Assembly (NCBI RefSeq): GCF_022049065.2
Contig: NZ_CP095743.1
Span: 1,131,001-1,195,000 of the forward strand
Source of the DNA: Niallia sp. Man26
GTDB taxonomy: Bacteria; Bacillota; Bacilli; Bacillales; Cytobacillaceae
Direction: 5' to 3'
Length of the DNA stretch: 64,000 bases
The first letter of the stretch is position 1. Each line of letters begins with the position of its first letter. This document shows positions 1-64,000 of this stretch, in pieces. The position numbers and the translations under genes are program-made. The notes under the pieces were generated by a model. The model was not told the DNA's origin and searched no databases. It saw only the letters and a program-made list of their open reading frames with translations.

Positions 1-188
1 ATAGTTTTGCACATGTAAAAGCATCGCTTGGAAATATTTTTATTCTGCTGTTAATTGTTTTCGTCACAATGCTGACATCTGATTTTATCCTATTGTTTGT
101 TGCAAGTATTATTGGCTTACTTCTTATCAAGAACGCCCGCCGATTGCTGACAGACGTGGAAGCTACGTTCATTAAACGAGATAAATAG
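1..188 (+). CDS. C-terminal end of a membrane protein (partial; possibly DUF624/YesL-like)
   Basis: Only the last 61 codons are in the window, read from position 3 to a TAG stop at 186-188. The fragment has two hydrophobic stretches (ILLLIVFVTM and FILLFVASIIGLLL) separated by a short polar turn, then a charged tail ending KRDK, so it is the end of an integral membrane protein. Its place directly upstream of a GH42 glycosidase would fit the DUF624 (YesL) proteins that accompany polysaccharide-uptake genes in Bacillus, but too little is visible to confirm this. It is probably co-transcribed with the next gene, 26 bases downstream. Confidence 0.55.
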   Translation, partial: SFAHVKASLGNIFILLLIVFVTMLTSDFILLFVASIIGLLLIKNARRLLTDVEATFIKRDK

Positions 189-214
189 ACTTTAAAGAAA
201 GGTAGGTATTAGTC

Positions 215-2227
215 ATGCAAAAAGTTCTTTACGGAGGCGATTATAATCCGGAACAATGGTCTCAGGATGTATGGTCAGAAGATATGAAGCTGTTTGAAGA
301 AGCTAATATTGATACATTGACTGTCGGTGTTTTTTCTTGGTCCATCATCCAGAAGGATGAAAATACGTTTGATTTTACTGTTTTTGACAAGGTGATGGAA
401 CTGCTTCAGAAAAAGGGCAAAAATATTTGTCTTGGAACGGGAACAGCAGCGCATCCACCGTGGCTGGCCAAAAAATATCCCGAAGTGACTCGAGTCGATT
501 TTGAGGGAAGAAAGCATAAGTTTGGACAGCGGCATAATTCTTGCCCGAATAGTCCTATCTATCAAAAATATTCACGTTTAATGGCAAAGAAAATGGCGGA
601 AAGATACGGCCATATGGATATTAGCGCCTGGCATATTAACAATGAATATGGTGGTACCTGCTACTGTGAAAATTGTGAAAAAGCATTTCGTGTTTGGCTG
701 AAACAAAAATACGGAAGTCTTGAAAAATTGAATGAAGCTTGGAATACGATTTTTTGGTCTCATTATTTTTATGATTGGGATGAAATTGTTGCTCCTAATG
801 CTTTAAGTGAACATTACGGCAGAGAAAATGTAACAGCTTTTCAAGGCATAACATTAGATTATATGCGCTTTAATTCTGACAGTCTCTTAAACAACTTTTT
901 AGGTGAGAAAGCAGAATTAAAGGCAGTAACACCTTCCGTTCCTGTAACAACAAATTTTATGGGGATGTTTAGACCTCTAGATTATTTTAAGTGGGCAGAC
1001 CATCTTGATTTCATTTCATGGGATAATTATCCGCCTGACATGCACTCAGAGGCAAGGATGGCTTTGACACATGACTTGATGAGGGGCTTGAAAAAAGGCA
1101 AGCCTTTTTGGCTGATGGAACAAACACCGACAACGACAGCATGCAGGGATATTAATCCTGTGAAAAGGCCTGGAGTAATGCGCTTATGGAGTTATCAGGC
1201 TATTGCCCATGGTTCTGATTCTGTTCTGTTTTTCCAAATGAGACAATCAAAGGGAGCCTCTGAGAAATATCACGGTGCGGTTATTAACCATGCCAGTCGC
1301 AACGATACAAGGGCTTTTAAAGAAGTGAAGAAGTTGGGGGAAGAATTGTCTGCTGTTGGAAATCAGTTTATTTCAGCAGAAACAGCGGCAAAAGTAGCAT
1401 TCGTATTCGATTGGGACAGCTGGTGGTCAGTGGAAATATCAGACGGTCCTACGCGTTACATGAACTATCAGCAAACAATGATTCATTATTATCAGGCCTT
1501 TTTTTCGCAGAATATTGCTATTGATATGATCAGCATTGATGGTGATCTTGAGAAATATGATGTTGTTGTAGCACCGTTACTGCACATGATTAAAGATGAC
1601 TTTCATAAAAAAGCAGAGCAATTCACTGCCAATGGCGGATGCTTCATCACAACCTATTTAAGCGGGATTGTTGATGAAAATGATAATGCTATTTTGGATG
1701 ATAATCCGGGATTACTGAAGAACTTGCTTGGAATCCGCATTGATGAGACAGATACATCGATGCCAAACGAAAGGAACTCCCTTGTTGTCAGCTATGGCGA
1801 CTGGAAAGGTAATTATGACTGCAGCTTAATTTATGATGTTATTCAGACAGAGGGTGCGGATACTATTGCCGAATATGGGCAGGATTTTTATGCAGGCATG
1901 CCGGCTGTAACAAAAAATAAATTTGGAAAGGGAGAAGGCTGGTACATTGGCAGCCAACCAAATCGGCAGTTTCTTGAGAAGCTATTTGCATCAATACTAA
2001 AGTCCAGAGGAATCAGCTGTATGATTCAGGCTGATTCTGGTGTTGAAATAACAGAGCGCAAGAAGGATAACTATATCTTTTCCTTTGCTATGAACCATGG
2101 GGACGAAGAAAAAGAAATCATTATAGATGATGCCAGCTACTCACTTTTAGATAAAAAAATATACAAAAGCGGTGACAAAATAACGATTGATGCAAAGGAC
2201 GTCATCATTTTAAGACGCGAGATCTGA
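215..2227 (+). CDS. GH42 family beta-galactosidase (possibly alpha-L-arabinopyranosidase)
   Basis: This 670-residue protein hydrolyses terminal beta-galactosides or related glycosides with retention. The N-terminus (YGGDYNPEQW) is typical of glycoside hydrolase family 42. The acid/base is expected at Glu144 (HINNEYG) and the nucleophile at Glu302 (WLMEQTP). Cys110, Cys149, Cys151 and Cys154 match the zinc-binding cysteine cluster of the family. The TIM barrel is followed by a trimerisation domain from about residue 390 and a short beta domain at the C-terminus. There is no signal peptide, so it acts in the cytoplasm on imported oligosaccharides. The genes that follow degrade glucuronate and xylose, so the natural substrate may be a galactose or arabinopyranose decoration of xylan; that is inference. 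Confidence 0.93.
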   Translation: MQKVLYGGDYNPEQWSQDVWSEDMKLFEEANIDTLTVGVFSWSIIQKDENTFDFTVFDKVMELLQKKGKNICLGTGTAAHPPWLAKKYPEVTRVDFEGRKHKFGQRHNSCPNSPIYQKYSRLMAKKMAERYGHMDISAWHINNEYGGTCYCENCEKAFRVWLKQKYGSLEKLNEAWNTIFWSHYFYDWDEIVAPNALSEHYGRENVTAFQGITLDYMRFNSDSLLNNFLGEKAELKAVTPSVPVTTNFMGMFRPLDYFKWADHLDFISWDNYPPDMHSEARMALTHDLMRGLKKGKPFWLMEQTPTTTACRDINPVKRPGVMRLWSYQAIAHGSDSVLFFQMRQSKGASEKYHGAVINHASRNDTRAFKEVKKLGEELSAVGNQFISAETAAKVAFVFDWDSWWSVEISDGPTRYMNYQQTMIHYYQAFFSQNIAIDMISIDGDLEKYDVVVAPLLHMIKDDFHKKAEQFTANGGCFITTYLSGIVDENDNAILDDNPGLLKNLLGIRIDETDTSMPNERNSLVVSYGDWKGNYDCSLIYDVIQTEGADTIAEYGQDFYAGMPAVTKNKFGKGEGWYIGSQPNRQFLEKLFASILKSRGISCMIQADSGVEITERKKDNYIFSFAMNHGDEEKEIIIDDASYSLLDKKIYKSGDKITIDAKDVIILRREI

Positions 2228-2289
2228 CATTAAGCAGAAATCTGGATTCCTATAGTTGGCACCACAGCTAGGAAGATAGGAGGAAACCT

Positions 2290-2961
2290 ATGCCGGTTAA
2301 AAAAGGCACTGGTTCAACAAGAGACTTTTCTTACCAGATATTAAAAACAAAAATACTCAATCTGGAATTAAAGCCAGGCACAAAAATCTCTGAAAAGGAG
2401 ATAGCAGATGAACTCAGTGTAAGTAGAACACCTGTGAGAGAGGCTTTTATGATGCTTGCCCAAGAAGACCTTCTTGATGTCATACCTCAGATTGGCACAA
2501 TTGTTTCAAAAATAAACTTGGAGTATGTAGAGGAAGGGCGATTTATAAGAGAAAAAATAGAAAAAGAGATTGTTGCACTTGCGTGTGAGCTATTTCCTGA
2601 TGAGTACAAAAACAAGCTGGAAAAAAATATTGCCTTACAAGAGCTTTGCGCCAAACACAACAACCATCATGAACTGTTTGAATTGGATGAGGAATTTCAC
2701 CAGTTAATCTTTAAGGGCTGCAGAAAGGAAAGAACATGGAGAATGCTGGAGTTACTAAATAGCCATTTTAATAGATTAAGGCTTTTAAGGCTCACAAGTA
2801 ATTCTAATTGGGAAATTATTATTTATCAGCATAAGAAAGTCTTTCAGTTTATAACCGAGAGTAAGAAAAAAGAGGCAATGGAAATAATGGAGCAACATCT
2901 TCGCCTTGTTGTAATTGAACAAAATGACCTTAAAGTTAAGTATCCCGATTATTTCATATAA
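2290..2961 (+). CDS. GntR family transcriptional regulator, FadR/FCD subfamily
   Basis: A 223-residue DNA-binding regulator. The winged helix-turn-helix lies at about residues 10-75, with the signature ELSVSRTPVREAF. An all-helical FCD effector domain follows (about 80-215) and has histidines (His136, His185, His207 region) of the kind that bind a metal and a carboxylate ligand. The start is preceded by AGGAGG at 2279-2284. It lies between the GH42 gene and uxuA, so it most likely controls the glucuronate genes in response to a uronate or an aldonate, as UxuR/ExuR-like FCD regulators do. The ligand is not shown by the sequence. Confidence 0.9.
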   Translation: MPVKKGTGSTRDFSYQILKTKILNLELKPGTKISEKEIADELSVSRTPVREAFMMLAQEDLLDVIPQIGTIVSKINLEYVEEGRFIREKIEKEIVALACELFPDEYKNKLEKNIALQELCAKHNNHHELFELDEEFHQLIFKGCRKERTWRMLELLNSHFNRLRLLRLTSNSNWEIIIYQHKKVFQFITESKKKEAMEIMEQHLRLVVIEQNDLKVKYPDYFI

Positions 2962-3028
2962 GTGAATTTATTGGCAGTGCTGATTATCAGCAGCATATAG
3001 AAACTTTAAAAGCTTGGAGGAAAAAAGT

Positions 3029-4138
3029 GTGAAAGTGACATTTAGGTGGTTTGGGGCAGAGGATGACAGTGTTTCTTTAGACCATATTAGGCAAATTCCC
3101 GGAGTGGAGGGGATAGCTGGAGCTTTATTTGACATTCCTGTCGGGGAAGTTTGGCCATTGGAAAAGCTGCTGGCATTAAAACAAGAAATCAACGGCAAAG
3201 GACTTCAGCTTGAAGTAATTGAAAGTGTGAATATTCATGAGGACATTAAACTTGGCCTTCCCTCGCGCGACAAGTATATAAGCAATTTTCAAGAGACAAT
3301 CCGCAACTTAGCAGCAATTGGTGTAAAAGTGATTTGCTATAATTTTATGCCAGTTTTTGATTGGACACGAACAGATCTTGCTAAGGAGCTGGCTGATGGA
3401 TCCAATGTACTTGCTTATGAAAAAAATAAACTTGCTGATATGGACCCCTTCTTCCTTGTCAAGAAAATAGCTGATGGTTCAAAGGGATTTTCACTTCCAG
3501 GCTGGGAACCAGAGCGTCTTGCCAAGCTTGAGGAACTGTTTCGCTCCTATAGTGCTATAACGGAAGAAGACCTGTTTGCACATTTGAAATATTTTCTGGA
3601 GAAAATTATTCCTGTTGCAGATGCCTGCGGGATTAAAATGGCCATTCATCCAGATGATCCGCCATGGCCAGTGTTTGGGCTGCCTAGAATTGTTGTCAAT
3701 AAAGAGAATTTAGAGCGGATTGTCAAACTTGTCGATAATCCAGCAAATGGACTCACCATCTGTTCAGGGTCATTAGGGGCTAATCCAGCTAATAATATTC
3801 CCGAAATTATGGCTCATTTTTTGCAGATGGATCGTGTTCCATTTGTACACATCCGAAATGTGAAGATATTCGAAAATGGTGACTTTGAGGAGTCCTCCCA
3901 TCGAAGTGCAGATGGTTCTCTTGATATTTGTGAAATTGTAGAGGTTCTTCATGACGGAGGATTCTCCGGTTATTTCCGTCCAGATCACGGTCGCATGATA
4001 TGGGGGGAGCAGGCTCGGCCAGGTTATGGCTTATATGACAGGGCTTTAGGAATAATGTATATTCTGGGCATTTGGGACAGTCTTGAACAAAGAAAACAGA
4101 ATATAAAAAGGAGTGCATTAAATGCTTCCAATATATGA
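3029..4138 (+). CDS. uxuA: mannonate dehydratase
   Basis: Converts D-mannonate to 2-keto-3-deoxy-D-gluconate in hexuronate catabolism. I place the start at GTG 3029 because GGAGG at 3016-3020 is correctly spaced for it and the protein then begins MKVTFRWFG like other UxuA proteins. A longer frame from TTG 3014 would contain the ribosome site. The product is 369 residues, a TIM barrel. His207, Cys245, His274 and Asp319 correspond to the known metal ligands (motifs [29 protein letters not shown]). The 3' end overlaps uxuB by 17 bases, indicating translational coupling. Confidence 0.95.
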
Positions 4139-4967
4139 GGGATTAACTGGTAAAGTAGCAGTTGTGACTGGAGGCGGAGGCGTTCTTTGCAGCTGTATGG
4201 CCAAAGAGTTGGCGAGACAGGGAATGAAGGTAGCGATACTTAATCGTACGTATGAAAAAGCGGCAGCTGTTGCAGATCACATCATAAAAAACGGTGGAGA
4301 GGCGATTGCGGTACAATGTGATGTTGTCCAAAAAGAGGATGTAATACAGGCAGAGAAAAAGGTGTTTTCGGCATTTGGAGCTTGCGATGTACTCATTAAT
4401 GGGGCAGGAGGGAATCATGCCAACGGAATTACCTCTAAAGAGACATTACAGCTTGAGGACCTTCAGGATAAAACATTGACTAGCTTTTTCGATTTGACCT
4501 TGGAAGGTTTTTCATATGTTTTCGATCTTAACATTATCGGGACATTGATTCCAACGCAGATTTTTTCGAAAAGAATGGTTGGCAATAAAGGCACTATCAT
4601 CAATATTTCCTCGATGAGCGCACCAAGTCCAATGACAAAAGTGCCTGCATACAGTGCAGCAAAAGCAGGCATAGAGAACTTTACGAAATGGCTCGCCGTT
4701 CACATGGCCGAAAGTGGTGTCAGAGTGAATGCTATTGCTCCGGGATTTTTTTTGACAAAACAAAATGAAGCACTTTTAAAAAATGATGACGGCAGTTATA
4801 CAGAAAGAACAAACAAAATCCTTGCCCATACACCGCAAAAAAGGCTTGGCAAACCGGAGGATTTATTAGGCACCTTGTTATGGCTTGTGGATGACTCATC
4901 AAGCGGGTTTGTAACAGGCATCAGTATCCCAGTTGACGGCGGATTTATGGCGTATTCAGGTGTTTAG
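4122..4967 (+). CDS. uxuB: D-mannonate oxidoreductase (fructuronate reductase), SDR type
   Basis: Reduces D-fructuronate to D-mannonate with NAD(P)H, supplying the substrate of UxuA. The 281-residue protein is a classical short-chain dehydrogenase: TGGGGVLC near residues 16-23 is the variant dinucleotide motif also found in Bacillus UxuB, and the catalytic Ser, Tyr and Lys lie in [10 protein letters not shown] and PAYSAAKAG. This is the Bacillus-type SDR enzyme, unrelated to the long-chain E. coli UxuB. It overlaps the end of uxuA and is followed after 35 bases by the alpha-glucuronidase gene, so uxuA-uxuB-aguA form one unit. The assignment rests on sequence character plus context. Confidence 0.9.
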
Positions 4968-5002
4968 GCTAAGATGTATGAAACTTGAGAGGAGAGCTAA
5001 GT

Positions 5003-7063
5003 ATGGGTGCTTCGCAGACTAGTGAAAAGGATTATGCAGAATATTGCTGCTGGCTTCAATATGAAAGAAATCCAAAAGTAAAGAGAGCTTTTTTTACGAA
5101 TATTAATGTGTCCGAATACAGTAAAACAGATGTAACACAAACAGCGGTTGAAGAGCTGTACAGAGGCTTATCAGCCATTGTCGGCACCCCGCCTGCAATC
5201 AATCAAAGACAAACATCCGCCATTGTTTTAGCAACAATAAACAGCCCTGAGTTACCAGCGGAAATAGATGTAGCGCAGCTGAGCTCTCAATTGAATGAAG
5301 AAGGATTTTGCATACGGATGGACAATAAGGAGGAATGCTTATATTTAATCGGCAAAACAGATAAGGGTATTCTTTATGCCGTATTCCATCTATTGCGAAT
5401 GCTTCAAACTTGTACAAATATAAACATGGAAACAATAGAGAATCCAACAAACGAATTTAGGATGATTAATCATTGGGATAATATGGATGGCTCAATCGAG
5501 AGGGGCTATGCAGGAAACTCTATTTTCTATAAAGATGATCAAATCCTAGCTGATTCAGAGAGAATAAAAGATTATGCCAGACTTTTAGCTTCTGTAGGCA
5601 TTAATGCCATAGCTGTAAATAATGTCAATGTACATAAAACAGAGACAAAGCTAATAACAGATCAATATTTGCCGGAAGTGGCGAAACTAGCATCAGTTTT
5701 TAGGAAGTATGGAATTAAAACATTTTTGAGCATTAATTTTGCCAGTCCGATGGAGCTTGGCGGCTTACCCACTGCAGATCCATTAAATCCGCAAGTGCAA
5801 AACTGGTGGAAGGAAAAAGCGCAAGAGATTTACAATGAAATAGCAGATTTTGGTGGCTTTCTCATTAAAGCGGACTCTGAGCACCGTCCAGGTCCATTTA
5901 CTTATAACAGAAATCATGCAGATGGTGCTAACATGCTTGCAGAAGCTTTGCAGCCATTTGGCGGTATTGTAATTTGGCGCTGTTTTGTTTATAACTGCCT
6001 TCAGGATTGGCGGGACAGAAAGACAGACCGGGCTCGTGCCGCATATGATCATTTTAGGCCGCTAAACGGTATGTTTTTAGATAATGTAATACTGCAAATC
6101 AAAAATGGGCCAATGGATTTTCAAGTGAGAGAACCTGTTTCGCCACTGTTCGGAGCAATGCCTGACACGAATCAAATGCTAGAGTTTCAAATTACGCAGG
6201 AATATACAGGGCAGCAGAAGCATGTATGTTATCTTGTTCCCCAATGGAAGGAAGTACTGGATTTTGACACCTATGCGAAAGGGCAAGAATCTTTTGTCAA
6301 AAGATCTGTCGATGGCTCCCTTTATGGAAACAAGCATGGTGGAATAACAGCAGTAGCGAACATCGGCGATAATTGGAACTGGACGGGACATACCCTTGCA
6401 CAGGCTAATTTGTATGGTTACGGCCGCCTTGCCTGGAACCCTGACTATTCGGAGGAGATGATTACAGAAGAATGGGTAGCTCAGACATTTGGAACGGATG
6501 AAGCAGTTATGCTGCAGGTATGCGATATGCTGCGTAAATCGTGGAGTATATACGAAGCATATACCTCACCCCTTGGAGTCGGCTGGATGGTAAATCCCGG
6601 CCATCATTATGGGCCGAATATTGACGGATATGAGTATTCGGTTTGGGGAACCTATCATTTTGCTGACTGCAATGGAATCGGTGTCAATCGTACAGCTAAA
6701 GACGGAACAGGCTACACGTCCCAGTACTTTAAGGAAAACTATAAACTATATGAATCTATGGAAACATGCCCCGATGAGCTGCTGCTTTTCTTTCACCATG
6801 TTCCCTATAAGCATGTGCTTCAATCTGGTGAAACGGTAATTCAGCATATTTATAACACCCATTTTGAGGGGGTTGAACAAGTAGAGAGGCTGATGCAAGA
6901 CTGGCAAAAGCTAAAAGGGAAAATTAATGAAGAGAGATTTACAGGAGTTCTCCACCGATTAAGTGTTCAGCTTTCTGATGCCAAGGAATGGAGAGATATT
7001 GTCAACTCCTACTTTTTTCGCAAATCAGGGATTGGCGACAACAAGCATAGAACCATTTATTAG
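5003..7063 (+). CDS. aguA: alpha-glucuronidase, GH67
   Basis: Removes (4-O-methyl)-D-glucuronic acid from the non-reducing end of aldouronic acids produced from glucuronoxylan. The start is ATG 5003, behind GAGAGGAG at about 4987-4994; a longer frame from TTG 4985 would include that site. The 686-residue product carries the GH67 general acid at Glu293 ([10 protein letters not shown]) and the pair expected to activate water, Asp372 (MDFQVREP) and Glu400 (ITQEYTG), with the spacing seen in the Geobacillus enzyme. There is no signal peptide, so it acts inside the cell. With UxuB and UxuA it channels the released glucuronate onward, although an isomerase (UxaC) is not in this window. Confidence 0.96.
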
Positions 7064-7171
7064 AAAAGTATTCGACTTAGGCTTGGAACAAAGTTGCGTA
7101 AAGGAAATTGATGCAAATTCGTAGCAAGCATTCGGGAGAATGAGATTTCCTGATAAAGATTATTCCCAATT

Positions 7172-7216
7172 ATCATAATAACGTCTGTGCACACAGGAGA
7201 CGGGTGTTACTATGAT
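7172..7216. repeat. imperfect inverted repeat in the aguA-xylR gap
   Basis: The arms ATCATAATAAC (7172-7182) and GTTACTATGAT (7206-7216) pair over 11 positions with one wobble or mismatch. The interior (GTCTGTG, then CACAGGAGAC) can extend the stem imperfectly. The 240-base gap between aguA and xylR otherwise holds only the terminator near 7265-7296. No T-run follows, so this is not a simple terminator; it could be a degraded mobile repeat or an RNA structure. Confidence 0.35.
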
Positions 7217-7264
7217 ATGTTTTGAAATGGAATATGGATGTTTTGCCGCAAATAAGCTGTAAAA

Positions 7265-7296
7265 AAAAGCGTGAACCGTTTTTGGTTTACGCTTTT
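7265..7296. terminator. rho-independent terminator between convergent aguA and xylR
   Basis: The stem is AAAAGCGTGAACC (7265-7277) with GGTTTACGCTTTT (7284-7296), including one G-T pair. On the minus strand it is followed by eight T residues, so it clearly serves xylR, and it may also stop transcripts from aguA. Confidence 0.8.
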
Positions 7297-7303
7297 ATCG
7301 TGT

Positions 7304-8485
7304 TTAGCTTTGAAGCTGTGCCTTCAGAAATGCTTCTGCTGAAAAAGCAGACGCTCCTAATGCAGACACTGGCAGAGACAAATCGGAGAAATCAATTCTG
7401 ATATCTGTCTGGTTAAACGGGGAAGTATATGCTTTGATAACTTCCTTTACCTTTGGTTCAAGCCACTGTTTACAGGAAGCAAGCCGATTTCCGATAATGA
7501 TTTGTTCAGGATTGAAGGCATGGATGATATTAATGATGCCGACAGCCAAGTTCTCACCAATTTCTTCTAATATATTTATTACTTGTTCGTCCTCTTTTTT
7601 TGCGAGCAGTAAAATATCATCTAAACAAATGTCACTTTCCTTTTTAAGATTCTTGCTGTTTGCTTTTGATAGTAAAGCCTGTTCTGAAGCGTAAAGCTCC
7701 CAGCAGCCTTTGTTGCCGCATGTACATTTGGCTCCGTTTCGATCAATCGTCATATGCCCGACTTCACCAGAATAGCCGTTAAATCCGCTGTAAAGCTCAC
7801 CGTTAATGATAACTCCTGCACCAATACCAATGCCGGCGCTGATATAAATCAAGTTATCAGCATGCTGACCCGCACCAAACCGCTTTTCTCCGTAGGCACC
7901 AGTGTTCGCTTCGTTTTCAACAATTACAGGTACTTGAAAGATTTTCTCCAGTTCTGATTGAAAATGAATATCGTGCCAGCCTAAGTTTGGGGCAAGCAAA
8001 AGTGTTCCTTTCTTATCGACGATACCGGGTGCGCCTACTCCAATCCCAACAATACCATAAGGAGAGGCTGGGGCAGAGCTTATTAAGGCGGTGATAATTT
8101 CCACTAGTCGGCTCATTGTATCTTCATAGGAAATATTTTTGTATGCTACATTCTTTTGTACAATAATATTGCCGCTGAGATCTGTCAGGACGCCAAGTAT
8201 ATAATTGACACCGAAATCTAGACCAATTGTGTATCCTGCCCCGTGGTTGAAGTGGAGCATTACTGGTCTCCGGCCACCGCTTGATTCGCCTGGACCTGAT
8301 TCATTAATAAATTTTTCCTCTAACAGCTCCGCTACAAGCGAGGAAACGGTTCCTTTATTAAGGCCAGAACGCTGTGCGATATCTGCACGAGACAGTGGAG
8401 TATGATTGATAATTTGTGAAAGTACGAGTGACTTATTTTCCTTTTTTACAAGCTGTTGGTTCCAAGTGATTGGCATAAACGTCAT
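7304..8485 (-). CDS. xylR: xylose operon repressor, ROK family
   Basis: A 393-residue repressor. The N-terminal winged helix (about residues 15-75) contains SRADIAQRSGLNKGTVSSLV. A ROK sugar-kinase-like domain follows, with the zinc motif CTCGNKGCWE near residues 255-264. The segment SSGGRRPVML is characteristic of XylR. It lies divergently from xylA, and a perfect palindrome of xylO type lies between them, so binding in the absence of xylose is the expected mode. The start shown is ATG 8485, behind AAGGGGGC with short spacing. An ATG three codons later (8476) is also possible. Confidence 0.93.
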   Translation of the reverse strand: MTFMPITWNQQLVKKENKSLVLSQIINHTPLSRADIAQRSGLNKGTVSSLVAELLEEKFINESGPGESSGGRRPVMLHFNHGAGYTIGLDFGVNYILGVLTDLSGNIIVQKNVAYKNISYEDTMSRLVEIITALISSAPASPYGIVGIGVGAPGIVDKKGTLLLAPNLGWHDIHFQSELEKIFQVPVIVENEANTGAYGEKRFGAGQHADNLIYISAGIGIGAGVIINGELYSGFNGYSGEVGHMTIDRNGAKCTCGNKGCWELYASEQALLSKANSKNLKKESDICLDDILLLAKKEDEQVINILEEIGENLAVGIINIIHAFNPEQIIIGNRLASCKQWLEPKVKEVIKAYTSPFNQTDIRIDFSDLSLPVSALGASAFSAEAFLKAQLQS

Positions 8486-8589
8486 TTAGCCCCCTTTTTG
8501 TCAAAAATAATATTCCCATTTTATCATTAATAACGGAAAACATTAATAATATTGAATTAAGTTTATCTAATAAACAAACAAAGTGCAAC

Positions 8590-8622
8590 AAACTTAGTTT
8601 ATTCAATAGACAAACTAAGTTT
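8590..8622. promoter_or_regulatory. xylO operator (XylR binding palindrome)
   Basis: Perfect 11-bp arms, AAACTTAGTTT (8590-8600) and AAACTAAGTTT (8612-8622), are separated by 11 bases. The half-site resembles the TTAGTTTGTT/AACAAACTAA operator of Bacillus xyl operons. It overlaps the -35 element of the xylA promoter. A weaker second palindrome, GTTTAT-CTA-ATAAAC, lies about 30 bases upstream. Confidence 0.85.
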
Positions 8623-8635
8623 GTGCTGATATAAT
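8607..8635 (+). promoter_or_regulatory. xylA promoter (sigma-A type)
   Basis: TAGACA (8607-8612) and TATAAT (8630-8635) are separated by 17 bases. The -35 element lies inside the operator palindrome, so XylR would block polymerase directly. Confidence 0.75.
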
Positions 8636-8699
8636 AGCTTCATAGCTAACAAGAAGATAGAGAGAGAAATGAATATAGGACTTTCTTTTTCTTTTATTT

Positions 8700-8713
8700 T
8701 GTAAGCGATATCA
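8700..8713 (+). promoter_or_regulatory. cre site in the xylA leader
   Basis: TGTAAGCGATATCA matches the CcpA-binding consensus TGWAARCGYTWNCW at all but one position. It lies between the xylA promoter and start codon, where CcpA would act as a roadblock, giving carbon catabolite repression as in B. subtilis xyl genes. Confidence 0.75.
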
Positions 8714-8746
8714 AAATCGATAATTTTAATGAGGAGGCAGTTAACA

Positions 8747-10078
8747 ATGGCGTATTTTGAAAACATCAATCAAATCAGGTATGAAGGTCCAGCATCGAAA
8801 AATCCCTTTTCCTTTAAGTACTATAATCCAGAAGAGATAGTAAATGGCGTTTCCATGGAAGAGCAGCTCCGTTTTTCGGTAGCTTATTGGCATACATTCA
8901 CAGCAGATGGAACGGACCCGTTTGGAAGCGGTACAGCCATCCGCCCTTGGAATCACTTAAAAGGTTTAGATTTGGCAAAAGCCCGTGTGGAAGCAGCTTT
9001 TGAATTATTTGAGAAACTGAACGCTCCGTTTTTCTGCTTTCATGATTCTGATATTGCACCAGAGGGAAATACATTAAAAGAAACATATGATAATCTTGAC
9101 CCGATTGTAGCGATGATCAAGGAATATATGAAAACAAGCAAAACGAAATTACTTTGGAATACAGCTAATATGTTTACACATCCAAGATATGTGCACGGTG
9201 CAGCAACTTCCAATAATGCCGATGTGTTTGCGTATGCTGCAGCAAAGGTGAAAAAAGGCCTTGAAATTGGCAAGGAGCTTGGTGCAGAGAACTATGTGTT
9301 CTGGGGCGGCCGCGAAGGTTATGATACATTGCTGAACACTGATATGAAACTGGAGCAGGATAACTTAGCCCGTTTCTTCCATATGGCGATTGACTATGCA
9401 CAGGAAATCGGTTTTGATGCTCCATTCTTAATCGAACCAAAACCAAAAGAACCGACAAAGCATCAGTATGATTTTGATGTGGCGACAGGATTGGCATTCC
9501 TGCAGAAATATGATCTTCAGGATCACTTTAAGTTTAATATTGAAGCAAACCATGCGACGCTTGCCGGTCACACTTTTGAGCATGAATTGAGAGTAGCGAG
9601 AATTAACGGCATGCTTGGATCTGTTGATGCTAACCAAGGTGATACATTGATTGGCTGGGATACAGACGAGTTCCCGACAGATTTATACAGCACCACTTTA
9701 GCCATGTATGAAATCTTGCTGAATGGCGGACTTGGCAAAGGCGGTTTAAACTTTGATGCGAAGGTGCGCAGAGGCTCTTTTGATGCGGAAGATCTTTTCC
9801 ATGCACATATTGCAGGGATGGATTCCTTTGCAATCGGCCTTAAGGTTGCCAATAAGCTAATTGAGGATAGAGTTCTAGAAGACTTTATTTCTGACCGCTA
9901 TGCAAGCTTTAAGGAAGGAATTGGCCTTGATATCGTCGAAGGAAGAACTAACCTCCATAAACTGGAGCAACATGCTCTTGCAATTGGTGAAGTGACAAAT
10001 AAGTCTGGCCGCCAAGAACGCTTGAAGGCGATTGTGAATCAATATTTGTTGGAAACATTAGCGCAAGTACGCGTATAA
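8747..10078 (+). CDS. xylA: xylose isomerase
   Basis: Interconverts D-xylose and D-xylulose. ATG 8747 is chosen because GAGGAGG at 8731-8737 is correctly spaced; the ATG at 8729 would place the ribosome site inside the gene. The 443-residue protein has all expected active-site residues of a class II enzyme: His99 and Asp102 (CFHDSD), and metal ligands Glu230 (LIEPKPKEP), Glu266 and His269 (NIEANHA), Asp294, Asp305 and Asp307 ([16 protein letters not shown]). It is the first gene after the XylR/CcpA control region. A hairpin terminator between xylA and xylB probably lowers expression of the downstream kinase. Confidence 0.98.
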
Positions 10079-10085
10079 AAGAGAG

Positions 10086-10117
10086 AATGTGCTGGGGATC
10101 ATACCAGCACATTTTTT
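10086..10117 (+). terminator. intergenic terminator/attenuator between xylA and xylB
   Basis: The stem is AATGTGCTGG (10086-10095) with CCAGCACATT (10104-10113), followed by TTTT. It lies within the xyl transcription unit, so partial read-through is the likely design. Confidence 0.8.
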
Positions 10118-10154
10118 AACAGGTAAGGTAAATGACTAAATGAGGTGATCTGAC

Positions 10155-11651
10155 ATGAAGTATTGCTTTGGAGTAGATTTAGGTACAAGTGCTGTAAAGA
10201 TTTTACTTGTTGATAAAAACGGAAATGTCGCTCATGAGGTATCAAAGTCGTATCCTTTGATCCATGAAAAATCAGGCTACAGTGAACAAGACCCTGAGGA
10301 GTGGGTGAACAAAACACTTGAGGGCTTCACTGAAATCATAGAAGTGTTCGAAGGGGAGAAAGAGGATATTGACGGGATAAGTTTCTCAGGTCAAATGCAT
10401 GGCCTTGTCCTGCTCAATAAGGAAAATCAAGTATTGCGAAACGCGATACTTTGGAATGATACGAGAACAACAGAGCAGTGCCGGTTAATTGAGGAAAAGG
10501 CTGGTGAAAAATTGCTTTCTATCACAAAAAATCCGGCATTAGAAGGCTTTACTTTGCCGAAACTGTTATGGGTTAAGCAATATGAAGAAGATCTTTTCAA
10601 ACAAGCCGCTGTTTTCATGCTGCCAAAGGATTATCTCAGGTACAGGCTCACTGGCAGCATACATACAGAATACTCCGATGCTGCAGGCACTCTTTTGTTA
10701 GATATAAGTAAAAAAGAATGGAGTGCAGAGCTTTGTGAATTGTTCGGCATTGATGCTAGTCTTTGTCCGCAGCTTGTTGAATCACATGCACTTGTTGGAA
10801 CTGTCACAGCAGAAGTTGCGGAGAAAACAGGGCTGTCTCCTGAATGCAAAGTGTTCGCCGGCGGTGCGGATAATGCTTGTGGAGCAATCGGCGCAGGTAT
10901 TCTGGCGAGTGGGAAAACACTTTGCAGCATCGGCACATCTGGTGTTGTGCTTTCCTATGAAGAAAAAGCAGAGAAGGATTTTCAAGGAAAGGTACATTAC
11001 TTCAATCATGGAGAGGAAAATGCCTATTATACGATGGGAGTGACATTAGCAGCAGGTCACAGCTTGAGCTGGTTTAAAGATACTTTTGCCGAGCATGATG
11101 GTTTTGAGGAAATGCTGGCAGAAATAAATCTTGTTCCAATTGGGTCAAACGGACTGTTATTTACCCCATATTTAGCAGGTGAGAGAACACCATATGCAGA
11201 TGCATTGATTCGGGGCAGTTTCATAGGAATAGATGCAACACATAAACGCCGAGATTTTGTTCGTGCTGTACTGGAGGGTATTACCTTTTCCTTAAATGAA
11301 TCAATTGAGATTTTTCGAGAGCACGGTAAGACAATCGACACAATTATCTCAATTGGCGGCGGAGCCAAAAATGAAGCGTGGCTGCAGATGCAGGCAGATA
11401 TCTTTAATGCAAAAGTCCTGAAGCTATCAAGTGAACAAGGGCCAGGGATGGGAGCGGCCATGCTTGCAGCAGTTGGAGCAGGGTGGTTTTCGTCATTAGA
11501 GGAGTGTGCGAACACGATGTTGCAGACTGTGAAGGAATATGAGCCTATTCAAGAGAATGTAAAAAGGTATGAAGAATTATACCGAATCTACAAGAAGGTC
11601 TATGGTCAAACCAAAATGCTGTCTGAAGAGTTAACACAGTTTCGAAAATAA
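10155..11651 (+). CDS. xylB: xylulokinase
   Basis: Phosphorylates D-xylulose to D-xylulose 5-phosphate, which enters the pentose phosphate pathway. The 498-residue FGGY-family kinase has the N-terminal phosphate loop GVDLGTSAVK, the substrate segment SFSGQMHGLVLL, and the catalytic aspartate in FAGGADNACGAIG near residue 238. The C-terminal ATP-binding region includes SIGGGAKNEAW. GAGGTGA lies upstream of the ATG. It follows xylA with a terminator-like hairpin in between and is followed 21 bases later by an aldo/keto reductase gene, which appears to share its transcript. Confidence 0.97.
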   Translation: MKYCFGVDLGTSAVKILLVDKNGNVAHEVSKSYPLIHEKSGYSEQDPEEWVNKTLEGFTEIIEVFEGEKEDIDGISFSGQMHGLVLLNKENQVLRNAILWNDTRTTEQCRLIEEKAGEKLLSITKNPALEGFTLPKLLWVKQYEEDLFKQAAVFMLPKDYLRYRLTGSIHTEYSDAAGTLLLDISKKEWSAELCELFGIDASLCPQLVESHALVGTVTAEVAEKTGLSPECKVFAGGADNACGAIGAGILASGKTLCSIGTSGVVLSYEEKAEKDFQGKVHYFNHGEENAYYTMGVTLAAGHSLSWFKDTFAEHDGFEEMLAEINLVPIGSNGLLFTPYLAGERTPYADALIRGSFIGIDATHKRRDFVRAVLEGITFSLNESIEIFREHGKTIDTIISIGGGAKNEAWLQMQADIFNAKVLKLSSEQGPGMGAAMLAAVGAGWFSSLEECANTMLQTVKEYEPIQENVKRYEELYRIYKKVYGQTKMLSEELTQFRK

Positions 11652-11672
11652 TGGAAACAAGGAGGCTCTAAT

Positions 11673-12656
11673 ATGAAGTATAGAGAGCTGGGGAAAACAG
11701 GTCTGAAGATAAGCGAGGTCAGTTTTGGAACATGGGCGATTGGCGGTTCATGGGGGAAAACGGATGATGAAGAGGCACTGAAATCGCTTGACAGGGCAAT
11801 AGGGGAAGGGGTGAATTTCTTTGATACGGCCGATGTCTATGGGAATGGACACAGTGAGGAATTGCTGGCTAAGGTGTCTAAGGGGAAGGAAGAGGATATT
11901 CACATTGCGACAAAATTTTGCCGAGGCGGAGATATTCATGCAGCCGACACCTACACTTATGAAAATGTTCGAACCTTCTGCGAAAACAGCTTGAAGCGCT
12001 TGAACAGAGAAGCAATTGACTTATATCAGATTCATTGTCCGCCCCTTGAAATCCTTCAGGACGGTAAAGTTTTTGCAGTGCTGGACCGTTTGAAGCAGGA
12101 AGGGAAAATAAAGCATTATGGTGTCAGTGTTGAAACAGTGGAAGAGGGATTGCTGTGTCTTGAGCATGAAGGGGTAGATTCACTGCAGGTTATCTTTAAT
12201 ATCTTCCGTCAAAAGCCTCTAGAGAAATTGCTGCCAGAAGCAAAGCAGAAGGGAACGGGTATCTTAGTTCGCCTGCCGCTGGCAAGCGGCCTGTTAACAG
12301 GCAAATTTACGCAGGGGCACCGCTTTGAAAAAGATGATCATCGCGCATTTAATGAAAATGGGGAGTCCTTTAATATCGGAGAGACTTTTAGCGGACTCGG
12401 TTTTTCAAAGGGTGTTGAGCTCACGGAGCAGATTGCGTGGATTGGTGATAGACGTCAATCGATGGCATCTGCTGCCTTAAGATGGATACTTGATCATGAG
12501 GAAGTGTCCTGCATTATCCCAGGCTTCAAAAATGAAAACCAAATTCTTGCAAACTTAGCAGCGCTGGATGAAGCACCTTTTACACAGGAGGAAAAAACGC
12601 GGCTTAACCATTTTTATCAACAGAACGTAAAAAACAGCATCAGAGGACCGTATTGA
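11673..12656 (+). CDS. aldo/keto reductase in the xylose operon
   Basis: A 327-residue NAD(P)H-dependent (beta/alpha)8 oxidoreductase. The catalytic tetrad Asp51, Tyr56, Lys81 and His121 is complete (FFDTADVYGNG, IATKF, YQIHCP). AAGGAGG stands before the ATG. The gene follows xylB by 21 bases with no terminator between, so it belongs to the xylose transcript. The family reduces aldehydes and ketoses, and some members oxidise sugars. A role in xylose or xylulose redox metabolism is possible, but the substrate cannot be read from sequence. It resembles general sugar/aldehyde AKRs (YajO/YhdN type) more than dedicated xylose reductases. Confidence 0.9.
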   Translation: MKYRELGKTGLKISEVSFGTWAIGGSWGKTDDEEALKSLDRAIGEGVNFFDTADVYGNGHSEELLAKVSKGKEEDIHIATKFCRGGDIHAADTYTYENVRTFCENSLKRLNREAIDLYQIHCPPLEILQDGKVFAVLDRLKQEGKIKHYGVSVETVEEGLLCLEHEGVDSLQVIFNIFRQKPLEKLLPEAKQKGTGILVRLPLASGLLTGKFTQGHRFEKDDHRAFNENGESFNIGETFSGLGFSKGVELTEQIAWIGDRRQSMASAALRWILDHEEVSCIIPGFKNENQILANLAALDEAPFTQEEKTRLNHFYQQNVKNSIRGPY

Positions 12657-12659
12657 AGG

Positions 12660-12682
12660 AAAAGGGGCACTGCCCCTTTTTT
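12660..12682 (+). terminator. terminator at the end of the xyl unit
   Basis: AAAAGGGGCA (12660-12669) pairs with TGCCCCTTTT (12671-12680) around a very short loop and runs into T residues. Confidence 0.75.
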
Positions 12683-12704
12683 ATTATTTTCCTAACTTTA
12701 TAGA

Positions 12705-13565
12705 TTATTCTAGTATGATATCTGCAATAATCTCACCAGCTGTAACGGGTGCAACCTTTGCCGGCAGTCCAAGGGCATGGATTGCAGATATTCCTTTTTC
12801 CTTTGCATAAGCAAAATCGGTTCCGCCAGGCCGAGAAGCGAGATCGATGATTAATGTTTGGTCTGACAGCTTATCAAGCAGCTGTTTTGTCAAAACATGA
12901 AAGGGAACAGTATTAATCAGAATATTTTGCTGGTCAAGCTCATCAGGTAAATGTTTAAATAAGACAGGTGTTAAGCCCATTTCCTGAACACGTGCTCTGT
13001 CAGCAGACTCTCTTACAGCAACACTGACAACAGCGCCGAGATTTGAAAAGAGACGGGCAACAGTCATTCCTACTCTTCCAAACCCAAGAACTAATACATG
13101 AGAGCCATGAATCGTGTAATCCGTTTCTTCAATGGCGATTTTTAAAGCTCCTTCGGCAGTCGGGATAGAGTTTAAGATAGCAACATCATCTCTTGCAAAA
13201 ATAGCCACAATGTTTCGTCCGGTTGTTTTTTTTATGTATTCTAAAAAGGGAGTGATAATGCCAGAATAAATGCAGCAGTTTTCCTTTGTTTTGCGGAACA
13301 TATCCTCCGTCAAATAAATGTCTTCACTGGAAAACTTGGATTCTGCTTTTCCATCATTGCCGATACCTGGGATAGGCAAAAGGATGCTGTCCAAACTGCT
13401 GAAGTCAACTTCTGAGATATGCTGTTTGCATACATTGGCATACTCAAGCTGTACATTTTCAAAACCTGTTAATATAATCTGTCCAGCTGATTTGGCAAGC
13501 TTTTCGATTACATGCAGCTGACGCTGATCACCGCCGATAATCAGAATTGTATGTTGGTTAATCAT
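12705..13565 (-). CDS. dpaA: dipicolinate synthase subunit A homologue (SpoVFA/DpaA-like)
   Basis: A 286-residue protein resembling DpaA along its length: an N-terminal Rossmann-like segment (ILIIGGDQRQL), the central SGIITPFLEYI and ARDDVAILNSIPTAEGALKIAIEE regions (quoted in part), a second NAD-binding fold (VLVLGFGRVGMT, about residues 148-160) and the C-terminal LASRPGGTDF. DpaA with the flavoprotein DpaB makes dipicolinic acid in the mother cell during sporulation. No dpaB lies next to it: the gene is alone, convergent with the xyl unit and divergent from a histidine kinase. It could be the only dpaA with dpaB elsewhere, or a paralogue of a normal dpaAB operon. Its ribosome site is CAGGAGGG. 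Confidence 0.88.
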   Translation of the reverse strand: MINQHTILIIGGDQRQLHVIEKLAKSAGQIILTGFENVQLEYANVCKQHISEVDFSSLDSILLPIPGIGNDGKAESKFSSEDIYLTEDMFRKTKENCCIYSGIITPFLEYIKKTTGRNIVAIFARDDVAILNSIPTAEGALKIAIEETDYTIHGSHVLVLGFGRVGMTVARLFSNLGAVVSVAVRESADRARVQEMGLTPVLFKHLPDELDQQNILINTVPFHVLTKQLLDKLSDQTLIIDLASRPGGTDFAYAKEKGISAIHALGLPAKVAPVTAGEIIADIILE

Positions 13566-13730
13566 CTAATCCCTCCTGAAAATTAAATTAGCACACTACT
13601 AATAATAATAGCCAATTGTAAAAAATAGTCCTGTAGTTATGATAATATATATTTTCATAGAACAAAGTTTTTTCAAATTTTTGTTAGAAATTATAGAATT
13701 TATCATCTCCATGTGGGATTTTTTTTGTTA

Positions 13731-13739
13731 TGATATAAT
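13731..13739 (+). promoter_or_regulatory. extended -10 promoter upstream of the histidine kinase
   Basis: TGATATAAT combines a TGn extension with a perfect TATAAT (13734-13739). It lies 80 bases upstream of ATG 13822 but downstream of the first in-frame ATG at 13639, which supports the shorter kinase. Confidence 0.6.
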
Positions 13740-13821
13740 TTTAGTGAAGTGTGAGAAAAGCACTATTTATTGTGATAAATTAACATTTAATATAAAAGGA
13801 TGGAAACAGGAGCAATTTATA

Positions 13822-15414
13822 ATGGAGAAAGCAGCTATTGATTTTAATTTAATGAAAGCTAAGTTCCGCGAAAATGGCTTGCAGCCTACCGCTATTACTG
13901 TTTTTTCGGAAAGATTAAATGAAGAGGAATTATTACAAAAGCATATGCAGTACCAGGAAATCTTGGATGTGGTCATCTATTTTCTCGATAAATTCCTCGA
14001 TTCGTTAAAAGAGATGCCTATAATCGCTTCTGTCTGTGATGCAGAGGGGTATCTGTTAAAAAATCTTGGTCATGAGCAGAGCATGCGGGATGCTGAAGCT
14101 CTCGGAATTAAAGAAGGAGTTCGCTTTACAGAAGAGGATTGCGGCATTGATGCGATTTCCTTGACGTTAAAGCACAAAAAAAGTGTAGAAATCGTAGGAA
14201 CTCAGCATTACCATGAATATCTCCATCGTAAAGCCTGCTATGCTGTGCCGATTATCGACTGGACAGAGGATAAGGTTCTTGGAACGATTTCCATTATGAC
14301 TGATATCGAGCATGCAAGCCCTCTTATGCTGACCCTTTTGTCAACGGTCAACCAAACGATTGAACGGGAAATTGATTTAATCAGACAAAACCATGAGCTG
14401 AACATATTAAACAAAATAATTATGGATACAACAAGAAATGGAATATTGGTTGCCGCTCAAAGCGGAAAGCTGATTGCCTTCAATGCATATGCTGAACATA
14501 TAACAGGCTGGAAAAAGGAGAACATTATTGGTGCAAGCCATTTAACCCTGGAGTATTTCGGTGAATATTTGCAGAATGTCTTGTTAACAAAAAGGCCGTA
14601 TACAGATATAGAAATAACCTTTACACGGGAAAAAGATCAGGAAGCTCTAATTTTTTTGCTTGATTGTTTTCCTATTTTCTTGAATAACGGCACACTTGTT
14701 GGAGCTTTTGCCCAATTCAGAGATTATACCGAAAAGAAGAATACAGAAAAGCTGCTGCTAAATTCAGAAAAGCTGACAGCTGTCGGCCAAATGGCTGCAA
14801 GTGTTGCACATGAAATCCGCAACCCGCTGACAACTATTCAAGGTTTTATTCAATATTTGGAAAAAGACTTTCGGGAAAAGTCGCATTATGACCTTATCAT
14901 GTCAGAGCTAAAGCGCATTAACTTTATTGTTAGTGAGTTTCTGATTTTGTCCAAGCCGCACGCTGTCCATTTCATTAATCAGGATTTGCAGAAAATTATG
15001 GATGAGACAGTTTCTCTCTTTCAGGCGAGTGCAAACATGAACAATATACTAATAGAAAAAAACTATGCTCAAGATAATATCTTTGTCCAATGTGATGAAA
15101 ATCAATTAAAGCAAGTCTTCATGAACGTCTTCAAAAATAGTGTAGAAGCATTGCCTTATGGGGGAAATATTAAAATTCGCACAAATGTGACAGAGGATAA
15201 AGAAGCGATTATTCAAATAGAGGATAATGGGATTGGCATGACACCAGCACAAATAAAAAGACTCGGCCTTCCGTTTTATACGACAAAGGATACTGGCACT
15301 GGCTTAGGGTATATGGTGATCATTAAAATCATTGAACAGCATCAAGGCCATCTTCATATTGAGAGTTCTGTGAATAAAGGAACGACAATTGAAATCAGGC
15401 TCCCGCTTAGTTAA
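13822..15414 (+). CDS. orphan sensor histidine kinase, GAF-PAS-HisKA-HATPase (sporulation-kinase type)
   Basis: ATG 13822 is behind ACAGGAGC and downstream of a TATAAT element, giving 530 residues; an in-frame ATG at 13639 would add 61 unusual residues. The N-terminal region (about 50-185) resembles the GAF domain of AcoR-type activators (DAEGYLL, TEEDCGIDAI, HYHEYLHRKACYAVPI). A PAS domain follows (about 195-305). The phosphoacceptor His330 lies in HEIRNPLTTIQG, and the ATP-binding domain has the N box (FMNVFKNSVEAL) and G boxes (EDNGIGM, GTGLGY). No membrane segment or adjacent response regulator is seen, as in KinA/KinE-like phosphorelay kinases. Lying beside dpaA is suggestive of sporulation but not proof. 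Confidence 0.88.
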   Translation: MEKAAIDFNLMKAKFRENGLQPTAITVFSERLNEEELLQKHMQYQEILDVVIYFLDKFLDSLKEMPIIASVCDAEGYLLKNLGHEQSMRDAEALGIKEGVRFTEEDCGIDAISLTLKHKKSVEIVGTQHYHEYLHRKACYAVPIIDWTEDKVLGTISIMTDIEHASPLMLTLLSTVNQTIEREIDLIRQNHELNILNKIIMDTTRNGILVAAQSGKLIAFNAYAEHITGWKKENIIGASHLTLEYFGEYLQNVLLTKRPYTDIEITFTREKDQEALIFLLDCFPIFLNNGTLVGAFAQFRDYTEKKNTEKLLLNSEKLTAVGQMAASVAHEIRNPLTTIQGFIQYLEKDFREKSHYDLIMSELKRINFIVSEFLILSKPHAVHFINQDLQKIMDETVSLFQASANMNNILIEKNYAQDNIFVQCDENQLKQVFMNVFKNSVEALPYGGNIKIRTNVTEDKEAIIQIEDNGIGMTPAQIKRLGLPFYTTKDTGTGLGYMVIIKIIEQHQGHLHIESSVNKGTTIEIRLPLS

Positions 15415-15430
15415 TATAACAAACTATAAT

Positions 15431-15470
15431 AAAGACCGCCGCAGATTGCGTATCTGCGGCGGTCTTTATT
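15431..15470. terminator. bidirectional terminator between kinase and chemoreceptor
   Basis: Perfect 16-bp arms, AAAGACCGCCGCAGAT (15431-15446) and ATCTGCGGCGGTCTTT (15452-15467), have a 5-base loop. A or T tracts on both sides serve both convergent genes. Confidence 0.92.
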
Positions 15471-15471
15471 G

Positions 15472-17442
15472 TTAATATTTATATTGCTTAATTATTTCAT
15501 GAAGTTCATCTGCCATGACAGACAGAGTGTGAGAAGCTGACGTAATCTCCTCCATTGCTGCAAGCTGCTCTTGTGTAGAGGCAGCAACTTCTTCTGATGA
15601 GGCTGCATTGCTTTTGGCAATATCTGAAACTTCATAGGCCGTTCCTTCCACTACTTGAACAACTGTAAGCATAGTCTTAATCGTGTCAGCTACAACGTCC
15701 ATTTTCGGATTGATATCTTTCATACTGGAAAGAATATCGCTGAATTTTTGAATGGCATCCTCCGAAACAGACAACCCGCTTTGCACATTGTCAACAACGG
15801 TAGACATTTTTTGCACAGTATTTTCTGTGTCCTGCTGGATTGCCTTAATTAATTCGGAAATCTGGCTTGCTGAATTCTGAGACTGTTCAGCGAGTTTGCG
15901 AACTTCTTCTGCTACAACAGCAAAACCTTTCCCAGACTCACCAGCCCGAGCTGCTTCTATAGCAGCATTCAAAGCAAGGAGATTTGTTTGCTCTGATATT
16001 GCTGTGATAACACCAAGTATGGAGCCAATTTCTTTAGAACGGTCATACAAGGAACGTATTACTGTATTAGAATCTAATACAGAGGCATGAATTAGGTTCA
16101 TTTGATCGACAGTCTGCTTAACAGAATGGCCGCCTTCTTCTGCTTTTTCTGTAGTTGCTCTCGTTAATTCCGAAACAGCTGCAGTACTTTCAGCAATAGA
16201 TGCTGTACCAGCAGAGATTTTACCTACTGACATAATATTTTCATCCATTCCAGCTGTCTGCTTTTCTGCATTGCTTGCTACCTCTTGGATGGCATCTGCG
16301 ACTTGTTCTGTTGCTTCACTTGTTTGGACTGCGCTTGCATTCAGCTCTTCTGCTGAGGCGGCAACATGTACTGCATTTTGTTCAACGTTTCTTAACAAAC
16401 CGCGCAAGCTTGTCTGCATGTCAATGAAAGTCGCAGTAAGGTCGGCGATTTCATCATTTGATTTTACGTGAATTTCTTCTGTTAAATCACCGCTGCTGAT
16501 TTTCTGTGCTGTTTGTTGCAGTGATTTCACTCGAATAACAATCGATCGTACAATCAGCATGACGATGGCTGCGCCAACAATCACTGCGGCAGCAATCACG
16601 AGGAAGGTCGTGTTTAGGATTGGGGCAGCAGCGTCCTCTGTTTCAGATGAAAACATTGTGCCTGCCACTTTCCAGCCTGTCAGCTTATTTGTTGTGAAAT
16701 ACATAACGCTTTTTTCGCTGTCAGCAGTATAATTTATAATACCGCTATCTGATTCGAACATCTTCTTATAATAGCTTTGCTCCGCTTTAGCACCAGCCTC
16801 CTCAAGCGGATTCACAATGAACAGTTGCTGTGTATCAAGCAGGATAGCATAACCATCCTCACCGATATTTACGCTTTTTGCTGTTTCCTCGAGTTTTTGA
16901 ATGTTGATATCAATCGCGACAACACCGCTTGAGTCAGCAATCTTTTTCGTTACTGTTACAATCATTTCTCCAGTGCTTGCATCTTTATAAGGACTTGTAA
17001 CAACAACATCATTATTGTTCATACCATCTTGATACCATGGTCTTTCACGCGGGTCAAAATCGCTTGGCAAATCCGTTTTAGGATATGAGATCATCTGACC
17101 ATCCGTTGTGCCAATATAGATGGTTTGCACCTCCGGATGTAAGCCGATATATTGAGTAAACTTTTGCAATGCTTCAGAATTATCTCCGCCTTCATACATA
17201 TCAGTATTCAGCAGATCAGCAAAAAAGCTTGCATCATGTATCTTTGGGGAAAGGGTATTGTCTATATTTGAATTAAGAAGCTTTACATTTTCTTCCGCAC
17301 TTTTTAATAAACTGTTTTCCAGTTCATGTTTTGCGCTGTTATAGGAAAGGAATCCTACTAATACTGTTGGAAGTAAAAGAATAACAGCAAAAGCAGTGTA
17401 TAGCTTAGATCTTAAATTCCATTTGAAGTTCATTTTTTTCAT
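15472..17442 (-). CDS. methyl-accepting chemotaxis protein
   Basis: A 656-residue transmembrane chemoreceptor. Membrane segments at about residues 13-33 and 277-300 flank an extracellular dCache-type sensor domain, which includes the ligand-site-like DPRERPWYQ and VVAIDI motifs. A HAMP domain (about 300-355) and the cytoplasmic signalling domain follow; the hairpin tip is [19 protein letters not shown]. The dCache domain commonly binds amino acids or other small organic ligands, but the ligand cannot be inferred here. The start is ATG 17442 with AAGGAG at 17450-17455. It stands alone, as scattered MCP genes often do. Confidence 0.95.
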
Positions 17443-17650
17443 GATGCTTCTCCTTAAGTGAAATTTAGATTACTTGCAACTATTTAACGTTGTTAAGCAA
17501 TCTTATTAAGATTTATTTCGGCACATCAACATTATAGTTAAGCACTGCTTCTGAAAAATTTTAATTAGTGCCAAAATTCCTAAAATGAAAATGCTTTATT
17601 TGTAAAAATTTTAATTTTGTGGATATAAAATAAATGATCTGATTTTAGGC

Positions 17651-17679
17651 TTGCATTTGGAAGGAAAAGGAGTTATATT
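17651..17679 (+). promoter_or_regulatory. nrtR promoter
   Basis: TTGCAT (17651-17656) and TATATT (17674-17679) are separated by exactly 17 bases. The candidate NrtR palindrome begins 11 bases downstream, overlapping the start of transcription. Confidence 0.7.
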
Positions 17680-17689
17680 ATCATTAACA

Positions 17690-17714
17690 AGTAATTATTG
17701 AATTACAAATTACT
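17690..17714. promoter_or_regulatory. candidate NrtR operator 1 (before nrtR)
   Basis: The arms AGTAATT (17690-17696) and AATTACT (17708-17714) flank 11 bases that include TTACAAAT. The half-sites GTAA and TTACAAAT, with the same 8-base gap, recur before pncA. Position just after the -10 element fits autorepression. Confidence 0.65.
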
Positions 17715-17737
17715 GATTGATAAGAGGGTTTATAAGC

Positions 17738-18535
17738 ATGAAATATAAAACAGAAAAAGAAGTTCTGGCAAACTATGATTCGGCAAAGTACCGAACTCCA
17801 GACGGCTATACTGCTGATATTGCCATTTTCACAATCGTCTCAGAAAGAAAAGAAGAAAAGGCACCTCCAATAATGACATTAAAACTGTTACTCATAAAGC
17901 GGGCAGACGCGGATAACGACGGAAACCCAAATATTGAGGGCGGAAAATGGGCTCTTCCTGGGGGCTTTGTTGATGCAATCAAAGGAGAAACAGCTTTAGA
18001 AGCTGCGAAAAGGGAATTAAAGGAAGAGACAAATGTTGATGGTTTGCATATTAAGCATTTTGGTGTGTATGACAATGTCACAAGAGATCCACGGGGCTGG
18101 ATGATTTCCAATGCTTTTTACGCCATTGTTCCTGAGGAATATATTCAAAAGCGCGAGGCGAACGATGACGCAGCAGAAGTGGAGCTGTTTGATATGGAAG
18201 AGGTAACTCAGTTGAAATTAGCTTTTGATCACGAAAAAATTATTGCAGATGCCCATATGTTTATAAAACGTGACATGATTACCACAACTGCAGCAAAAAG
18301 CTTCTTGCCAAAGGAATTTACATTGTCTGAGCTGCAGCGCGTTTTGTTGACGGTAGGAGAAGACCCTAGAATCTCAAATGATTCCGTTTTTTTCACAAAG
18401 GCGCCAAAGCTTCCGTTCATTGAAAAAGCATTAGATGCAGACGGAACGCCGAAAAAAACGAAAAGGAATTCATTCAGACCATCACAGCTGTATGTTTTTA
18501 ATGATTTTGAAATAGTGGAATCCATTTATCATTAA
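17738..18535 (+). CDS. nrtR: NrtR-type NAD metabolism regulator (Nudix domain plus winged helix)
   Basis: ATG 17738 is behind AAGAGGG (17722-17728); a TTG at 17717 precedes that site. The 265-residue protein has a Nudix domain (about residues 10-150) with the motif GGFVDAIKGE...RELKEETNV. RELKEE is intact, but there are two extra residues before the first Glu and Asn replaces the usual Gly after EET. The C-terminal region (about 170-260, FTLSELQRVLLTV) is like the DNA-binding domain of NrtR. NrtR family members repress NAD salvage and transport genes and respond to ADP-ribose or related nucleotides. The three genes downstream make NAD, and matching palindromes flank this gene, which makes the assignment strong. 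Confidence 0.88.
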   Translation: MKYKTEKEVLANYDSAKYRTPDGYTADIAIFTIVSERKEEKAPPIMTLKLLLIKRADADNDGNPNIEGGKWALPGGFVDAIKGETALEAAKRELKEETNVDGLHIKHFGVYDNVTRDPRGWMISNAFYAIVPEEYIQKREANDDAAEVELFDMEEVTQLKLAFDHEKIIADAHMFIKRDMITTTAAKSFLPKEFTLSELQRVLLTVGEDPRISNDSVFFTKAPKLPFIEKALDADGTPKKTKRNSFRPSQLYVFNDFEIVESIYH

Positions 18536-18584
18536 TATCTGAAAAGAAGGAAAGAGAGCAGCTTTCCTCCTTCTCTTTAAGGTT

Positions 18585-18615
18585 AGTAATTTGTAAATTG
18601 TTAATTACAAATAAC
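18585..18615. promoter_or_regulatory. candidate NrtR operator 2 (before pncA)
   Basis: ATTTGTAA (18589-18596) and TTACAAAT (18605-18612) form perfect 8-bp arms around 8 bases. AGTAATT (18585-18591) is shared with operator 1. It lies 48 bases upstream of pncA. Confidence 0.65.
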
Positions 18616-18662
18616 TTTAAAATTCTAAATCAGCAAATTTTTAGTTAAGGGAGGAATAATCT

Positions 18663-19232
18663 ATGGTGAATAAGGCGTTAATAAATATTGACTATACATT
18701 CGATTTTGCTGCCGTGGACGGGCGATTATCTTGCGGGGAAAAGGGGCAATTAATAGAAAGAGAAGTTTCAGCCATTACGGAAAGATTTATACAAAACGGT
18801 GATTTTACAGTGTTTGCAATTGATGTTCATGAATTAAATGATCATTATCATCCAGAGCGAGCATTGTTCCCCCCACATAATATTAGGAACAGTGCGGGCA
18901 GAAATTTATTCGGCAGTTTACGGGAAGTTTATGAAAGAAATAAACAGTCTCCACATATTTATTATCTAGATAAAACAAGATATTCAGCATTTGCAGGGAC
19001 AGATTTGGAGTTGAAATTAAGGGAACGAGGGATAACAGAACTTCATCTTGTTGGGTTATGCACAGATATATGTGTGCTTCATACGGCTGTTGATGCATAT
19101 AACAAAGGCTTTAGCATAGCAGTTTATGAGGATGCAGTTGCCTCCTTCTCCCAACAAGGGCATGATTGGGCAATGGAACATTTTAAAGCGGCATTAGGAG
19201 CTACGATAATCAAGGGAAAAGGAGTGTGTTAA
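18663..19232 (+). CDS. pncA: nicotinamidase-like cysteine hydrolase
   Basis: Expected to deaminate nicotinamide to nicotinate, the first step of NAD salvage. The 189-residue isochorismatase-fold protein has the catalytic triad Asp10 (NIDYTFDF), Lys104 (LDKTRYSAF) and Cys137 (CTDICVLH). The metal-binding set Asp54, His56, His61 and His63 (DVHELNDHYH) distinguishes nicotinamidases from other members. AGGGAGG stands before the ATG. The next gene starts 4 bases after its stop and encodes the enzyme for the next step. A candidate NrtR operator lies upstream. Confidence 0.93.
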   Translation: MVNKALINIDYTFDFAAVDGRLSCGEKGQLIEREVSAITERFIQNGDFTVFAIDVHELNDHYHPERALFPPHNIRNSAGRNLFGSLREVYERNKQSPHIYYLDKTRYSAFAGTDLELKLRERGITELHLVGLCTDICVLHTAVDAYNKGFSIAVYEDAVASFSQQGHDWAMEHFKAALGATIIKGKGVC

Positions 19233-19236
19233 ATAA

Positions 19237-20688
19237 ATGAAATATTCAGATGACAGTTTAATGCTGCATACAGACTTATATCAAATCAACATGGTGGAAA
19301 CATATTGGAAGGATAATATCCATGAACAAAAGGCAGTGTTTGAAATGTACTTCCGCAAGCTTCCTTTTGGTAATGGCTATGCAGTCTTTGCAGGGCTCGA
19401 GCGGGTTTTACAAGTTATTAAAAACTTTCATTTCTCTGATACAGACATTCAATATTTGCGAGAATACGGCTATGCAGAAGATTTTTTAAGCTATCTCAGC
19501 AAGCTAAGCTTTACTGGTGATATTTACTCGATGAAAGAGGGGGAAATTGTCTTTGGAAATGAACCGCTGCTGAGAGTGGAGGCCCCTTTGGCAGAAGCTC
19601 AGCTTTTAGAAACAATTCTCTTGAATATCGTAAACTATCAAACGTTGATTGCGACAAAGGCCTCCCGCATTAAGATGGTCATTGGAGAAGATACTGCAAT
19701 GGAATTCGGCACAAGAAGAGCACATGAGCTTGATGCTGCTTTATGGGGTACTAGAGCAGCCTATATCGGCGGGTTTTCGGCAACAAGCAATGTCAGAGCA
19801 GGAAAACTTTTTGATATTCCAATTGCCGGAACTCATGCTCATGCACTTGTGCAAGCATACCGGGACGAATACAAAGCTTTCAAAAGCTATGCCAGCAGTC
19901 ACAAGGATTGTGTCTTCTTAGTAGACACTTATGACACCTTGCGTTCAGGTGTGCCTAATGCGATTAAAGTAGCAAAGGAATTTGCAGGCCGCATAAACTT
20001 TAAGGGAATAAGATTAGACAGCGGTGATTTAGCGTATTTATCAAAACAGGCCAGAAAGCTTCTTGATGATGCAGGGTTCAAGGATACACAAATCATTGCT
20101 TCAAACGATCTTGATGAAAAAACAATCATGAATGTTAAGGCGCAAGGAGCAAGAATCGATGTGTGGGGAATCGGGACAAAGCTTATTACCGCATACGATC
20201 AAGCCGCATTAGGCGGTGTTTACAAGCTTGTATGTATTGAGGAAGCGAATGGACAGATGACAGATACGATAAAAATATCAGCTAATCCTGAAAAAGTGAC
20301 TACACCAGGGGAAAAAAGACTGTACCGAATCATTAATAATGGAAACGGCCATGCAGAAGGGGACTATATTGCTCTTGCTAAAGAAGAGGTGCACAAAGAA
20401 AGACTGAAAATGTTCCATCCAGTTCACACATATATAAGCAAATTTGTGACAGATTATACAGCTAAGGAACTTCATGTAGCTGTTGTCAAAGAAGGAGAAG
20501 TCTGCTATGAACTTCCGCCTCTCCAAGAAGTGCAAAGCTATGCGAAGAGCAGTCTGAAGCTATTTTGGGATGAGTACAAGCGGATGTTGAATCCAGAGGA
20601 ATATCCTGTTGATCTCAGCCAGGAATGCTGGAACAATAAAATGACACTTATCAAAAAAGTGCAAGAGGAAGTCGAAAACAGTTTGTAA
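19237..20688 (+). CDS. pncB: nicotinate phosphoribosyltransferase
   Basis: Joins nicotinate to phosphoribosyl pyrophosphate, giving nicotinate mononucleotide. The 483-residue protein has family signatures throughout: LMLHTDLYQINM at the N-terminus, EFGTRRAHELDAALWGTRAA, the conserved phosphoribosyl-binding GTHAHALVQAY, and RLDSGDLAYLSKQ. It begins 4 bases after pncA and is followed after 18 bases by a nadD-like gene, so pncA-pncB-nadD2 are translated from one message and provide a complete route from nicotinamide to nicotinate adenine dinucleotide. Confidence 0.96.
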   Translation: MKYSDDSLMLHTDLYQINMVETYWKDNIHEQKAVFEMYFRKLPFGNGYAVFAGLERVLQVIKNFHFSDTDIQYLREYGYAEDFLSYLSKLSFTGDIYSMKEGEIVFGNEPLLRVEAPLAEAQLLETILLNIVNYQTLIATKASRIKMVIGEDTAMEFGTRRAHELDAALWGTRAAYIGGFSATSNVRAGKLFDIPIAGTHAHALVQAYRDEYKAFKSYASSHKDCVFLVDTYDTLRSGVPNAIKVAKEFAGRINFKGIRLDSGDLAYLSKQARKLLDDAGFKDTQIIASNDLDEKTIMNVKAQGARIDVWGIGTKLITAYDQAALGGVYKLVCIEEANGQMTDTIKISANPEKVTTPGEKRLYRIINNGNGHAEGDYIALAKEEVHKERLKMFHPVHTYISKFVTDYTAKELHVAVVKEGEVCYELPPLQEVQSYAKSSLKLFWDEYKRMLNPEEYPVDLSQECWNNKMTLIKKVQEEVENSL

Positions 20689-20706
20689 GGAAGGGAGAGC
20701 TTTACA

Positions 20707-21321
20707 ATGGGGAAAATCGGAATATATGGGTCATCTTTTGATCCTGTCACGAATGTCCATTTGTGGACGGCGAGCACTGTCGCACATCGCTGTAAGCTTG
20801 ATAAAGTTATTTTCCTGCCTTGCTCAAGCAAGCGTCGTGACAAACAGTTACATGTTGAAGATCAGCATCGCTGGAGGATGCTGGAGCTTGCAATTGATAA
20901 CAATCCTAAATTTGTCGCAGATGATTATGAAATGAAACAAGAGGCGTGGAATATTTATACGTATAACACGTTGAATCACTTTAAAGAAGTATTTCCTGAA
21001 GATGATATTTACTTTATTATGGGTGCAGATTTGCTCGTTGATATCGGCAAAGGAAAGTGGACGAAGGGCGAGGAGCTAATTTCAGAAAATAAGTTCATTG
21101 TAATGGCAAGAAACGGCATTGATATGCTGCAGGCAATAAGTCACTCGCCTATTTTAAGAAATAATGATGATGGTACGACATTTCACCTTCTTGATAAAGG
21201 GCTGGCTATGGAAATCAGCTCTACCTACATTCGCGAGGAATTGGCAATGGGCGGAGAACCGCGCTATTTACTGCCAGACTCCTGCTACAGCTATATTAAA
21301 GAGAATAGGCTATACGAATAG
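20707..21321 (+). CDS. nadD: nicotinate-nucleotide adenylyltransferase, second (operon-linked) form
   Basis: Adenylylates nicotinate mononucleotide to deamido-NAD. The 204-residue protein has the nucleotidyltransferase fold: GIYGSSFDPVTNVHL at residues 5-19, where the usual HxGH is TNVH (a TxxH form seen in related enzymes), and the C-terminal ISSTYIRE phosphate-binding motif. AAGGGAGAG precedes the ATG. Bacillus species normally carry nadD elsewhere, near yqeK and the comE genes, so this is probably an extra copy dedicated to salvage. The divergent motif may change substrate range, for example to nicotinamide mononucleotide; that is speculation. Confidence 0.87.
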   Translation: MGKIGIYGSSFDPVTNVHLWTASTVAHRCKLDKVIFLPCSSKRRDKQLHVEDQHRWRMLELAIDNNPKFVADDYEMKQEAWNIYTYNTLNHFKEVFPEDDIYFIMGADLLVDIGKGKWTKGEELISENKFIVMARNGIDMLQAISHSPILRNNDDGTTFHLLDKGLAMEISSTYIREELAMGGEPRYLLPDSCYSYIKENRLYE

Positions 21322-21329
21322 GTAAAAGC

Positions 21330-21369
21330 AGCCGTATGAAACATCAGGACGAAGATGTTTCATACGGCT
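21330..21369. terminator. hairpin between nadD and the phosphatase gene
   Basis: Perfect 16-bp arms AGCCGTATGAAACATC (21330-21345) and GATGTTTCATACGGCT (21354-21369). Short T tracts follow on both sides, best on the minus strand. Confidence 0.75.
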
Positions 21370-21375
21370 TCCATC

Positions 21376-23382
21376 CTATAAAAAGCTGTTATTAATTTCG
21401 CAGCCTGTAAATTCAATCAGACCAATATTGTTAGTCGTCTTAATGAGAAAGCCATTTTCTAACGTCTCATGTCGGATTGTTTCCTTCCATATACAAGCTG
21501 TGCTTGGTTCTCCCTCACTCAAGAGTTGACTGTGATCATAATAACGATGCGTAATATTCTTTTTGATAACTTGATTGCTTAAGAATAAAGATCCTTTGAT
21601 TGCAAGATTGGCCAGTCCGCGAAATGATTCATTTTTAATCGGACTGCTTGTGTATTGGTGAATAGTTCTCTTGTCATGAGGAAAAAACTCGACCTCCGAT
21701 TTTAAGGCGAAAGCCATATGTGCATCACCAGAAAGAATAACACACTCAGAAGGGTTCCACTTAGCTATTCTTGTATGAAATTCATGGAAACCGCGACTGT
21801 TGAATTTCCACCATTCTAAGTCCATTGTCTCCTGCAGTTTTGGGATATTTTTTGAAACAGGCAGGACAATCTTTTTTAAGAAAGTCTCAATCAGGTCGAC
21901 GCCGTATAAAGGAGTTGCAGACAAAAGGATAAGAGGTTCCCCTTCTTGCCAGCCAGATTCATTAAGGCTTGATTCAAGCTGGTCCCATGCGTCCTTGTTA
22001 ATCAGATTGGGGCCGTTTGTCCGGCTGGTAAGGAATGGTGTTATCATCCGTTGTTTTGTGTCAGGATAGAAGCGCTGTGTTCTAGTATCGAGGACAAGTG
22101 TAATTGGAGTAGACGGGATCGTATAATGCCAGTTGGCATAGGTCCACATTGAAGAAATCCAATTCTCATATGGAGTTGTTTTATAATTTAAGCCTTGAAG
22201 ACGGGAATTAATAACAGCTAAAAAAGGGGCAGAAAAAGAATCAGGTGCATTGCCCCAGCCTTGGAAAGCCCAGTAGGCGGTCAGTCCATTTGCGACGGAA
22301 TGACGGCCAAGAGGAGCAGACCAAACATTTTCCATCCAGTCAGCGGAAATGTTCCAGTCATCTGTTATATCATGATCATCAAAGATCATATAAACAGACA
22401 TGTTGGCCAACACTCTGCGAATATGAGGCGTGGATGCTGCAAATTGTATCAGGCTTTTGGATTGTTCTTCATATTCTTTCCGTTTTGTGTGCAAAGCTTT
22501 GTCTGACTGTAATGATTTGTCGACAAAATACTTATTTTCAGCTAACAGATGATCCAAATTAGGGATTGCTGCTTTTTGTCCGGCTGCTTGCCAAAGAGCG
22601 GGACTCCAGCTCAAAAGGTACATCGCTGCATATTCCCCTAACGATAACAAATGATTTGCTGCTTTTCTGGAGGTAAAGCCGCACAGCTCTTTTGTCAGTT
22701 CCCCACGACCGTTCACTTGATACATTTTTGTGCTGTATTTTTGGTCAAGCTCCAAAGCTAAATCTTGGAGAGGTTCCTTCTTGCCGATCAATATTTCTCC
22801 AAGACTTTGAATGAATGGCGTGATTGGGTCTGCGACATCATCAGCATAGATTTGATCTCCAAGAAGGAAGAGAGAGGATGGCCTTACTTGTAAATCAGAC
22901 CAGAATTCTGTAAGCAGGCTGTCTCCTTTAATTAATGCATCATTGCCTGTTCCATGCAGCTTTTGGCAAGATCCGTACATAAAGGTGCTTTTATTTTCGG
23001 GAATAAAAAAAGAAGGCAATGGATAATCACCGTATACAATGGAATACGGATTATGTGAATCAAGCATTTGGTAGTCACCAAGATGCCATTCTTTGTTTCC
23101 ATCGCTAAAAAATACATTATAGCCAAGCAGCTGTCCTGTTGGAAAGCTACCTTCTGCTGGTTCAGCCTTCATTAAATATATAAATAAGTTTTTTCCCATT
23201 TTGACAAGGGTTGTTTCACTATGAGAACTTATACGTTCTAGAAAGCAAGCATCATTAGACTGCTGAACAGCAAACACTTCGGTTCTTGCTTCCATTGGCT
23301 TGCTTAATGCAATCCAGCAGTACAGCTCTTTGCTTTCTGTTCTTCTTAAGATCGGTCCAGCGAGGATATCAGGTAAATGCAA
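21376..23382 (-). CDS. PhoD-like metallophosphatase
   Basis: A 668-residue phosphodiesterase or phosphatase of the PhoD-like metallophosphatase superfamily. Metal-binding motifs are GSCQK near residue 137, LLGDQIYADDV near 170, IFDDHDITDDWN near 338 and LSGDAHMAF near 578. The start is TTG 23382, preceded by AGGGGGCGG with good spacing. No signal peptide or Tat motif is visible, unlike classical secreted PhoD, so it is probably cytoplasmic. The substrate is unknown. It is convergent with the NAD operon and lies downstream of the unrecognised gene at 23483-24298, about 100 bases away. Confidence 0.85.
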   Translation of the reverse strand: MHLPDILAGPILRRTESKELYCWIALSKPMEARTEVFAVQQSNDACFLERISSHSETTLVKMGKNLFIYLMKAEPAEGSFPTGQLLGYNVFFSDGNKEWHLGDYQMLDSHNPYSIVYGDYPLPSFFIPENKSTFMYGSCQKLHGTGNDALIKGDSLLTEFWSDLQVRPSSLFLLGDQIYADDVADPITPFIQSLGEILIGKKEPLQDLALELDQKYSTKMYQVNGRGELTKELCGFTSRKAANHLLSLGEYAAMYLLSWSPALWQAAGQKAAIPNLDHLLAENKYFVDKSLQSDKALHTKRKEYEEQSKSLIQFAASTPHIRRVLANMSVYMIFDDHDITDDWNISADWMENVWSAPLGRHSVANGLTAYWAFQGWGNAPDSFSAPFLAVINSRLQGLNYKTTPYENWISSMWTYANWHYTIPSTPITLVLDTRTQRFYPDTKQRMITPFLTSRTNGPNLINKDAWDQLESSLNESGWQEGEPLILLSATPLYGVDLIETFLKKIVLPVSKNIPKLQETMDLEWWKFNSRGFHEFHTRIAKWNPSECVILSGDAHMAFALKSEVEFFPHDKRTIHQYTSSPIKNESFRGLANLAIKGSLFLSNQVIKKNITHRYYDHSQLLSEGEPSTACIWKETIRHETLENGFLIKTTNNIGLIEFTGCEINNSFL

Positions 23383-23482
23383 GATAAATCACCGCCCCCT
23401 TTTTTGTTATAGGCTATTCACCTAGCACAAAAAGGTGATAACGAAAGGGTGACAATAAATGCCACCCGCTTTCTTTGCATTA

Positions 23483-24298
23483 TTAATAGAAAGAAGTGCT
23501 AATAGAAGCACTGCTCGTTGCTGCAGTATTCGTGCTTGAACCTGGCTTCCAGTTAAAGGGAGGCAGTGAGCTTCCAGACAGCTGTATACTGTTTGGGAAG
23601 GCTTCAGAGATAGTTTCACTAGTAACACTTGATGAACTGTCAGCATTGCTCTGCTCTTCATTTAGTTCTTGCAGTATGCTCTCGAAAATGTTAGCAATCT
23701 GTTCATCCGAGGCCGATTCTAAATCGAAGCCTGCAAGCTGGCCAGACAGATCACTAGATAATGAATCTGTAATAATGGAAGCTTCCGCAGTATCCTCCGT
23801 GTTTAAGCTGCTGATTATATTGGAAAGGAATTGACTCATCTGGGCAACAGTGTATTCCTCGCTCATTTGTGAAATCACTGGTGGAGGCATTGTTCCTATA
23901 GACATCACCCTTTGAGGCTTAGCACTTTCCAAAGTGTCTGATACTTGTTCAAAAAGGGAGGAGATTTCGTCTTCTGTACTTTCTTCTGTGTCAAATTCTG
24001 ATAAGAGACTGCTGATGGTTGTATATGCTGTTTGCAAGCTGTCTTGCAGGGGAGTATCTGTCAAGCTGCCGCTCTCTTCTGCCTTCGGTTGCATATTTTT
24101 TAGAAATGCTGTTTTTTGTTCAATTGTTAATGCTGGTAAGTCCTTTGTGCTTGTGACGGGCACCTCGCTTCCTTGGCTGCTTGCTGTGAGCATATCTTGG
24201 AATGAAGCGATAGAGTCATCTTGAGCAGTGACTGTTTGCACTGCTGATTTTTGCAGCATTTGCAAATAAGCAGAAGCATTACTTACTGATATGGACAT
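23483..24298 (-). CDS. unrecognised Ser/Thr-rich acidic protein
   Basis: I do not recognise this 271-residue protein. The composition is dominated by Ser, Thr, Glu, Gln and Ala, with no cysteine, no signal peptide and no membrane segment. A helical N-terminus (SNASAYLQMLQKSAVQ) is followed by acidic helices such as LLSEFDTEESTEDEISSLF and a low-complexity C-terminus rich in Ser and Thr ending STSFY. The ATG is behind AGAAGGGAAG. A weak hairpin after the stop may be its terminator. It could be a secreted or surface-associated structural protein, or a substrate of a specialised secretion route, but nothing in the sequence shows this. Confidence 0.7.
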   Translation of the reverse strand: MSISVSNASAYLQMLQKSAVQTVTAQDDSIASFQDMLTASSQGSEVPVTSTKDLPALTIEQKTAFLKNMQPKAEESGSLTDTPLQDSLQTAYTTISSLLSEFDTEESTEDEISSLFEQVSDTLESAKPQRVMSIGTMPPPVISQMSEEYTVAQMSQFLSNIISSLNTEDTAEASIITDSLSSDLSGQLAGFDLESASDEQIANIFESILQELNEEQSNADSSSSVTSETISEAFPNSIQLSGSSLPPFNWKPGSSTNTAATSSASISTSFY

Positions 24299-24401
24299 AA
24301 AAAAACTTCCCTTCTAATAAAAATTCGGAATCTAGTAGTATAGATAAATCCGTATTAATAGTAGAGAGGAAAGCTTAAGATATGCTTAAATTTCTTTTTG
24401 T

Positions 24402-25307
24402 TTAAACTGCAGCATTTTGCTGCATGCGAAGACGATATTCCTTTGGAGAGCAGAGATTATGACGTTTGAACAGCTTATAAAACTGGGCAATATTGCTTAT
24501 GCCAACATCAAAACTGATTTCCATAATGCTTTTTTCACTTGTTAACAGCAGCAGCTCTGCTCTTTTAATTCGTTTAAGATTCACATAGTCTATAAAGGAA
24601 ATTCCCATGCTTTTTTTGAAATACTTAATGAAATAGTGATAGCTTAAGTTTAAGATAGAGCAGGCTTCCTCGACAAAAAGCTTATCTTTTAGATGATCTT
24701 CAATATAATCTAGCACTGGCTTTAACCGGGTGAAGCTTTCCGCATCGGCAAATTTCAGCAAATTTTGCTCGTCGTTTCTAATGAGCAGCAGCAAAAGCTT
24801 TTTTATGGCCGAATTGATGGCAATCTCATATCCCTTTTCCTTTTGCTGTGCCTCCATATAAATCTCCATAATCAGGCTGTATACCTGTTTTTTTACTTGT
24901 TCATTTTTTTCAAAAATATAATTTAAATGCTGCAGCGGTGTTGTGACCTCAGAAAAGCAATGCAAATAGGGCAGGATGCTCTGGTCAAAATGCTTCACTA
25001 AGTCTACTTGAAACACAATATAGCGCAGATTTCCTTTAGAAGGTTTACATGTCCGGTGGGGCTGGGATGCACCCATAATATAAGTGTCCCCACTTCCAAT
25101 CACAGTGGATTGATATTGGTGCTGAATCGCTAAATTGCCCTCCATGATTGCGAGAAATTCGACTTCCTTATGAAAATGCCATGTCTCCTGCTCGATAAGC
25201 GCAGTATAATCCGGCTCATCATTAATTTCCCAAACCTTTAAAGATAATAACGGATTTTCATAATGAACCACTTCATTAACAGGTTCTTCATATGTATTTT
25301 TAACCAT
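24402..25307 (-). CDS. AraC family transcriptional regulator with cupin sensor domain
   Basis: A 301-residue regulator. The N-terminal cupin domain (about residues 30-120; HFHKEVEFLAIMEG, MGASQPHR) is of the kind that binds sugars or other small ligands. The C-terminal double helix-turn-helix (about 200-295) includes LFVEEACSILNLSYHYFIKY and ISFDVGISNIAQFYKLFKRH. It is divergent from thuA, with 160 bases between, and is the likely regulator of the sugar cluster at 25.4-29.3 kb and perhaps 29.6-32.6 kb. AraC members of this type usually activate. The ribosome site is GGGGGTC before ATG 25307. Confidence 0.9.
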   Translation of the reverse strand: MVKNTYEEPVNEVVHYENPLLSLKVWEINDEPDYTALIEQETWHFHKEVEFLAIMEGNLAIQHQYQSTVIGSGDTYIMGASQPHRTCKPSKGNLRYIVFQVDLVKHFDQSILPYLHCFSEVTTPLQHLNYIFEKNEQVKKQVYSLIMEIYMEAQQKEKGYEIAINSAIKKLLLLLIRNDEQNLLKFADAESFTRLKPVLDYIEDHLKDKLFVEEACSILNLSYHYFIKYFKKSMGISFIDYVNLKRIKRAELLLLTSEKSIMEISFDVGISNIAQFYKLFKRHNLCSPKEYRLRMQQNAAV

Positions 25308-25419
25308 TCTCTAAGACCCCCGACAAAAGATATAAATGCATCATCCATTATGGAAGTGTATTTTTTTATTTTCGATAAATGACACAATTGAATAAAAAGA
25401 AGCCAATTTTGAGCATTTA

Positions 25420-25433
25420 TTAAATCGCTTTCA
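25420..25433. promoter_or_regulatory. candidate cre site in the thuA promoter
   Basis: Read on the minus strand this is TGAAAGCGATTTAA, which matches the cre consensus TGWAARCGYTWNCW except at two positions. It falls between the -35 and -10 elements of the thuA promoter. Confidence 0.45.
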
Positions 25434-25438
25434 TTTTT

Positions 25439-25462
25439 TATAATGATACCATAAATCGGTAT
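25439..25462 (+). promoter_or_regulatory. thuA -10 element and adjacent palindrome
   Basis: TATAAT (25439-25444) is 17 bases after a weak TTTATT. Immediately downstream ATACC (25446-25450) and GGTAT (25458-25462) form an inverted repeat around the expected transcription start, a possible operator for the divergent AraC protein or another repressor. Confidence 0.5.
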
Positions 25463-25468
25463 TGGAGT

Positions 25469-26185
25469 GTGGCTAACTTGATAACTATATGGAACGAAAA
25501 TCGCCATGAAAAAATAAATCCTGTTGTAGCGGAAATTTACCCTGATGGTATACACGGCTGTATTGACAGCGTTCTAAAAAATGCAGGCTTTGATACAAAA
25601 ACGGCAACCTTGGATGATCCGGAGCACGGCCTGACAGATGAGGTGCTGGAAAACACAGATGTTCTTGTCTGGTGGGGGCATATTGCGCATGGAGAAGTAA
25701 AGGACGAAATTGTAGAAAAAGTGCATAAGCGTGTTCTAGATGGAATGGGACTTATCGTCTTGCACTCCGGCCATTTTTCGAAAATATTCAAAAAGCTAAT
25801 GGGAACAAGCTGTGATTTGAAGTGGAGAGAAGCGGCTGATAAGGAAAGGCTGTGGGTAGTTGCTCCAAGTCATCCGATTGCTGAAGGAATCGGTGAATAT
25901 ATCGAGCTAGAAAAAGAGGAGATGTATGGCGAGCATTTTGATATCCCAGCACCAGATGAGCTGATTTTTACAAGCTGGTTTACAGGCGGAGAAGTGTTCA
26001 GAAGCGGCTGTACATACCAAAGAGGGAACGGAAAAATATTTTATTTCAGACCGGGACATGAAACGTATCCTACATATCATCAGAAAGACATTCAACAAGT
26101 CATCATTAATGCAGTGAACTGGGCGAAGCCGGTTGCCAGAACACGTCCTGTATACGGGAACAGTCAGCCTTTAGAAAAGTTATAG
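25469..26185 (+). CDS. thuA: ThuA-like protein (trehalose utilisation family)
   Basis: A 238-residue protein of the ThuA family, which has a glutamine-amidotransferase-like fold. Conserved features include [11 protein letters not shown] near the N-terminus, [23 protein letters not shown] and the C-terminal FRPGHETYP. ThuA proteins work with Gfo/Idh/MocA dehydrogenases in disaccharide catabolism through 3-keto sugars, and such a dehydrogenase is encoded next. The GTG at 25469 is very close to the possible ribosome site TTGGAG (25462-25467); a TTG at 25478 ([11 protein letters not shown]) has better spacing and may be the real start. First gene of a four-gene unit. Confidence 0.88.
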
Positions 26186-26210
26186 AAAAAAATCATAGGG
26201 GGAAAAAAAC

Positions 26211-27242
26211 ATGAGTACATTAAAAATTGGTGTAATTGGCTGCGGGAGCATCGCTCAGCACAGGCATCTGCCTGAATACAGCTGGAATAAGAATGTGGAG
26301 ATAGTCGCTGTTTGTGATATTAATGAGGAGCGCGCTCTTGAGATTGGCAAAAAATATGGTGCAAAAGCATATACAGATTATACAGAGCTTCTTGCTGTTG
26401 CAGAAATCGATGCGGTAAGTGTATGTACACCAAACTATCTGCATGCACCAATTTCTGTTGCTGCATTGAATGCAGGCAAACATGTGCTGTGCGAAAAGCC
26501 GATGGCAACCTCATCTGAAGAAGCAGCCCAAATGATAGAAGCAGCCAAAAAGAGCGGAAAAAAATTAATGATCGGGCATAATCAGCGTTTTGTAAAATCA
26601 CATCAAAAAGCTCGTGAACTAATTAAATCAGGTGAAATTGGCAAATTATACAGTTTCCGCACAGCATTCGGCCATGGTGGTCCGGAGCAATGGAGCGTGG
26701 ACGGCAAGGGAAGCTGGTTCTTCCAGAAAGAAAAAGCATTCATTGGCGCAATGGGAGACTTAGGTGTTCATAAAACAGACCTTCTCCGCTATATTCTAGG
26801 GGAGGAATTCGTTGAGGTTGGAGCCTTTGTGGAAACAAATGCGAAGGATTTTGCCGATGTGGATGATAATGCTGTGTGCGTATTGAAGACAGAAAGCGGA
26901 GTAATCGGAACATTGGCGGCAAGCTGGGCTTACACGAGCAAAGAAGATAATTCGACGGTGATTTACGGTGAGAAGGCAATCTTAAGATTGGAAGATCATC
27001 CTCAATACTCTTTAATCGTGCAGTATGCTAATGGGGAAACAGTAAACTATGAGCTTGGTAAAATCCAATCAAATGATGAAGGCGGCCAAAATGCAACAGG
27101 TGTGATTGATCATTTTGTCGCTTCCATTCTAACGGACAGTGAACCTTTGATTACAGGAGAAGAAGGCAAAAAATCTCTGGAAGTTATATTAGGTGCGATT
27201 AAATCAAAAGAGACAAAGCAAATCGCAACAATAAATCAATAA
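26211..27242 (+). CDS. Gfo/Idh/MocA family oxidoreductase 1
   Basis: A 343-residue NAD(P)-dependent sugar dehydrogenase. The N-terminal Rossmann fold carries GVIGCGSIAQHRHLPEY, and the consensus CEKPMA includes the lysine used in hydride transfer (near residue 96). The C-terminal alpha/beta domain has the conserved region MGDLGVHKTDLLRYI with a histidine near residue 187. Family members oxidise myo-inositol, glucose derivatives or 3-hydroxy positions of glycosides. AGGGGG precedes the ATG. It lies 25 bases after thuA and 29 bases before a TIM-barrel isomerase, in the same operon. Exact substrate unknown. Confidence 0.92.
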   Translation: MSTLKIGVIGCGSIAQHRHLPEYSWNKNVEIVAVCDINEERALEIGKKYGAKAYTDYTELLAVAEIDAVSVCTPNYLHAPISVAALNAGKHVLCEKPMATSSEEAAQMIEAAKKSGKKLMIGHNQRFVKSHQKARELIKSGEIGKLYSFRTAFGHGGPEQWSVDGKGSWFFQKEKAFIGAMGDLGVHKTDLLRYILGEEFVEVGAFVETNAKDFADVDDNAVCVLKTESGVIGTLAASWAYTSKEDNSTVIYGEKAILRLEDHPQYSLIVQYANGETVNYELGKIQSNDEGGQNATGVIDHFVASILTDSEPLITGEEGKKSLEVILGAIKSKETKQIATINQ

Positions 27243-27271
27243 AATATATAGATTAGAAGGAGAGAATGGCA

Positions 27272-28240
27272 ATGAAACTAGGAGTCTTTACAGTCCTGTT
27301 TGCGGATAAATCGTTTGAAGAAATGCTTGATGCAGTAAAGGAAGCCGGCCTGCAGGCTGTTGAAATCGGCACAGGAGGCTATCCGGGCAATGCACACTGT
27401 GATTTGGACACATTGCTGGAGGATGAAACAAAGAGGCAGGAATATATAAAGAAAGTCGAAGACAGAGGATTAATGATAAGTGCGTTCAGTTGTCACGGCA
27501 ACCCAATTTCTCCTGAGAAGGAGTTCGCGTTGAAATCTCATGAAACTTTGATGAAAACAATCAAGCTTGCCTCCCTTCTAAATGTGCCTGTTGTTAATTG
27601 CTTCTCTGGAACAGCTGGTGATCATGAAGGAGCGAAGTTTCCGAATTGGCCAGTCACTCCATGGCCAACTGAATACAGTGATGTGAAAACATGGCAATGG
27701 GAGGAAAAGCTGATTCCTTACTGGAAGGAAGTAGGACAGTACGCAAGTGATCACAATGTGAAAATTGGTCTTGAACTGCATGGCGGATTCTTAGTTCATA
27801 CTCCATACACACTTTTGAAGCTGCGCGAAGAAACATGTGATGCAATCGGCGCCAACCTTGATCCAAGCCACTTATGGTGGCAGGGCATTGATCCTGTGGG
27901 AGCCATTAAAATATTGGCAAAAGCAAATGCAATCCATCATTTCCATGCTAAAGATACGTATATCGACCAGGATAATGCGAATATGTATGGATTGACAGAT
28001 ATGCAGCCATACGGAAATGTACAGTCAAGGGCGTGGACTTTCCGGTCTGTCGGCTGCGGCCATAGTGCTGCAGAATGGTCTGATATGATGAGTGCATTGC
28101 GCACATACGGCTATGACTATGTTGTCAGTATCGAGCATGAGGATCCACTTATGTCTATCCGTGAAGGACTGGCAAGAGCTGTATCAACACTTAAGTCAGT
28201 TGTTATCGAAGAAGCACCATCTCAAATGTGGTGGGCATAA
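27272..28240 (+). CDS. sugar phosphate isomerase/epimerase family TIM-barrel protein
   Basis: ATG 27272 is preferred because AAGGAG at 27257-27262 is correctly spaced; the ATG at 27266 is too close. The 322-residue AP-endonuclease-2-type TIM barrel has the expected divalent metal ligands Glu168 (GLELHGG), Asp197 and His200 (NLDPSHLWW), His225 (HFHAKD) and Glu288 or Glu290 (SIEHEDP). Relatives include IolE/IolI, hydroxypyruvate isomerase and 3-keto-glycoside-processing proteins. Placed between two Gfo/Idh/MocA dehydrogenases, it probably isomerises, dehydrates or cleaves a keto-sugar produced by one of them. Confidence 0.9.
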   Translation: MKLGVFTVLFADKSFEEMLDAVKEAGLQAVEIGTGGYPGNAHCDLDTLLEDETKRQEYIKKVEDRGLMISAFSCHGNPISPEKEFALKSHETLMKTIKLASLLNVPVVNCFSGTAGDHEGAKFPNWPVTPWPTEYSDVKTWQWEEKLIPYWKEVGQYASDHNVKIGLELHGGFLVHTPYTLLKLREETCDAIGANLDPSHLWWQGIDPVGAIKILAKANAIHHFHAKDTYIDQDNANMYGLTDMQPYGNVQSRAWTFRSVGCGHSAAEWSDMMSALRTYGYDYVVSIEHEDPLMSIREGLARAVSTLKSVVIEEAPSQMWWA

Positions 28241-28264
28241 ATACCAATTTAGGAGGATTTAAGC

Positions 28265-29323
28265 ATGACTTCATATAAAGTAGGGATCGTAGGGTGTGGC
28301 AATATTTTTCCGATGCATGCACAATCAATCGTAACAAGAGAAGATGCTGAGCTTGTTGCAGTTTGTGATGTAAAAAAAGACCGGGCAGATTCAAAAGCGG
28401 CCATTTATAATTGTGCCAGCTACACAGACTATGAAAAGATGTTTGAGCAAGAGTCTCTCGATGTTATCCATATTTGTCTGCCCCATCATTTGCATGCGCC
28501 TGTTGCCATTGCTGCAGCAAAAAGAAAGATTCATGTGCTGACAGAAAAGCCGATGTCTATCAGCTTAGAAGATGCAGAAGAGATGGTAGCAGCACATCAG
28601 GAAAATGGCACAACATTAGGCGTTATTTTCCAGAATCGTTATAATCCAGGCTCTCAGCTTATTAAGAGGATGCTTGTAAACGGTGAATTGGGTGCGATTA
28701 AATCAGGAAAATTATCAGTAACATGGGATCGCTCTGATGAATATTATCAAAAAAGTGATTGGAAAGGTACGTGGGAGAAAGAAGGCGGCGGCGTTATTAT
28801 CGACCAGGCGATTCACACATTAGATTTGATGAGATGGTTCATTGACAGTGATATTAAATATGTCGATGCAACCATCAGCAACAGAGCTCATGAAATAATT
28901 GAAGTAGAGGATTCTGCTGAAGGAGTAATTTCCTTTCAAAACAATGTTGTAGCAGCTTTTCATGCCATCAATTACTACACATATGATGCACCTGTGGAAA
29001 TAGAGCTGCATTGTGAACAAGGAATTGCTAAAATGGTTGCAGACCGTGCAACTGTTCGTTTGATGGATGGCAGAGAGTTTATCGCTGACAATAATCCGCA
29101 AGAAACATTCCATTATGATAATGGTGCAAAGGGCTATTGGGGTGTAAGTCATGTCAAGCAAATCAACAATTTCTATGAGTCTCTAAAATCAGGAGCAGCC
29201 CCTGATATTACGGGAACAGATGCATTAAAAACACAAAAAATGATTTGTGCTATCTATGAATCTGGCAAGAAAAGAGAAAGAGTTGTATTCCAACAAAATA
29301 CATCGCAAAAAGAATTGGCTTAA
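28265..29323 (+). CDS. Gfo/Idh/MocA family oxidoreductase 2
   Basis: A 352-residue member of the same dehydrogenase family as the gene at 26211 but clearly diverged. The Rossmann motif is GIVGCGNIFPMHAQ, the catalytic lysine lies in TEKPMSIS, and the second domain has GGGVIIDQAIHTLDLMRWF with the active-site histidine. AGGAGG stands before ATG 28265, 24 bases after the TIM-barrel gene. It ends the thuA operon. Two different dehydrogenases in one operon could act in opposite directions, oxidising one sugar and reducing the product, a redox-neutral epimerisation or keto-glycoside scheme. This role is inferred from context only. Confidence 0.92.
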   Translation: MTSYKVGIVGCGNIFPMHAQSIVTREDAELVAVCDVKKDRADSKAAIYNCASYTDYEKMFEQESLDVIHICLPHHLHAPVAIAAAKRKIHVLTEKPMSISLEDAEEMVAAHQENGTTLGVIFQNRYNPGSQLIKRMLVNGELGAIKSGKLSVTWDRSDEYYQKSDWKGTWEKEGGGVIIDQAIHTLDLMRWFIDSDIKYVDATISNRAHEIIEVEDSAEGVISFQNNVVAAFHAINYYTYDAPVEIELHCEQGIAKMVADRATVRLMDGREFIADNNPQETFHYDNGAKGYWGVSHVKQINNFYESLKSGAAPDITGTDALKTQKMICAIYESGKKRERVVFQQNTSQKELA

Positions 29324-29330
29324 TAGACGA

Positions 29331-29352
29331 ACCTTTGTGAAGACTCAAAGGT
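29331..29352. other. hairpin without T-run after the thuA operon
   Basis: ACCTTTG (29331-29337) and CAAAGGT (29346-29352) form perfect 7-bp arms around 8 bases just after the last stop. No T tract follows, so it may stabilise the mRNA end rather than terminate. Confidence 0.4.
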
Positions 29353-29470
29353 AGCTGAAACACTCTGCAATGACATTTGCCAATAGCTATACTAAATTAA
29401 TTGACTTGATTAAATGAAAGTCAAAAAACAAATTTAGCAGCCATTGTCCAAGCAGAACGTGAATAAATAT

Positions 29471-29503
29471 GAAGAGGATTCCTGATTGGGGGTCCTCTTT
29501 CTT
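29471..29503 (+). terminator. terminator of the thuA operon
   Basis: GAAGAGGAT pairs with GTCCTCTTT across a loop of about ten bases and is followed by TTTCTT. It separates the thuA unit from the SGNH-AKR-transporter unit. Confidence 0.7.
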
Positions 29504-29557
29504 AGCTGTCAACAAAAAAAACATGTTTTTCAATTTTTGTAAATAGAAAAAAAGGGT

Positions 29558-29586
29558 TTGCAAATAGAATAAGAGAATGCTAGTAT
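29558..29586 (+). promoter_or_regulatory. promoter of the SGNH-AKR-SET unit
   Basis: TTGCAA (29558-29563) and TAGTAT (29581-29586) are separated by 17 bases, in the 352-base gap after the thuA operon. Confidence 0.7.
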
Positions 29587-29603
29587 TGGTGCGAACAATG
29601 TGA

Positions 29604-29617
29604 TGAAAGCGTTTGAA
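29604..29617 (+). promoter_or_regulatory. cre site
   Basis: TGAAAGCGTTTGAA matches the CcpA consensus TGWAARCGYTWNCW at 13 of 14 positions. It lies just downstream of the promoter, where CcpA binding blocks elongation, so this unit is probably subject to catabolite repression. Confidence 0.75.
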
Positions 29618-29675
29618 CTATTAATATATACATGTAGAACACTTAAACTTTTGTGAGGGAAAGAGGTTGGTCAGC

Positions 29676-30293
29676 TTGAACAAAAAGGATCTATTGCTGT
29701 TCATTGGTGACAGCATTACAGAAGCAGGCAGATATGAAGATCCGGAACAGATTGGTTTCAGCTATGTCCGTTATATTAGAGATTATATGGCGATTAATCG
29801 GCCAGAGTCTCTCCCAACAATCATCAATAAAGGGATTGGCGGCAATAGAGTCCCTGATTTGGCGGAGCGCTGGGAAGCAGATGTACTGAATCTAAAGCCA
29901 GATTATGTATCGATATCAATTGGCATCAATGATGTATGGCGACAGCTGGATTCCCCGCATCAAGAGTCATTGTCGCCAGAACAATTTAAAGAAGTTTATG
30001 CTAATTTGATTGAGCAAGTTCGCGCCCGCACAAATGCCAAAGTCATTTTAATGGAGCCGACTGTAATCGAAGAGAATGTAGATGCCCAAGGAAACAGGCT
30101 GCTCATACCATATGTAAAAGCAGTACAGGAACTGGCTGAAAGCTATAATGCCGTGCTTGTGCCAACACATACAGCATTTATTGCATATCTTCAAAAAGAG
30201 AATCACCAAGTGCTGACAACAGACGGTGTTCATATGAATACAGCTGGAAATATGCTGATGGCACAAACATGGCTTCAAGCCGTCTTAAACTAA
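29676..30293 (+). CDS. SGNH/GDSL-family hydrolase (carbohydrate esterase-like)
   Basis: A 205-residue esterase. TTG 29676 is chosen because AGAGG at 29662-29666 is well spaced; an in-frame TTG at 29667 abuts that site. The catalytic elements are complete: Ser13 in FIGDSITEAG, Gly55 in GIGGN, Asn85 in GIND, and Asp183/His186 in DGVHM. There is no signal peptide, so it acts in the cytoplasm. Cytoplasmic SGNH esterases next to sugar genes often remove acetyl groups from imported oligosaccharides. The cre-controlled promoter and the sugar genes around it support that, but the substrate is not established. Confidence 0.9.
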   Translation: MNKKDLLLFIGDSITEAGRYEDPEQIGFSYVRYIRDYMAINRPESLPTIINKGIGGNRVPDLAERWEADVLNLKPDYVSISIGINDVWRQLDSPHQESLSPEQFKEVYANLIEQVRARTNAKVILMEPTVIEENVDAQGNRLLIPYVKAVQELAESYNAVLVPTHTAFIAYLQKENHQVLTTDGVHMNTAGNMLMAQTWLQAVLN

Positions 30294-30313
30294 ATCGAAA
30301 AGGAGATAACGAA

Positions 30314-31312
30314 ATGGTGTATACAGCGAATGAAAACCGTTATGAATCGATGAAATATAATCGAGCTGGAAACTCAGGTCTTTTGCTCCCAGCCATCTCT
30401 TTAGGGCTTTGGCATAATTTTGGCGGTGTGGATACATATGAAAATGGCCGGGCTATTTTAAGGAAAGCATTTGATTTGGGCATCACCCATTTCGACCTGG
30501 CAAATAATTACGGGCCGCCGCCTGGAACAGCGGAAGAGATGTTCGGAAAAATGTTAAAGGATGATTTTGCGCCATATCGGGATGAAATGGTTATTTCCAC
30601 TAAGGCAGGCTATCATATGTGGCCAGGTCCATATGGTGACTGGGGCTCAAAAAAATATCTTGTTTCCAGTCTTGATCAAAGCTTGAAAAGAATGGGACTT
30701 GAGTATGTGGATATCTTTTACTCGCATCGTCCAGATCCAAATACGCCTTTAGAGGAGACGATGTCGGCTCTTGACCTCGTTGTTCGGCAAGGGAAAGCTA
30801 TGTATGTTGGAATCTCTAACTATAGTGCAGAACAGACTGCAGAAGCAGTCAAAATTCTCAATCGCCTTGGCACTCCGCTGCTTATTCATCAGCCGAAATA
30901 TTCTCTTTTGGACCGCTGGATAGAAACAGGGCTTCAAGACGTATTAGCAGAAAACGGTGTTGGTTCGATTGCCTTTTGTCCGCTGGCACAAGGTTTGCTG
31001 ACAAGCAAATACGCAAACGGCATTCCGGAAAATTCAAGGGCTGCAAAACCACAAAGCTTCCTGAAGAAAGACCAGGTTACCGAGGAGTTGGTAGATCGCG
31101 TGATGAAATTGAATCAAATTGCATCAAACCGCGGTCAAAGCCTTGCTCAAATGTCTTTAGCATGGGTTCTTCGCCATGGGAAAGTTACTTCTGCTCTCAT
31201 CGGTGCAAGCCGAGTTAGCCAAGTTGAAGAAAATGTCGCAGCACTGAACAACTTAGATTTTTCGGAGAAAGAGCTTGCAGATATTGATTATATTTTAACT
31301 GCTTCCTTCTAG
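30314..31312 (+). CDS. aldo/keto reductase, YghZ (L-glyceraldehyde 3-phosphate reductase) type
   Basis: ATG 30314 lies behind AAAGGAGATAA; a longer frame from 30269 overlaps the esterase gene and is unlikely. The 332-residue protein has the AKR catalytic tetrad Asp61, Tyr66, Lys97 and His138 (FDLANNYGPPPG, ISTKAGY, FYSHRPDP). The motifs HMWPGPYGDWGSKK and LLIHQPKYSLLDRW are typical of the AKR14/YghZ subgroup. These enzymes reduce small aldehydes, including L-glyceraldehyde 3-phosphate. Within this unit it may reduce an aldehyde intermediate of an unusual sugar. Confidence 0.92.
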   Translation: MVYTANENRYESMKYNRAGNSGLLLPAISLGLWHNFGGVDTYENGRAILRKAFDLGITHFDLANNYGPPPGTAEEMFGKMLKDDFAPYRDEMVISTKAGYHMWPGPYGDWGSKKYLVSSLDQSLKRMGLEYVDIFYSHRPDPNTPLEETMSALDLVVRQGKAMYVGISNYSAEQTAEAVKILNRLGTPLLIHQPKYSLLDRWIETGLQDVLAENGVGSIAFCPLAQGLLTSKYANGIPENSRAAKPQSFLKKDQVTEELVDRVMKLNQIASNRGQSLAQMSLAWVLRHGKVTSALIGASRVSQVEENVAALNNLDFSEKELADIDYILTASF

Positions 31313-31409
31313 CAGTTACAAAATAACATTGCTGTCTAAATGGCAGCAATGTTTGTTTGCTAAAGACAGAATACAACTGTATTGATAGAAAAAAGGAGAG
31401 GAAATCATC

Positions 31410-32633
31410 ATGATAAAAAAACTGTTGTTTGTGTGGAGAATCCCATCATTTCCAATTCTTTTTTTAGCGAATTTCATATTTGGCTTGTCTATGTCATTTT
31501 TTGCCCCATTCTCTTCCCTTTTTGGAATTGATGAGGTTGGAATGAGCAATATCGGATTTGGGGTATTTATGACAATTATGGCAATTGGCGGTGTCGTAAT
31601 CAGCACCATCATTGCCAAAAAATCAGATGCACAATTAAGCAGAAAGAAAATTTTATTATTTACAAGCTTTACAGGCATGCTCGGCTATATAGGCTTTGCC
31701 TTTGTCCGGGATTATCTCTTTTTGGCAGTGATAGCCTTTGTTCTGCTTGGTTCGGCAGCTGCCTCTGTGCCGCAGCTGTGGGCCTATGCGCGGGAGGCGC
31801 TGTATCATTCTGATGTTCCGAAAGAACAGGTGCCGTTTGTAATGAATGTTTTCAGGATGTTCTTTGCTCTTTCCTGGACAGTAGGACCTGCAGCAGCAGC
31901 ATGGCTGCTGGCAATAATAGACTTCAAAGGATTGTTTCTGTTAGTTGCAGCAAGCTATGGAATAGGAATGATTGTAATACTGCTTTTCTTGAAGGATATT
32001 CCGAAAATTGTTGGTGAAAAGAAGGCTGCCCCTACCGGGGTGAGCTCTTATGTCCGGAAGCCTCATATATTCGGAAACTTGGCTGCTGCTTTGCTTTTAG
32101 CAGCTGCAACATCAATTCATATGTTGAATGCTCCGCAATTTGTTACTAAAGTGCTTGGTGGCAGCGAGTTTGATGTTGGGTTAATATTCAGTGTGCCGCC
32201 GATTTTTGAAGTACCAATGATGATTGCTGTCGGAATCTTGGCTACAAAGCTTGATAACAGTCTGCTCATAAGGATAGGCTTTGGCATTGCTGCCATTTAT
32301 TTTACTCTATTCTTTTTTGTTGGCGAACCTTGGCAGATCTATCCACTGCAAATATTAAGTGCTGCACAAGTTTCCATTACTTCAGGAATTGCCATTTCTT
32401 ATTTTCAGGATTTTATTCCTCAAGCACAAGGAACGGCAACAACACTGTATATGAATTCTACCCAAATCGGCAACACGGTTGGTTATTTGCTGTTTGGCGT
32501 TTTAGCAGAAGCGATGAGCTATGGCAATGTCATTATTATTTATGCGATTTTCGCCATTGTTGCCTTACTATGTCTAATCCTTTTCGGAAAGGAAAAGCAA
32601 AAAGCACAAACAGCATCGTTTCGGATGGAATAA
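31410..32633 (+). CDS. MFS sugar efflux transporter, SET family
   Basis: A 407-residue integral membrane protein with about twelve hydrophobic segments. The pattern resembles SetA/SetB sugar efflux pumps: a first-half segment VPQLWAYAREALYHSD and the following RMFFALSWTVGPAAAA parallel conserved SET regions. Such transporters export glucosides, lactose or sugar analogues and relieve sugar-phosphate stress. AAGGAGAGG precedes ATG 31410. It is the last gene of the cre-controlled unit and is followed by a strong terminator. Export of a toxic or non-metabolised sugar from the pathway encoded upstream is a plausible role. Confidence 0.85.
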   Translation: MIKKLLFVWRIPSFPILFLANFIFGLSMSFFAPFSSLFGIDEVGMSNIGFGVFMTIMAIGGVVISTIIAKKSDAQLSRKKILLFTSFTGMLGYIGFAFVRDYLFLAVIAFVLLGSAAASVPQLWAYAREALYHSDVPKEQVPFVMNVFRMFFALSWTVGPAAAAWLLAIIDFKGLFLLVAASYGIGMIVILLFLKDIPKIVGEKKAAPTGVSSYVRKPHIFGNLAAALLLAAATSIHMLNAPQFVTKVLGGSEFDVGLIFSVPPIFEVPMMIAVGILATKLDNSLLIRIGFGIAAIYFTLFFFVGEPWQIYPLQILSAAQVSITSGIAISYFQDFIPQAQGTATTLYMNSTQIGNTVGYLLFGVLAEAMSYGNVIIIYAIFAIVALLCLILFGKEKQKAQTASFRME

Positions 32634-32680
32634 AGTTTTATGAAAAAGGCAGAGACATAAGTATGTAAATTTGTGTAAAC

Positions 32681-32724
32681 ACCGATCTATTTAATCATGT
32701 ATTGATTAATAGATCGGTTTTTGT
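32681..32724 (+). terminator. terminator after the SET transporter
   Basis: ACCGATCTATT (32681-32691) and AATAGATCGGT (32708-32718) are perfect arms, with a nested TAATCA/TGATTA in the loop, followed by TTTTTGTGTTTT. Confidence 0.9.
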
Positions 32725-32757
32725 GTTTTAGTTTTAATACACTAATTAAAAATCTTA

Positions 32758-32887
32758 GTGGAATGGAGCGGAGGACACTCAACTCCTGCGGGAAATAGAG
32801 GAAAGGATGAGACTACGCAGGCGAAGACGAGGAGGCTCATCTTCCTCCCCGCGGAAAGCGAGTGGCTGGAGCGCAATGAAACGAACT
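32758..32887. repeat. dispersed structured Bacillaceae repeat element
   Basis: The approximately 130-base element begins GGAATGGAGCGGAGGACACTC and ends GGCTGGAGCGCAATG plus AAACGAAC, a form I recognise from intergenic regions of many Bacillus-group genomes. It is more GC-rich than its surroundings and can fold: CACTC with GAGTG, CTGCGGG with CCCGCGG, and GATGAG with CTCATC. Only one copy is seen in this window. The open frame running through it (start 32807) is therefore unlikely to be a gene. Confidence 0.7.
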
Positions 32888-33095
32888 AATTTTAAAGCCG
32901 TATTCAATTTAGTCACAAGCTTTATTTTTCAAATTGTAATTTTATTAATCGTGTTTAGACTGGTTATCTTTCGTTTTATCTCAACCTCTTTTTTATAGCC
33001 AAATAAAAATTGCAGTAAACTCATAGTAAAAAAATAAATTTATGTATAAAATAAAAGAATCGTTTGAAATTATCCTCAAGCTAGGAGGAGTGTTG

Positions 33096-33530
33096 TTGGA
33101 GTCTCGAAAGGAAAAAGAGAAAAAACAAGTAAAAAAACAGCATTTGCTGCTTGCCAATATCTTGCAGCAAATTTTGAATATTTCCTTGATTTTGCTTGCG
33201 TTAATGCTAAGTGTTTTATTATGCAAAGAAATCATTTACTTTGTCGGACATGCAATGGAGCTCCATCAGATAAGCAGCAATTATGAACTGCTTGAAAGAA
33301 TATTGGTGTTCTTTTTGTACTTTGAGTTTATTGCCCTCATAGTGAAATATTTTCAAGAAAGCTATCACTTTCCATTAAGATACTTTCTTTATATCGGCAT
33401 CACTGCAATGGTCAGACTTATCATTGTCTACCACGATAATCCATTGCACACACTGCTGTATACCTGTGCTATTCTTGTATTAGTTATCAGCTACTACATA
33501 ATCTCGGCAGCATCATCAAGGAAACATTAG
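33096..33530 (+). CDS. psiE: PsiE family membrane protein
   Basis: A protein of about 144 residues of the phosphate-starvation-inducible PsiE family. After a basic N-terminus (SRKEKEKKQVKKQH) there are four hydrophobic segments. The conserved second half includes FEFIALIVKYFQ, HFPLRYFLYIGITAMVR and the VYHDNP loop. AGGAGG at 33083-33088 is best spaced for TTG 33096 or 33093; the ATG at 33042 would include it. Function of the family is not known in detail. It is followed 37 bases later by a MarR regulator gene but does not obviously belong to the efflux unit. Confidence 0.85.
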   Translation: MESRKEKEKKQVKKQHLLLANILQQILNISLILLALMLSVLLCKEIIYFVGHAMELHQISSNYELLERILVFFLYFEFIALIVKYFQESYHFPLRYFLYIGITAMVRLIIVYHDNPLHTLLYTCAILVLVISYYIISAASSRKH

Positions 33531-33567
33531 AAATAGTAAAGAGAAGCTTCAAAGGGGGAGGATGCAA

Positions 33568-33996
33568 ATGAATAGTTCACTTCAGTCGATAGAATATGAA
33601 GTTGCACTTCTGGTTCGTTTAATTACGGCAAGCAATCCAAAGCTTGGGAGTCTTGATCGATCCGAATACTTAATATTAAGTGAATTACAGCAAAAAGGGC
33701 CGATTGGAATTAATGAAATAGCACACCAGCTGCTGTTAAATATCTCAACTGCCAGCAGACAGGTTAGTAATCTCGAAACGAAAGCTTATATTAAAAGATA
33801 CCCTGATGCGAATAATGGACGGATAAGCCTGATTGAAATAACAGAAGAAGGACTTGAGGTTCTAAAACGAGTGCAAAAGGCACGCCGTACAGTGTATGGG
33901 GATATCTTAAAAGACTGGAAACAGGAAGAAATCGGCCAATTGGATAAATTAATTAGTCGCCTTAATGCTGATTTTAAGAAGTGGGGGCAAGATTAA
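33568..33996 (+). CDS. MarR family transcriptional regulator
   Basis: A 142-residue winged-helix repressor. The DNA-binding region (about residues 45-110) contains GINEIAHQLLLNISTASRQVSN and the wing RYPDANNGRISLIEITEEG (both within single stretches of family consensus). ATG 33568 is better spaced from AAAGGGGGAGG than ATG 33562. It ends at a terminator, and 120 bases downstream begins an EmrB/EmrA-type efflux operon whose promoter is covered by a long perfect palindrome; this regulator is the obvious candidate to bind it. MarR proteins are commonly released by the drugs or phenolic acids that the pump exports. Confidence 0.92.
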   Translation: MNSSLQSIEYEVALLVRLITASNPKLGSLDRSEYLILSELQQKGPIGINEIAHQLLLNISTASRQVSNLETKAYIKRYPDANNGRISLIEITEEGLEVLKRVQKARRTVYGDILKDWKQEEIGQLDKLISRLNADFKKWGQD

Positions 33997-34026
33997 AAGG
34001 GATTCTTACAAAGAGTCTCTTTTTTT
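33996..34026 (+). terminator. terminator after marR
   Basis: AAAGGGATTCTT pairs with AAGAGTCTCTTT using G-T pairs across a 4-base loop, followed by a run of T residues. Confidence 0.7.
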
Positions 34027-34042
34027 CTGCCGTAAAAAAAGA

Positions 34043-34099
34043 TTGATTATTTATTTATATATTGTATAATACAACTTGTTATATACAATATATAAATAA
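34043..34099 (+). promoter_or_regulatory. emrB promoter with long palindromic operator
   Basis: TTGATT (34043-34048) and TATAAT (34065-34070) are separated by 16 bases. The -10 element lies within a perfect inverted repeat: TTATTTATATATTGTATA (34051-34068) and TATACAATATATAAATAA (34082-34099) around 13 bases. An operator this symmetrical and AT-rich fits MarR-family regulators, probably in two adjacent dimers. Confidence 0.8.
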
Positions 34100-34120
34100 C
34101 CACAAAAAGGGGGAGGGAAA

Positions 34121-35740
34121 ATGAGTCAGCAAGTTAATACATCTGCATCTGAATCAGAGAAGGTGGCAGTTCCTCCATATTTAATCATTTCCATCTTGAC
34201 AATATTCGCCATCGGTTCACAGTATTTTTCCAATCTTTCTTATATATTAAACCAAGGTGTGATACAAAATGGTTTGCAGCTTGGAACAAGCAGCCTATTG
34301 CTGCCTTCGACCTTATCTAATCTTGGGTTTGCATTTGGTGTGCCTATAGGACCAGTGTTGACAAGGAAATTTGGTTTACGAAAGAACTATTTGCTGTTTA
34401 CATTTATTTTTCTGATTGGCTCCATTATGGCAGTCCTTACAGAAGATTTATTGTTTCTTATCATCGGGAGGGTTGTCCAAGGAATCAGTGCAGGATTTTT
34501 GTTTTTAACGATCTTGCCTGCCAGTCTAAAGTCGTTTCCTAATAAAATCAGGAACACGTTTTTGCTGATGATCATCACAGGTCTGTTCGGTGCTAGCGCT
34601 TTAGGTGCTTTATTTGGAGCCGTATCCTTACAGGCCGACGCTTGGCGCTGGCTGTTTGTGCTGAATGTTATAGCTTCTGTTCTGTGTTTATTGGTTGGCT
34701 TTTTCGGTTTGCCAAAGCTAGAGCAGAAAGAAGAGCATTTGCCACAGGACAAAACAGGCATATTCCTATGGACGGCTTTGCTAGCGGTGCTTGCCGTTCC
34801 ATTATGTAATTTAGTGGACAAAGGCTTTTCATCAATCTATGTTTGGCCATTTTTACTAGCAGCTTTCATACTGATGTGCCTATTTATTGTTGTTGATAGA
34901 AAGGCCGAAACCCCATTAGTGCCATTTAGAACATTAAAGGCATCAAAGCCTATCTCAGGCACAATCATGGCCATCGCTTCTCATCTGGCATTAGTTTTTG
35001 CAATTGCTGGTATTAATGGGTTCTTACGCAATAATTTAGATTTGCCGTTTGTATACTTGTCCCATTTTTATTTCTGGTTTTTCGTCGGTATAGTTGTGAC
35101 AGCTGTTCTAAAAACGGTTTTATATGACAAATTAGGAGCAGGTATCCTTGGTATTATTGGTTCAATTGCCGTTATTTACGTAAGCATTCAATGGAGAACA
35201 ATTGATTCAGCAACCTCCTTGCATGAATTATATTTTCAAGTCGCCTGTCTAGGAGCGGGGGTAAGCATGGTATTAGTGGGTGGAGCATTAGGAACTGCTC
35301 TTGCAGGAGACATTCACCAAGCCTCCATGCGGTCTGTCACGTTACATTCTATGCGTAACTTTGCCGGTGCCATTGTTTCCCCGTTACTCGCATGGTTTTT
35401 AACAAAGCAAAACGCCGTCAATTATGAAATGATTCGCTGGAGCCTGCAAAGTGACAGTTCAGAGTTTAAATTGGAAATGGCAAATTGGACGCGTCGTTTA
35501 ATGGGGCAGGGGAATTCTGTTGCAGATGCAAAATCATTGGCATCTTATGAACTCGTTGTTCATGCCAAAAAATCTGCTATTTTAGGAGCCTACCATCAGC
35601 TTTTCACAATACTGCTAGTTTTAGGTGTAATTATGCTGCTTTCTTCCATCGGTAAAGTTGCCACAGGCAAGGGCAGATCACTTGTTCAAAAACCGTCAAA
35701 GGAAGCTGTAAATCACAAGGCGGAAAACATTAGAGTCTAA
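34121..35740 (+). CDS. EmrB-like MFS drug efflux transporter (DHA2 family)
   Basis: A 539-residue membrane protein of the 14-segment DHA2 family. Conserved motifs include the loop RKFGLRKN between segments 2 and 3 and GRVVQGISAGFLF in segment 4. A large polar loop before the last segment (about residues 440-490) and a hydrophilic C-terminal tail are visible. GGGGGAGGG precedes the ATG. The following gene, 20 bases downstream, encodes an EmrA/HlyD-like partner, so the two form a proton-driven export pair. Regulation by the upstream MarR protein through the 34051-34099 palindrome is likely. Exported substrate unknown. Confidence 0.92.
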   Translation: MSQQVNTSASESEKVAVPPYLIISILTIFAIGSQYFSNLSYILNQGVIQNGLQLGTSSLLLPSTLSNLGFAFGVPIGPVLTRKFGLRKNYLLFTFIFLIGSIMAVLTEDLLFLIIGRVVQGISAGFLFLTILPASLKSFPNKIRNTFLLMIITGLFGASALGALFGAVSLQADAWRWLFVLNVIASVLCLLVGFFGLPKLEQKEEHLPQDKTGIFLWTALLAVLAVPLCNLVDKGFSSIYVWPFLLAAFILMCLFIVVDRKAETPLVPFRTLKASKPISGTIMAIASHLALVFAIAGINGFLRNNLDLPFVYLSHFYFWFFVGIVVTAVLKTVLYDKLGAGILGIIGSIAVIYVSIQWRTIDSATSLHELYFQVACLGAGVSMVLVGGALGTALAGDIHQASMRSVTLHSMRNFAGAIVSPLLAWFLTKQNAVNYEMIRWSLQSDSSEFKLEMANWTRRLMGQGNSVADAKSLASYELVVHAKKSAILGAYHQLFTILLVLGVIMLLSSIGKVATGKGRSLVQKPSKEAVNHKAENIRV

Positions 35741-35760
35741 TCAAGATTGGAGAGAAACAG

Positions 35761-36396
35761 ATGAGCAAAGGGAAAATATTATTAATAAACTTCATCGGAC
35801 TTGTTGTTATATTAGGTCTGATTGCTTTAGGAGCTTATTTTTATTATCAAAACAAAAATTATGTAAAAACAGATGATGCTGTCGTTTCAGCAGATATTAC
35901 GGAGATTGTGGCGCCAACTTCAGGGGTTCTAACGAGCTGGAACGGGGAAGCTGGAAAAGATTTAAATAAAAAGGAATCAGTAGGAAAGGTAAGCAGTGGG
36001 AAGACTGCAAGTAACGTAAACAGTATGGAGGCTGGAACGATTATTAAAAATGAAGCAAAGGCAAATGAGCTTGTTCAAGCAGGGCAGGTGCTCGCTCAAA
36101 CAGCAGATATGGATCATATGTATGTTTTAGCGAATATTAAGGAAACCGAATTAAAAGACATTGAGATTGGTGATAATGTTGATATAACCGTGGACGGTGA
36201 TTCAGATGTAATGTTTGACGGAAAGATAGAAGATATCAGCTATGCGACAAACTCTGTCTTTTCTGCATTGCCTTCGCAAAATGCAACAGGGAATTATACG
36301 AAAGTGACACAAAAAGTCCAAGTGAAAATTTCCATTCAGAATCCGACAAAAAAAGTGCTGCTCGGTATGAATGCAGAGGTAAAGATATCTATTTAA
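35761..36396 (+). CDS. HlyD/EmrA-like membrane fusion (periplasmic adaptor) protein
   Basis: A 211-residue protein, short for the family. One N-terminal membrane anchor (about residues 5-27, LINFIGLVVILGLIALGAYF) is followed by VKTDDAVVSADITEIVAPTSG, the lipoyl-like half characteristic of EmrA (split here in two runs). A short middle replaces the long coiled coil of Gram-negative EmrA, and a beta-barrel domain contains VDITVDGD and GMNAEVKISI. Gram-positive members lack an outer membrane partner and probably stabilise the transporter or guide substrate across the wall. It ends the two-gene efflux unit. Confidence 0.9.
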   Translation: MSKGKILLINFIGLVVILGLIALGAYFYYQNKNYVKTDDAVVSADITEIVAPTSGVLTSWNGEAGKDLNKKESVGKVSSGKTASNVNSMEAGTIIKNEAKANELVQAGQVLAQTADMDHMYVLANIKETELKDIEIGDNVDITVDGDSDVMFDGKIEDISYATNSVFSALPSQNATGNYTKVTQKVQVKISIQNPTKKVLLGMNAEVKISI

Positions 36397-36399
36397 GAA

Positions 36400-36442
36400 A
36401 AAGGGCAAATCCTAAGAAACTAGCTTAGGGTTTGTCCTTTTT
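36400..36442 (+). terminator. terminator of the emrBA unit
   Basis: AAGGGCAAATCCTAAG pairs with CTTAGGGTTTGTCCTT around a 7-base loop and runs into T residues. Confidence 0.88.
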
Positions 36443-36531
36443 CGTTTTCTTAATATAGTAAAATTAACTTGAGGATGCATGTAAAAGATTGGTATTATAG
36501 AAGAAGATTATAGAAAGAGAGAATGCTTCGT

Positions 36532-37815
36532 ATGAGTATGCGTCTAAGAGATTGGGATCAGAATTTAAAGATCCGCCTTGCAGGGGAATCTGTTGTTAAT
36601 ATTACATTTTGGATGTTCTTCCCTTTTTTAGCTATATATTTTACTGATTCCTTCGGAAAATCAACAGCTGGCCTGCTGTTAATATTATCTCAAGTTGTTT
36701 CCTGTGCAGCCAATTTGCTCGGAGGCTATTATGCAGATAAATACGGCAGGAAAAGAATGATGGTGCTGTCAGCATTTGCCCAAGGAGCTGCATTCACCGT
36801 TTTTGCCTTCTCAAGCTCCCCTTGGCTTGACTCAGCACTGCTAGGGTTTGTGTGCTTTACTGTTGTAAGTATGTTCGGTGCAGTGTATTGGCCGGCAAGT
36901 CAGGCAATGATAGCGGATGTAGTGGAAGAGAAGGATCGCAGCGATGTATTTGCGATTTTTTATACGTCGACAAATATTGCAGTCGTGATTGGCCCTATTA
37001 TTGGCGGTATTTTTTTCGCTGATTACCGATTTGCATTACTGCTGATGGCCGGCGTGCTGAATCTTGTTCTCGGCATTGTTCTTCATTATAAGATCACAGA
37101 GACTGCACCCGTTTCCAAAATGCAGGAGAGCGGGCAAGCAAGTAATTGGATTTCTGTGCTCGGCGATCAGCTTAAAGATTATAAGGTAATCATGAATGAC
37201 CGCATTTTTTTGCTTTTCATCATCGCAGGCGTGCTTGTCGGACAAACCTTCATGCAATTAGATCTCCTGTTTCCAGTGTATATAAATGAAGTGGTGACAG
37301 ACCAGCCTTTGCTTCAATTCGGTAATTGGTCTTATGTGGTGGAAAGCACAAAGGCATTTGGTCTTGTGCTCGCAGAAAACGGCTTGTTAGTCGCTATCTT
37401 TACAATTACAGTTACAAGATGGATGAGTAAATACAAAGAACGGAATGTGTTTATCATATCTTCGTTTATTTATGCCGCTTCTGTGCTGTTATTTAGCCAA
37501 ACTTCATGGATTTGGGGGCTGCTGCTGGCGATGCTTGTGTTTACGCTGGCAGAGTTGATGACAGCTGGCATACAGCAAGGGTTCATTTCCGAGCTTGCAC
37601 CAGCTGATAAAAGGGGGAAGTATTATGCCGCTGCAAGTCTGCGCTACACCTTCTCGAAAATGATTGCACCATTGTCCATTCCGATGAGTGCATGGGTGGG
37701 CTATACGTGGACATTCTTCTTTATCAGCTTGTTAGCCATATTAAGTGGTGTAATTTATTACCGGCTATTTGTTAAATTCGAACAAAGAAAAATGGAAACA
37801 GCTCCTAAATGGTAA
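36532..37815 (+). CDS. MFS transporter, DHA1 drug-efflux type
   Basis: ATG 36532 is favoured because AAAGAGAG (36514-36521) is correctly spaced; ATG 36523 is too near. The 427-residue protein has about twelve hydrophobic segments. The signature loop GGYYADKYGRKRMM after segment 2 and the segment 5 region IAVVIGPIIGGIFF are typical of drug:H+ antiporters. It is monocistronic, flanked by its own terminator, and has no adjacent regulator of its own orientation. Substrate cannot be predicted; the family includes many uncharacterised Bacillus exporters of the YttB/YkuC kind. Confidence 0.88.
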   Translation: MSMRLRDWDQNLKIRLAGESVVNITFWMFFPFLAIYFTDSFGKSTAGLLLILSQVVSCAANLLGGYYADKYGRKRMMVLSAFAQGAAFTVFAFSSSPWLDSALLGFVCFTVVSMFGAVYWPASQAMIADVVEEKDRSDVFAIFYTSTNIAVVIGPIIGGIFFADYRFALLLMAGVLNLVLGIVLHYKITETAPVSKMQESGQASNWISVLGDQLKDYKVIMNDRIFLLFIIAGVLVGQTFMQLDLLFPVYINEVVTDQPLLQFGNWSYVVESTKAFGLVLAENGLLVAIFTITVTRWMSKYKERNVFIISSFIYAASVLLFSQTSWIWGLLLAMLVFTLAELMTAGIQQGFISELAPADKRGKYYAAASLRYTFSKMIAPLSIPMSAWVGYTWTFFFISLLAILSGVIYYRLFVKFEQRKMETAPKW

Positions 37816-37832
37816 TTTAGGAGCTGTTTTTT
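37796..37832. terminator. bidirectional terminator
   Basis: AAACAGCTCCTAAAT and ATTTAGGAGCTGTTT are perfect arms around a 4-base loop. The left arm overlaps the end of the MFS gene, and A/T tracts serve it and the convergent DeoR gene. Confidence 0.88.
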
Positions 37833-38595
37833 ATGCTTCTTTTTGAGCAATGACAAGCTTAATATTGTTTTCACTTGCGAATGCCTGATATTCCTTTGGA
37901 GGCTCGGCACCTGTTATTAAGTAGTCAATATCATGCAGAGTGCAGTATGTCATTAATGCATATTTATCAAACTTATGATGGTCAACAAGCAAGTAAACCT
38001 CAGCACTTCTTTCGACAACATTCTTTTTAATTTCGCTTTCTAATGGGGAGGAGTTTGTGACACCATTACTGATGGAAATCCCTGTTGATGCCATAAAGGC
38101 CTTATTGATGTTATAGGATTTGATAACATCTGTGCTTTGGATGCTTGCAAAGGATTTCGTTTTTCTTTCTAGCACACCGCCAAATGTTATAATATGAAGA
38201 TTTTCATATGGCAGTGCTTTAATGATGAAATCGAGATTATTTGTAATAATGGAAAGCTGTTTTGTTTTAAGGTACTCCAGCATTTCCAATGTGGTTGTGC
38301 CTGAATCAATAAAAATTATATCACCGTCTTGAACGAACTCGGCTGCGTTCTTACCAATCAGCATTTTCTCATCCTTATTGCGTATTTGCCGATCGTTAAA
38401 AGAAACGAGTGTCGCATGGTTAACGGCAACCCCGCCATAGACTTTTTTAAGCTCTCCTTCTTCAACAAGCTCCTGTATGTCTCTGCGAATCGTATTTTTA
38501 GAGACATTAAATACTTCTACCAGTTCATCTAAAGAAACAGTTTCATGTTCATGCACATAATCCTGAATTTCCTTGATTCGTTTATTCTTCAGCAT
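37831..38595 (-). CDS. DeoR family transcriptional regulator
   Basis: The 254-residue repressor starts at ATG 38595, spaced 8 bases from AGGTGG; a GTG four codons earlier is an alternative. The N-terminal helix-turn-helix (about residues 5-60) has the family signature VSLDELVEVFNVSKNTIRRD followed by GELKKVYGG. A DeoR-type sensor domain follows (FIDSGTTTLEMLEYL, FMASTGIS) that binds phosphorylated sugars. DeoR members usually sit next to the sugar genes they control, but here both neighbours are transporters reading in other units, so the target is not evident. Confidence 0.9.
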   Translation of the reverse strand: MLKNKRIKEIQDYVHEHETVSLDELVEVFNVSKNTIRRDIQELVEEGELKKVYGGVAVNHATLVSFNDRQIRNKDEKMLIGKNAAEFVQDGDIIFIDSGTTTLEMLEYLKTKQLSIITNNLDFIIKALPYENLHIITFGGVLERKTKSFASIQSTDVIKSYNINKAFMASTGISISNGVTNSSPLESEIKKNVVERSAEVYLLVDHHKFDKYALMTYCTLHDIDYLITGAEPPKEYQAFASENNIKLVIAQKEA

Positions 38596-38796
38596 TTTTC
38601 TAGCCACCTTTTATTATTCCGCTATCTTTTATTTAAGTCTGTCTATTATCAAAGCTGCCCTGAAGTTACTTGAATACATTATTAATCCTGCATCCGCAGT
38701 TAAAATATGAAAGTCTAGTAACAGCATTTTTTTATTAACTTAGCTAAATTATACCAAAAACTAACCAAGAGTTCACCATAAAAATTAGAAATTTTC

Positions 38797-38813
38797 TTGT
38801 TCGTCACGAGCAA
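38797..38813. other. 17-bp palindrome in the DeoR upstream gap
   Basis: TTGTTCGT-C-ACGAGCAA is symmetrical except at one position. It is isolated in the 315-base gap upstream of the DeoR gene, which holds nothing else except the terminator at 38861-38900 and A/T-rich sequence. It may be an operator, but it lies about 200 bases from the nearest start codon. Confidence 0.35.
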
Positions 38814-38860
38814 ATCTAGGGGGGGATTCAGTTTGGAAAAGGAGGTTGATATATTGATAT

Positions 38861-38900
38861 AAAAAAACCAAGCTGATCATAATCACAGCTTGGCTTTTTG
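38861..38900. terminator. terminator of the DHA2 transporter gene
   Basis: AAACCAAGCTG and CAGCTTGGCTTT flank an 11-base loop. The minus-strand side ends in seven T residues, directly after the stop codon of the transporter gene. Confidence 0.85.
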
Positions 38901-38910
38901 TATCTATTTA

Positions 38911-40455
38911 TTAGTTTTCTGCAAGTTTTGCAGAAGTTTTTTGCTGCACTTTGTTTGGATTGCTTTGAATATCTTCAGCAGGTGTTGCTCGTTTCATAAA
39001 GAATGACAGGATTAAAGCAAGAACAACGACGCCGACAGAAATAAGGAATGCATCATTAATTCCTTCCATCATTGCTTTCATCGCAAGCTGCTCTTTAGCT
39101 GCCGCAAGTGTTGCCGCATCTGGCTGTACTGTGCTGTTAGCCATAGATTTCATTGCATCTTCTGCCAATTCATTTGCATGTGTTGTAGTGCGGTTGGACA
39201 TAATGGTGATCATTAATGCAGACCCGATTGCGCCAGAAACTTGCTGCAATGTATTGTTCATTGCTGTGCCGTGCGGATTCAAACGTCCAGGCACTTGATT
39301 TAAGCCGTTTGTCATTACTGGCATCATAACCATTGACATCCCGAACATACGGAAAGAATAAATGATGATTAGAGTTGTATAAGATGTGTCCATTGTTAAT
39401 TTGCTGAACATATATGTTGTAACAGCTGTGATAGCCAACCCGGTTACTGCTAAAATACGGGCACCATATTTATCAAAAAGTTTACCAGTAATTGGCGACA
39501 TAATTCCCATAATGATTGCCCCAGGTAAAAGCAGCAGTCCTGAATCTAGTGGAGAGATACCTCTAACTGTTTGAATGTACATAGGCATTAACAGCATCGC
39601 AGAAAACATGGCAATATTAACTACAATAGAAATCGCTGCTGATAATGCAAATAACGGATATTTAAAAATCCTGAATTCAAGCATTGGATTTGGAATTTTA
39701 AGCTGTCTTACAATGAAGAGAACTAAACTTAGGAAACCAATAATCAATGTTCCATAAACATACGGGCTGTCCCAGCCTTTGTTGCCGGCAGTGCTGAATC
39801 CGTACAGCAGACCGCCAAAGCCTAATGTTGACAGAATGACAGAAAGGGTGTCGATAGAAATATCTACTTTATCCTTTTTATCCTTTAATTTCACAATGGC
39901 AAGTACCAAAACAAGAATGGCAATTGGTGCGATTACACGGAATAAAACATGCCAATGGAAGTGCTCTACGATATAACCAGACAATGTCGGACCAATTGCT
40001 GGTGCGAAAATCATAACTAAGCCGAATACTCCCATTGCACTTCCGCGTTTTTCAACAGGGAAGCTTGTAAGCAGGAAGTTCATCAATACTGGCATCATAA
40101 TCGCAGAACCAGAAGCTTGGACCATACGTGCTGCCAACAGAACCGGGAACGATCCTGAGAAGCCTGCCACAAGTGTACCAATGGTAAACAATGACATCGC
40201 TGTGATAAACAGGCGTCTAATGGAATATCTTTGAATTAAAAAAGCCGTTGTCGGAATCATAATTCCGTTAACGAGCATGTAGCCTGTAACGAGCCATTGC
40301 CCGACAGAAGCATCAATATCAAAGTCCTTATTAATAGAAGGCAATGCTATATTTAATAATGTTGAGTTTAAGATAGCAACAAAAGCCCCGGCCATCAGAA
40401 TGGCGATAATGCCATATGGTGGCTTTTTCGTATTTTGTGTTGCTGTGTTGTTCAT
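38911..40455 (-). CDS. DHA2 family multidrug transporter (LmrB/EmrB type)
   Basis: A 514-residue protein with about fourteen hydrophobic segments. Signature motifs are LNIALPSINKDF in segment 1, VTGYMLVNGIMIP, the segment 4 ARMVQASGSAIMMPVL, and the segment 5 antiporter motif IFAPAIGPTLSG. A polar loop before the final segment and a lysine-rich C-terminal tail are present. It is divergent from a TetR gene, and its promoter contains a palindrome between the -35 and -10 elements, an arrangement like LmrB with LmrA. Likely substrates are lipophilic drugs, by analogy only. Confidence 0.92.
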   Translation of the reverse strand: MNNTATQNTKKPPYGIIAILMAGAFVAILNSTLLNIALPSINKDFDIDASVGQWLVTGYMLVNGIMIPTTAFLIQRYSIRRLFITAMSLFTIGTLVAGFSGSFPVLLAARMVQASGSAIMMPVLMNFLLTSFPVEKRGSAMGVFGLVMIFAPAIGPTLSGYIVEHFHWHVLFRVIAPIAILVLVLAIVKLKDKKDKVDISIDTLSVILSTLGFGGLLYGFSTAGNKGWDSPYVYGTLIIGFLSLVLFIVRQLKIPNPMLEFRIFKYPLFALSAAISIVVNIAMFSAMLLMPMYIQTVRGISPLDSGLLLLPGAIIMGIMSPITGKLFDKYGARILAVTGLAITAVTTYMFSKLTMDTSYTTLIIIYSFRMFGMSMVMMPVMTNGLNQVPGRLNPHGTAMNNTLQQVSGAIGSALMITIMSNRTTTHANELAEDAMKSMANSTVQPDAATLAAAKEQLAMKAMMEGINDAFLISVGVVVLALILSFFMKRATPAEDIQSNPNKVQQKTSAKLAEN

Positions 40456-40472
40456 GAAATGTTTTCCTCCTT

Positions 40473-40489
40473 ATGAACCTTTAGTTCAT
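40473..40489. other. palindrome next to the transporter ribosome site
   Basis: ATGAAC-CTTTA-GTTCAT has 6-bp arms and lies a few bases upstream of the AGGAGG of the minus-strand transporter gene. In the mRNA it could fold near the ribosome site; it is distinct from the ACTGNCAGT operator. Confidence 0.35.
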
Positions 40490-40518
40490 TTTTTATACAA
40501 TTGTTCTAGGCTTAAATA

Positions 40519-40547
40519 ATAATATACTGGCAGTATAAATTTTGCAA
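40519..40547 (-). promoter_or_regulatory. transporter promoter with embedded TetR-type operator
   Basis: On the minus strand TTGCAA (40542-40547) and TATTAT (40519-40524) are separated by 17 bases. The spacer contains TATACT-GGC-AGTATA (40523-40537). A repressor there would directly exclude polymerase. A similar half-palindrome lies before the TetR gene. Confidence 0.78.
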
Positions 40548-40685
40548 TAAAAAATGTTTAGGTTTACTAAAAAATAAATTTTGTTGGATTATTTTTCCTG
40601 TTGGATAGCGAGAGCGAGGCTTAATGGTAACGTTTTCTTTGCTGATTTCTTGAAATTATTTACCGAATAGGTTAGTATGTTTTTT

Positions 40686-40699
40686 GAACTGTCAGTATA
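40686..40699. promoter_or_regulatory. second TetR-type operator, before the regulator gene
   Basis: GAACTGTCAGTATA shares ACTGNCAGTAT with the operator at 40523-40537 and lies 21 bases upstream of the regulator start codon, suggesting autoregulation. Confidence 0.6.
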
Positions 40700-40719
40700 A
40701 TTTCCCTAAGGTGATGAAT

Positions 40720-41616
40720 ATGAATAATCGGAAAAAGCATGTATTGAATAAAGCTCATGAGCTATTTATTGAAAAAGGATTCCAAGCCACATCCATTCAA
40801 GAAATTCTAGAAAGTAGCGGAATCTCGAAAGGAACCTTTTACAACTATTTTTCAAGTAAAAATGAACTGCTGATTTCTATTTTTAAGGATATATACACTG
40901 AACTTGGCGAGAAGCGCAAACAGCTTATGATTGGTCAAGATAAAGCTTCATTGGCAATTTTTATTCAGCAAATTGAATTGTTAATTAACACGAACAACCA
41001 GTATAAGATTATCTCTCTTTTTGAAGAAATTTTATTTACGAATGATCCGGAGCTCAAGCAATTTTTGAACAGGAGGAGAATTCAGGAATTAAACTGGCTG
41101 TATAAGCGGCTAATGGATATTTGCGGAATTGATAAAAAACCGTATCTGCTTGATTGTGCCGTCATGTTGACTGGCAACCTTCATAATATGATCTTTTTCT
41201 ATTCGTTAGATCAACAGCGGCAAATAGATGTTCATAAAATTGTACAGTACAGTGTTAATAGAATAATTGCGATGACAGAGGATGTTGCGAAGACTGGCGA
41301 ACGAGTGCTTGCTCCTGAATTGCTGTTAAAATGGCTGTCAGACAGCGCCGAAAGTGACAGGCATACAGATAGTAAAAATATTTCCTGTATGATTGAATCT
41401 TTAAAGCTAATGGTTAGAAACAGTGTGCAAAATGTGGAAGATCAGAAAAAATATGAGGAATTAATCGATTTTGTGGAGGAAGAGCTGGCAGAGCCGGAAA
41501 ATCGCCGCAAGCATCTTGTCGATATGGCAATAGGTGAGTTAAAATCTTCAATCAGCGACAGTGAATGCCATAAAGCAGTTTGTTTACTAGAAGAAAAAGT
41601 GCTGACAATGGAATAA
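40720..41616 (+). CDS. TetR/AcrR family transcriptional regulator
   Basis: ATG 40720 follows AAGGTGA (40708-40714); the longer frame from TTG 40684 would read through the operator. The 298-residue protein has a TetR DNA-binding domain at about residues 5-52 (AHELFIEKGF, SSGISKGTFYNYFSSK). At almost 300 residues it is longer than typical TetR repressors (about 200); the additional C-terminal part (from about 200) is helical and charged, resembling the longer Bacillus regulators beside DHA2 pumps. Divergent from such a pump with shared operator motifs, it is almost certainly its repressor. Confidence 0.92.
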   Translation: MNNRKKHVLNKAHELFIEKGFQATSIQEILESSGISKGTFYNYFSSKNELLISIFKDIYTELGEKRKQLMIGQDKASLAIFIQQIELLINTNNQYKIISLFEEILFTNDPELKQFLNRRRIQELNWLYKRLMDICGIDKKPYLLDCAVMLTGNLHNMIFFYSLDQQRQIDVHKIVQYSVNRIIAMTEDVAKTGERVLAPELLLKWLSDSAESDRHTDSKNISCMIESLKLMVRNSVQNVEDQKKYEELIDFVEEELAEPENRRKHLVDMAIGELKSSISDSECHKAVCLLEEKVLTME

Positions 41617-41625
41617 GCAATGGAG

Positions 41626-41670
41626 TGGCCTGAAATCCGCAAATCGAGATTTTAGGCTTTTTTTTATTAA
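41626..41670 (+). terminator. terminator after the TetR gene
   Basis: GCCTGAAATC pairs with GATTTTAGGC (G-T pair included) and is followed by eight T residues. Confidence 0.82.
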
Positions 41671-41760
41671 GTTACTTGCTTTATTAATAAATATGCTGAT
41701 TAGATTTTGCACGATTAGGGAAATTTAAACGATATAACAAGAAAGTGGGTTTGATTTAAA

Positions 41761-43414
<1,654 letters not shown>

Positions 43415-43538
43415 AATAGTTAACAAACAACACTGATATCCTCTGCATTGACCGTTATACTCCCTGTTGATAGAATGGGAGTTAGTATTTTATAGGAAAG
43501 AATTCGGGTTTTGTTATAAGGATATAGGTGGAGATACA

Positions 43539-43979
43539 ATGATGGAAAAACCGGCAAATTCATATACGGAAAGCTGGCTGGCATTATCAAGCTTACAAGG
43601 TGCAATAGCGACGGAGCTTGAACATGTCCTGCAGCATCAGCATAAGCTTTCACTTAGAGAGTTTTATGTGCTTCTTTATTTGTCAAAAGCACCAGAGCAT
43701 AAGCTTAGACTTCAACAGCTTCAAGATATGGTGGGCTTGAGCCAAAGTGCCTTATCAAGGCTTGTGACAAGACTTGAAGCGAAGGAATGCGGAGCCCTGC
43801 AGCGACATCTGTGCACAGATGATCGGAGGGGAATTTACACCGCATTGACTGAGTATGGTAAAGACAAGTTTGTGAAAGCAAATGAGACTTTTTCTAACAC
43901 ACTGGCAGCTATACTGGAAAAGACAGAAACAAAAAATGACCTTAGTTCCATATTGCAAATGATGATTGGAAAGAAGTAA
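43539..43979 (+). CDS. MarR family transcriptional regulator
   Basis: A 146-residue winged-helix protein starting at ATG 43539 behind GGTGGAG; the longer frame from 43467 has no ribosome site. Helix-turn-helix and wing occupy about residues 50-105: LRLQQLQDMVGLSQSALSRL and HLCTDDRRGIYTALTE. It resembles Bacillus MarR proteins with the DDRR wing motif. It lies 124 bases after gdh and ends at its own terminator. No clear partner: the downstream lipoprotein and namA genes are possible targets, since MarR regulators often control old yellow enzymes, but no operator was identified. Confidence 0.9.
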   Translation: MMEKPANSYTESWLALSSLQGAIATELEHVLQHQHKLSLREFYVLLYLSKAPEHKLRLQQLQDMVGLSQSALSRLVTRLEAKECGALQRHLCTDDRRGIYTALTEYGKDKFVKANETFSNTLAAILEKTETKNDLSSILQMMIGKK

Positions 43980-44020
43980 AAGCTGATAAGCACATGTCCG
44001 CTTTTACTTCTTTCCTTTTT
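43974..44020 (+). terminator. terminator after the MarR gene
   Basis: AAGTAAAAGC (43974-43983, overlapping the stop codon) and GCTTTTACTT (44000-44009) are perfect arms, followed by TTCCTTTTTTT. Confidence 0.8.
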
Positions 44021-44094
44021 TTATATTTTGTTGTAACTTTTTCCATTCAGTTTTCGCCCTATTAGAAGAAGACAGACTAAGGGGATGTGCTCGT

Positions 44095-44544
44095 TTGCGA
44101 AGGATAATCTTACTGCTTTTTTTCTTTGTATTGCTAATAGGCTGTTCAAACATTCAGCCTGCCATGAATGAACCACCTAGTCTTTTTATTGTTATGGACG
44201 ATATCCGGCATGAAACGAAGCTTGGCAGCTACTGCTGGTCAAATGGCGGAAGCGGTGTTTGTGCAGATACAGCTGGACCGTTGGAGCTGCTCAAGGATGA
44301 AACACCGAAAAAGGTCAAAGCTAATCAAAGGATAAAATTTGAATTTGATTATGAAAATCCTTCTGAAGGGAGCTTACAACAAATACAGTCTGAAAATAAA
44401 GAAACAACAGTATTAAAAGCTGGTGGCCAAATGAAGGCTCCGCAAGAAGCGGGAATCTACTATTTTGTGTACTCTGCTTTGTGGACAGATGAGGATAGTC
44501 CTAATGGAGATGCACTATATGCTTTTGCTATTGAAGTGGAATAG
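44095..44544 (+). CDS. small hypothetical lipoprotein
   Basis: A 149-residue exported lipoprotein. The N-terminus MRRIILLLFFFVLLIGCS is a classical lipoprotein signal with lipobox LIGC (Cys17). The mature part contains GSYCWSNGGSGVCAD with two cysteines that may form a disulphide, and a C-terminal beta-rich region with GIYYFVYSALWTD. The start is TTG 44095, spaced 8 bases from TAAGGGGAT. I do not recognise a named family; small Bacillus lipoproteins with this CxW arrangement are of unknown function. It stands between a MarR gene and namA. Confidence 0.85.
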   Translation: MRRIILLLFFFVLLIGCSNIQPAMNEPPSLFIVMDDIRHETKLGSYCWSNGGSGVCADTAGPLELLKDETPKKVKANQRIKFEFDYENPSEGSLQQIQSENKETTVLKAGGQMKAPQEAGIYYFVYSALWTDEDSPNGDALYAFAIEVE

Positions 44545-44682
44545 GTTTGGGAGAAAACGGGTATCTTGTATGTGGAAAAAAAGAGAGAGCTATTTCAAGT
44601 TATTTTATTTGACCATCTAGAACAGGAATGATAATTTATATGCATGAGCATGCATTTTGAAAAAGAAAGAAGGAATATAACG

Positions 44683-45711
44683 ATGGAACATTTATTTTCT
44701 CCATACTCTTACAAAAGCTTAGAGCTAAAAAACAGAGTTGTTATGCCGCCAATGTGCCAATATTCTGTGACGAAAAAGGACGGAATTGCAACAGATTGGC
44801 ATTACGTTCATTATGTAAGCAGAGCAATCGGTGGTGCGAGTTTAATCATTATTGAAATGACAGATGTTGAACCAGACGGAAGGATTACTGACTATGATTT
44901 AGGATTATGGTCTGATGAGCAAATTGCTCCACTTGCAAGAATAGTGGATGCTTGTCATCAACACGGTGCGAAAGTGGGCATTCAAATTGCTCATGCTGGT
45001 CGCAAAGCAGAAGATGCAGAGCTTCCAGTCGCTCCATCGCCAATTCCATTTGACGAAAACTCGAAAACACCTAGAGAGCTAACAACAGATGAAGTAAAAG
45101 GGATGGTAGAGAAATTCCGTGCTGCAGTGGAGCGTGCTGTAAAAGCGGGCGTTGACACAATTGAGCTTCATGGTGCACATGGCTATTTAATTCACCAATT
45201 CCAATCAAAGCTGACAAATAAACGGGAAGATGAGTATGGTCAAGATCGTACGAAATTTGGTGTGGAAGTTATCAAAGCAGCTAAGAGTGCTATGCCGGAA
45301 GATATGCCTTTAATTTTGCGCATTTCTGCGAAAGAATATGTGGAAGGCGGCTACGAGGTGGAAGAAAGCATCGAGTTTTCGAAAGCGTATGTGGATGCAG
45401 GTGTGGATATATTCCATATAAGTGCAGGCGGAGAAGGCCCGATTGCAGCAGCAGGAAAACCTGGCACACATGTTGCTTACCAAGTGCCGTTCGCACGAGC
45501 ATATAAACAGGCATTTAATCTTCCTGTCATTGCTGTAGGCAGATTGGATGAAGCAGCTCTTGCTAATTCAGTTATTGGAAATGAAGATGCAGAACTTGTT
45601 GCAGTTGGAAGAGGAATGTTAAGAAATCCTTACTGGGCATTAGAAGCAGCTGCTCAGTTAAGGAAGGAAACAGCAATTCCACAACAATATGTACCAGGGT
45701 TCCCAAGATAA
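44683..45711 (+). CDS. namA: NADPH dehydrogenase, old yellow enzyme (YqjM/NamA type)
   Basis: FMN-dependent ene-reductase. ATG 44683 lies behind AAAGAAGGAA; the earlier in-frame ATG at 44644 adds 13 unconserved residues. The 342-residue TIM barrel has Cys25 and Tyr27 (PPMCQYSV), which tune the flavin, and the ligand pair His163/His166 (ELHGAHGYL). All are offset by one from YqjM. The C-terminal arginine in YVPGFPR corresponds to the residue that reaches the neighbouring active site. It reduces activated double bonds and nitro compounds and responds to oxidative or electrophile stress in B. subtilis. Confidence 0.96.
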   Translation: MEHLFSPYSYKSLELKNRVVMPPMCQYSVTKKDGIATDWHYVHYVSRAIGGASLIIIEMTDVEPDGRITDYDLGLWSDEQIAPLARIVDACHQHGAKVGIQIAHAGRKAEDAELPVAPSPIPFDENSKTPRELTTDEVKGMVEKFRAAVERAVKAGVDTIELHGAHGYLIHQFQSKLTNKREDEYGQDRTKFGVEVIKAAKSAMPEDMPLILRISAKEYVEGGYEVEESIEFSKAYVDAGVDIFHISAGGEGPIAAAGKPGTHVAYQVPFARAYKQAFNLPVIAVGRLDEAALANSVIGNEDAELVAVGRGMLRNPYWALEAAAQLRKETAIPQQYVPGFPR

Positions 45712-45717
45712 TTATTC

Positions 45718-45748
45718 AAAAAGGTGCATAGCTATATGCATCTTTTTT
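45718..45748 (+). terminator. terminator of namA
   Basis: AAAGGTGCATA and TATGCATCTTT form a hairpin with a very short loop followed by a T-run. Confidence 0.82.
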
Positions 45749-45830
45749 CGTGCAGAAAAAGGATACGCTTCCTATTTGTAGAATAATATAGTGGCATTAC
45801 ATAGGAAGTATCATCAGTGGGGGGATATTA

Positions 45831-46706
45831 GTGGAAAAAGCGCTTGTGATCGGTGGAACAAGGTTTTTTGGTGTGCATCTTGTAAAGTCATTATTAGACA
45901 TGGGTGTTCATGTAACAGTAGCAACTAGAGGGACGGCGGCAGATCCCTTTGGAGACGAAGTGGAACGAATTTTCTTTGACCGCTCTGATTTAACGAACTT
46001 TAAGGAATCATTTAAAGATACAAAATGGGATGCTGTTTATGACCAGATTTGTTACTCCTCAGAAGATGCACTTAATGCAATAGAGGTTTTCAGCGGAAAA
46101 ACGGAACATTACATACTAACATCCACATTATCTGTGTATGACTCTTACAAGCAGCTTTTAAAAGAAGAAGATTTTAATCCATATGAATATCCAATCGTTA
46201 TAAAATCCGTCAAAGAGGTGACATATCAAGAAGGAAAAAGACAGGCAGAAGCTGTGTTTTTCCAAAAAGCCCCTTTTAAGACGGCAGCAGTAAGAATTCC
46301 CATCGTACTTGGAATCAACGATTATACTAAAAGACTTGAATTTCATACAGAAAAAGTGGCAGCCGGGGAAGAAATCTATTTCCCTAACATTCAGGCAGCA
46401 ATGGGATTTATTGATGAAAAGGAAGCGGGAAACTTTATTGCCTGGGCTGGAGTAAAGGGGATAGAAGGGCCAGTCAATGCATGTGCTGACGGCATCATTC
46501 ACTTGTCTGAACTAATAGCAATAATTGAAAAAAGCACTGGAAAACAAGCGGTTTTAGCTAATGAGAAGCAGGACAATAATGCATCTCCTTATGGAATTGA
46601 CTCATTTTGGGCAATGAGCAATGATAAAGCTAAAGGGATGGGGTATCTATTCTCGAATTTGCAAGAGTGGCTGCCAAGCCTTATAAATAGTATAACAAAA
46701 AAGTAA
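45831..46706 (+). CDS. NAD-dependent epimerase/dehydratase-like protein (atypical SDR)
   Basis: A 291-residue Rossmann-fold protein. The N-terminal nucleotide motif is VIGGTRFFGVHL (residues 6-17), and the segment HYILTSTLSVYD followed by YQEGKRQAE corresponds to the extended-SDR active-site region (Tyr and Lys in YQEGK). It resembles the RNA-binding-protein-like atypical SDRs (CSP41 type) and B. subtilis proteins annotated as sugar-nucleotide epimerases. The GTG start at 45831 is behind GGGGGGAT. It is monocistronic. The substrate is unknown; lack of sugar-nucleotide genes nearby argues against a polysaccharide role. Confidence 0.85.
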   Translation: MEKALVIGGTRFFGVHLVKSLLDMGVHVTVATRGTAADPFGDEVERIFFDRSDLTNFKESFKDTKWDAVYDQICYSSEDALNAIEVFSGKTEHYILTSTLSVYDSYKQLLKEEDFNPYEYPIVIKSVKEVTYQEGKRQAEAVFFQKAPFKTAAVRIPIVLGINDYTKRLEFHTEKVAAGEEIYFPNIQAAMGFIDEKEAGNFIAWAGVKGIEGPVNACADGIIHLSELIAIIEKSTGKQAVLANEKQDNNASPYGIDSFWAMSNDKAKGMGYLFSNLQEWLPSLINSITKK

Positions 46707-46720
46707 AGTGAATAATTGGA

Positions 46721-46755
46721 AACTAGCCAACCCTGTGCGTATGGTTAGTTTTTTT
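46721..46755 (+). terminator. terminator after the epimerase-like gene
   Basis: AACTAGCCA (46721-46729) and TGGTTAGTT (46742-46750), one G-T pair, followed by T residues. Confidence 0.75.
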
Positions 46756-46813
46756 GCGTAAAGGAAACTTTTTTAACATAATGCATATAAATGGTATTAA
46801 AGGAGTGATTTAA

Positions 46814-46948
46814 ATGAATCGAAGCGGACGAGTTGAAAAGAAGATTGCTGCATATTCTTATATTTGCAAAACATTAGGAATTATTAATGAAGCAGAAATG
46901 AAACAAATCCAAGCTGGCATCTCTAATAAAAAACGGCAAAATCGCTAA
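46814..46948 (+). CDS. 44-residue basic protein
   Basis: A short gene with a near-perfect ribosome site, AAAGGAGTGATTTAA, immediately before ATG 46814. The product is basic: it starts MNRSGRVEKKIAAYSYICKT and ends GISNKKRQNR. One helix with EAEMKQIQ is likely, and there is a single cysteine. It ends at a strong terminator shared with the convergent permease gene and is preceded by another terminator, so it is its own transcription unit. No family is recognised with certainty. The ribosome site, the isolated transcript and a plausible composition support it as real. Confidence 0.65.
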   Translation: MNRSGRVEKKIAAYSYICKTLGIINEAEMKQIQAGISNKKRQNR

Positions 46949-46980
46949 AAGAGGAAAGCTTAGAACGCTTTCCTCTTCAT
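46949..46980. terminator. bidirectional terminator
   Basis: AAGAGGAAAGC (46949-46959) and GCTTTCCTCTT (46967-46977) are perfect arms around 7 bases, between the 44-residue gene and the convergent permease gene. Confidence 0.85.
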
Positions 46981-48339
46981 TTAGGTGGTTTCAGGTGAGG
47001 ACTTTTTATGTTTTAAATGTACGATAAAGGTTGCAATCCCAATCAGTAAAACACAAGCAAGACTTATAAAGAAGCCAGTTCGAATACCTTTTTCTAACAC
47101 TGTCCCGCTGACAGCAGCAAGAATAAGAAGCAGTCCGATTATTGCCTTTGTCTTATCCCATCCTTTAGGCTTCAAAACTTTAAAGGAGGAGAACAAAATA
47201 AATGCCCAATTGTACAGTAACAGTATCCCGGCTGCAGTTGTAATATACTCAAATATCTTCCCTGGCAATAGTAAAGCAGCTAGAACGGATGCAAATAATC
47301 CTATTGCTCCTAAAGTTAATGAGGGAAGGGGCAGTTTATGAAATTTCTTTAGCTTCTTTTCGAAAATTTTAGGTGCATCGCCACCTTTAGCCATTGTAAC
47401 AAGTAATTTAGTTACACCGAATAGCGATGCAGTCATCGTTGAAAACCCAGCAATAATGATCGCCCCATTAAAAACATGAGGGAAAAAGCTGAGCGGATAA
47501 CCTGCGAGTGCTGTTACAAAAGGACTTTCCTTCTCATTAAATTTATCAAGTGGTACAAGCAATACTGCTAAAGCTAAAGACAGAACATAGATAATCAGCA
47601 AAATGATGAGCATATTAGTACCAGCTTTTGGTGCATCCTTCTTGTCCTTAAGCTGCATCGCCATCATTCCAATAACTTCTATCCCTCCATATGCATAAAA
47701 GGCATAGATAAGAGACGTCCAAAATCCTTTATAACCTTTTGGGAAAAAAGCATCAAGGCTTTTAGGGGTCTGCATAGCATGATCTCCGCCATGAATCCAG
47801 CCAAATAAAGCTGCAGCTCCTAAGATGATAAACATAACAATCGCTGCTGTTTTTATAACAGCTAAATAATTCTCAACCTTATCAAAGCCGTCTGTGCCCA
47901 AGAAAACGACAAATATCGATAATACAGCAAAAATACAAGCAAATACCCAAAGAGGTATTTTGGGAAACCAAAATTGTGAAAGAAGAGACAGGGCGGTAAG
48001 CTGGCTGCCCATAATAAGAATATTGGAACCCCAATAATTCCAACCGCAGCTAAAGCCGGCCCAAGAACCAAAAGCCTTGTTAGCGTAATAACAAAAGGAC
48101 CCTTCCTGGGGATCTTCTGCTGTCATTTTTGCCAATAAATTAAAAACAATATAAGTTCCAATTGCCGCAATCATGAAAGATAATACAATCGCTGGACCTG
48201 TTTCAATGATTCCCAGGCTGGAACCTACAAAGTAGCCAGTGCCAATCGTACAGCCGACACCAACAAGTGATAATTCATACCATTTTAAATTACCTTGCTT
48301 ATTTGAATCCTTCTGATTGTCTTTTTCTTGGCTGCTCAT
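46981..48339 (-). CDS. APC family amino acid permease
   Basis: A 452-residue membrane protein with about twelve hydrophobic segments. The APC signature in segment 1 is LSLVGVGCTIGTGYFVGSS, and the segment 6 region is FYAYGGIEVIGMMA. It belongs to the amino acid-polyamine-organocation superfamily, close to GabP/AnsP-like proton symporters. The substrate cannot be assigned. The start ATG 48339 is preceded by AAGGAG. It is monocistronic and convergent with the 44-residue gene. Confidence 0.92.
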   Translation of the reverse strand: MSSQEKDNQKDSNKQGNLKWYELSLVGVGCTIGTGYFVGSSLGIIETGPAIVLSFMIAAIGTYIVFNLLAKMTAEDPQEGSFCYYANKAFGSWAGFSCGWNYWGSNILIMGSQLTALSLLSQFWFPKIPLWVFACIFAVLSIFVVFLGTDGFDKVENYLAVIKTAAIVMFIILGAAALFGWIHGGDHAMQTPKSLDAFFPKGYKGFWTSLIYAFYAYGGIEVIGMMAMQLKDKKDAPKAGTNMLIILLIIYVLSLALAVLLVPLDKFNEKESPFVTALAGYPLSFFPHVFNGAIIIAGFSTMTASLFGVTKLLVTMAKGGDAPKIFEKKLKKFHKLPLPSLTLGAIGLFASVLAALLLPGKIFEYITTAAGILLLYNWAFILFSSFKVLKPKGWDKTKAIIGLLLILAAVSGTVLEKGIRTGFFISLACVLLIGIATFIVHLKHKKSSPETT

Positions 48340-48601
48340 AATAACTCCTTCTTAAATAATAATAAAAATGGTTATATGTCTTAACTTAGTATGTATCGTT
48401 TTCATTGAAATATTTGCGGAGCGCTGATTTTCATCATTGATGGAAAAATATGTGTAAAATTAAGCGGCAGACCCTGTCTAAGCACTACAAAGGACTCAGG
48501 AAAAATAAGTCCATTTACATAACTTTGCTAAAAAATTTGCTGCTTGTTTAAAATTCCGCTAAAATGAGAACGAAAAAAGTATGCCAGAAAGAGGTTCAAG
48601 C

Positions 48602-48895
48602 ATGATAGATCATATTGTCCTTGTCAAATTTAGTGAAACAACAACAGAAGAACAGCTGCAGGAAGTGATTAAAAGGTTCCGCGCCTTAAGAAACAAAATC
48701 ATGGGAGTTGTAGACCTGCAGGCAGGACTGAACTTCGCCCAAAGCAGTAAAGATTATCAGGTAGTCCTGAAGGTTCGTTTTGAAGACAGGGAGGCCCTTG
48801 CATTATATGGACCAAATCCCGAACATCAAGCAGTAGCAACATATATTCGCGAAGTCGGCAGAGTCGACAGCATCGTCGTGGATATTGAAATATAA
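48602..48895 (+). CDS. Dabb (stress-responsive alpha/beta barrel) domain protein
   Basis: A 97-residue protein with one dimeric alpha-beta barrel domain: the N-terminal MIDHIVLVKF, a central GLNFAQSSKDYQVVLKVRF and the C-terminal PNPEHQAVATYIREVG. ATG 48602 is spaced from AGAGG (48591-48595); the earlier ATG at 48581 has no good site. Dabb proteins dimerise and act as small monooxygenase-like or stress proteins. Function in Bacillus is unknown. A terminator follows directly. Confidence 0.88.
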   Translation: MIDHIVLVKFSETTTEEQLQEVIKRFRALRNKIMGVVDLQAGLNFAQSSKDYQVVLKVRFEDREALALYGPNPEHQAVATYIREVGRVDSIVVDIEI

Positions 48896-48898
48896 AAG

Positions 48899-48928
48899 AA
48901 AAACAGGCCGAAATTGGCCTGTTTTTTG
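48899..48928 (+). terminator. terminator after the Dabb gene
   Basis: AAAAACAGGCC (48899-48909) and GGCCTGTTTTT (48916-48926) are perfect arms around 6 bases. Confidence 0.88.
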
Positions 48929-49128
48929 TATTAGATGGATCAAAAGAAATTATCTCCACACATTAAAAATAGAATGCATAGCGGCAGGTTGATACGTGAA
49001 GACTATGATTAAATCGACAAATATTTGTAAAAAGTTCTCACTGAAGCATAACTAACGTATTTATAATAACAACGCATGACATCAAGGTTTTTTCCTGGTA
49101 GGTAAGAGCAAGGATTGGATGGAGTCGC

Positions 49129-49144
49129 TGTGACATATCTCACA
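49129..49144. promoter_or_regulatory. Fnr/Crp-type box upstream of yjlC-ndh
   Basis: TGTGA-CATATC-TCACA is a perfect inverted repeat, identical to the Fnr consensus of B. subtilis (which matches the Crp consensus). A TAAAAT element starts 18 bases downstream (49162-49167). It suggests oxygen-dependent control of the respiratory operon that follows 245 bases later. Confidence 0.6.
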
Positions 49145-49223
49145 CAAAACAAAAAAATCTTTAAAATTTTGCGGTTCTCACATTTATTTTTAATAAAAAA
49201 GTGGTATTATATTAAAGGAGTTA

Positions 49224-49268
49224 ATGAAGGGTTGTTGTAGAAACTTTAGAATTACTAGTTTTGTATAA
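49224..49268 (+). CDS. possible 14-residue leader peptide before yjlC
   Basis: An AAAGGAG ribosome site with good spacing precedes ATG 49224, which opens a frame encoding MKGCCRNFRITSFV. A TATTAT element at 49205-49210 stands just upstream. Two adjacent cysteines are unusual. The peptide may be a translated leader in the long untranslated region of yjlC-ndh, or a chance frame. Confidence 0.35.
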   Translation: MKGCCRNFRITSFV

Positions 49269-49310
49269 CTACATACCTTATTATCAATGTATCCAAATTA
49301 TTAGTCTACG

Positions 49311-49338
49311 AACTATTGTGCAAAAATGCACAATAGTT
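49311..49338. promoter_or_regulatory. Rex-type operator upstream of yjlC-ndh
   Basis: A perfect 28-base palindrome has the arms AACTATTGTGCA (49311-49322) and TGCACAATAGTT (49327-49338) around AAAA. Its core TTGTGCA-AAAA-TGCACAA has the same length and ends as the Rex consensus TTGTGAANNNNTTCACAA. In B. subtilis yjlC-ndh is repressed by the NADH sensor Rex. Confidence 0.75.
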
Positions 49339-49389
49339 TGATATTCAAAAAAACATTAGGAAAATGCCAATAGCAAAGGAGAATCAGTT

Positions 49390-49821
49390 ATGTCAGAAAC
49401 AACTACACAAACAAGTGCTGAACTGACAGCTACATCTACTAATAGCCAAGACTTATTGGATCAGCTTTTAAAGCCTGAGGTACAAGAGTCATTGACTACT
49501 TTAATCGAACAGCTGCCAAAATTAACAGAAGTCGTTAATACATTGACAAGCTCATATGATCTTGTTCAAGGCCTATCAAAAGATGAGGTCTTCATGAGTG
49601 ATATGGTCAATGCAACAACTGAAATGCTTGAACCAGTCGTTCATTCAGCAAAAGGTATGGCTTCAGCTGTAATTGAAGCGAAGGATCGTGCTGAGCAAAG
49701 CAATGAAACAATCGGTGTATTCGGATTGCTTAAATTACTAAAAGATCCTCAAGCTCAAAAAATGCTGCGTTTTACACAAAGCTATCTTCAAATCTTGAAC
49801 GAACGCGACCAACAAAAATAA
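49390..49821 (+). CDS. yjlC: DUF1641 family protein, partner of Ndh
   Basis: A 143-residue soluble helical protein. The N-terminal Thr/Ser-rich tail is followed by the DUF1641 pattern (LLDQLLKPEVQESLTTLIEQ, then TIGVFGLLKLLKDPQAQKML). B. subtilis YjlC has the same character and the same position immediately before ndh. Function is not established; co-expression with NADH dehydrogenase points to the respiratory chain or a formate-dehydrogenase-like relation seen for other DUF1641 proteins. AAAGGAG precedes the ATG, and ndh begins 39 bases after the stop. Confidence 0.92.
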   Translation: MSETTTQTSAELTATSTNSQDLLDQLLKPEVQESLTTLIEQLPKLTEVVNTLTSSYDLVQGLSKDEVFMSDMVNATTEMLEPVVHSAKGMASAVIEAKDRAEQSNETIGVFGLLKLLKDPQAQKMLRFTQSYLQILNERDQQK

Positions 49822-49860
49822 GTTCAACAATTGAATAGAACGAAGGACGGAGGATATACC

Positions 49861-51045
49861 ATGGCAAAAAATATAGTTATTTTAGGTGCAGGCTACGGCG
49901 GTCTATTGGCAGCTCAAAATGTCCGCAAATATTACACTAAATCACAAGCGAATGTAACGGTAATCAATAAATATCCAACACACCAAATCATTACGGAATT
50001 GCATCGCCTTGCAGCAGGAAACGTTCATGAAAAGGCTGTAGCAATGCCTCTTGATAAGCTTCTTAAAGGTCTTGATGTTGATATTAAGATTGCAACAGTT
50101 GAATCTTTCAACGTAGATAATAAAGAAGTAATCCTTGCAGGCGGATCTAAGCTAAGCTACGATGCACTTGTTGTTGCATTAGGAAGCGTAACAGCTTACT
50201 TCGGTATTCCTGGATTGGAAGAAAACAGCATGGTTTTAAAATCAGCTGAAGATGCAAACAAAATTTTCAAGCATGTGGAAGAACGCATCAGCGAATATGC
50301 TAAAACGAAAAAACCAGAAGATGCTACTATTCTTATCGGCGGCGGCGGATTGACTGGTGTTGAACTAGTTGGTGAACTAGCTGACATCCTGCCTGCAATG
50401 ACAAAGAAATACGGCGTTGACTATAAAGAAATCAACCTATCTCTTGTTGAAGCAGGACCAAAGATTCTTCCTGTTCTTCCAGATGATTTAATCGACAGAG
50501 CTACTAAAAGCTTGGAAGCTCGCGGCGTTAAGTTCTTGACTGGACTTGCAGTAACAAATGTAGCAGGCAATGTTATTGACTTGAAAGATGGTCAAAAAAT
50601 CGTTGCTAACACATTTGTATGGACTGGTGGGGTTCAGGGTAACCCTCTAGTTGGTGTTTCTGGTCTAGAAGTAAACCGCGGACGTGCTACAGTTAATGAC
50701 TTCTTGCAATCAACTTCACATCCTGAAGTATTTGTTGCAGGAGACAGTGCTGTATACTTCCCAGCTGATGGAGATGGCCGTCCAGCACCTCCAACTGCAC
50801 AAATCGCATGGCAAATGGGTGAATTAATCGGGTACAACCTTTTTGCTTACCTTGAAGGTAAAACACTAGAAGGATTCAGCCCAATCAACTCTGGTACACT
50901 TGCAAGCCTAGGCCGCAAAGACGGAGTTGCTATTGTTGGCGGAAGCTCTACACCGCTTAAAGGCATGCCTGCATCATTGATGAAAGAAGCTTCTAACATC
51001 CGTTATCTTTCACATATTAAAGGCTTGTTCAGCTTAGCATACTAA
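49861..51045 (+). CDS. ndh: type II NADH dehydrogenase
   Basis: Transfers electrons from NADH to menaquinone without pumping protons. ATG 49861 is behind GGAGGA; the longer frame from TTG 49831 lacks a ribosome site. The 394-residue flavoprotein has the FAD-binding motif GAGYGGLLA near residues 8-16, the NADH-binding GGGGLTGVELVGEL near 162-175, and the second FAD motif VFVAGDSAVY near 293-302. The C-terminal amphipathic part would attach it to the membrane. It is co-transcribed with yjlC under the Rex-like operator and ends at a strong terminator. Confidence 0.96.
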   Translation: MAKNIVILGAGYGGLLAAQNVRKYYTKSQANVTVINKYPTHQIITELHRLAAGNVHEKAVAMPLDKLLKGLDVDIKIATVESFNVDNKEVILAGGSKLSYDALVVALGSVTAYFGIPGLEENSMVLKSAEDANKIFKHVEERISEYAKTKKPEDATILIGGGGLTGVELVGELADILPAMTKKYGVDYKEINLSLVEAGPKILPVLPDDLIDRATKSLEARGVKFLTGLAVTNVAGNVIDLKDGQKIVANTFVWTGGVQGNPLVGVSGLEVNRGRATVNDFLQSTSHPEVFVAGDSAVYFPADGDGRPAPPTAQIAWQMGELIGYNLFAYLEGKTLEGFSPINSGTLASLGRKDGVAIVGGSSTPLKGMPASLMKEASNIRYLSHIKGLFSLAY

Positions 51046-51055
51046 TATCTTTTCT

Positions 51056-51093
51056 AAAGGAAGGGTTGTCTTAACGACAATCCTTCCTTTTTT
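51056..51093 (+). terminator. terminator of yjlC-ndh
   Basis: AAAGGAAGGGTTGTC (51056-51070) and GACAATCCTTCCTTT (51076-51090) are perfect arms around 5 bases, followed by T residues. Confidence 0.92.
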
Positions 51094-51276
51094 ATTTTTT
51101 ATTTTATAAAACGATGAATTAACGAGAAAAACAGCAAAAAACAGAGAATTGGTTAGATGAGGACGAGTAATTTGCATTGCCTGCGTCTTTTAGCGTTTTT
51201 TTGTTCTTTTTTGCTCTTTTTCCTTCATTTACTTTTTATCTTTTTGGGAGTAATATCTTCAAGTAAATAATATTTC

Positions 51277-51420
51277 GTAAATCGCTTAATCCATTTTTGG
51301 AGCGGGGGACCCAATTTTTATGTGCCGTGATAATGGCGCTTGGGGTGAATCCTATTGCAGGAGGGGCAACTCTCAGATGTCCCAACCCGACAGCTAACTC
51401 CGCAAGCGTTTAGAGAGAGG
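51277..51420 (+). ncRNA. c-di-AMP riboswitch (ydaO-yuaA class)
   Basis: The conserved elements of the ydaO class occur in order: ATCGCTTAATCC (51281-51292), GGAGCGGGGGACCCA (about 51299-51313), TTGGGGTGAATCC, GAGGGGCAACTCTC, then CCGACAGCTAACTCCGCAAG and CGTTTAGAGAGAGG. The ends pair as P1 (AAATCGCTT with AAGCGTTT). It lies just upstream of kimA, the usual place in Bacillus. Ligand binding favours the downstream terminator, switching the potassium importer off. Confidence 0.92.
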
Positions 51421-51449
51421 AATAATCTGATGTTCGATTTGACACGATC

Positions 51450-51477
51450 GACCACGGGGTATCCTCGTGGTTTTTTT
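51450..51477 (+). terminator. riboswitch expression-platform terminator
   Basis: ACCACGGGG and CCTCGTGGT (one mismatch) form a hairpin followed by seven T residues, 30 bases after the aptamer. Confidence 0.82.
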
Positions 51478-51540
51478 GTGTGCAAAAATTGGGATATCGC
51501 CTACTTGGAAAGACATTTTACGAGAAAGCTGGAGGGTAAC

Positions 51541-53367
51541 ATGAGCGGTTCAATTTTGAAACGAATTTTAATTGGGAAGCCACTAAAAACAAGTGCATTG
51601 GGGGAGCAAAAATTAAATAAGCTTAAAGCATTGGCGATTCTTTCTTCTGATGCACTTTCATCGGTTGCATACGGAACAGAACAAATACTGCTCGTATTAG
51701 CAGGTATTGGTATTCTCGCATACTGGTATTCTATACCGATTGCCATTGGGGTACTTGTGCTGCTTGTAGCACTGATATTATCATATCGTCAAATCATCTA
51801 CGCATATCCTCGCGGAGGCGGTGCTTATATTGTTTCAAAAACAAATCTAGGGGAAAATGCCGGCTTGATTGCAGGAGGCTCCTTGCTCGTTGATTATATC
51901 CTGACTGTTGCTGTAAGTGTATCAGCAGGTACAGATGCAATTACATCAGCATTTCCTAGCTTACATGAACATAATGTGCTTATAGCCAGCTTGTTTGTTA
52001 TATTAATTACTATTTTGAACTTAAGAGGAGTCACAGAATCAGCATCTATTCTGGCTTATCCAGTGTATCTGTTTGTTATCGCGTTAGTGGTTCTGATTCT
52101 TACAGGTTTATGGAAAATGGTCACAGGTGATGTTGGCAACGCGGTGCATACACCAATTGGTACAGCTGTTCCTGGATTGAGTATTTTTCTATTATTGAAG
52201 GCATTCTCATCTGGATGCTCAGCGTTAACAGGGGTCGAGGCTATTTCCAATGCTGTACCGAACTTTAAAGAGCCTTCAGCAAAAAATGCAGTCCGAACAT
52301 TAACGCTGATGGGAGTTATACTGGGAGTGCTCTTTTCCGGTATTACCTTACTTGCCTATTGGTATGGGATTTCGCCAAAAGCAGAAGAAACGGTTGTATC
52401 ACAAATCGCTTCAGAGGTGTTTGGCCGGAATGGATTTTATTATTTCATTCAAGTAACGACAGCGCTTATTTTAATATTAGCTGCTAATACTGGCTTTGCT
52501 GCGTTTCCGTTGCTTGCAGTCAACCTTGCTGTTGATAAGTATATGCCAAGAATTTTTACAATTCGTGGTGACAGATTGGGCTATTCGAATGGAATTGTTA
52601 CATTAGGAGCGGCATCTATTCTATTAATTATTCTTTTTAAAGGGAATACAGAAATGCTTATTCCGCTGTATGCAGTAGGTGTATTTATTCCATTTACACT
52701 ATCCCAAAGCGGAATGATTAAAAAATGGTGCACAGAAAAACCGAAAAACTGGAAGTGGAAAATGAGGATAAACTTGGCTGGGGCATTAATAACACTAACT
52801 GTGCTGCTTATTTTATTCACGACAAAGTTTTCTCAAGTATGGTCTGTGCTGATATTCCTACCGATAATCGTCTTTATCTTTCATAAGATTAAAGGGCATT
52901 ATGAGGATGTTGCCAGCCAGCTCCGTATGGATGAACATCATAAAGCAGAAAAGCCAGAAGGTAATATTGTTATTTTGCCTGTTGCTGGGATAACGAAGGT
53001 TGTCGATAATTCTTTAGCATATGCAGAAACGATTGGACAGACGATTATCGCTGTATATGTTGCCTTTGACAGAGAAAGCGAAAAACGGATGGAGGAGAAA
53101 TGGAAAGCATATAGACCGGATATCCGCCTTGTGACAATCCATTCCCAATATCGCAGTTTAGTGAGACCATTAAGGAGATTCATAGATGTAATTGAAGAAA
53201 AAGGAGCAGAAAATAACCATAGTGTCACGGTTATTATTCCACAGTTCATAACGAAAAAAAGCTGGCACAATATCCTGCATAATCAATCCAGCTTGCTTCT
53301 TAAAGCCCATCTTCTTTACAGACGAAATGTTATCGTAACTACTGTGCCTTTCCGGTTTAAAAAGTAA
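51541..53367 (+). CDS. kimA: c-di-AMP-regulated potassium importer
   Basis: High-affinity K+/H+ symporter of the KUP-like branch of the APC superfamily. ATG 51541 lies behind CTGGAGGG; the longer frame from 51355 runs back through the riboswitch and is not coding. The 608-residue protein matches B. subtilis KimA (YdaO) in length. Segment 1 contains SSDALSSVAYGTEQ, segment 2-3 YAYPRGGGAYIVS, and about twelve hydrophobic segments precede a cytoplasmic domain from about residue 465. c-di-AMP also inhibits KimA directly. Expression is controlled by the upstream riboswitch. Confidence 0.95.
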   Translation: MSGSILKRILIGKPLKTSALGEQKLNKLKALAILSSDALSSVAYGTEQILLVLAGIGILAYWYSIPIAIGVLVLLVALILSYRQIIYAYPRGGGAYIVSKTNLGENAGLIAGGSLLVDYILTVAVSVSAGTDAITSAFPSLHEHNVLIASLFVILITILNLRGVTESASILAYPVYLFVIALVVLILTGLWKMVTGDVGNAVHTPIGTAVPGLSIFLLLKAFSSGCSALTGVEAISNAVPNFKEPSAKNAVRTLTLMGVILGVLFSGITLLAYWYGISPKAEETVVSQIASEVFGRNGFYYFIQVTTALILILAANTGFAAFPLLAVNLAVDKYMPRIFTIRGDRLGYSNGIVTLGAASILLIILFKGNTEMLIPLYAVGVFIPFTLSQSGMIKKWCTEKPKNWKWKMRINLAGALITLTVLLILFTTKFSQVWSVLIFLPIIVFIFHKIKGHYEDVASQLRMDEHHKAEKPEGNIVILPVAGITKVVDNSLAYAETIGQTIIAVYVAFDRESEKRMEEKWKAYRPDIRLVTIHSQYRSLVRPLRRFIDVIEEKGAENNHSVTVIIPQFITKKSWHNILHNQSSLLLKAHLLYRRNVIVTTVPFRFKK

Positions 53368-53375
53368 CAGAGAGA

Positions 53376-53407
53376 AGGGGGCTCATAAACATGAGCCCCC
53401 CTTTTTA
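53376..53407. terminator. bidirectional terminator
   Basis: AAGGGGGCTCAT and ATGAGCCCCCCTT flank a short loop between the convergent kimA and dehydrogenase genes, with T residues on the plus side and A residues before it. Confidence 0.88.
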
Positions 53408-54181
53408 TTAGCCGTAAAGAATACCGCCGTCGATTAATACTGATTGTCCTGTCATATAGTCTGAATCTTTAGAAGCGAGAAAGGATACAAAATTGGCTAC
53501 ATCTTCTGGTTCCTGTGTGCGGCCTAATGCTATAGATTTAGAGAATTGTTCAAAGGCTTGCCCTTTTTCGAGATTCATATACTCAACCATGCCCTCGTCA
53601 ATTCTGTCCCACATGCTGGTGCCGACAATGCCTGGGCAATATGCGTTAACTGTTATTTTGGCAGAAGCGAGTTCCTCAGCAGCAGCTTGTGTCCACGCTT
53701 TGACTGCAAATTTAGTGGCAGAATAAGCACCTAGTAAGGAATAAGCTCTGTGCCCTGCGATGCTGCAGGCATTAATGATTTTTCCGCCAGTTCCTTGTTT
53801 TTTCATTTGCACTGCGGCTGCTTGGATACCGTACAAGGTTCCGAACACGTTGACTTCAAAAATTCTTTGTAAATCCTCTTCCGAAATATTAAGAATAGAA
53901 TCAACTTGATCTATACCTGCATTGTTTACAAACACATCTAGCTGTCCGTATTCTTGCACCGTTTGTTCTACTAATGCTTCTAGCTCTTGTTTTTTGCTGA
54001 CATTTGCTTGAATTGCAATCGAATCGATGCCTTTCTCTATCAGTTCGATGCTGGTTCTGTTTGCACTTTCTTCATTAATGTCACTGACTACAACCTTGAA
54101 ACCATCTTTGCCAAGGCGTTCTGCAATCGCTTTGCCAATCCCCATTCCAGAGCCTGTGATTACTGCTACTTTTTTATCCAT
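53408..54181 (-). CDS. budC: acetoin (diacetyl) reductase / meso-2,3-butanediol dehydrogenase, SDR
   Basis: Interconverts diacetyl, acetoin and 2,3-butanediol with NAD(H), a fermentation and redox-balancing step. The 257-residue protein has the cofactor motif TGSGMGIG (residues 9-16), NNAG (87-90), and catalytic Ser140, Tyr153 and Lys157. The segments [12 protein letters not shown] and [15 protein letters not shown] are typical of BudC/ButA enzymes. AAGGGAG precedes ATG 54181. It is monocistronic; no acetolactate genes are adjacent. Substrate assignment is by family resemblance. Confidence 0.9.
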
Positions 54182-54371
54182 AATGCTACTCCCTTCTATT
54201 ACTAGTTAATTACCATCCTAATTCCCTGATAGAAAGGCAGTGAAACAAGCAAAACCTTATTTAACAGATTTCCTGGGAAATTTGTCGACAGGATAAAAGT
54301 AGTTAAAATAACAGAAAAAACTTGCATTCATGTATAATAAAAGAGACTAAAAAGCAAAGGGGATATGAGAG

Positions 54372-54857
54372 ATGAGTTTGGCTACAATTATTAAGGAAAG
54401 AAGAACCTTTAAGAAGTTTAAAACAGAAGCTATTGATTTGGAAACAATTAAAGAGCTGCTGCAAGTATCAGCATTTGCTCCAAACCATAAATTAACAGAA
54501 CCGTGGGAAATCGTATTTATCGGGGAAGAAACAAGGGCTAAGTTTAATCATAAAATCAATTTCGGAGATGCGCCAATTTTATTTGCTGTTTTATCTCACA
54601 AAGGAAAGACTGCTTTAGAAAGGGAAGAAAATACAGCTGCGGTGTCTTGTTTTATCCAAAACTTTCTATTGCTGGCATGGGAGAAAGGAATCGGAACTTT
54701 TTGGAGTTCTGTAGGCGCTTCTGAGAACGGTAGAAATATTTTAGGTGTGACAGAAGACTATGATGTGATTGGTGTAATTGCAGCTGGGTATCCTGATGAG
54801 ACGAAGGACGCAAAGGAAAGACAATCGATCGAATTAAAAGTAAAACATTTGAATTAG
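54372..54857 (+). CDS. small nitroreductase family protein
   Basis: A 161-residue FMN-dependent oxidoreductase. The N-terminus IIKERRTFKKFK carries the conserved RR/K phosphate-binding residues, AFAPNHKLTEPW is the substrate/FMN segment, and GIGTFWSSVG near residue 112 is the second FMN-contacting loop. It resembles Bacillus YfhC/YodC-like nitroreductases, though shorter than typical 200-residue members. AAAGGGGAT precedes the ATG. Monocistronic; physiological substrate unknown. Confidence 0.9.
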   Translation: MSLATIIKERRTFKKFKTEAIDLETIKELLQVSAFAPNHKLTEPWEIVFIGEETRAKFNHKINFGDAPILFAVLSHKGKTALEREENTAAVSCFIQNFLLLAWEKGIGTFWSSVGASENGRNILGVTEDYDVIGVIAAGYPDETKDAKERQSIELKVKHLN

Positions 54858-54863
54858 GGATTT

Positions 54864-54897
54864 AAAAAACTTGATTTTATTAAATCAGGTTTTTTTA
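54864..54897. terminator. terminator between nitroreductase and ansR
   Basis: AAAAAACTTGATTT and AAATCAGGTTTTTT flank a 4-base loop, overlapping the end of the convergent ansR gene. Confidence 0.8.
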
Positions 54898-55239
54898 TTG
54901 AGCAATTTCTTCCTTATCCAGCTGTCTTCTGACTGTTGTAAATGCAACGATATTTGCAATTTCTTCTTTTGTAAGCGGCTTTCCATCTACTGTCAGCACA
55001 AGGTTGTCCATTTTCGGAATAGACCCAATTTCTACTTTTGTTGTCTTATTCTTGCGGGAAAGAATTACATCAACAGAAACATCAAACAAGTCTGCTATTT
55101 GAATGAGGGCTCTTAATGATGGCTCGCGGTAGCCAGATTCATAGCCGGCATAAGTGCTTTTAGCAATTCCTAAAAGTTCAGCTGTTTCAGCTTGAGACCA
55201 GTTTTTGTTTTTCCTAAGTTCACTTAATATTTGCAGCAA
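54895..55239 (-). CDS. ansR: XRE family repressor, AnsR-like
   Basis: A 114-residue regulator with a lambda-repressor-type helix-turn-helix at about residues 4-60 (NWSQAETAELLGIAKSTYAG and the following ESGYREPSLRAL). A short C-terminal part contains KPLTKEEIANIVAFTTVRR. The start is TTG 55239, spaced 8 bases from AAAGGAGG. It is divergent from an asparaginase gene exactly as AnsR is associated with ansA in Bacillus, where it represses in the absence of asparagine. Assignment as AnsR rests on this context as well as the fold. Confidence 0.85.
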   Translation of the reverse strand: MLQILSELRKNKNWSQAETAELLGIAKSTYAGYESGYREPSLRALIQIADLFDVSVDVILSRKNKTTKVEIGSIPKMDNLVLTVDGKPLTKEEIANIVAFTTVRRQLDKEEIAQ

Positions 55240-55302
55240 CTTTAATTCCTCCTTTTACTCTATATTTGGAGTATAGCATGTCAATCCTCGTTTTAAAAGA
55301 AA

Positions 55303-55375
55303 AAATACGCGAATTGAATACATATATTGCTTTATTAATAGGAATGGTACTATAATACAAATAAATAAATACGCG
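55303..55375 (+). promoter_or_regulatory. ansA promoter flanked by a direct repeat
   Basis: TTGCTT (55327-55332) and TATAAT (55351-55356), 18 bases apart, form the promoter. The 9-mer AAATACGCG occurs on both sides (55303-55311 and 55367-55375), 64 bases apart, and could be AnsR sites. On the ansR side, CTATA-TTTGGAG-TATAG (55259-55275) is an inverted repeat near its ribosome site. Confidence 0.55.
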
Positions 55376-55418
55376 TAACGCATATAAAGAAATGATGGAG
55401 GAAGTAGGAGGAACACTC

Positions 55419-56417
55419 ATGAAAAAAATATTGCTGCTTGCAACAGGTGGTACAATTGCTTCTGTAGAAGGAAATGAAGGGTTAGTTCCTGGCATGTCTG
55501 CGGAGCAGTTATTAGAGCATTTTGAAGGAGATTCTCAGACTGTTGATGTCACATGTGAAATACTGATGAACAGAGACAGTACGAATATGCAGCCAGAGCA
55601 TTGGAAAGTGATTGCTGAGGCAATCAGCAACAATTATAACTTATATGATGGTTTTGTGATAACACATGGAACAGATACGATGGGCTATACTTCTGCAGCA
55701 TTATCATACATGCTTCAAGGATTAGACAAGCCAGTTGTTATTACAGGATCTCAAGTTCCGATCAGCTTTAAACAGACTGATGCAAAGAAAAATGTGGCAG
55801 ACAGTATCCGTTTTGCAACAGAAAACATCGGCGGGGTATTTGTTGTCTTTGATGGCAGGGTTATCATTGGCACGCGTGCAGTGAAGATGAGAACGAAAAG
55901 CTATGATGCTTTTGAGAGTATAAATCATCCGTATGTTGCATCCATTCAAGACAATCATATTCATTATTACTGGAAGCCTGGCAAAGCAGAAGGTTCTTTT
56001 AAGAAGGATACTAGCCTGTGTCCAGATGTGTTTCTGTTGAAGCTTCATCCAGGTACGAAGCCGGAAATATTCGACTATTTAAAAGACAACTATAAAGGCA
56101 TTGTTATTGAAAGCTTCGGCAATGGGGGCCTGCCTTTTGAGGGAAGAAACCTGCTTCCTAAGCTTCAGGAAATGGTAGAGTCAGGAGTGGCTGTCGTCAT
56201 CTCCACCCAGTGCCTAGAGGAAGGACAAGACTTGTATTTATATGAGGTAGGAAGAAAGGTTGCGCAATATAATGTTATCTTATCGGCGGATATGAACACA
56301 GAAGCTATTATCGCCAAGCTGATGTGGGTATTAGGAAAAGCAGATAATGTTAAAGAAGCAAAAGAATGGATGGAGAAGCCGATCGCATGGGATCTTTCAG
56401 TGGATTGGGAAAAGTGA
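55419..56417 (+). CDS. ansA: type I L-asparaginase
   Basis: Hydrolyses L-asparagine to aspartate and ammonia in the cytoplasm. ATG 55419 is behind TAGGAGGAA; the frame from ATG 55392 would include it. The 332-residue protein has the nucleophile Thr12 ([10 protein letters not shown]) and the second triad Thr85/Asp86 ([11 protein letters not shown]) with the supporting lysine in [11 protein letters not shown]. There is no signal peptide, in line with a type I enzyme. No aspartase gene (ansB) follows; instead a YitT-family membrane protein overlaps its stop codon. AnsR is encoded divergently. Confidence 0.95.
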
Positions 56418-57274
56418 AGGTAATTTCGTTTGAGAAGACAGCAAGCTATATTTGGCTCCATATAGGGGTATTGCTTATGGCCGTTAATATTCATTATTTT
56501 ATGGCGCCAAACCAGTTTGCTTCTGGAGGACTCGGAGGTTTGAGCATTGTCCTTCAAGCGGTGTTCCCTAATATGCCTCTTGGCGGGCTGATGGGTTTGC
56601 TCAATATAATATTCTTCCTGTTAGGGTTTGCGTTTTTAGGGTTTCAATTTGGCCTTAAAACAATCTATGCTAGTTTTTTGTTAACGTTTTTTGTTTGGGG
56701 ATTAGGAGAACTAGATCCTGTAAGTGCACCGTTAAGTCATGATCTTTTCATCCAGCTTGTTGTCGGTACTTTAATCGCGGGCTTTGGGTTAGTGCTTGTA
56801 TTAAAGCAAAATGCATCTACTGGTGGGATGGACTTAGTTGCCATGATACTCAATAAATATTTTTCGATTGAAATAGGCAAGGCCGTACTTATGGCAGATT
56901 GTCTTATTTCTGTGGCTGCACTGTTTGTTTTCGGTGTGGAAAAAGGATTGTACGCCTGCTTTGGAGTTTTCTTGAGAGGAATTGTAGTGGATTACTTCCG
57001 CAACCAGCTGCAAATGACAAAAGAGGTAGTTATCATTAGCGAGAAATGTGAATTCATTAAGCAGTATATTATTGAAAACCTTCATCAAAGCGCAACACTG
57101 CACTCTGCCAAAGGGGCATTTTCTAATGACGATAAAGAAGTTATTACGATTGTATTAGAAAGACAGGATTATATAAAATTAAAAAAATTTATCTATAAAA
57201 TTGATAAGAGAGCATTCATTACTGTACATAATATGAACGAAGTGATGGGCAGTAATTTTAATAATGTTGTTTAA
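56414..57274 (+). CDS. YitT family membrane protein (DUF161-DUF2179)
   Basis: GTG 56414 overlaps the ansA stop codon (GTGA), which implies coupling; the longer frame starts deep inside ansA. The 286-residue protein has five or six hydrophobic segments (about residues 10-185), with the conserved [19 protein letters not shown] and [14 protein letters not shown] cytoplasmic DUF2179 domain (about 200-284) follows. YitT proteins are widespread in Firmicutes and of unknown transport function. Coupling with asparaginase suggests a link to asparagine or aspartate handling, which is unusual enough to note. Confidence 0.9.
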
Positions 57275-57284
57275 ACAGGCATGT

Positions 57285-57317
57285 AACAGGGTAAGTATTT
57301 CTACCCTGTTTTTTTTA
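57285..57317 (+). terminator. terminator of the ansA-yitT unit
   Basis: AACAGGGTA (57285-57293) and TACCCTGTT (57302-57310) followed by eight T residues. Confidence 0.9.
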
Positions 57318-57444
57318 TGTCTTTTTGAGGGGTCAGCTTGATTTTTAGGGATTTTTTGTCTGCTGGCAGTGGAAAAACACGGAAAAATATCTTAATAACT
57401 GAAAAAACCATCCGATAATACATAGTATAAAAAGCATTTCTTCA

Positions 57445-57472
57445 TTGTGATAAAACGTGACTATAGTATTAT
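57445..57472 (+). promoter_or_regulatory. candidate promoter of the glucosaminidase gene
   Basis: TTGTGA (57445-57450) and TATTAT (57467-57472) are 16 bases apart in the 330-base gap before the gene. Apart from this, the terminator and the hairpin near 57558, the gap shows only A/T-rich sequence. Confidence 0.5.
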
Positions 57473-57557
57473 ATACGTATAATCGCATAAAGAATAATAT
57501 AGGTAATATACAGTAAATATATGAGAACAAATTACATAATGAAGTTTTGTAGGTCAA

Positions 57558-57585
57558 TAGAATCATATTGTTGGATGTGATTCTA
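57558..57585 (+). promoter_or_regulatory. leader hairpin just upstream of the ribosome site
   Basis: TAGAATCA (57558-57565) and TGATTCTA (57578-57585) are perfect 8-bp arms around 12 bases. The AAGGAGG ribosome site begins 6 bases later (57591). It could influence translation or mRNA stability. Confidence 0.5.
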
Positions 57586-57604
57586 GTAATAAGGAGGTTT
57601 TAGG

Positions 57605-60598
57605 ATGAAAAAAGTAATTGTGCCAGGTGTGTTTTTTACGGCATTATCAGCACCTGTCCTTATTCAAGAAGCACAAGCAGCGTCAAATGAGGCTGTTGTA
57701 AAGTATGTCAATGTAGAAAGCAACTCTTCCCTTAATGTGAGAAAAAGCGCGTCATCTAGCGCGGCTGTAGTAACAACGTTAAAAAAAGGAAAAGAAGTAA
57801 CTGTTCTGTCTGAAAGCAATGGATGGGCAAAAATATCTGTTGATGGGAAGACTGGCTATGTAAGCACTGCCTATCTTTCTGAAAAAACTAGTAACTACAT
57901 AAAATATGTGTCTATTGATCAAAATTCTACTCTGAATGTGCGAAGCGCACCGAATACTTCTTCGTCTGTTGTTACAAAAATAAAAGTGAACACTAGTGTG
58001 GAAGTTTCCTCAACATCTAATGGCTGGTCAAAAATAAAAGTGAACGGAAAGGAAGGATACGTAGCTTCTAAGTATTTAGCTGACAAGGTAACAGCAGTAA
58101 AGGATAATTCTTCGGAAAGCTCTTCTTCCAAACCAAACACAGCTGCTGAAGCAAAAACAACTACGATGTATGTCAATGTTGACCAAGGTTCAAGCTTAAA
58201 CATGAGAAACAAGGCTTCAAACAGCGGGTCTGTAATCGTGAAGCTTGCCAGGGGAGTGGCGGTAACATCTTACGGAGATTCTAATGGCTGGACAAAAATA
58301 AACGTTTATGGAAAAGAAGGATATGTTTCCACACAATATCTATCAAAAACAAAACCTTCAACATCTACTGCTGACAGTGGTTCAACCAATGTTGTGAAAA
58401 CTACAACGAAATATGTAAATGTTACAAAGGGTTCCTCATTAAATATGCGTTCTAGCGCCAGCACAAGCGCAAGTGTAGTGTCCAAGCTTGCAAGAGGGAC
58501 AAAGGTGACAGTAACTTCTGAAGCAAACGGCTGGGCGAAAATTACAGCAGGCGGCAAAACAGGCTATGTGAGTACAAGCTATTTGTCCTCATCAAACCCA
58601 GACAGTCAAAGCAGCAACAATGGCAACTCCGGCAATACAGATACAGGCAAAGAAACAGCTGTAACAAAGTATGTGAATGTGGATAAAAATTCAACGTTGA
58701 ATATGCGTTCAAGCGCCAGCACAAGTGCAAGTGTAGTGTCCAAGCTTGCAAGAGGGACAAAGGTGACAGTAACTTCTGAAGCAAAGGGCTGGGCGAAAAT
58801 TACAGCAGGCGGCAAAACAGGCTATGTGAGTATAAGCTATTTGTCCTCATCAAACCCAGACAGTCAAAGCAGCAACAATGGCAACTCCGGCAATACAGAT
58901 ACAGGCAAAGAAACAGCTGTAACAAAGTATGTGAATGTGGATAAAAATTCAACGTTAAATATGCGTTCAAGCGCCAGCACAAGTGCAAGTGTAGTGTCCA
59001 AGCTTGCAAGAGGGACAAAGGTGACAGTAACTTCTGAAGCAAAGGGCTGGGCGAAAATTACAGCAGGCGGGAAAACAGGCTATGTGAGTACAAGCTATTT
59101 GTCCTCATCAAACCCAGACAGTCAAAGCAGCAACAATGGCAACTCCGGCAATACAGACACAGACAAAGAAACAGCTGTAACAAAGTATGTGAATGTGGAT
59201 AAAAATTCAACGCTGAATATGCGTTCAAGTGCCAGCACAAGCGGAAGTGTAGTGTCCAAGCTTGCAAGAGGGACAGCTGTTACGGTTATTTCTGAAGCAA
59301 ACGGCTGGGCAAAGGTGACAGCAGGCGGCAAGACTGGCTATGTTAGCAGCAGTTATTTATCTGCAAGCAAATTGGATGACAGCACTGGCTCTGAGTCTAA
59401 ACCTGATACAGGTACCGGTACTGATACAAGCACTGGCAACGGTGAGCAAGGAACAACAAAGTATGTAAATGTCGACCAAGGATCAAGTCTAAATATGCGC
59501 AGCAAGCCATCTACTTCTGGAGCGGTTGTTGCAAAATTAGCAGCAGGTACAGCGGTCATTGTCTACTCAGAAGCAGATGGCTGGGCAAAGGTGACTGCTA
59601 ATGGTCAAGAAGGCTATGTCAGCAGTTCCTATTTAACGACTAAACAAGCGGAAACTCCAGGTGTGAGCATTGGGGATACAGTTAAGACATACGTAAACTA
59701 TGATATGACATTGAATGAAATGGCTGATATCCAAATGAAGGCAAACCCGCAAACCGATAAGGTTTACAATGTCTATATAAGAGAAGATGCTATTGCCTTT
59801 AAATCCTCTGATTCGACAAAAGGAACTGTTTTAGGAAGCGGATGGAGATTAAGAGGCGGTGCAGGTACAGAATACCAGGTCGTCAATTCTGTTCAAAACG
59901 GTCAAGTGCTGACAGTCACTTCAAAAGTGAAGGGTTCGGACGGTTATTATTGGTATAAAGTAAACAGCACACAATCATGGGTAAATGCAAGCAAAGAAGA
60001 TACTACGTATTATTTGGATCCAAATAATTTCCTTAACACCACTGTGCAGTCCATGCAGTTTCTTAAACTGTCGGCTAAAGCTGACATTAATGACGCAGAA
60101 GTGAATGAACGCATTCTTGCGGGGAAAGGGGTTTTGGCTGGAAAAGCTTCCTCGTTTATCACGGCAGCGAATGCTTATGGTGTGAACGAAATTTACTTAA
60201 TTTCTCACGCCTTGCTGGAAACTGGCAATGGTTCATCTACATTAGCGAAAGGTGTCCAAGTGAACGGCAAAACTGTTTATAATATGTATGGAATTGGCGC
60301 ATATGATGGCAGTGCAATTTCAAGTGGTGCTCAATATGCATACAATGCAGGCTGGTTTACACCTGAAGCAGCAATCATTGGTGGAGCTAAGTTTATCGCA
60401 CAAGGATATATTAATGCAGGACAGGATACGCTTTACAAAATGAGATGGAATCCGGGCGCTGCAGAAAGCACTGGGAATGCAACACATCAGTATGCAACAG
60501 ATATCGGCTGGGCGTCAAAACAAGTAACCCAAATTCATAATCTATACAGTCTGTTAAACTCTTATACGCTGAAATTGGAAATACCAGTGTATAAATAA
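57605..60598 (+). CDS. secreted peptidoglycan glucosaminidase with eight SH3b repeats
   Basis: A 997-residue autolysin. Residues 1-25 are a signal peptide ending QEAQA. Eight bacterial SH3 domains follow (about residues 30-700), each beginning near KYVNVD and ending GYVSxxYL; they bind the cell wall. Linkers in the middle contain a Ser/Asn/Gly-rich stretch with SSNNGNSGNTDTGKE. The C-terminal catalytic domain (about 800-985) is a GH73-type N-acetylglucosaminidase like that of LytD, with the catalytic acid at Glu872 (SHALLETGNGSS) and YNMYGIGAYDG. Domains 4-7 are encoded by nearly identical 258-base units. It cleaves between N-acetylglucosamine and N-acetylmuramic acid during wall turnover or cell separation. 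Confidence 0.94.
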   Translation: MKKVIVPGVFFTALSAPVLIQEAQAASNEAVVKYVNVESNSSLNVRKSASSSAAVVTTLKKGKEVTVLSESNGWAKISVDGKTGYVSTAYLSEKTSNYIKYVSIDQNSTLNVRSAPNTSSSVVTKIKVNTSVEVSSTSNGWSKIKVNGKEGYVASKYLADKVTAVKDNSSESSSSKPNTAAEAKTTTMYVNVDQGSSLNMRNKASNSGSVIVKLARGVAVTSYGDSNGWTKINVYGKEGYVSTQYLSKTKPSTSTADSGSTNVVKTTTKYVNVTKGSSLNMRSSASTSASVVSKLARGTKVTVTSEANGWAKITAGGKTGYVSTSYLSSSNPDSQSSNNGNSGNTDTGKETAVTKYVNVDKNSTLNMRSSASTSASVVSKLARGTKVTVTSEAKGWAKITAGGKTGYVSISYLSSSNPDSQSSNNGNSGNTDTGKETAVTKYVNVDKNSTLNMRSSASTSASVVSKLARGTKVTVTSEAKGWAKITAGGKTGYVSTSYLSSSNPDSQSSNNGNSGNTDTDKETAVTKYVNVDKNSTLNMRSSASTSGSVVSKLARGTAVTVISEANGWAKVTAGGKTGYVSSSYLSASKLDDSTGSESKPDTGTGTDTSTGNGEQGTTKYVNVDQGSSLNMRSKPSTSGAVVAKLAAGTAVIVYSEADGWAKVTANGQEGYVSSSYLTTKQAETPGVSIGDTVKTYVNYDMTLNEMADIQMKANPQTDKVYNVYIREDAIAFKSSDSTKGTVLGSGWRLRGGAGTEYQVVNSVQNGQVLTVTSKVKGSDGYYWYKVNSTQSWVNASKEDTTYYLDPNNFLNTTVQSMQFLKLSAKADINDAEVNERILAGKGVLAGKASSFITAANAYGVNEIYLISHALLETGNGSSTLAKGVQVNGKTVYNMYGIGAYDGSAISSGAQYAYNAGWFTPEAAIIGGAKFIAQGYINAGQDTLYKMRWNPGAAESTGNATHQYATDIGWASKQVTQIHNLYSLLNSYTLKLEIPVYK
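58405..59350 (+). repeat. tandem 258-base repeats encoding SH3b domains
   Basis: The same sequence recurs at exactly 258-base intervals: ACAAAGTATGTGAATGTGG begins at 58664, 58922 and 59180. The unit encodes one SH3b domain plus its linker (86 residues). A more diverged unit begins near 58405. Near-identity at the DNA level, including silent positions, indicates recent duplication or gene conversion. Confidence 0.9.
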
Positions 60599-60600
60599 CA

Positions 60601-60633
60601 AAAATGCTGACCCAATTATTTGGGTCAGCATTT
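60601..60633. terminator. bidirectional terminator
   Basis: AAAATGCTGACCCA (60601-60614) and TGGGTCAGCATTTT (60620-60633) are perfect arms around 5 bases between convergent genes. Confidence 0.9.
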
Positions 60634-61754
60634 TATTTTTCACTGATAAATTCATCCAACGCGTAATCTGCTGCGGGGATATCCAGCTCTTTATCTAAAG
60701 CAAGCTTAGCAAGCTGCTGGCCGAGATAAGGTCCCATTGTTAGTCCTGATGCACCTAGACCGTTTGCGAAAATAACACTGTCCTGCCCAGGAATTCTTCC
60801 GAAAATAGGCAAAAAATCTGCGGTGAATGGCCTAAAACCTACTTTTGCTTCCAAAAATGTACTGTTTAACAGTCCTGGAGCAAACAATAGCGCTTTTTCC
60901 ATTATCTCTTTCATGCCGCCCGTTGTCAGCCTGTAATCAAGGGCTTCATCATTTTCATGGGTTGCTCCAATTACAATGCGGTTCCCATTTAAGGAAAGGA
61001 TATACTGATCATGTGGCGGCATTACAACAGGCCAATCGTCGCTGTTTACTTCAGGCATTTGCAAGTGAATAATCTGACCCTTTTGAAAGCTTAAGTCAAT
61101 TGCCAGCTTTAATGGCTGAAGAAGCTCATTCGCCCATACGCCGGCAGTAATAATAACTTCATCTGCCAGAATTGTTTCATGTGCTGTTTTAATGCCGATA
61201 ACAGTGCCGTTTTCCATTAGCAAGCTGCAATCTGTTTGAAGAAATATCGCATCTAGTTTTTGAGCAGCAGATAGCAGAGAGTTTCTTAATGCCCAGCCAT
61301 CAACTCTGGCAGCACCGCTCACATAAACAGACTGGTAGCCGTCCGCTAAAGGAGGGAAGAGCCTCTTTGATTCTTGTTCTGATAGAATCGTAACATCTCC
61401 TATTTCTGGTGCATCTTCTTTGCGTTTTAAAGTTCTTTTTACCATCGCTTCTAGTTTGTCTATATTATTGTGCGGGCTGATAGCCCCGACTTTTTTATAG
61501 CCTGTGTTAAATTCCCCGCTCGCCTGCAGCTCTTCCACTAAAGCGGGATAATATCTGGCTCCCTCCATCGCAAGCCTGTACCAACGCTTGTTGCGTCGCT
61601 GTGATATCCATGGACAAATAATTCCCGCTGCAGCTTTTGTTGCCTGTCCAGAATCCTCTCTGTCCACAATAGTTACTAGCGCACCTTGCTTAGCTAATTC
61701 ATAGCCAACAGACGCTCCTAGAATTCCAGCGCCTATTATTACTGTTTTTTTCAT
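60633..61754 (-). CDS. FAD-dependent oxidoreductase (D-amino acid oxidase/glycine oxidase family)
   Basis: ATG 61754 gives 373 residues starting MKKTVIIGAGILGASVGYEL, the FAD-binding Rossmann motif; the longer frame from 61811 adds 19 residues without a ribosome site. The family motif EVIITAGVWANELL lies near residue 205, and the C-terminal GLGASGLTMGPYLGQQLA binds FAD pyrophosphate. Members oxidise glycine, sarcosine or D-amino acids, or act in thiamine synthesis (ThiO), but no thi genes are adjacent. Its neighbours are wall hydrolases, so a role on D-amino acids from peptidoglycan turnover is conceivable, not shown. Confidence 0.9.
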   Translation of the reverse strand: MKKTVIIGAGILGASVGYELAKQGALVTIVDREDSGQATKAAAGIICPWISQRRNKRWYRLAMEGARYYPALVEELQASGEFNTGYKKVGAISPHNNIDKLEAMVKRTLKRKEDAPEIGDVTILSEQESKRLFPPLADGYQSVYVSGAARVDGWALRNSLLSAAQKLDAIFLQTDCSLLMENGTVIGIKTAHETILADEVIITAGVWANELLQPLKLAIDLSFQKGQIIHLQMPEVNSDDWPVVMPPHDQYILSLNGNRIVIGATHENDEALDYRLTTGGMKEIMEKALLFAPGLLNSTFLEAKVGFRPFTADFLPIFGRIPGQDSVIFANGLGASGLTMGPYLGQQLAKLALDKELDIPAADYALDEFISEK

Positions 61755-61950
61755 TATAGTCCCTGCCTTACTAGTTATTAAAATGTGCAAAGTGTTACGT
61801 TTATGTGACATAACCTAATATAGGTTGCAGACTGTCCACAAAAAAGCGTACTATTATTTTAAGCTTTTACTAGGATAGATTTCAATCCATGCTATTTTAG
61901 GTACTGTATTTCAAGAAAATTACTAGATTAATATAAAATTGAAATATAAC

Positions 61951-61967
61951 TGTAACATTCCTATTAC
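61951..61967 (+). promoter_or_regulatory. candidate WalR box upstream of cwlO
   Basis: TGTAAC-ATTCC-TATTAC resembles the WalR direct repeat TGTWAH-N5-TGTWAH, with mismatches in the second half. cwlO is a WalR target in B. subtilis. The site is about 105 bases upstream of the -35 element, which is far. Confidence 0.35.
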
Positions 61968-62055
61968 TTAAATGACAAAATGTGATGCTATACTACTAAT
62001 TGTTGGCGAAAGTTGTACAAAGAATAGAAGTTTCGTCGAAAACTAATCGAACGGC

Positions 62056-62100
62056 TTACAAAAATGGGCCTTTCCTAATATAATGATGGGGTAACCCCAT
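62056..62100 (+). promoter_or_regulatory. cwlO promoter and start-site palindrome
   Basis: TTACAA (62056-62061) and TATAAT (62079-62084), 17 bases apart. ATGGGGT-A-ACCCCAT (62086-62100) is a perfect palindrome spanning the expected transcription start. It could be an operator or a 5' hairpin that protects the mRNA. Confidence 0.7.
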
Positions 62101-62176
62101 AAACTTTACTAACTACATAAATTACTAGACAGATAATAATAGAACGTACATTAGACCAGTGCAGGGGGAAAATGAA

Positions 62177-63463
62177 ATGTTAAAAAAGAAATTAGTAGTT
62201 TTAAACACAACAATTATGCTTGGACTTGGAAGCTTAGGTATTCCGGCAATCAGCGCAAAAGCAGAAACATCTGCATCTATTGCAAGTGAGCGTACTGCAT
62301 TACAGGATAAAATTTCTGATGCTGAGTATAAAATTATTGAAGCGCAAGAGAAGCTTGCTGACTTAAATGCACAAATCAAACGTGTAGACAGTGCCGTTGA
62401 AGATAATAAAGAGCAAATTGAAAAGACAGAAAAAGATATTAAAAGCACGAAAGAAGAAATTGCTTCATTAGAAAAAGAAATTAAAGACCTTCAAAACAGA
62501 ATTGAACAACGCAATGAAATTTTAAAAGAGCGTGCTCGCACATATCAAGAGAATGGCGGAAGCGTTGATTATATCGATGTTTTGCTAGGATCTGCTAGCT
62601 TCAAAGAGTTTGTTGACCGCGTTGGTGCTGTTGCAACAATCATGGAAGCGGACAAAGATCTTATCCAAAGCAATGAAGCAGATAAACAAGATTTAGAGAA
62701 AAAGCAATCAAGCGTTGAAGAAAAGCTATCAGGCTTAAAAGATATGCAATTAGATTTGGAAGAAATGCAAAAGCAAAACCTTGCTAAACAAGAGGAAAAT
62801 GAAAAAGCGAAAGCTGAATTAGAAGAGAAGCAAAAAGAAAATGAAGCGGCTAAAGCAGAGCTTGAAAAGGAAGATAATTCTCTTGCAGCTAAAGAAGAAG
62901 AAATCAAGAAAATGATTAAAGAGAAAAAACAAGAGGATTTAGACAATTTAATCAGTACAACAACTCAAGCAACTTCAAGCTCAAGTTCTGATTCGAGCTC
63001 TAGCTCTAGCTCAAGCTCTTCTGCTAAGAAAAGCACATCTACAGCAAAGAAAAGCAGTTCAAGTGAACAAAAAGCAACAGGTGGAAAATCTGCTGTAATT
63101 ACTGCAGGCTATAAATATATTGGAAACTCAACATATAAATTCGGTGGCGGAAGAACTGCTTCTGATATTGCAAATGGATTGTTTGACTGTTCTGCATTCG
63201 TAAGCTGGGCTTACTCTCAAGGCGGATACAGCATCCCTGCAAGCACTGATGCATTGAAAAACTACGGAACACAAGTTTCTTACAGCGATATTCAACCTGG
63301 AGATTTAGTATTCTTTGATACTTACAAAAAGGACGGCCATGTAGGTATCTATATCGGCGGTGGCAAGTTCATCGGATCTCAAAGCTCTAACGGTGTTGAA
63401 ATTGTTTCTATGTCTAACAGCTACTGGAAATCTGTTTTCAACGGAAGAGTAGTACGTATCTAA
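62177..63463 (+). CDS. cwlO: CwlO-type DL-endopeptidase (coiled coil plus NlpC/P60)
   Basis: Secreted enzyme that cuts the D-Glu-meso-diaminopimelate bond in wall peptides and is needed for cell elongation. ATG 62177 is behind CAGGGGG; the GTG at 62159 precedes that site. The 428-residue protein has a signal peptide (ending near ISAKAE, residues 1-29), a long coiled coil (about 35-255) of the type activated by FtsEX, a Ser-rich linker (about 260-300), and an NlpC/P60 domain with Cys338 (FDCSAFVSWAY) and His388 (DGHVGIYIG). Promoter and palindrome lie upstream, a terminator follows. Confidence 0.95.
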   Translation: MLKKKLVVLNTTIMLGLGSLGIPAISAKAETSASIASERTALQDKISDAEYKIIEAQEKLADLNAQIKRVDSAVEDNKEQIEKTEKDIKSTKEEIASLEKEIKDLQNRIEQRNEILKERARTYQENGGSVDYIDVLLGSASFKEFVDRVGAVATIMEADKDLIQSNEADKQDLEKKQSSVEEKLSGLKDMQLDLEEMQKQNLAKQEENEKAKAELEEKQKENEAAKAELEKEDNSLAAKEEEIKKMIKEKKQEDLDNLISTTTQATSSSSSDSSSSSSSSSSAKKSTSTAKKSSSSEQKATGGKSAVITAGYKYIGNSTYKFGGGRTASDIANGLFDCSAFVSWAYSQGGYSIPASTDALKNYGTQVSYSDIQPGDLVFFDTYKKDGHVGIYIGGGKFIGSQSSNGVEIVSMSNSYWKSVFNGRVVRI

Positions 63464-63481
63464 TTTGAACTATTAATAGAA

Positions 63482-63524
63482 AGCATTACTCGGTGGTTAG
63501 AATCATTGGGTAATGCTTTTTATT
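63482..63524 (+). terminator. terminator of cwlO
   Basis: AGCATTAC and GTAATGCT are perfect 8-bp arms around a long loop, followed by TTTT. Confidence 0.7.
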
Positions 63525-63674
63525 CTTCATTAAGTATATACCCTTATTTTTAAGCAATATTCAAATATTGTTTAAAAATTTTAAAAATGGCAAGAATGAT
63601 CATAGCAGACAGAAAAGAGTTAATTAGTTTATAAAAAACTATTGATTTATTCATCCATATAGTTTAAAATCAAT

Positions 63675-63694
63675 AATCGTAATCGTTCTGATTT
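63675..63694. promoter_or_regulatory. candidate Zur box 1
   Basis: AATCGTAATCGTTCTGATTT matches the left half of the Bacillus Zur operator (AAATCGTAAT-N-ATTACGATTT) and much of the right. It lies in the 336-base gap between cwlO and the zinc-binding lipoprotein gene. Confidence 0.6.
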
Positions 63695-63741
63695 GAAATA
63701 ATCTTTTATATTTATAGTTTACATGTTTTATAATCACTTAT

Positions 63742-63762
63742 AAATCGTAATCAATCCGAAAT
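63742..63762. promoter_or_regulatory. candidate Zur box 2
   Basis: AAATCGTAAT begins this site, identical to the left half of the Zur consensus, followed by CAATCCGAAAT, which matches the other half in part. It is 38 bases upstream of the lipoprotein start. Confidence 0.65.
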
Positions 63763-63799
63763 AATCACAGATCATAATGAAAGAAAAGGAGCAGATATA

Positions 63800-64000
63800 A
63801 TGTTAAATACATATAAAATACTGATTATGTCGCTAATTGTCCTTGTTATCGCGGCAGGATGCAGCAATGGCAATGGAGAAACGAGTGAAGAGAAAGACAG
63901 CGATAAGCTGAAAATTATCACTACTTTTTATCCAATGTATGAGTTTACGAAGAATGTAGCCGGTGATAAAGCAGATGTTGAGCTGCTGATTCCATCGACT
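63800..64000 (+). CDS. znuA: zinc ABC transporter substrate-binding lipoprotein (partial)
   Basis: The first 67 codons of a metal-binding lipoprotein; the window end cuts the gene. The start ATG 63800 is behind AAAAGGAG. The signal ends in a lipobox with the cysteine at residue 21 (IAAGCSNG). The mature part has an acidic spacer and then KIITTFYPMYEFTKNVAGDK, the conserved opening of ZnuA/AdcA-type cluster A1 binding proteins. Two Zur-like boxes upstream support zinc as the substrate and repression when zinc is plentiful. It is expected to be followed by the ATPase and permease genes. Confidence 0.88.
   Translation, partial: MLNTYKILIMSLIVLVIAAGCSNGNGETSEEKDSDKLKIITTFYPMYEFTKNVAGDKADVELLIPST

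Follow-up and report, generated by a model that had tools for sequence, protein, structure and literature searches.

Eight genes lie between positions 24402 and 32633 of a 64,000-nt stretch of the Niallia sp. Man26 genome (GCF_022049065.2, contig NZ_CP095743.1, positions 1,131,001-1,195,000, forward strand; here called the window), and the question that they raise is whether they encode one sugar pathway, and of what kind. Profile searches bore out the eight open reading frames and the families named in the sequence-only reading (AraC/HTH_18, ThuA PF06283, Gfo/Idh/MocA twice, AP_endonuc_2, GDSL/SGNH, Aldo_ket_red and MFS), and the coordinates were right apart from small changes of start. The features are:

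24402..25307, minus strand: AraC-family regulator (HTH_18/AraC matches), divergent from the operon, in the same place in 13/13 genus genomes
25420..25433, minus strand: cre-like site of unit 1, next to the -10 box on its upstream side; its minus strand reads TGAAAGCGATTTAA, with one mismatch to TGWAANCGNTNWCA
25439..25444, plus strand: TATAAT, by its sequence the probable -10 box of the operon, in 13/13 genus genomes
25478..26185, plus strand: ThuA (PF06283, 137.6 bits), its start moved to TTG 25478; proposed to cleave the 3-keto-glycoside
26211..27242, plus strand: GFO1, the Gfo/Idh/MocA dehydrogenase that belongs to the conserved core
27266..28240, plus strand: TIM barrel (AP_endonuc_2), proposed 2-hydroxy-3-keto-glucal hydratase of LgdB2 type
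28265..29323, plus strand: GFO2, second Gfo/Idh/MocA dehydrogenase
29341..29466 (start approximate), plus strand: remnant of a znuA 3' end, from alignment with znuA of three relatives (G004, G011, G012)
29604..29617, plus strand: weaker cre-like site upstream of SGNH, a separate unit; more than one mismatch from the pattern, contains TGAAAGCGTTT
29667..30293, plus strand: SGNH/GDSL hydrolase (profile match), separate unit
30314..31312 (open reading frame from 30269), plus strand: AKR (NF007388, 493.3 bits, cut-off 448), separate unit
31325..31353, plus strand: terminator-like stem of 12 pairs, between AKR and SET
31410..32633, plus strand: SET, sugar-efflux-like MFS protein (best model TIGR00899, 181 bits, below the cut-off of 522)

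For ThuA, TTG 25478 is the more likely start rather than GTG 25469; the position holds ATG in 8/13 genus genomes and is preceded by GGAG. AKR probably starts at 30314, not at 30269.

The eight genes are not a single pathway; the conserved unit is AraC-ThuA-GFO1-TIM-GFO2. This order is kept in all 13 genomes of the genus, which exceeds chance (in G009, GFO2 is spread over two contigs), while the eight-gene block expected from the sequence-only reading is not kept as a block. We infer the catalytic steps and the control from homology, linkage, conservation, the predicted fold and co-occurrence. On these grounds it is probable that the four-gene operon ThuA-GFO1-TIM-GFO2, under control of AraC, brings about the overall hydrolysis of a glycoside with no glycosidase involved, through successive oxidation, elimination, hydration and reduction. 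One Gfo enzyme would oxidise the C3 hydroxyl of a glucosyl unit with NAD+. Loss of the acidified C2 proton would then expel the aglycone or the second sugar by elimination, leaving 2-hydroxy-3-keto-glucal; ThuA is the best candidate for this step. The metal-dependent TIM barrel would add water to give 3-keto-glucose, which the other Gfo enzyme would reduce to glucose, regenerating NAD+, so that the overall scheme would be redox-neutral. The suggestion of a 3-keto-glycoside pathway with two dehydrogenases is thereby supported by homology, but the placing of the described pathways in other phyla is not supported: the nearest described system that we found to have a TIM barrel homologous to this one is the levoglucosan use of Bacillus smithii, itself a bacillus, as described in the accessible part of PMC7676230.

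The assignment of the middle steps depends on the TIM barrel. It shares 53-56% identity with the TIM barrel encoded in four loci of levoglucosan dehydrogenase (LgdA), which, from its position and size there, we treat as candidate LgdB2; identity to this reference is 54% over the full length, yet the proteins form separate clades. These four loci were examined out of eight LgdA genes above the cut-off among the matches listed, and a search by protein name did not find the B. smithii LgdB2 among the 120 of 7995 entries listed. In a fold search, the best characterised match was AtHYD (8ro4), a 2-hydroxy-3-keto-glucal hydratase, with which the TIM barrel shares fold and sequence motifs, at 17% identity in the structural alignment. 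Many epimerases and xylose isomerases follow just behind AtHYD, so fold does not suffice for the choice, which leans on sequence, motifs and synteny. Taken together, sequence and predicted structure indicate that the protein is most likely a hydratase of 2-hydroxy-3-keto-glucal. Of the oxidation, rearrangement and re-reduction scheme proposed earlier, the two dehydrogenases stand by homology; the rearrangement by an isomerase does not, since the closeness of the TIM barrel to candidate LgdB2 and AtHYD makes elimination plus hydration the more likely middle of the pathway.

ThuA is 63.6% identical to Sinorhizobium meliloti ThuA over 214 residues, and the family ranges over bacilli, rhizobia and a haloarchaeon; PF06283 had no match in the B. 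subtilis control. The fold is GATase-1-like (closest-structure figure 73%, for 1t0b), and the structure search returned no characterised enzyme close to it. A cysteine motif, the elbow, is typical of the GATase fold. ThuA appears to have lost it, with HSGH standing in that place. Its residues H68, H71, H96, H99, H132 and E148 are invariant. ThuA is present in 70 of 250 Bacilli genomes and TIM in 109, and every one of the 70 genomes with ThuA also has TIM, while 39 of the 109 have TIM alone (these counts leave out four of 76 ThuA matches, with identities of 24-26%, and, from 133 TIM matches, four that reach 32-39% or are a 148-residue piece of 47%). In locus L187, ThuA, LgdC and LgdB2 are consecutive and LgdA and LgdB1 are absent; a second genome, G259, has the same order by match coordinates alone, among the matches listed. 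We tentatively suggest, with confidence short of even, that ThuA is a 3-keto-glycoside beta-eliminase on a glutamine-amidotransferase-like fold, passing 2-hydroxy-3-keto-glucal to a hydratase of the LgdB2/AtHYD type. This role would explain why ThuA never occurs without TIM in the 250 Bacilli genomes. In the accessible parts of the open-licence literature on ThuA, we found neither a reaction assigned to it nor a link to a hydratase.

The same pathway might instead run with the TIM barrel both eliminating and hydrating, and ThuA otherwise employed, with a task such as isomerising a 3-keto product, opening it or hydrolysing it. LgdB2 is described as bifunctional, catalysing elimination and hydration, in the accessible part of PMC7676230, and both the GATase-1-like fold of ThuA and the genomes with TIM but no ThuA agree with such an arrangement. 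The one-way dependence of ThuA on TIM (70/70) speaks against it, as does L187, which lacks LgdA and LgdB1 and has ThuA beside LgdC and LgdB2; we regard it as possible but rather unlikely.

The proposed pathway, with ThuA as the candidate cleavage enzyme, shares its logic with several known systems and is identical to none of those compared. The LgdA-LgdB1-LgdB2-LgdC pathway of B. smithii S-2701M follows, in the accessible text of PMC7676230, the same four steps and likewise uses Gfo enzymes together with a TIM barrel about 325 residues long; unlike it, the operon has ThuA and lacks LgdA and a second TIM barrel of LgdB1 type, the eight genes encoding a single AP_endonuc_2 protein. LgdA was rejected as the identity of either dehydrogenase (GFO1 154.3 bits, GFO2 94.7 bits; NF052479 cut-off 650), and neither resembled an LgdC-type glucose 3-dehydrogenase, with 33% identity to candidate LgdC over 61% (GFO1) and 41% (GFO2). 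The GlycDH-OGE-HYD-Gfo operon of A. tumefaciens also has the four-step logic, and its hydratase is AtHYD; cleavage there is by OGE, annotated as a putative sugar phosphate isomerase in the accessible part of PMC10628242, whereas here there is no second such protein and ThuA is the candidate. With thuEFGKAB of Sinorhizobium/Agrobacterium the operon shares ThuA, but no importer lies within 24402-32633, and the two Gfo proteins are 28% and 26% identical to S. meliloti ThuB, level with other Gfo proteins; the rhizobial thu locus L192 has no TIM barrel annotated.

E. coli ycjQRS likewise combines two dehydrogenases with a TIM barrel, and would suggest stereochemical editing: oxidation at C3, epimerisation at C4 by the TIM barrel and re-reduction to a guloside. 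Among the best 80 of at least 568 related loci, which are close relatives and so not independent counts, 60 have a different second Gfo protein, GFO3, directly before TIM, and this is YcjS-like (34-40% identity over at least 94% of the length). However, GFO3 is absent from the operon, where GFO2 stands in its place with 31% identity to YcjS over 64%, and no gene matches YcjQ. Against YcjR, BLASTP at E 1e-3 gives no match for the TIM barrel, which is 54% identical to candidate LgdB2, and a YcjR-type epimerase was set aside. Editing of this kind is therefore improbable here.

The two dehydrogenases differ in their distribution. The nearest solved structure to GFO1 is DgpA (7xr9, E 2.2e-45), and 15 of 17 genes at least 60% identical to GFO1 lie within 10 kb of TIM; ThuA-GFO1-TIM is common in Bacillaceae. 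GFO2 is 78-100% identical across the 13 genus genomes, and at E<=1e-70 it was found in 6 of 249 other genomes of the class, at identities of at most 40%; it appears restricted to the genus.

The esterase, AKR and SET had been read as members of the pathway, in which the esterase would deacetylate the substrate, AKR reduce an aldehyde and SET export the product. The eight genes do adjoin in the window, as they do in N. nealsonii (G006), and, apart from the divergent regulator, are co-directional. SGNH-AKR-SET follows the operon in 5 of the 11 genus genomes in which this could be assessed (G005 and G009 stop at contig ends), but in seven (G001-G004, G010-G012) znuA separates the operon from SGNH, accompanied in three of these by a ZigA-type GTPase, and four genomes have SGNH without AKR and SET. 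Since a 3' scrap of znuA remains in the window, and znuA stands between the units in relatives, the adjacency goes back to a deletion; the alignments indicate that SGNH-AKR-SET met the operon through loss of zinc genes. Those zinc genes speak neither for nor against a zinc-dependent ThuA. AKR belongs to the L-glyceraldehyde 3-phosphate reductase subfamily by its NF007388 score. SET may be a third transcription unit because a terminator-like stem precedes it, statistically a weak signal, as the region holds four such stems against 7.0 expected in shuffles; promoter and terminator scans in general gave counts at or below shuffle level. Membership of these separate units in one eight-gene pathway is thus not borne out, and we consider it highly improbable. 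Still more remote is inositol catabolism with IolG-like dehydrogenases and an IolE-like dehydratase, which had been named beforehand as a refuting identity: both Gfo proteins and the TIM barrel match iol models weakly, at 176 and 156 bits against an iolG cut-off of 355 and 36 against 290 for iolE, while an IolE above the cut-off (388 bits) is encoded elsewhere in the genome.

Cre-like sites had been noted near both promoters. For unit 1, the core TGWAANCG stands next to TATAAT in 13/13 genus genomes. Because matches to TGWAANCGNTNWCA, which we take to be the cre consensus, are not above chance when one mismatch is allowed (5 in the window, 4.68 expected), it is conservation that argues for this site. 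At the weaker site upstream of SGNH, TGAAAGCGTTT is kept in three of the four relatives aligned, the fourth (L169) having no alignment there. The conserved site near the operon promoter predicts carbon catabolite control by CcpA.

The locus has neither a glycosidase nor an importer, as had been remarked, but some relatives carry them beside the core. In the same 80 loci, with the same dependence among them, GH13 adjoins the core in 29 and an importer of clusters 7, 8 or 10 in 21, and five have importers 45% identical to ThuF and ThuG. This association of the core with alpha-glucosidase and sugar importers is the sole ground on which we name an alpha-glucosidic disaccharide as the likely class of substrate.

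Few systems are known to cleave glycosides through oxidation, elimination, hydration and reduction. The chemistry proposed here is of a known kind; the variant with ThuA as candidate cleavage enzyme is new. Its second dehydrogenase is exchangeable, the genus having its own GFO2 where 60 of the 80 related loci carry the YcjS-like GFO3. With ThuA depending on a hydratase-type TIM barrel but not the reverse, and with the natural ThuA-LgdC-LgdB2 row, the role of ThuA becomes approachable by experiment with three or four proteins. If true, a beta-eliminase role would also supply the missing activity for rhizobial ThuA.

All eight open reading frames named in the sequence-only reading are present in the window and, according to gene calling and profile searches, belong to the families as named. 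From the sequence, ThuA probably starts at the TTG at 25478, with GGAG upstream; ATG occupies this position in eight of the 13 genus genomes. The source genome belongs to Niallia or to a very near relative of that genus; among the matches listed, the nearest named relatives of TIM (the AP_endonuc_2 barrel) come from a Bacillus MAG (98%) and from four further genomes (86%), of which three carry the name Niallia. The features discussed are the following.

24402-25307, reverse strand, AraC regulator
25478-29323, forward strand, ThuA, Gfo/Idh/MocA dehydrogenase GFO1, TIM and second dehydrogenase GFO2
29341-29466, remnant of the znuA 3' end, about 125 bases, frame broken (compared with loci L167, L174 and L175)
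29667-32633, forward strand, SGNH, AKR and SET
51273-51424, c-di-AMP riboswitch (RF00379, 92.6 bits), located where the open reading frame called at 51355-53367 begins

Neighbourhoods were compared between the source genome and 12 others of the genus. The order AraC-ThuA-GFO1-TIM-GFO2 is present in all 13, with GFO2 broken across two contigs in G009 and one stop inside the aligned GFO2 stretch in G007. G005 and G009 run to contig ends, leaving 11 genomes assessable for SGNH-AKR-SET, which is present in five (the source genome, G004, G006, G011 and G012). G008 has only SET of this block, G001, G002, G003 and G010 have SGNH after a ZnuA-type gene without AKR and SET, and the G007 stretch contains no SGNH, AKR or SET gene. 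GFO2 and SGNH are separated in G004, G011 and G012 by genes for a ZigA-type GTPase (507 bits, below the cut-off of 600) and for a binding protein of ZnuA type (289 bits to PF01297; both scores from a scan of L167). The zinc GTPase gene and most of znuA are absent from this place in the window; further ZnuA-type matches occur elsewhere in the source genome. Because the window has the znuA remnant and, beyond it, aligns with the upstream region of SGNH (72-73%), the intervening znuA is the older state, the units having been joined here by deletion. GFO2 also adjoins SGNH in G006, with no znuA reading frame between. AKR and SET are parted by a terminator-like stem. The neighbourhood comparison thus upholds the five-gene core and not the eight-gene block; given the looser conservation of SGNH, AKR and SET, the znuA or its remnant between the units and the stem before SET, we leave these three genes out and abandon the single eight-gene pathway proposed earlier. 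Near AraC, the window encodes a Ser-rich protein of 271 residues (23483-24298) without Pfam match, with relatives (36-64% identity) in some, not all, genus genomes.

The AraC-ThuA gap contains a conserved block, AATGACAnnnTnGnATAA, which may be the AraC site. The cre-like site noted earlier at this unit is borne out by a cre core immediately 5' of the -10 box in 13/13 genus genomes, and carbon catabolite repression of the operon is predicted as likely.

In 250 Bacilli genomes, with thresholds of at least 62% (ThuA) and 47% (TIM) identity to the window proteins, ThuA occurs in 70 and TIM in 109. TIM is present in all 70 ThuA genomes, and ThuA without TIM was not found in the 250; for 46 of 72 ThuA genes a TIM gene is no more than 10 kb away. 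The genome-level p value of 4e-34 is inflated by kinship; by genus the counts are 31/31 versus 54/106 (p 2e-12). As a control, IolE exceeds its cut-off in 32 of the 70 ThuA genomes, and the 56 IolE genomes include 32 with both ThuA and TIM and none with ThuA alone. At 60-100% identity to the window TIM, 36 of 82 proteins are encoded within 10 kb of ThuA and, among the matches listed, none near LgdA, the levoglucosan dehydrogenase; at 54-60%, at least seven of 12 are near LgdA and two near ThuA; at 45-53%, at least 21 of 35 are near an LgdA-like Gfo and eight near ThuA. TIM is therefore common to LgdA-started routes and ThuA-containing routes. We read it as most likely a hydratase, giving up its earlier role as an isomerase. 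A bridging locus of the middle band, in G119 (L187:7094-10153), has consecutive ThuA (72%), LgdC (glucose 3-dehydrogenase, 54%) and LgdB2 (hydratase-type TIM, 72%), with no LgdA or LgdB1 within the 16.6 kb read; match coordinates give the same order in G259, of the same genus.

ThuA has a GATase-1-like fold, and its closest solved proteins are uncharacterised. Across 15 sequences from bacilli, alphaproteobacteria, one actinobacterium and one haloarchaeon, numerous His, Glu and Trp positions do not vary. Judged by motif rather than spatial alignment, HSGH presumably stands where the GATase cysteine elbow is expected. S. meliloti ThuA, from an importer-ThuA-Gfo operon, is 63.6% identical to the window protein. 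According to one review, the thuAB products turn trehalose and maltitol into 3-keto derivatives, and root colonisation suffers when thuA or thuB is disrupted (PMC6515357); another names thuB and thuA as the degradation genes (PMC6683767).

From conservation, linkage, homology and predicted fold we infer every catalytic step of the following mechanism. One Gfo enzyme would oxidise C3, ThuA (or else TIM) would then carry out an elimination, TIM would hydrate the product and the other Gfo would perform the reduction. The overall reaction would be a net hydrolysis with zero net redox change and would call for neither a kinase nor a glycosidase within the operon, answering the earlier puzzle of their absence.

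TIM as query gave 80 loci of named genomes, the best 80 of at least 568 and closely related, so not independent; same-cluster ThuA was called in 72 and GFO1 in 79. In 60, a different Gfo, GFO3, lies immediately 5' of TIM; GFO3 proteins are 24-31% identical to the window GFO2 and 34-40% to E. coli YcjS across at least 94% of the GFO3 length. Niallia has no GFO3 before TIM, having GFO2 after it instead. GFO2 is 78-100% conserved in 13/13 genus genomes; beyond these, it has matches at E ≤1e-70 in only six of the 250 class genomes (38-40% identical). A GH13 alpha-glucosidase, closest to solved alpha-glucosidases and oligo-1,6-glucosidases, lies beside the core in 29/80 loci, from other Bacillaceae, and starts at most 202 bases behind TIM in 21, some called reading frames overlapping TIM. 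Importer parts (ABC clusters 7, 8 or 10, further importer clusters being uncounted) flank the core in 21/80 loci; two binding proteins are closest to maltose and trehalose/maltose binders, and permeases in 5/80 loci are 45% identical to S. meliloti ThuF/ThuG. As read from the sequences, putative LacI or AraC regulators and two-component systems are also near the core in other Bacillaceae. An extra TIM barrel of about 253 residues (cluster 9, weak IolE match) is near the core in L041 and 17 other loci (18/80).

Among solved proteins, GFO2 is closest to 3q2k/3q2i (tabled as oxidoreductase and dehydrogenase), which we take to be WlbA, and to the glucuronide 3-dehydrogenase 8tdi. The relatives' neighbours, together with thuAB-like genes upstream of an importer in Paenibacillus JDR-2, about 10-fold more strongly expressed on maltose according to PMC4765114, point to alpha-glucosidic disaccharides as the substrate class. 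In Niallia the case is less strong, since another enzyme takes the place of GFO3; given the solved relatives of GFO2, an acidic glycoside is a possible substrate.

Elsewhere, window positions 3014-12656 hold a probable glucuronoxylan/xylose cluster, with genes for D-mannonate dehydratase UxuA, a GH67 alpha-glucuronidase, a ROK regulator, a xylose-isomerase-like TIM protein, an FGGY kinase and an aldo/keto reductase. The source genome is rich in related loci (L113-L120), with 23 AP_endonuc_2 and 27 GFO_IDH_MocA places, and has a second, divergent ThuA flanked by two Gfo genes (L113).

The core is a real, conserved catabolic operon, its chemistry of a known kind and its combination of parts new; the link between ThuA and a putative hydratase is the most worthwhile element of the finding.
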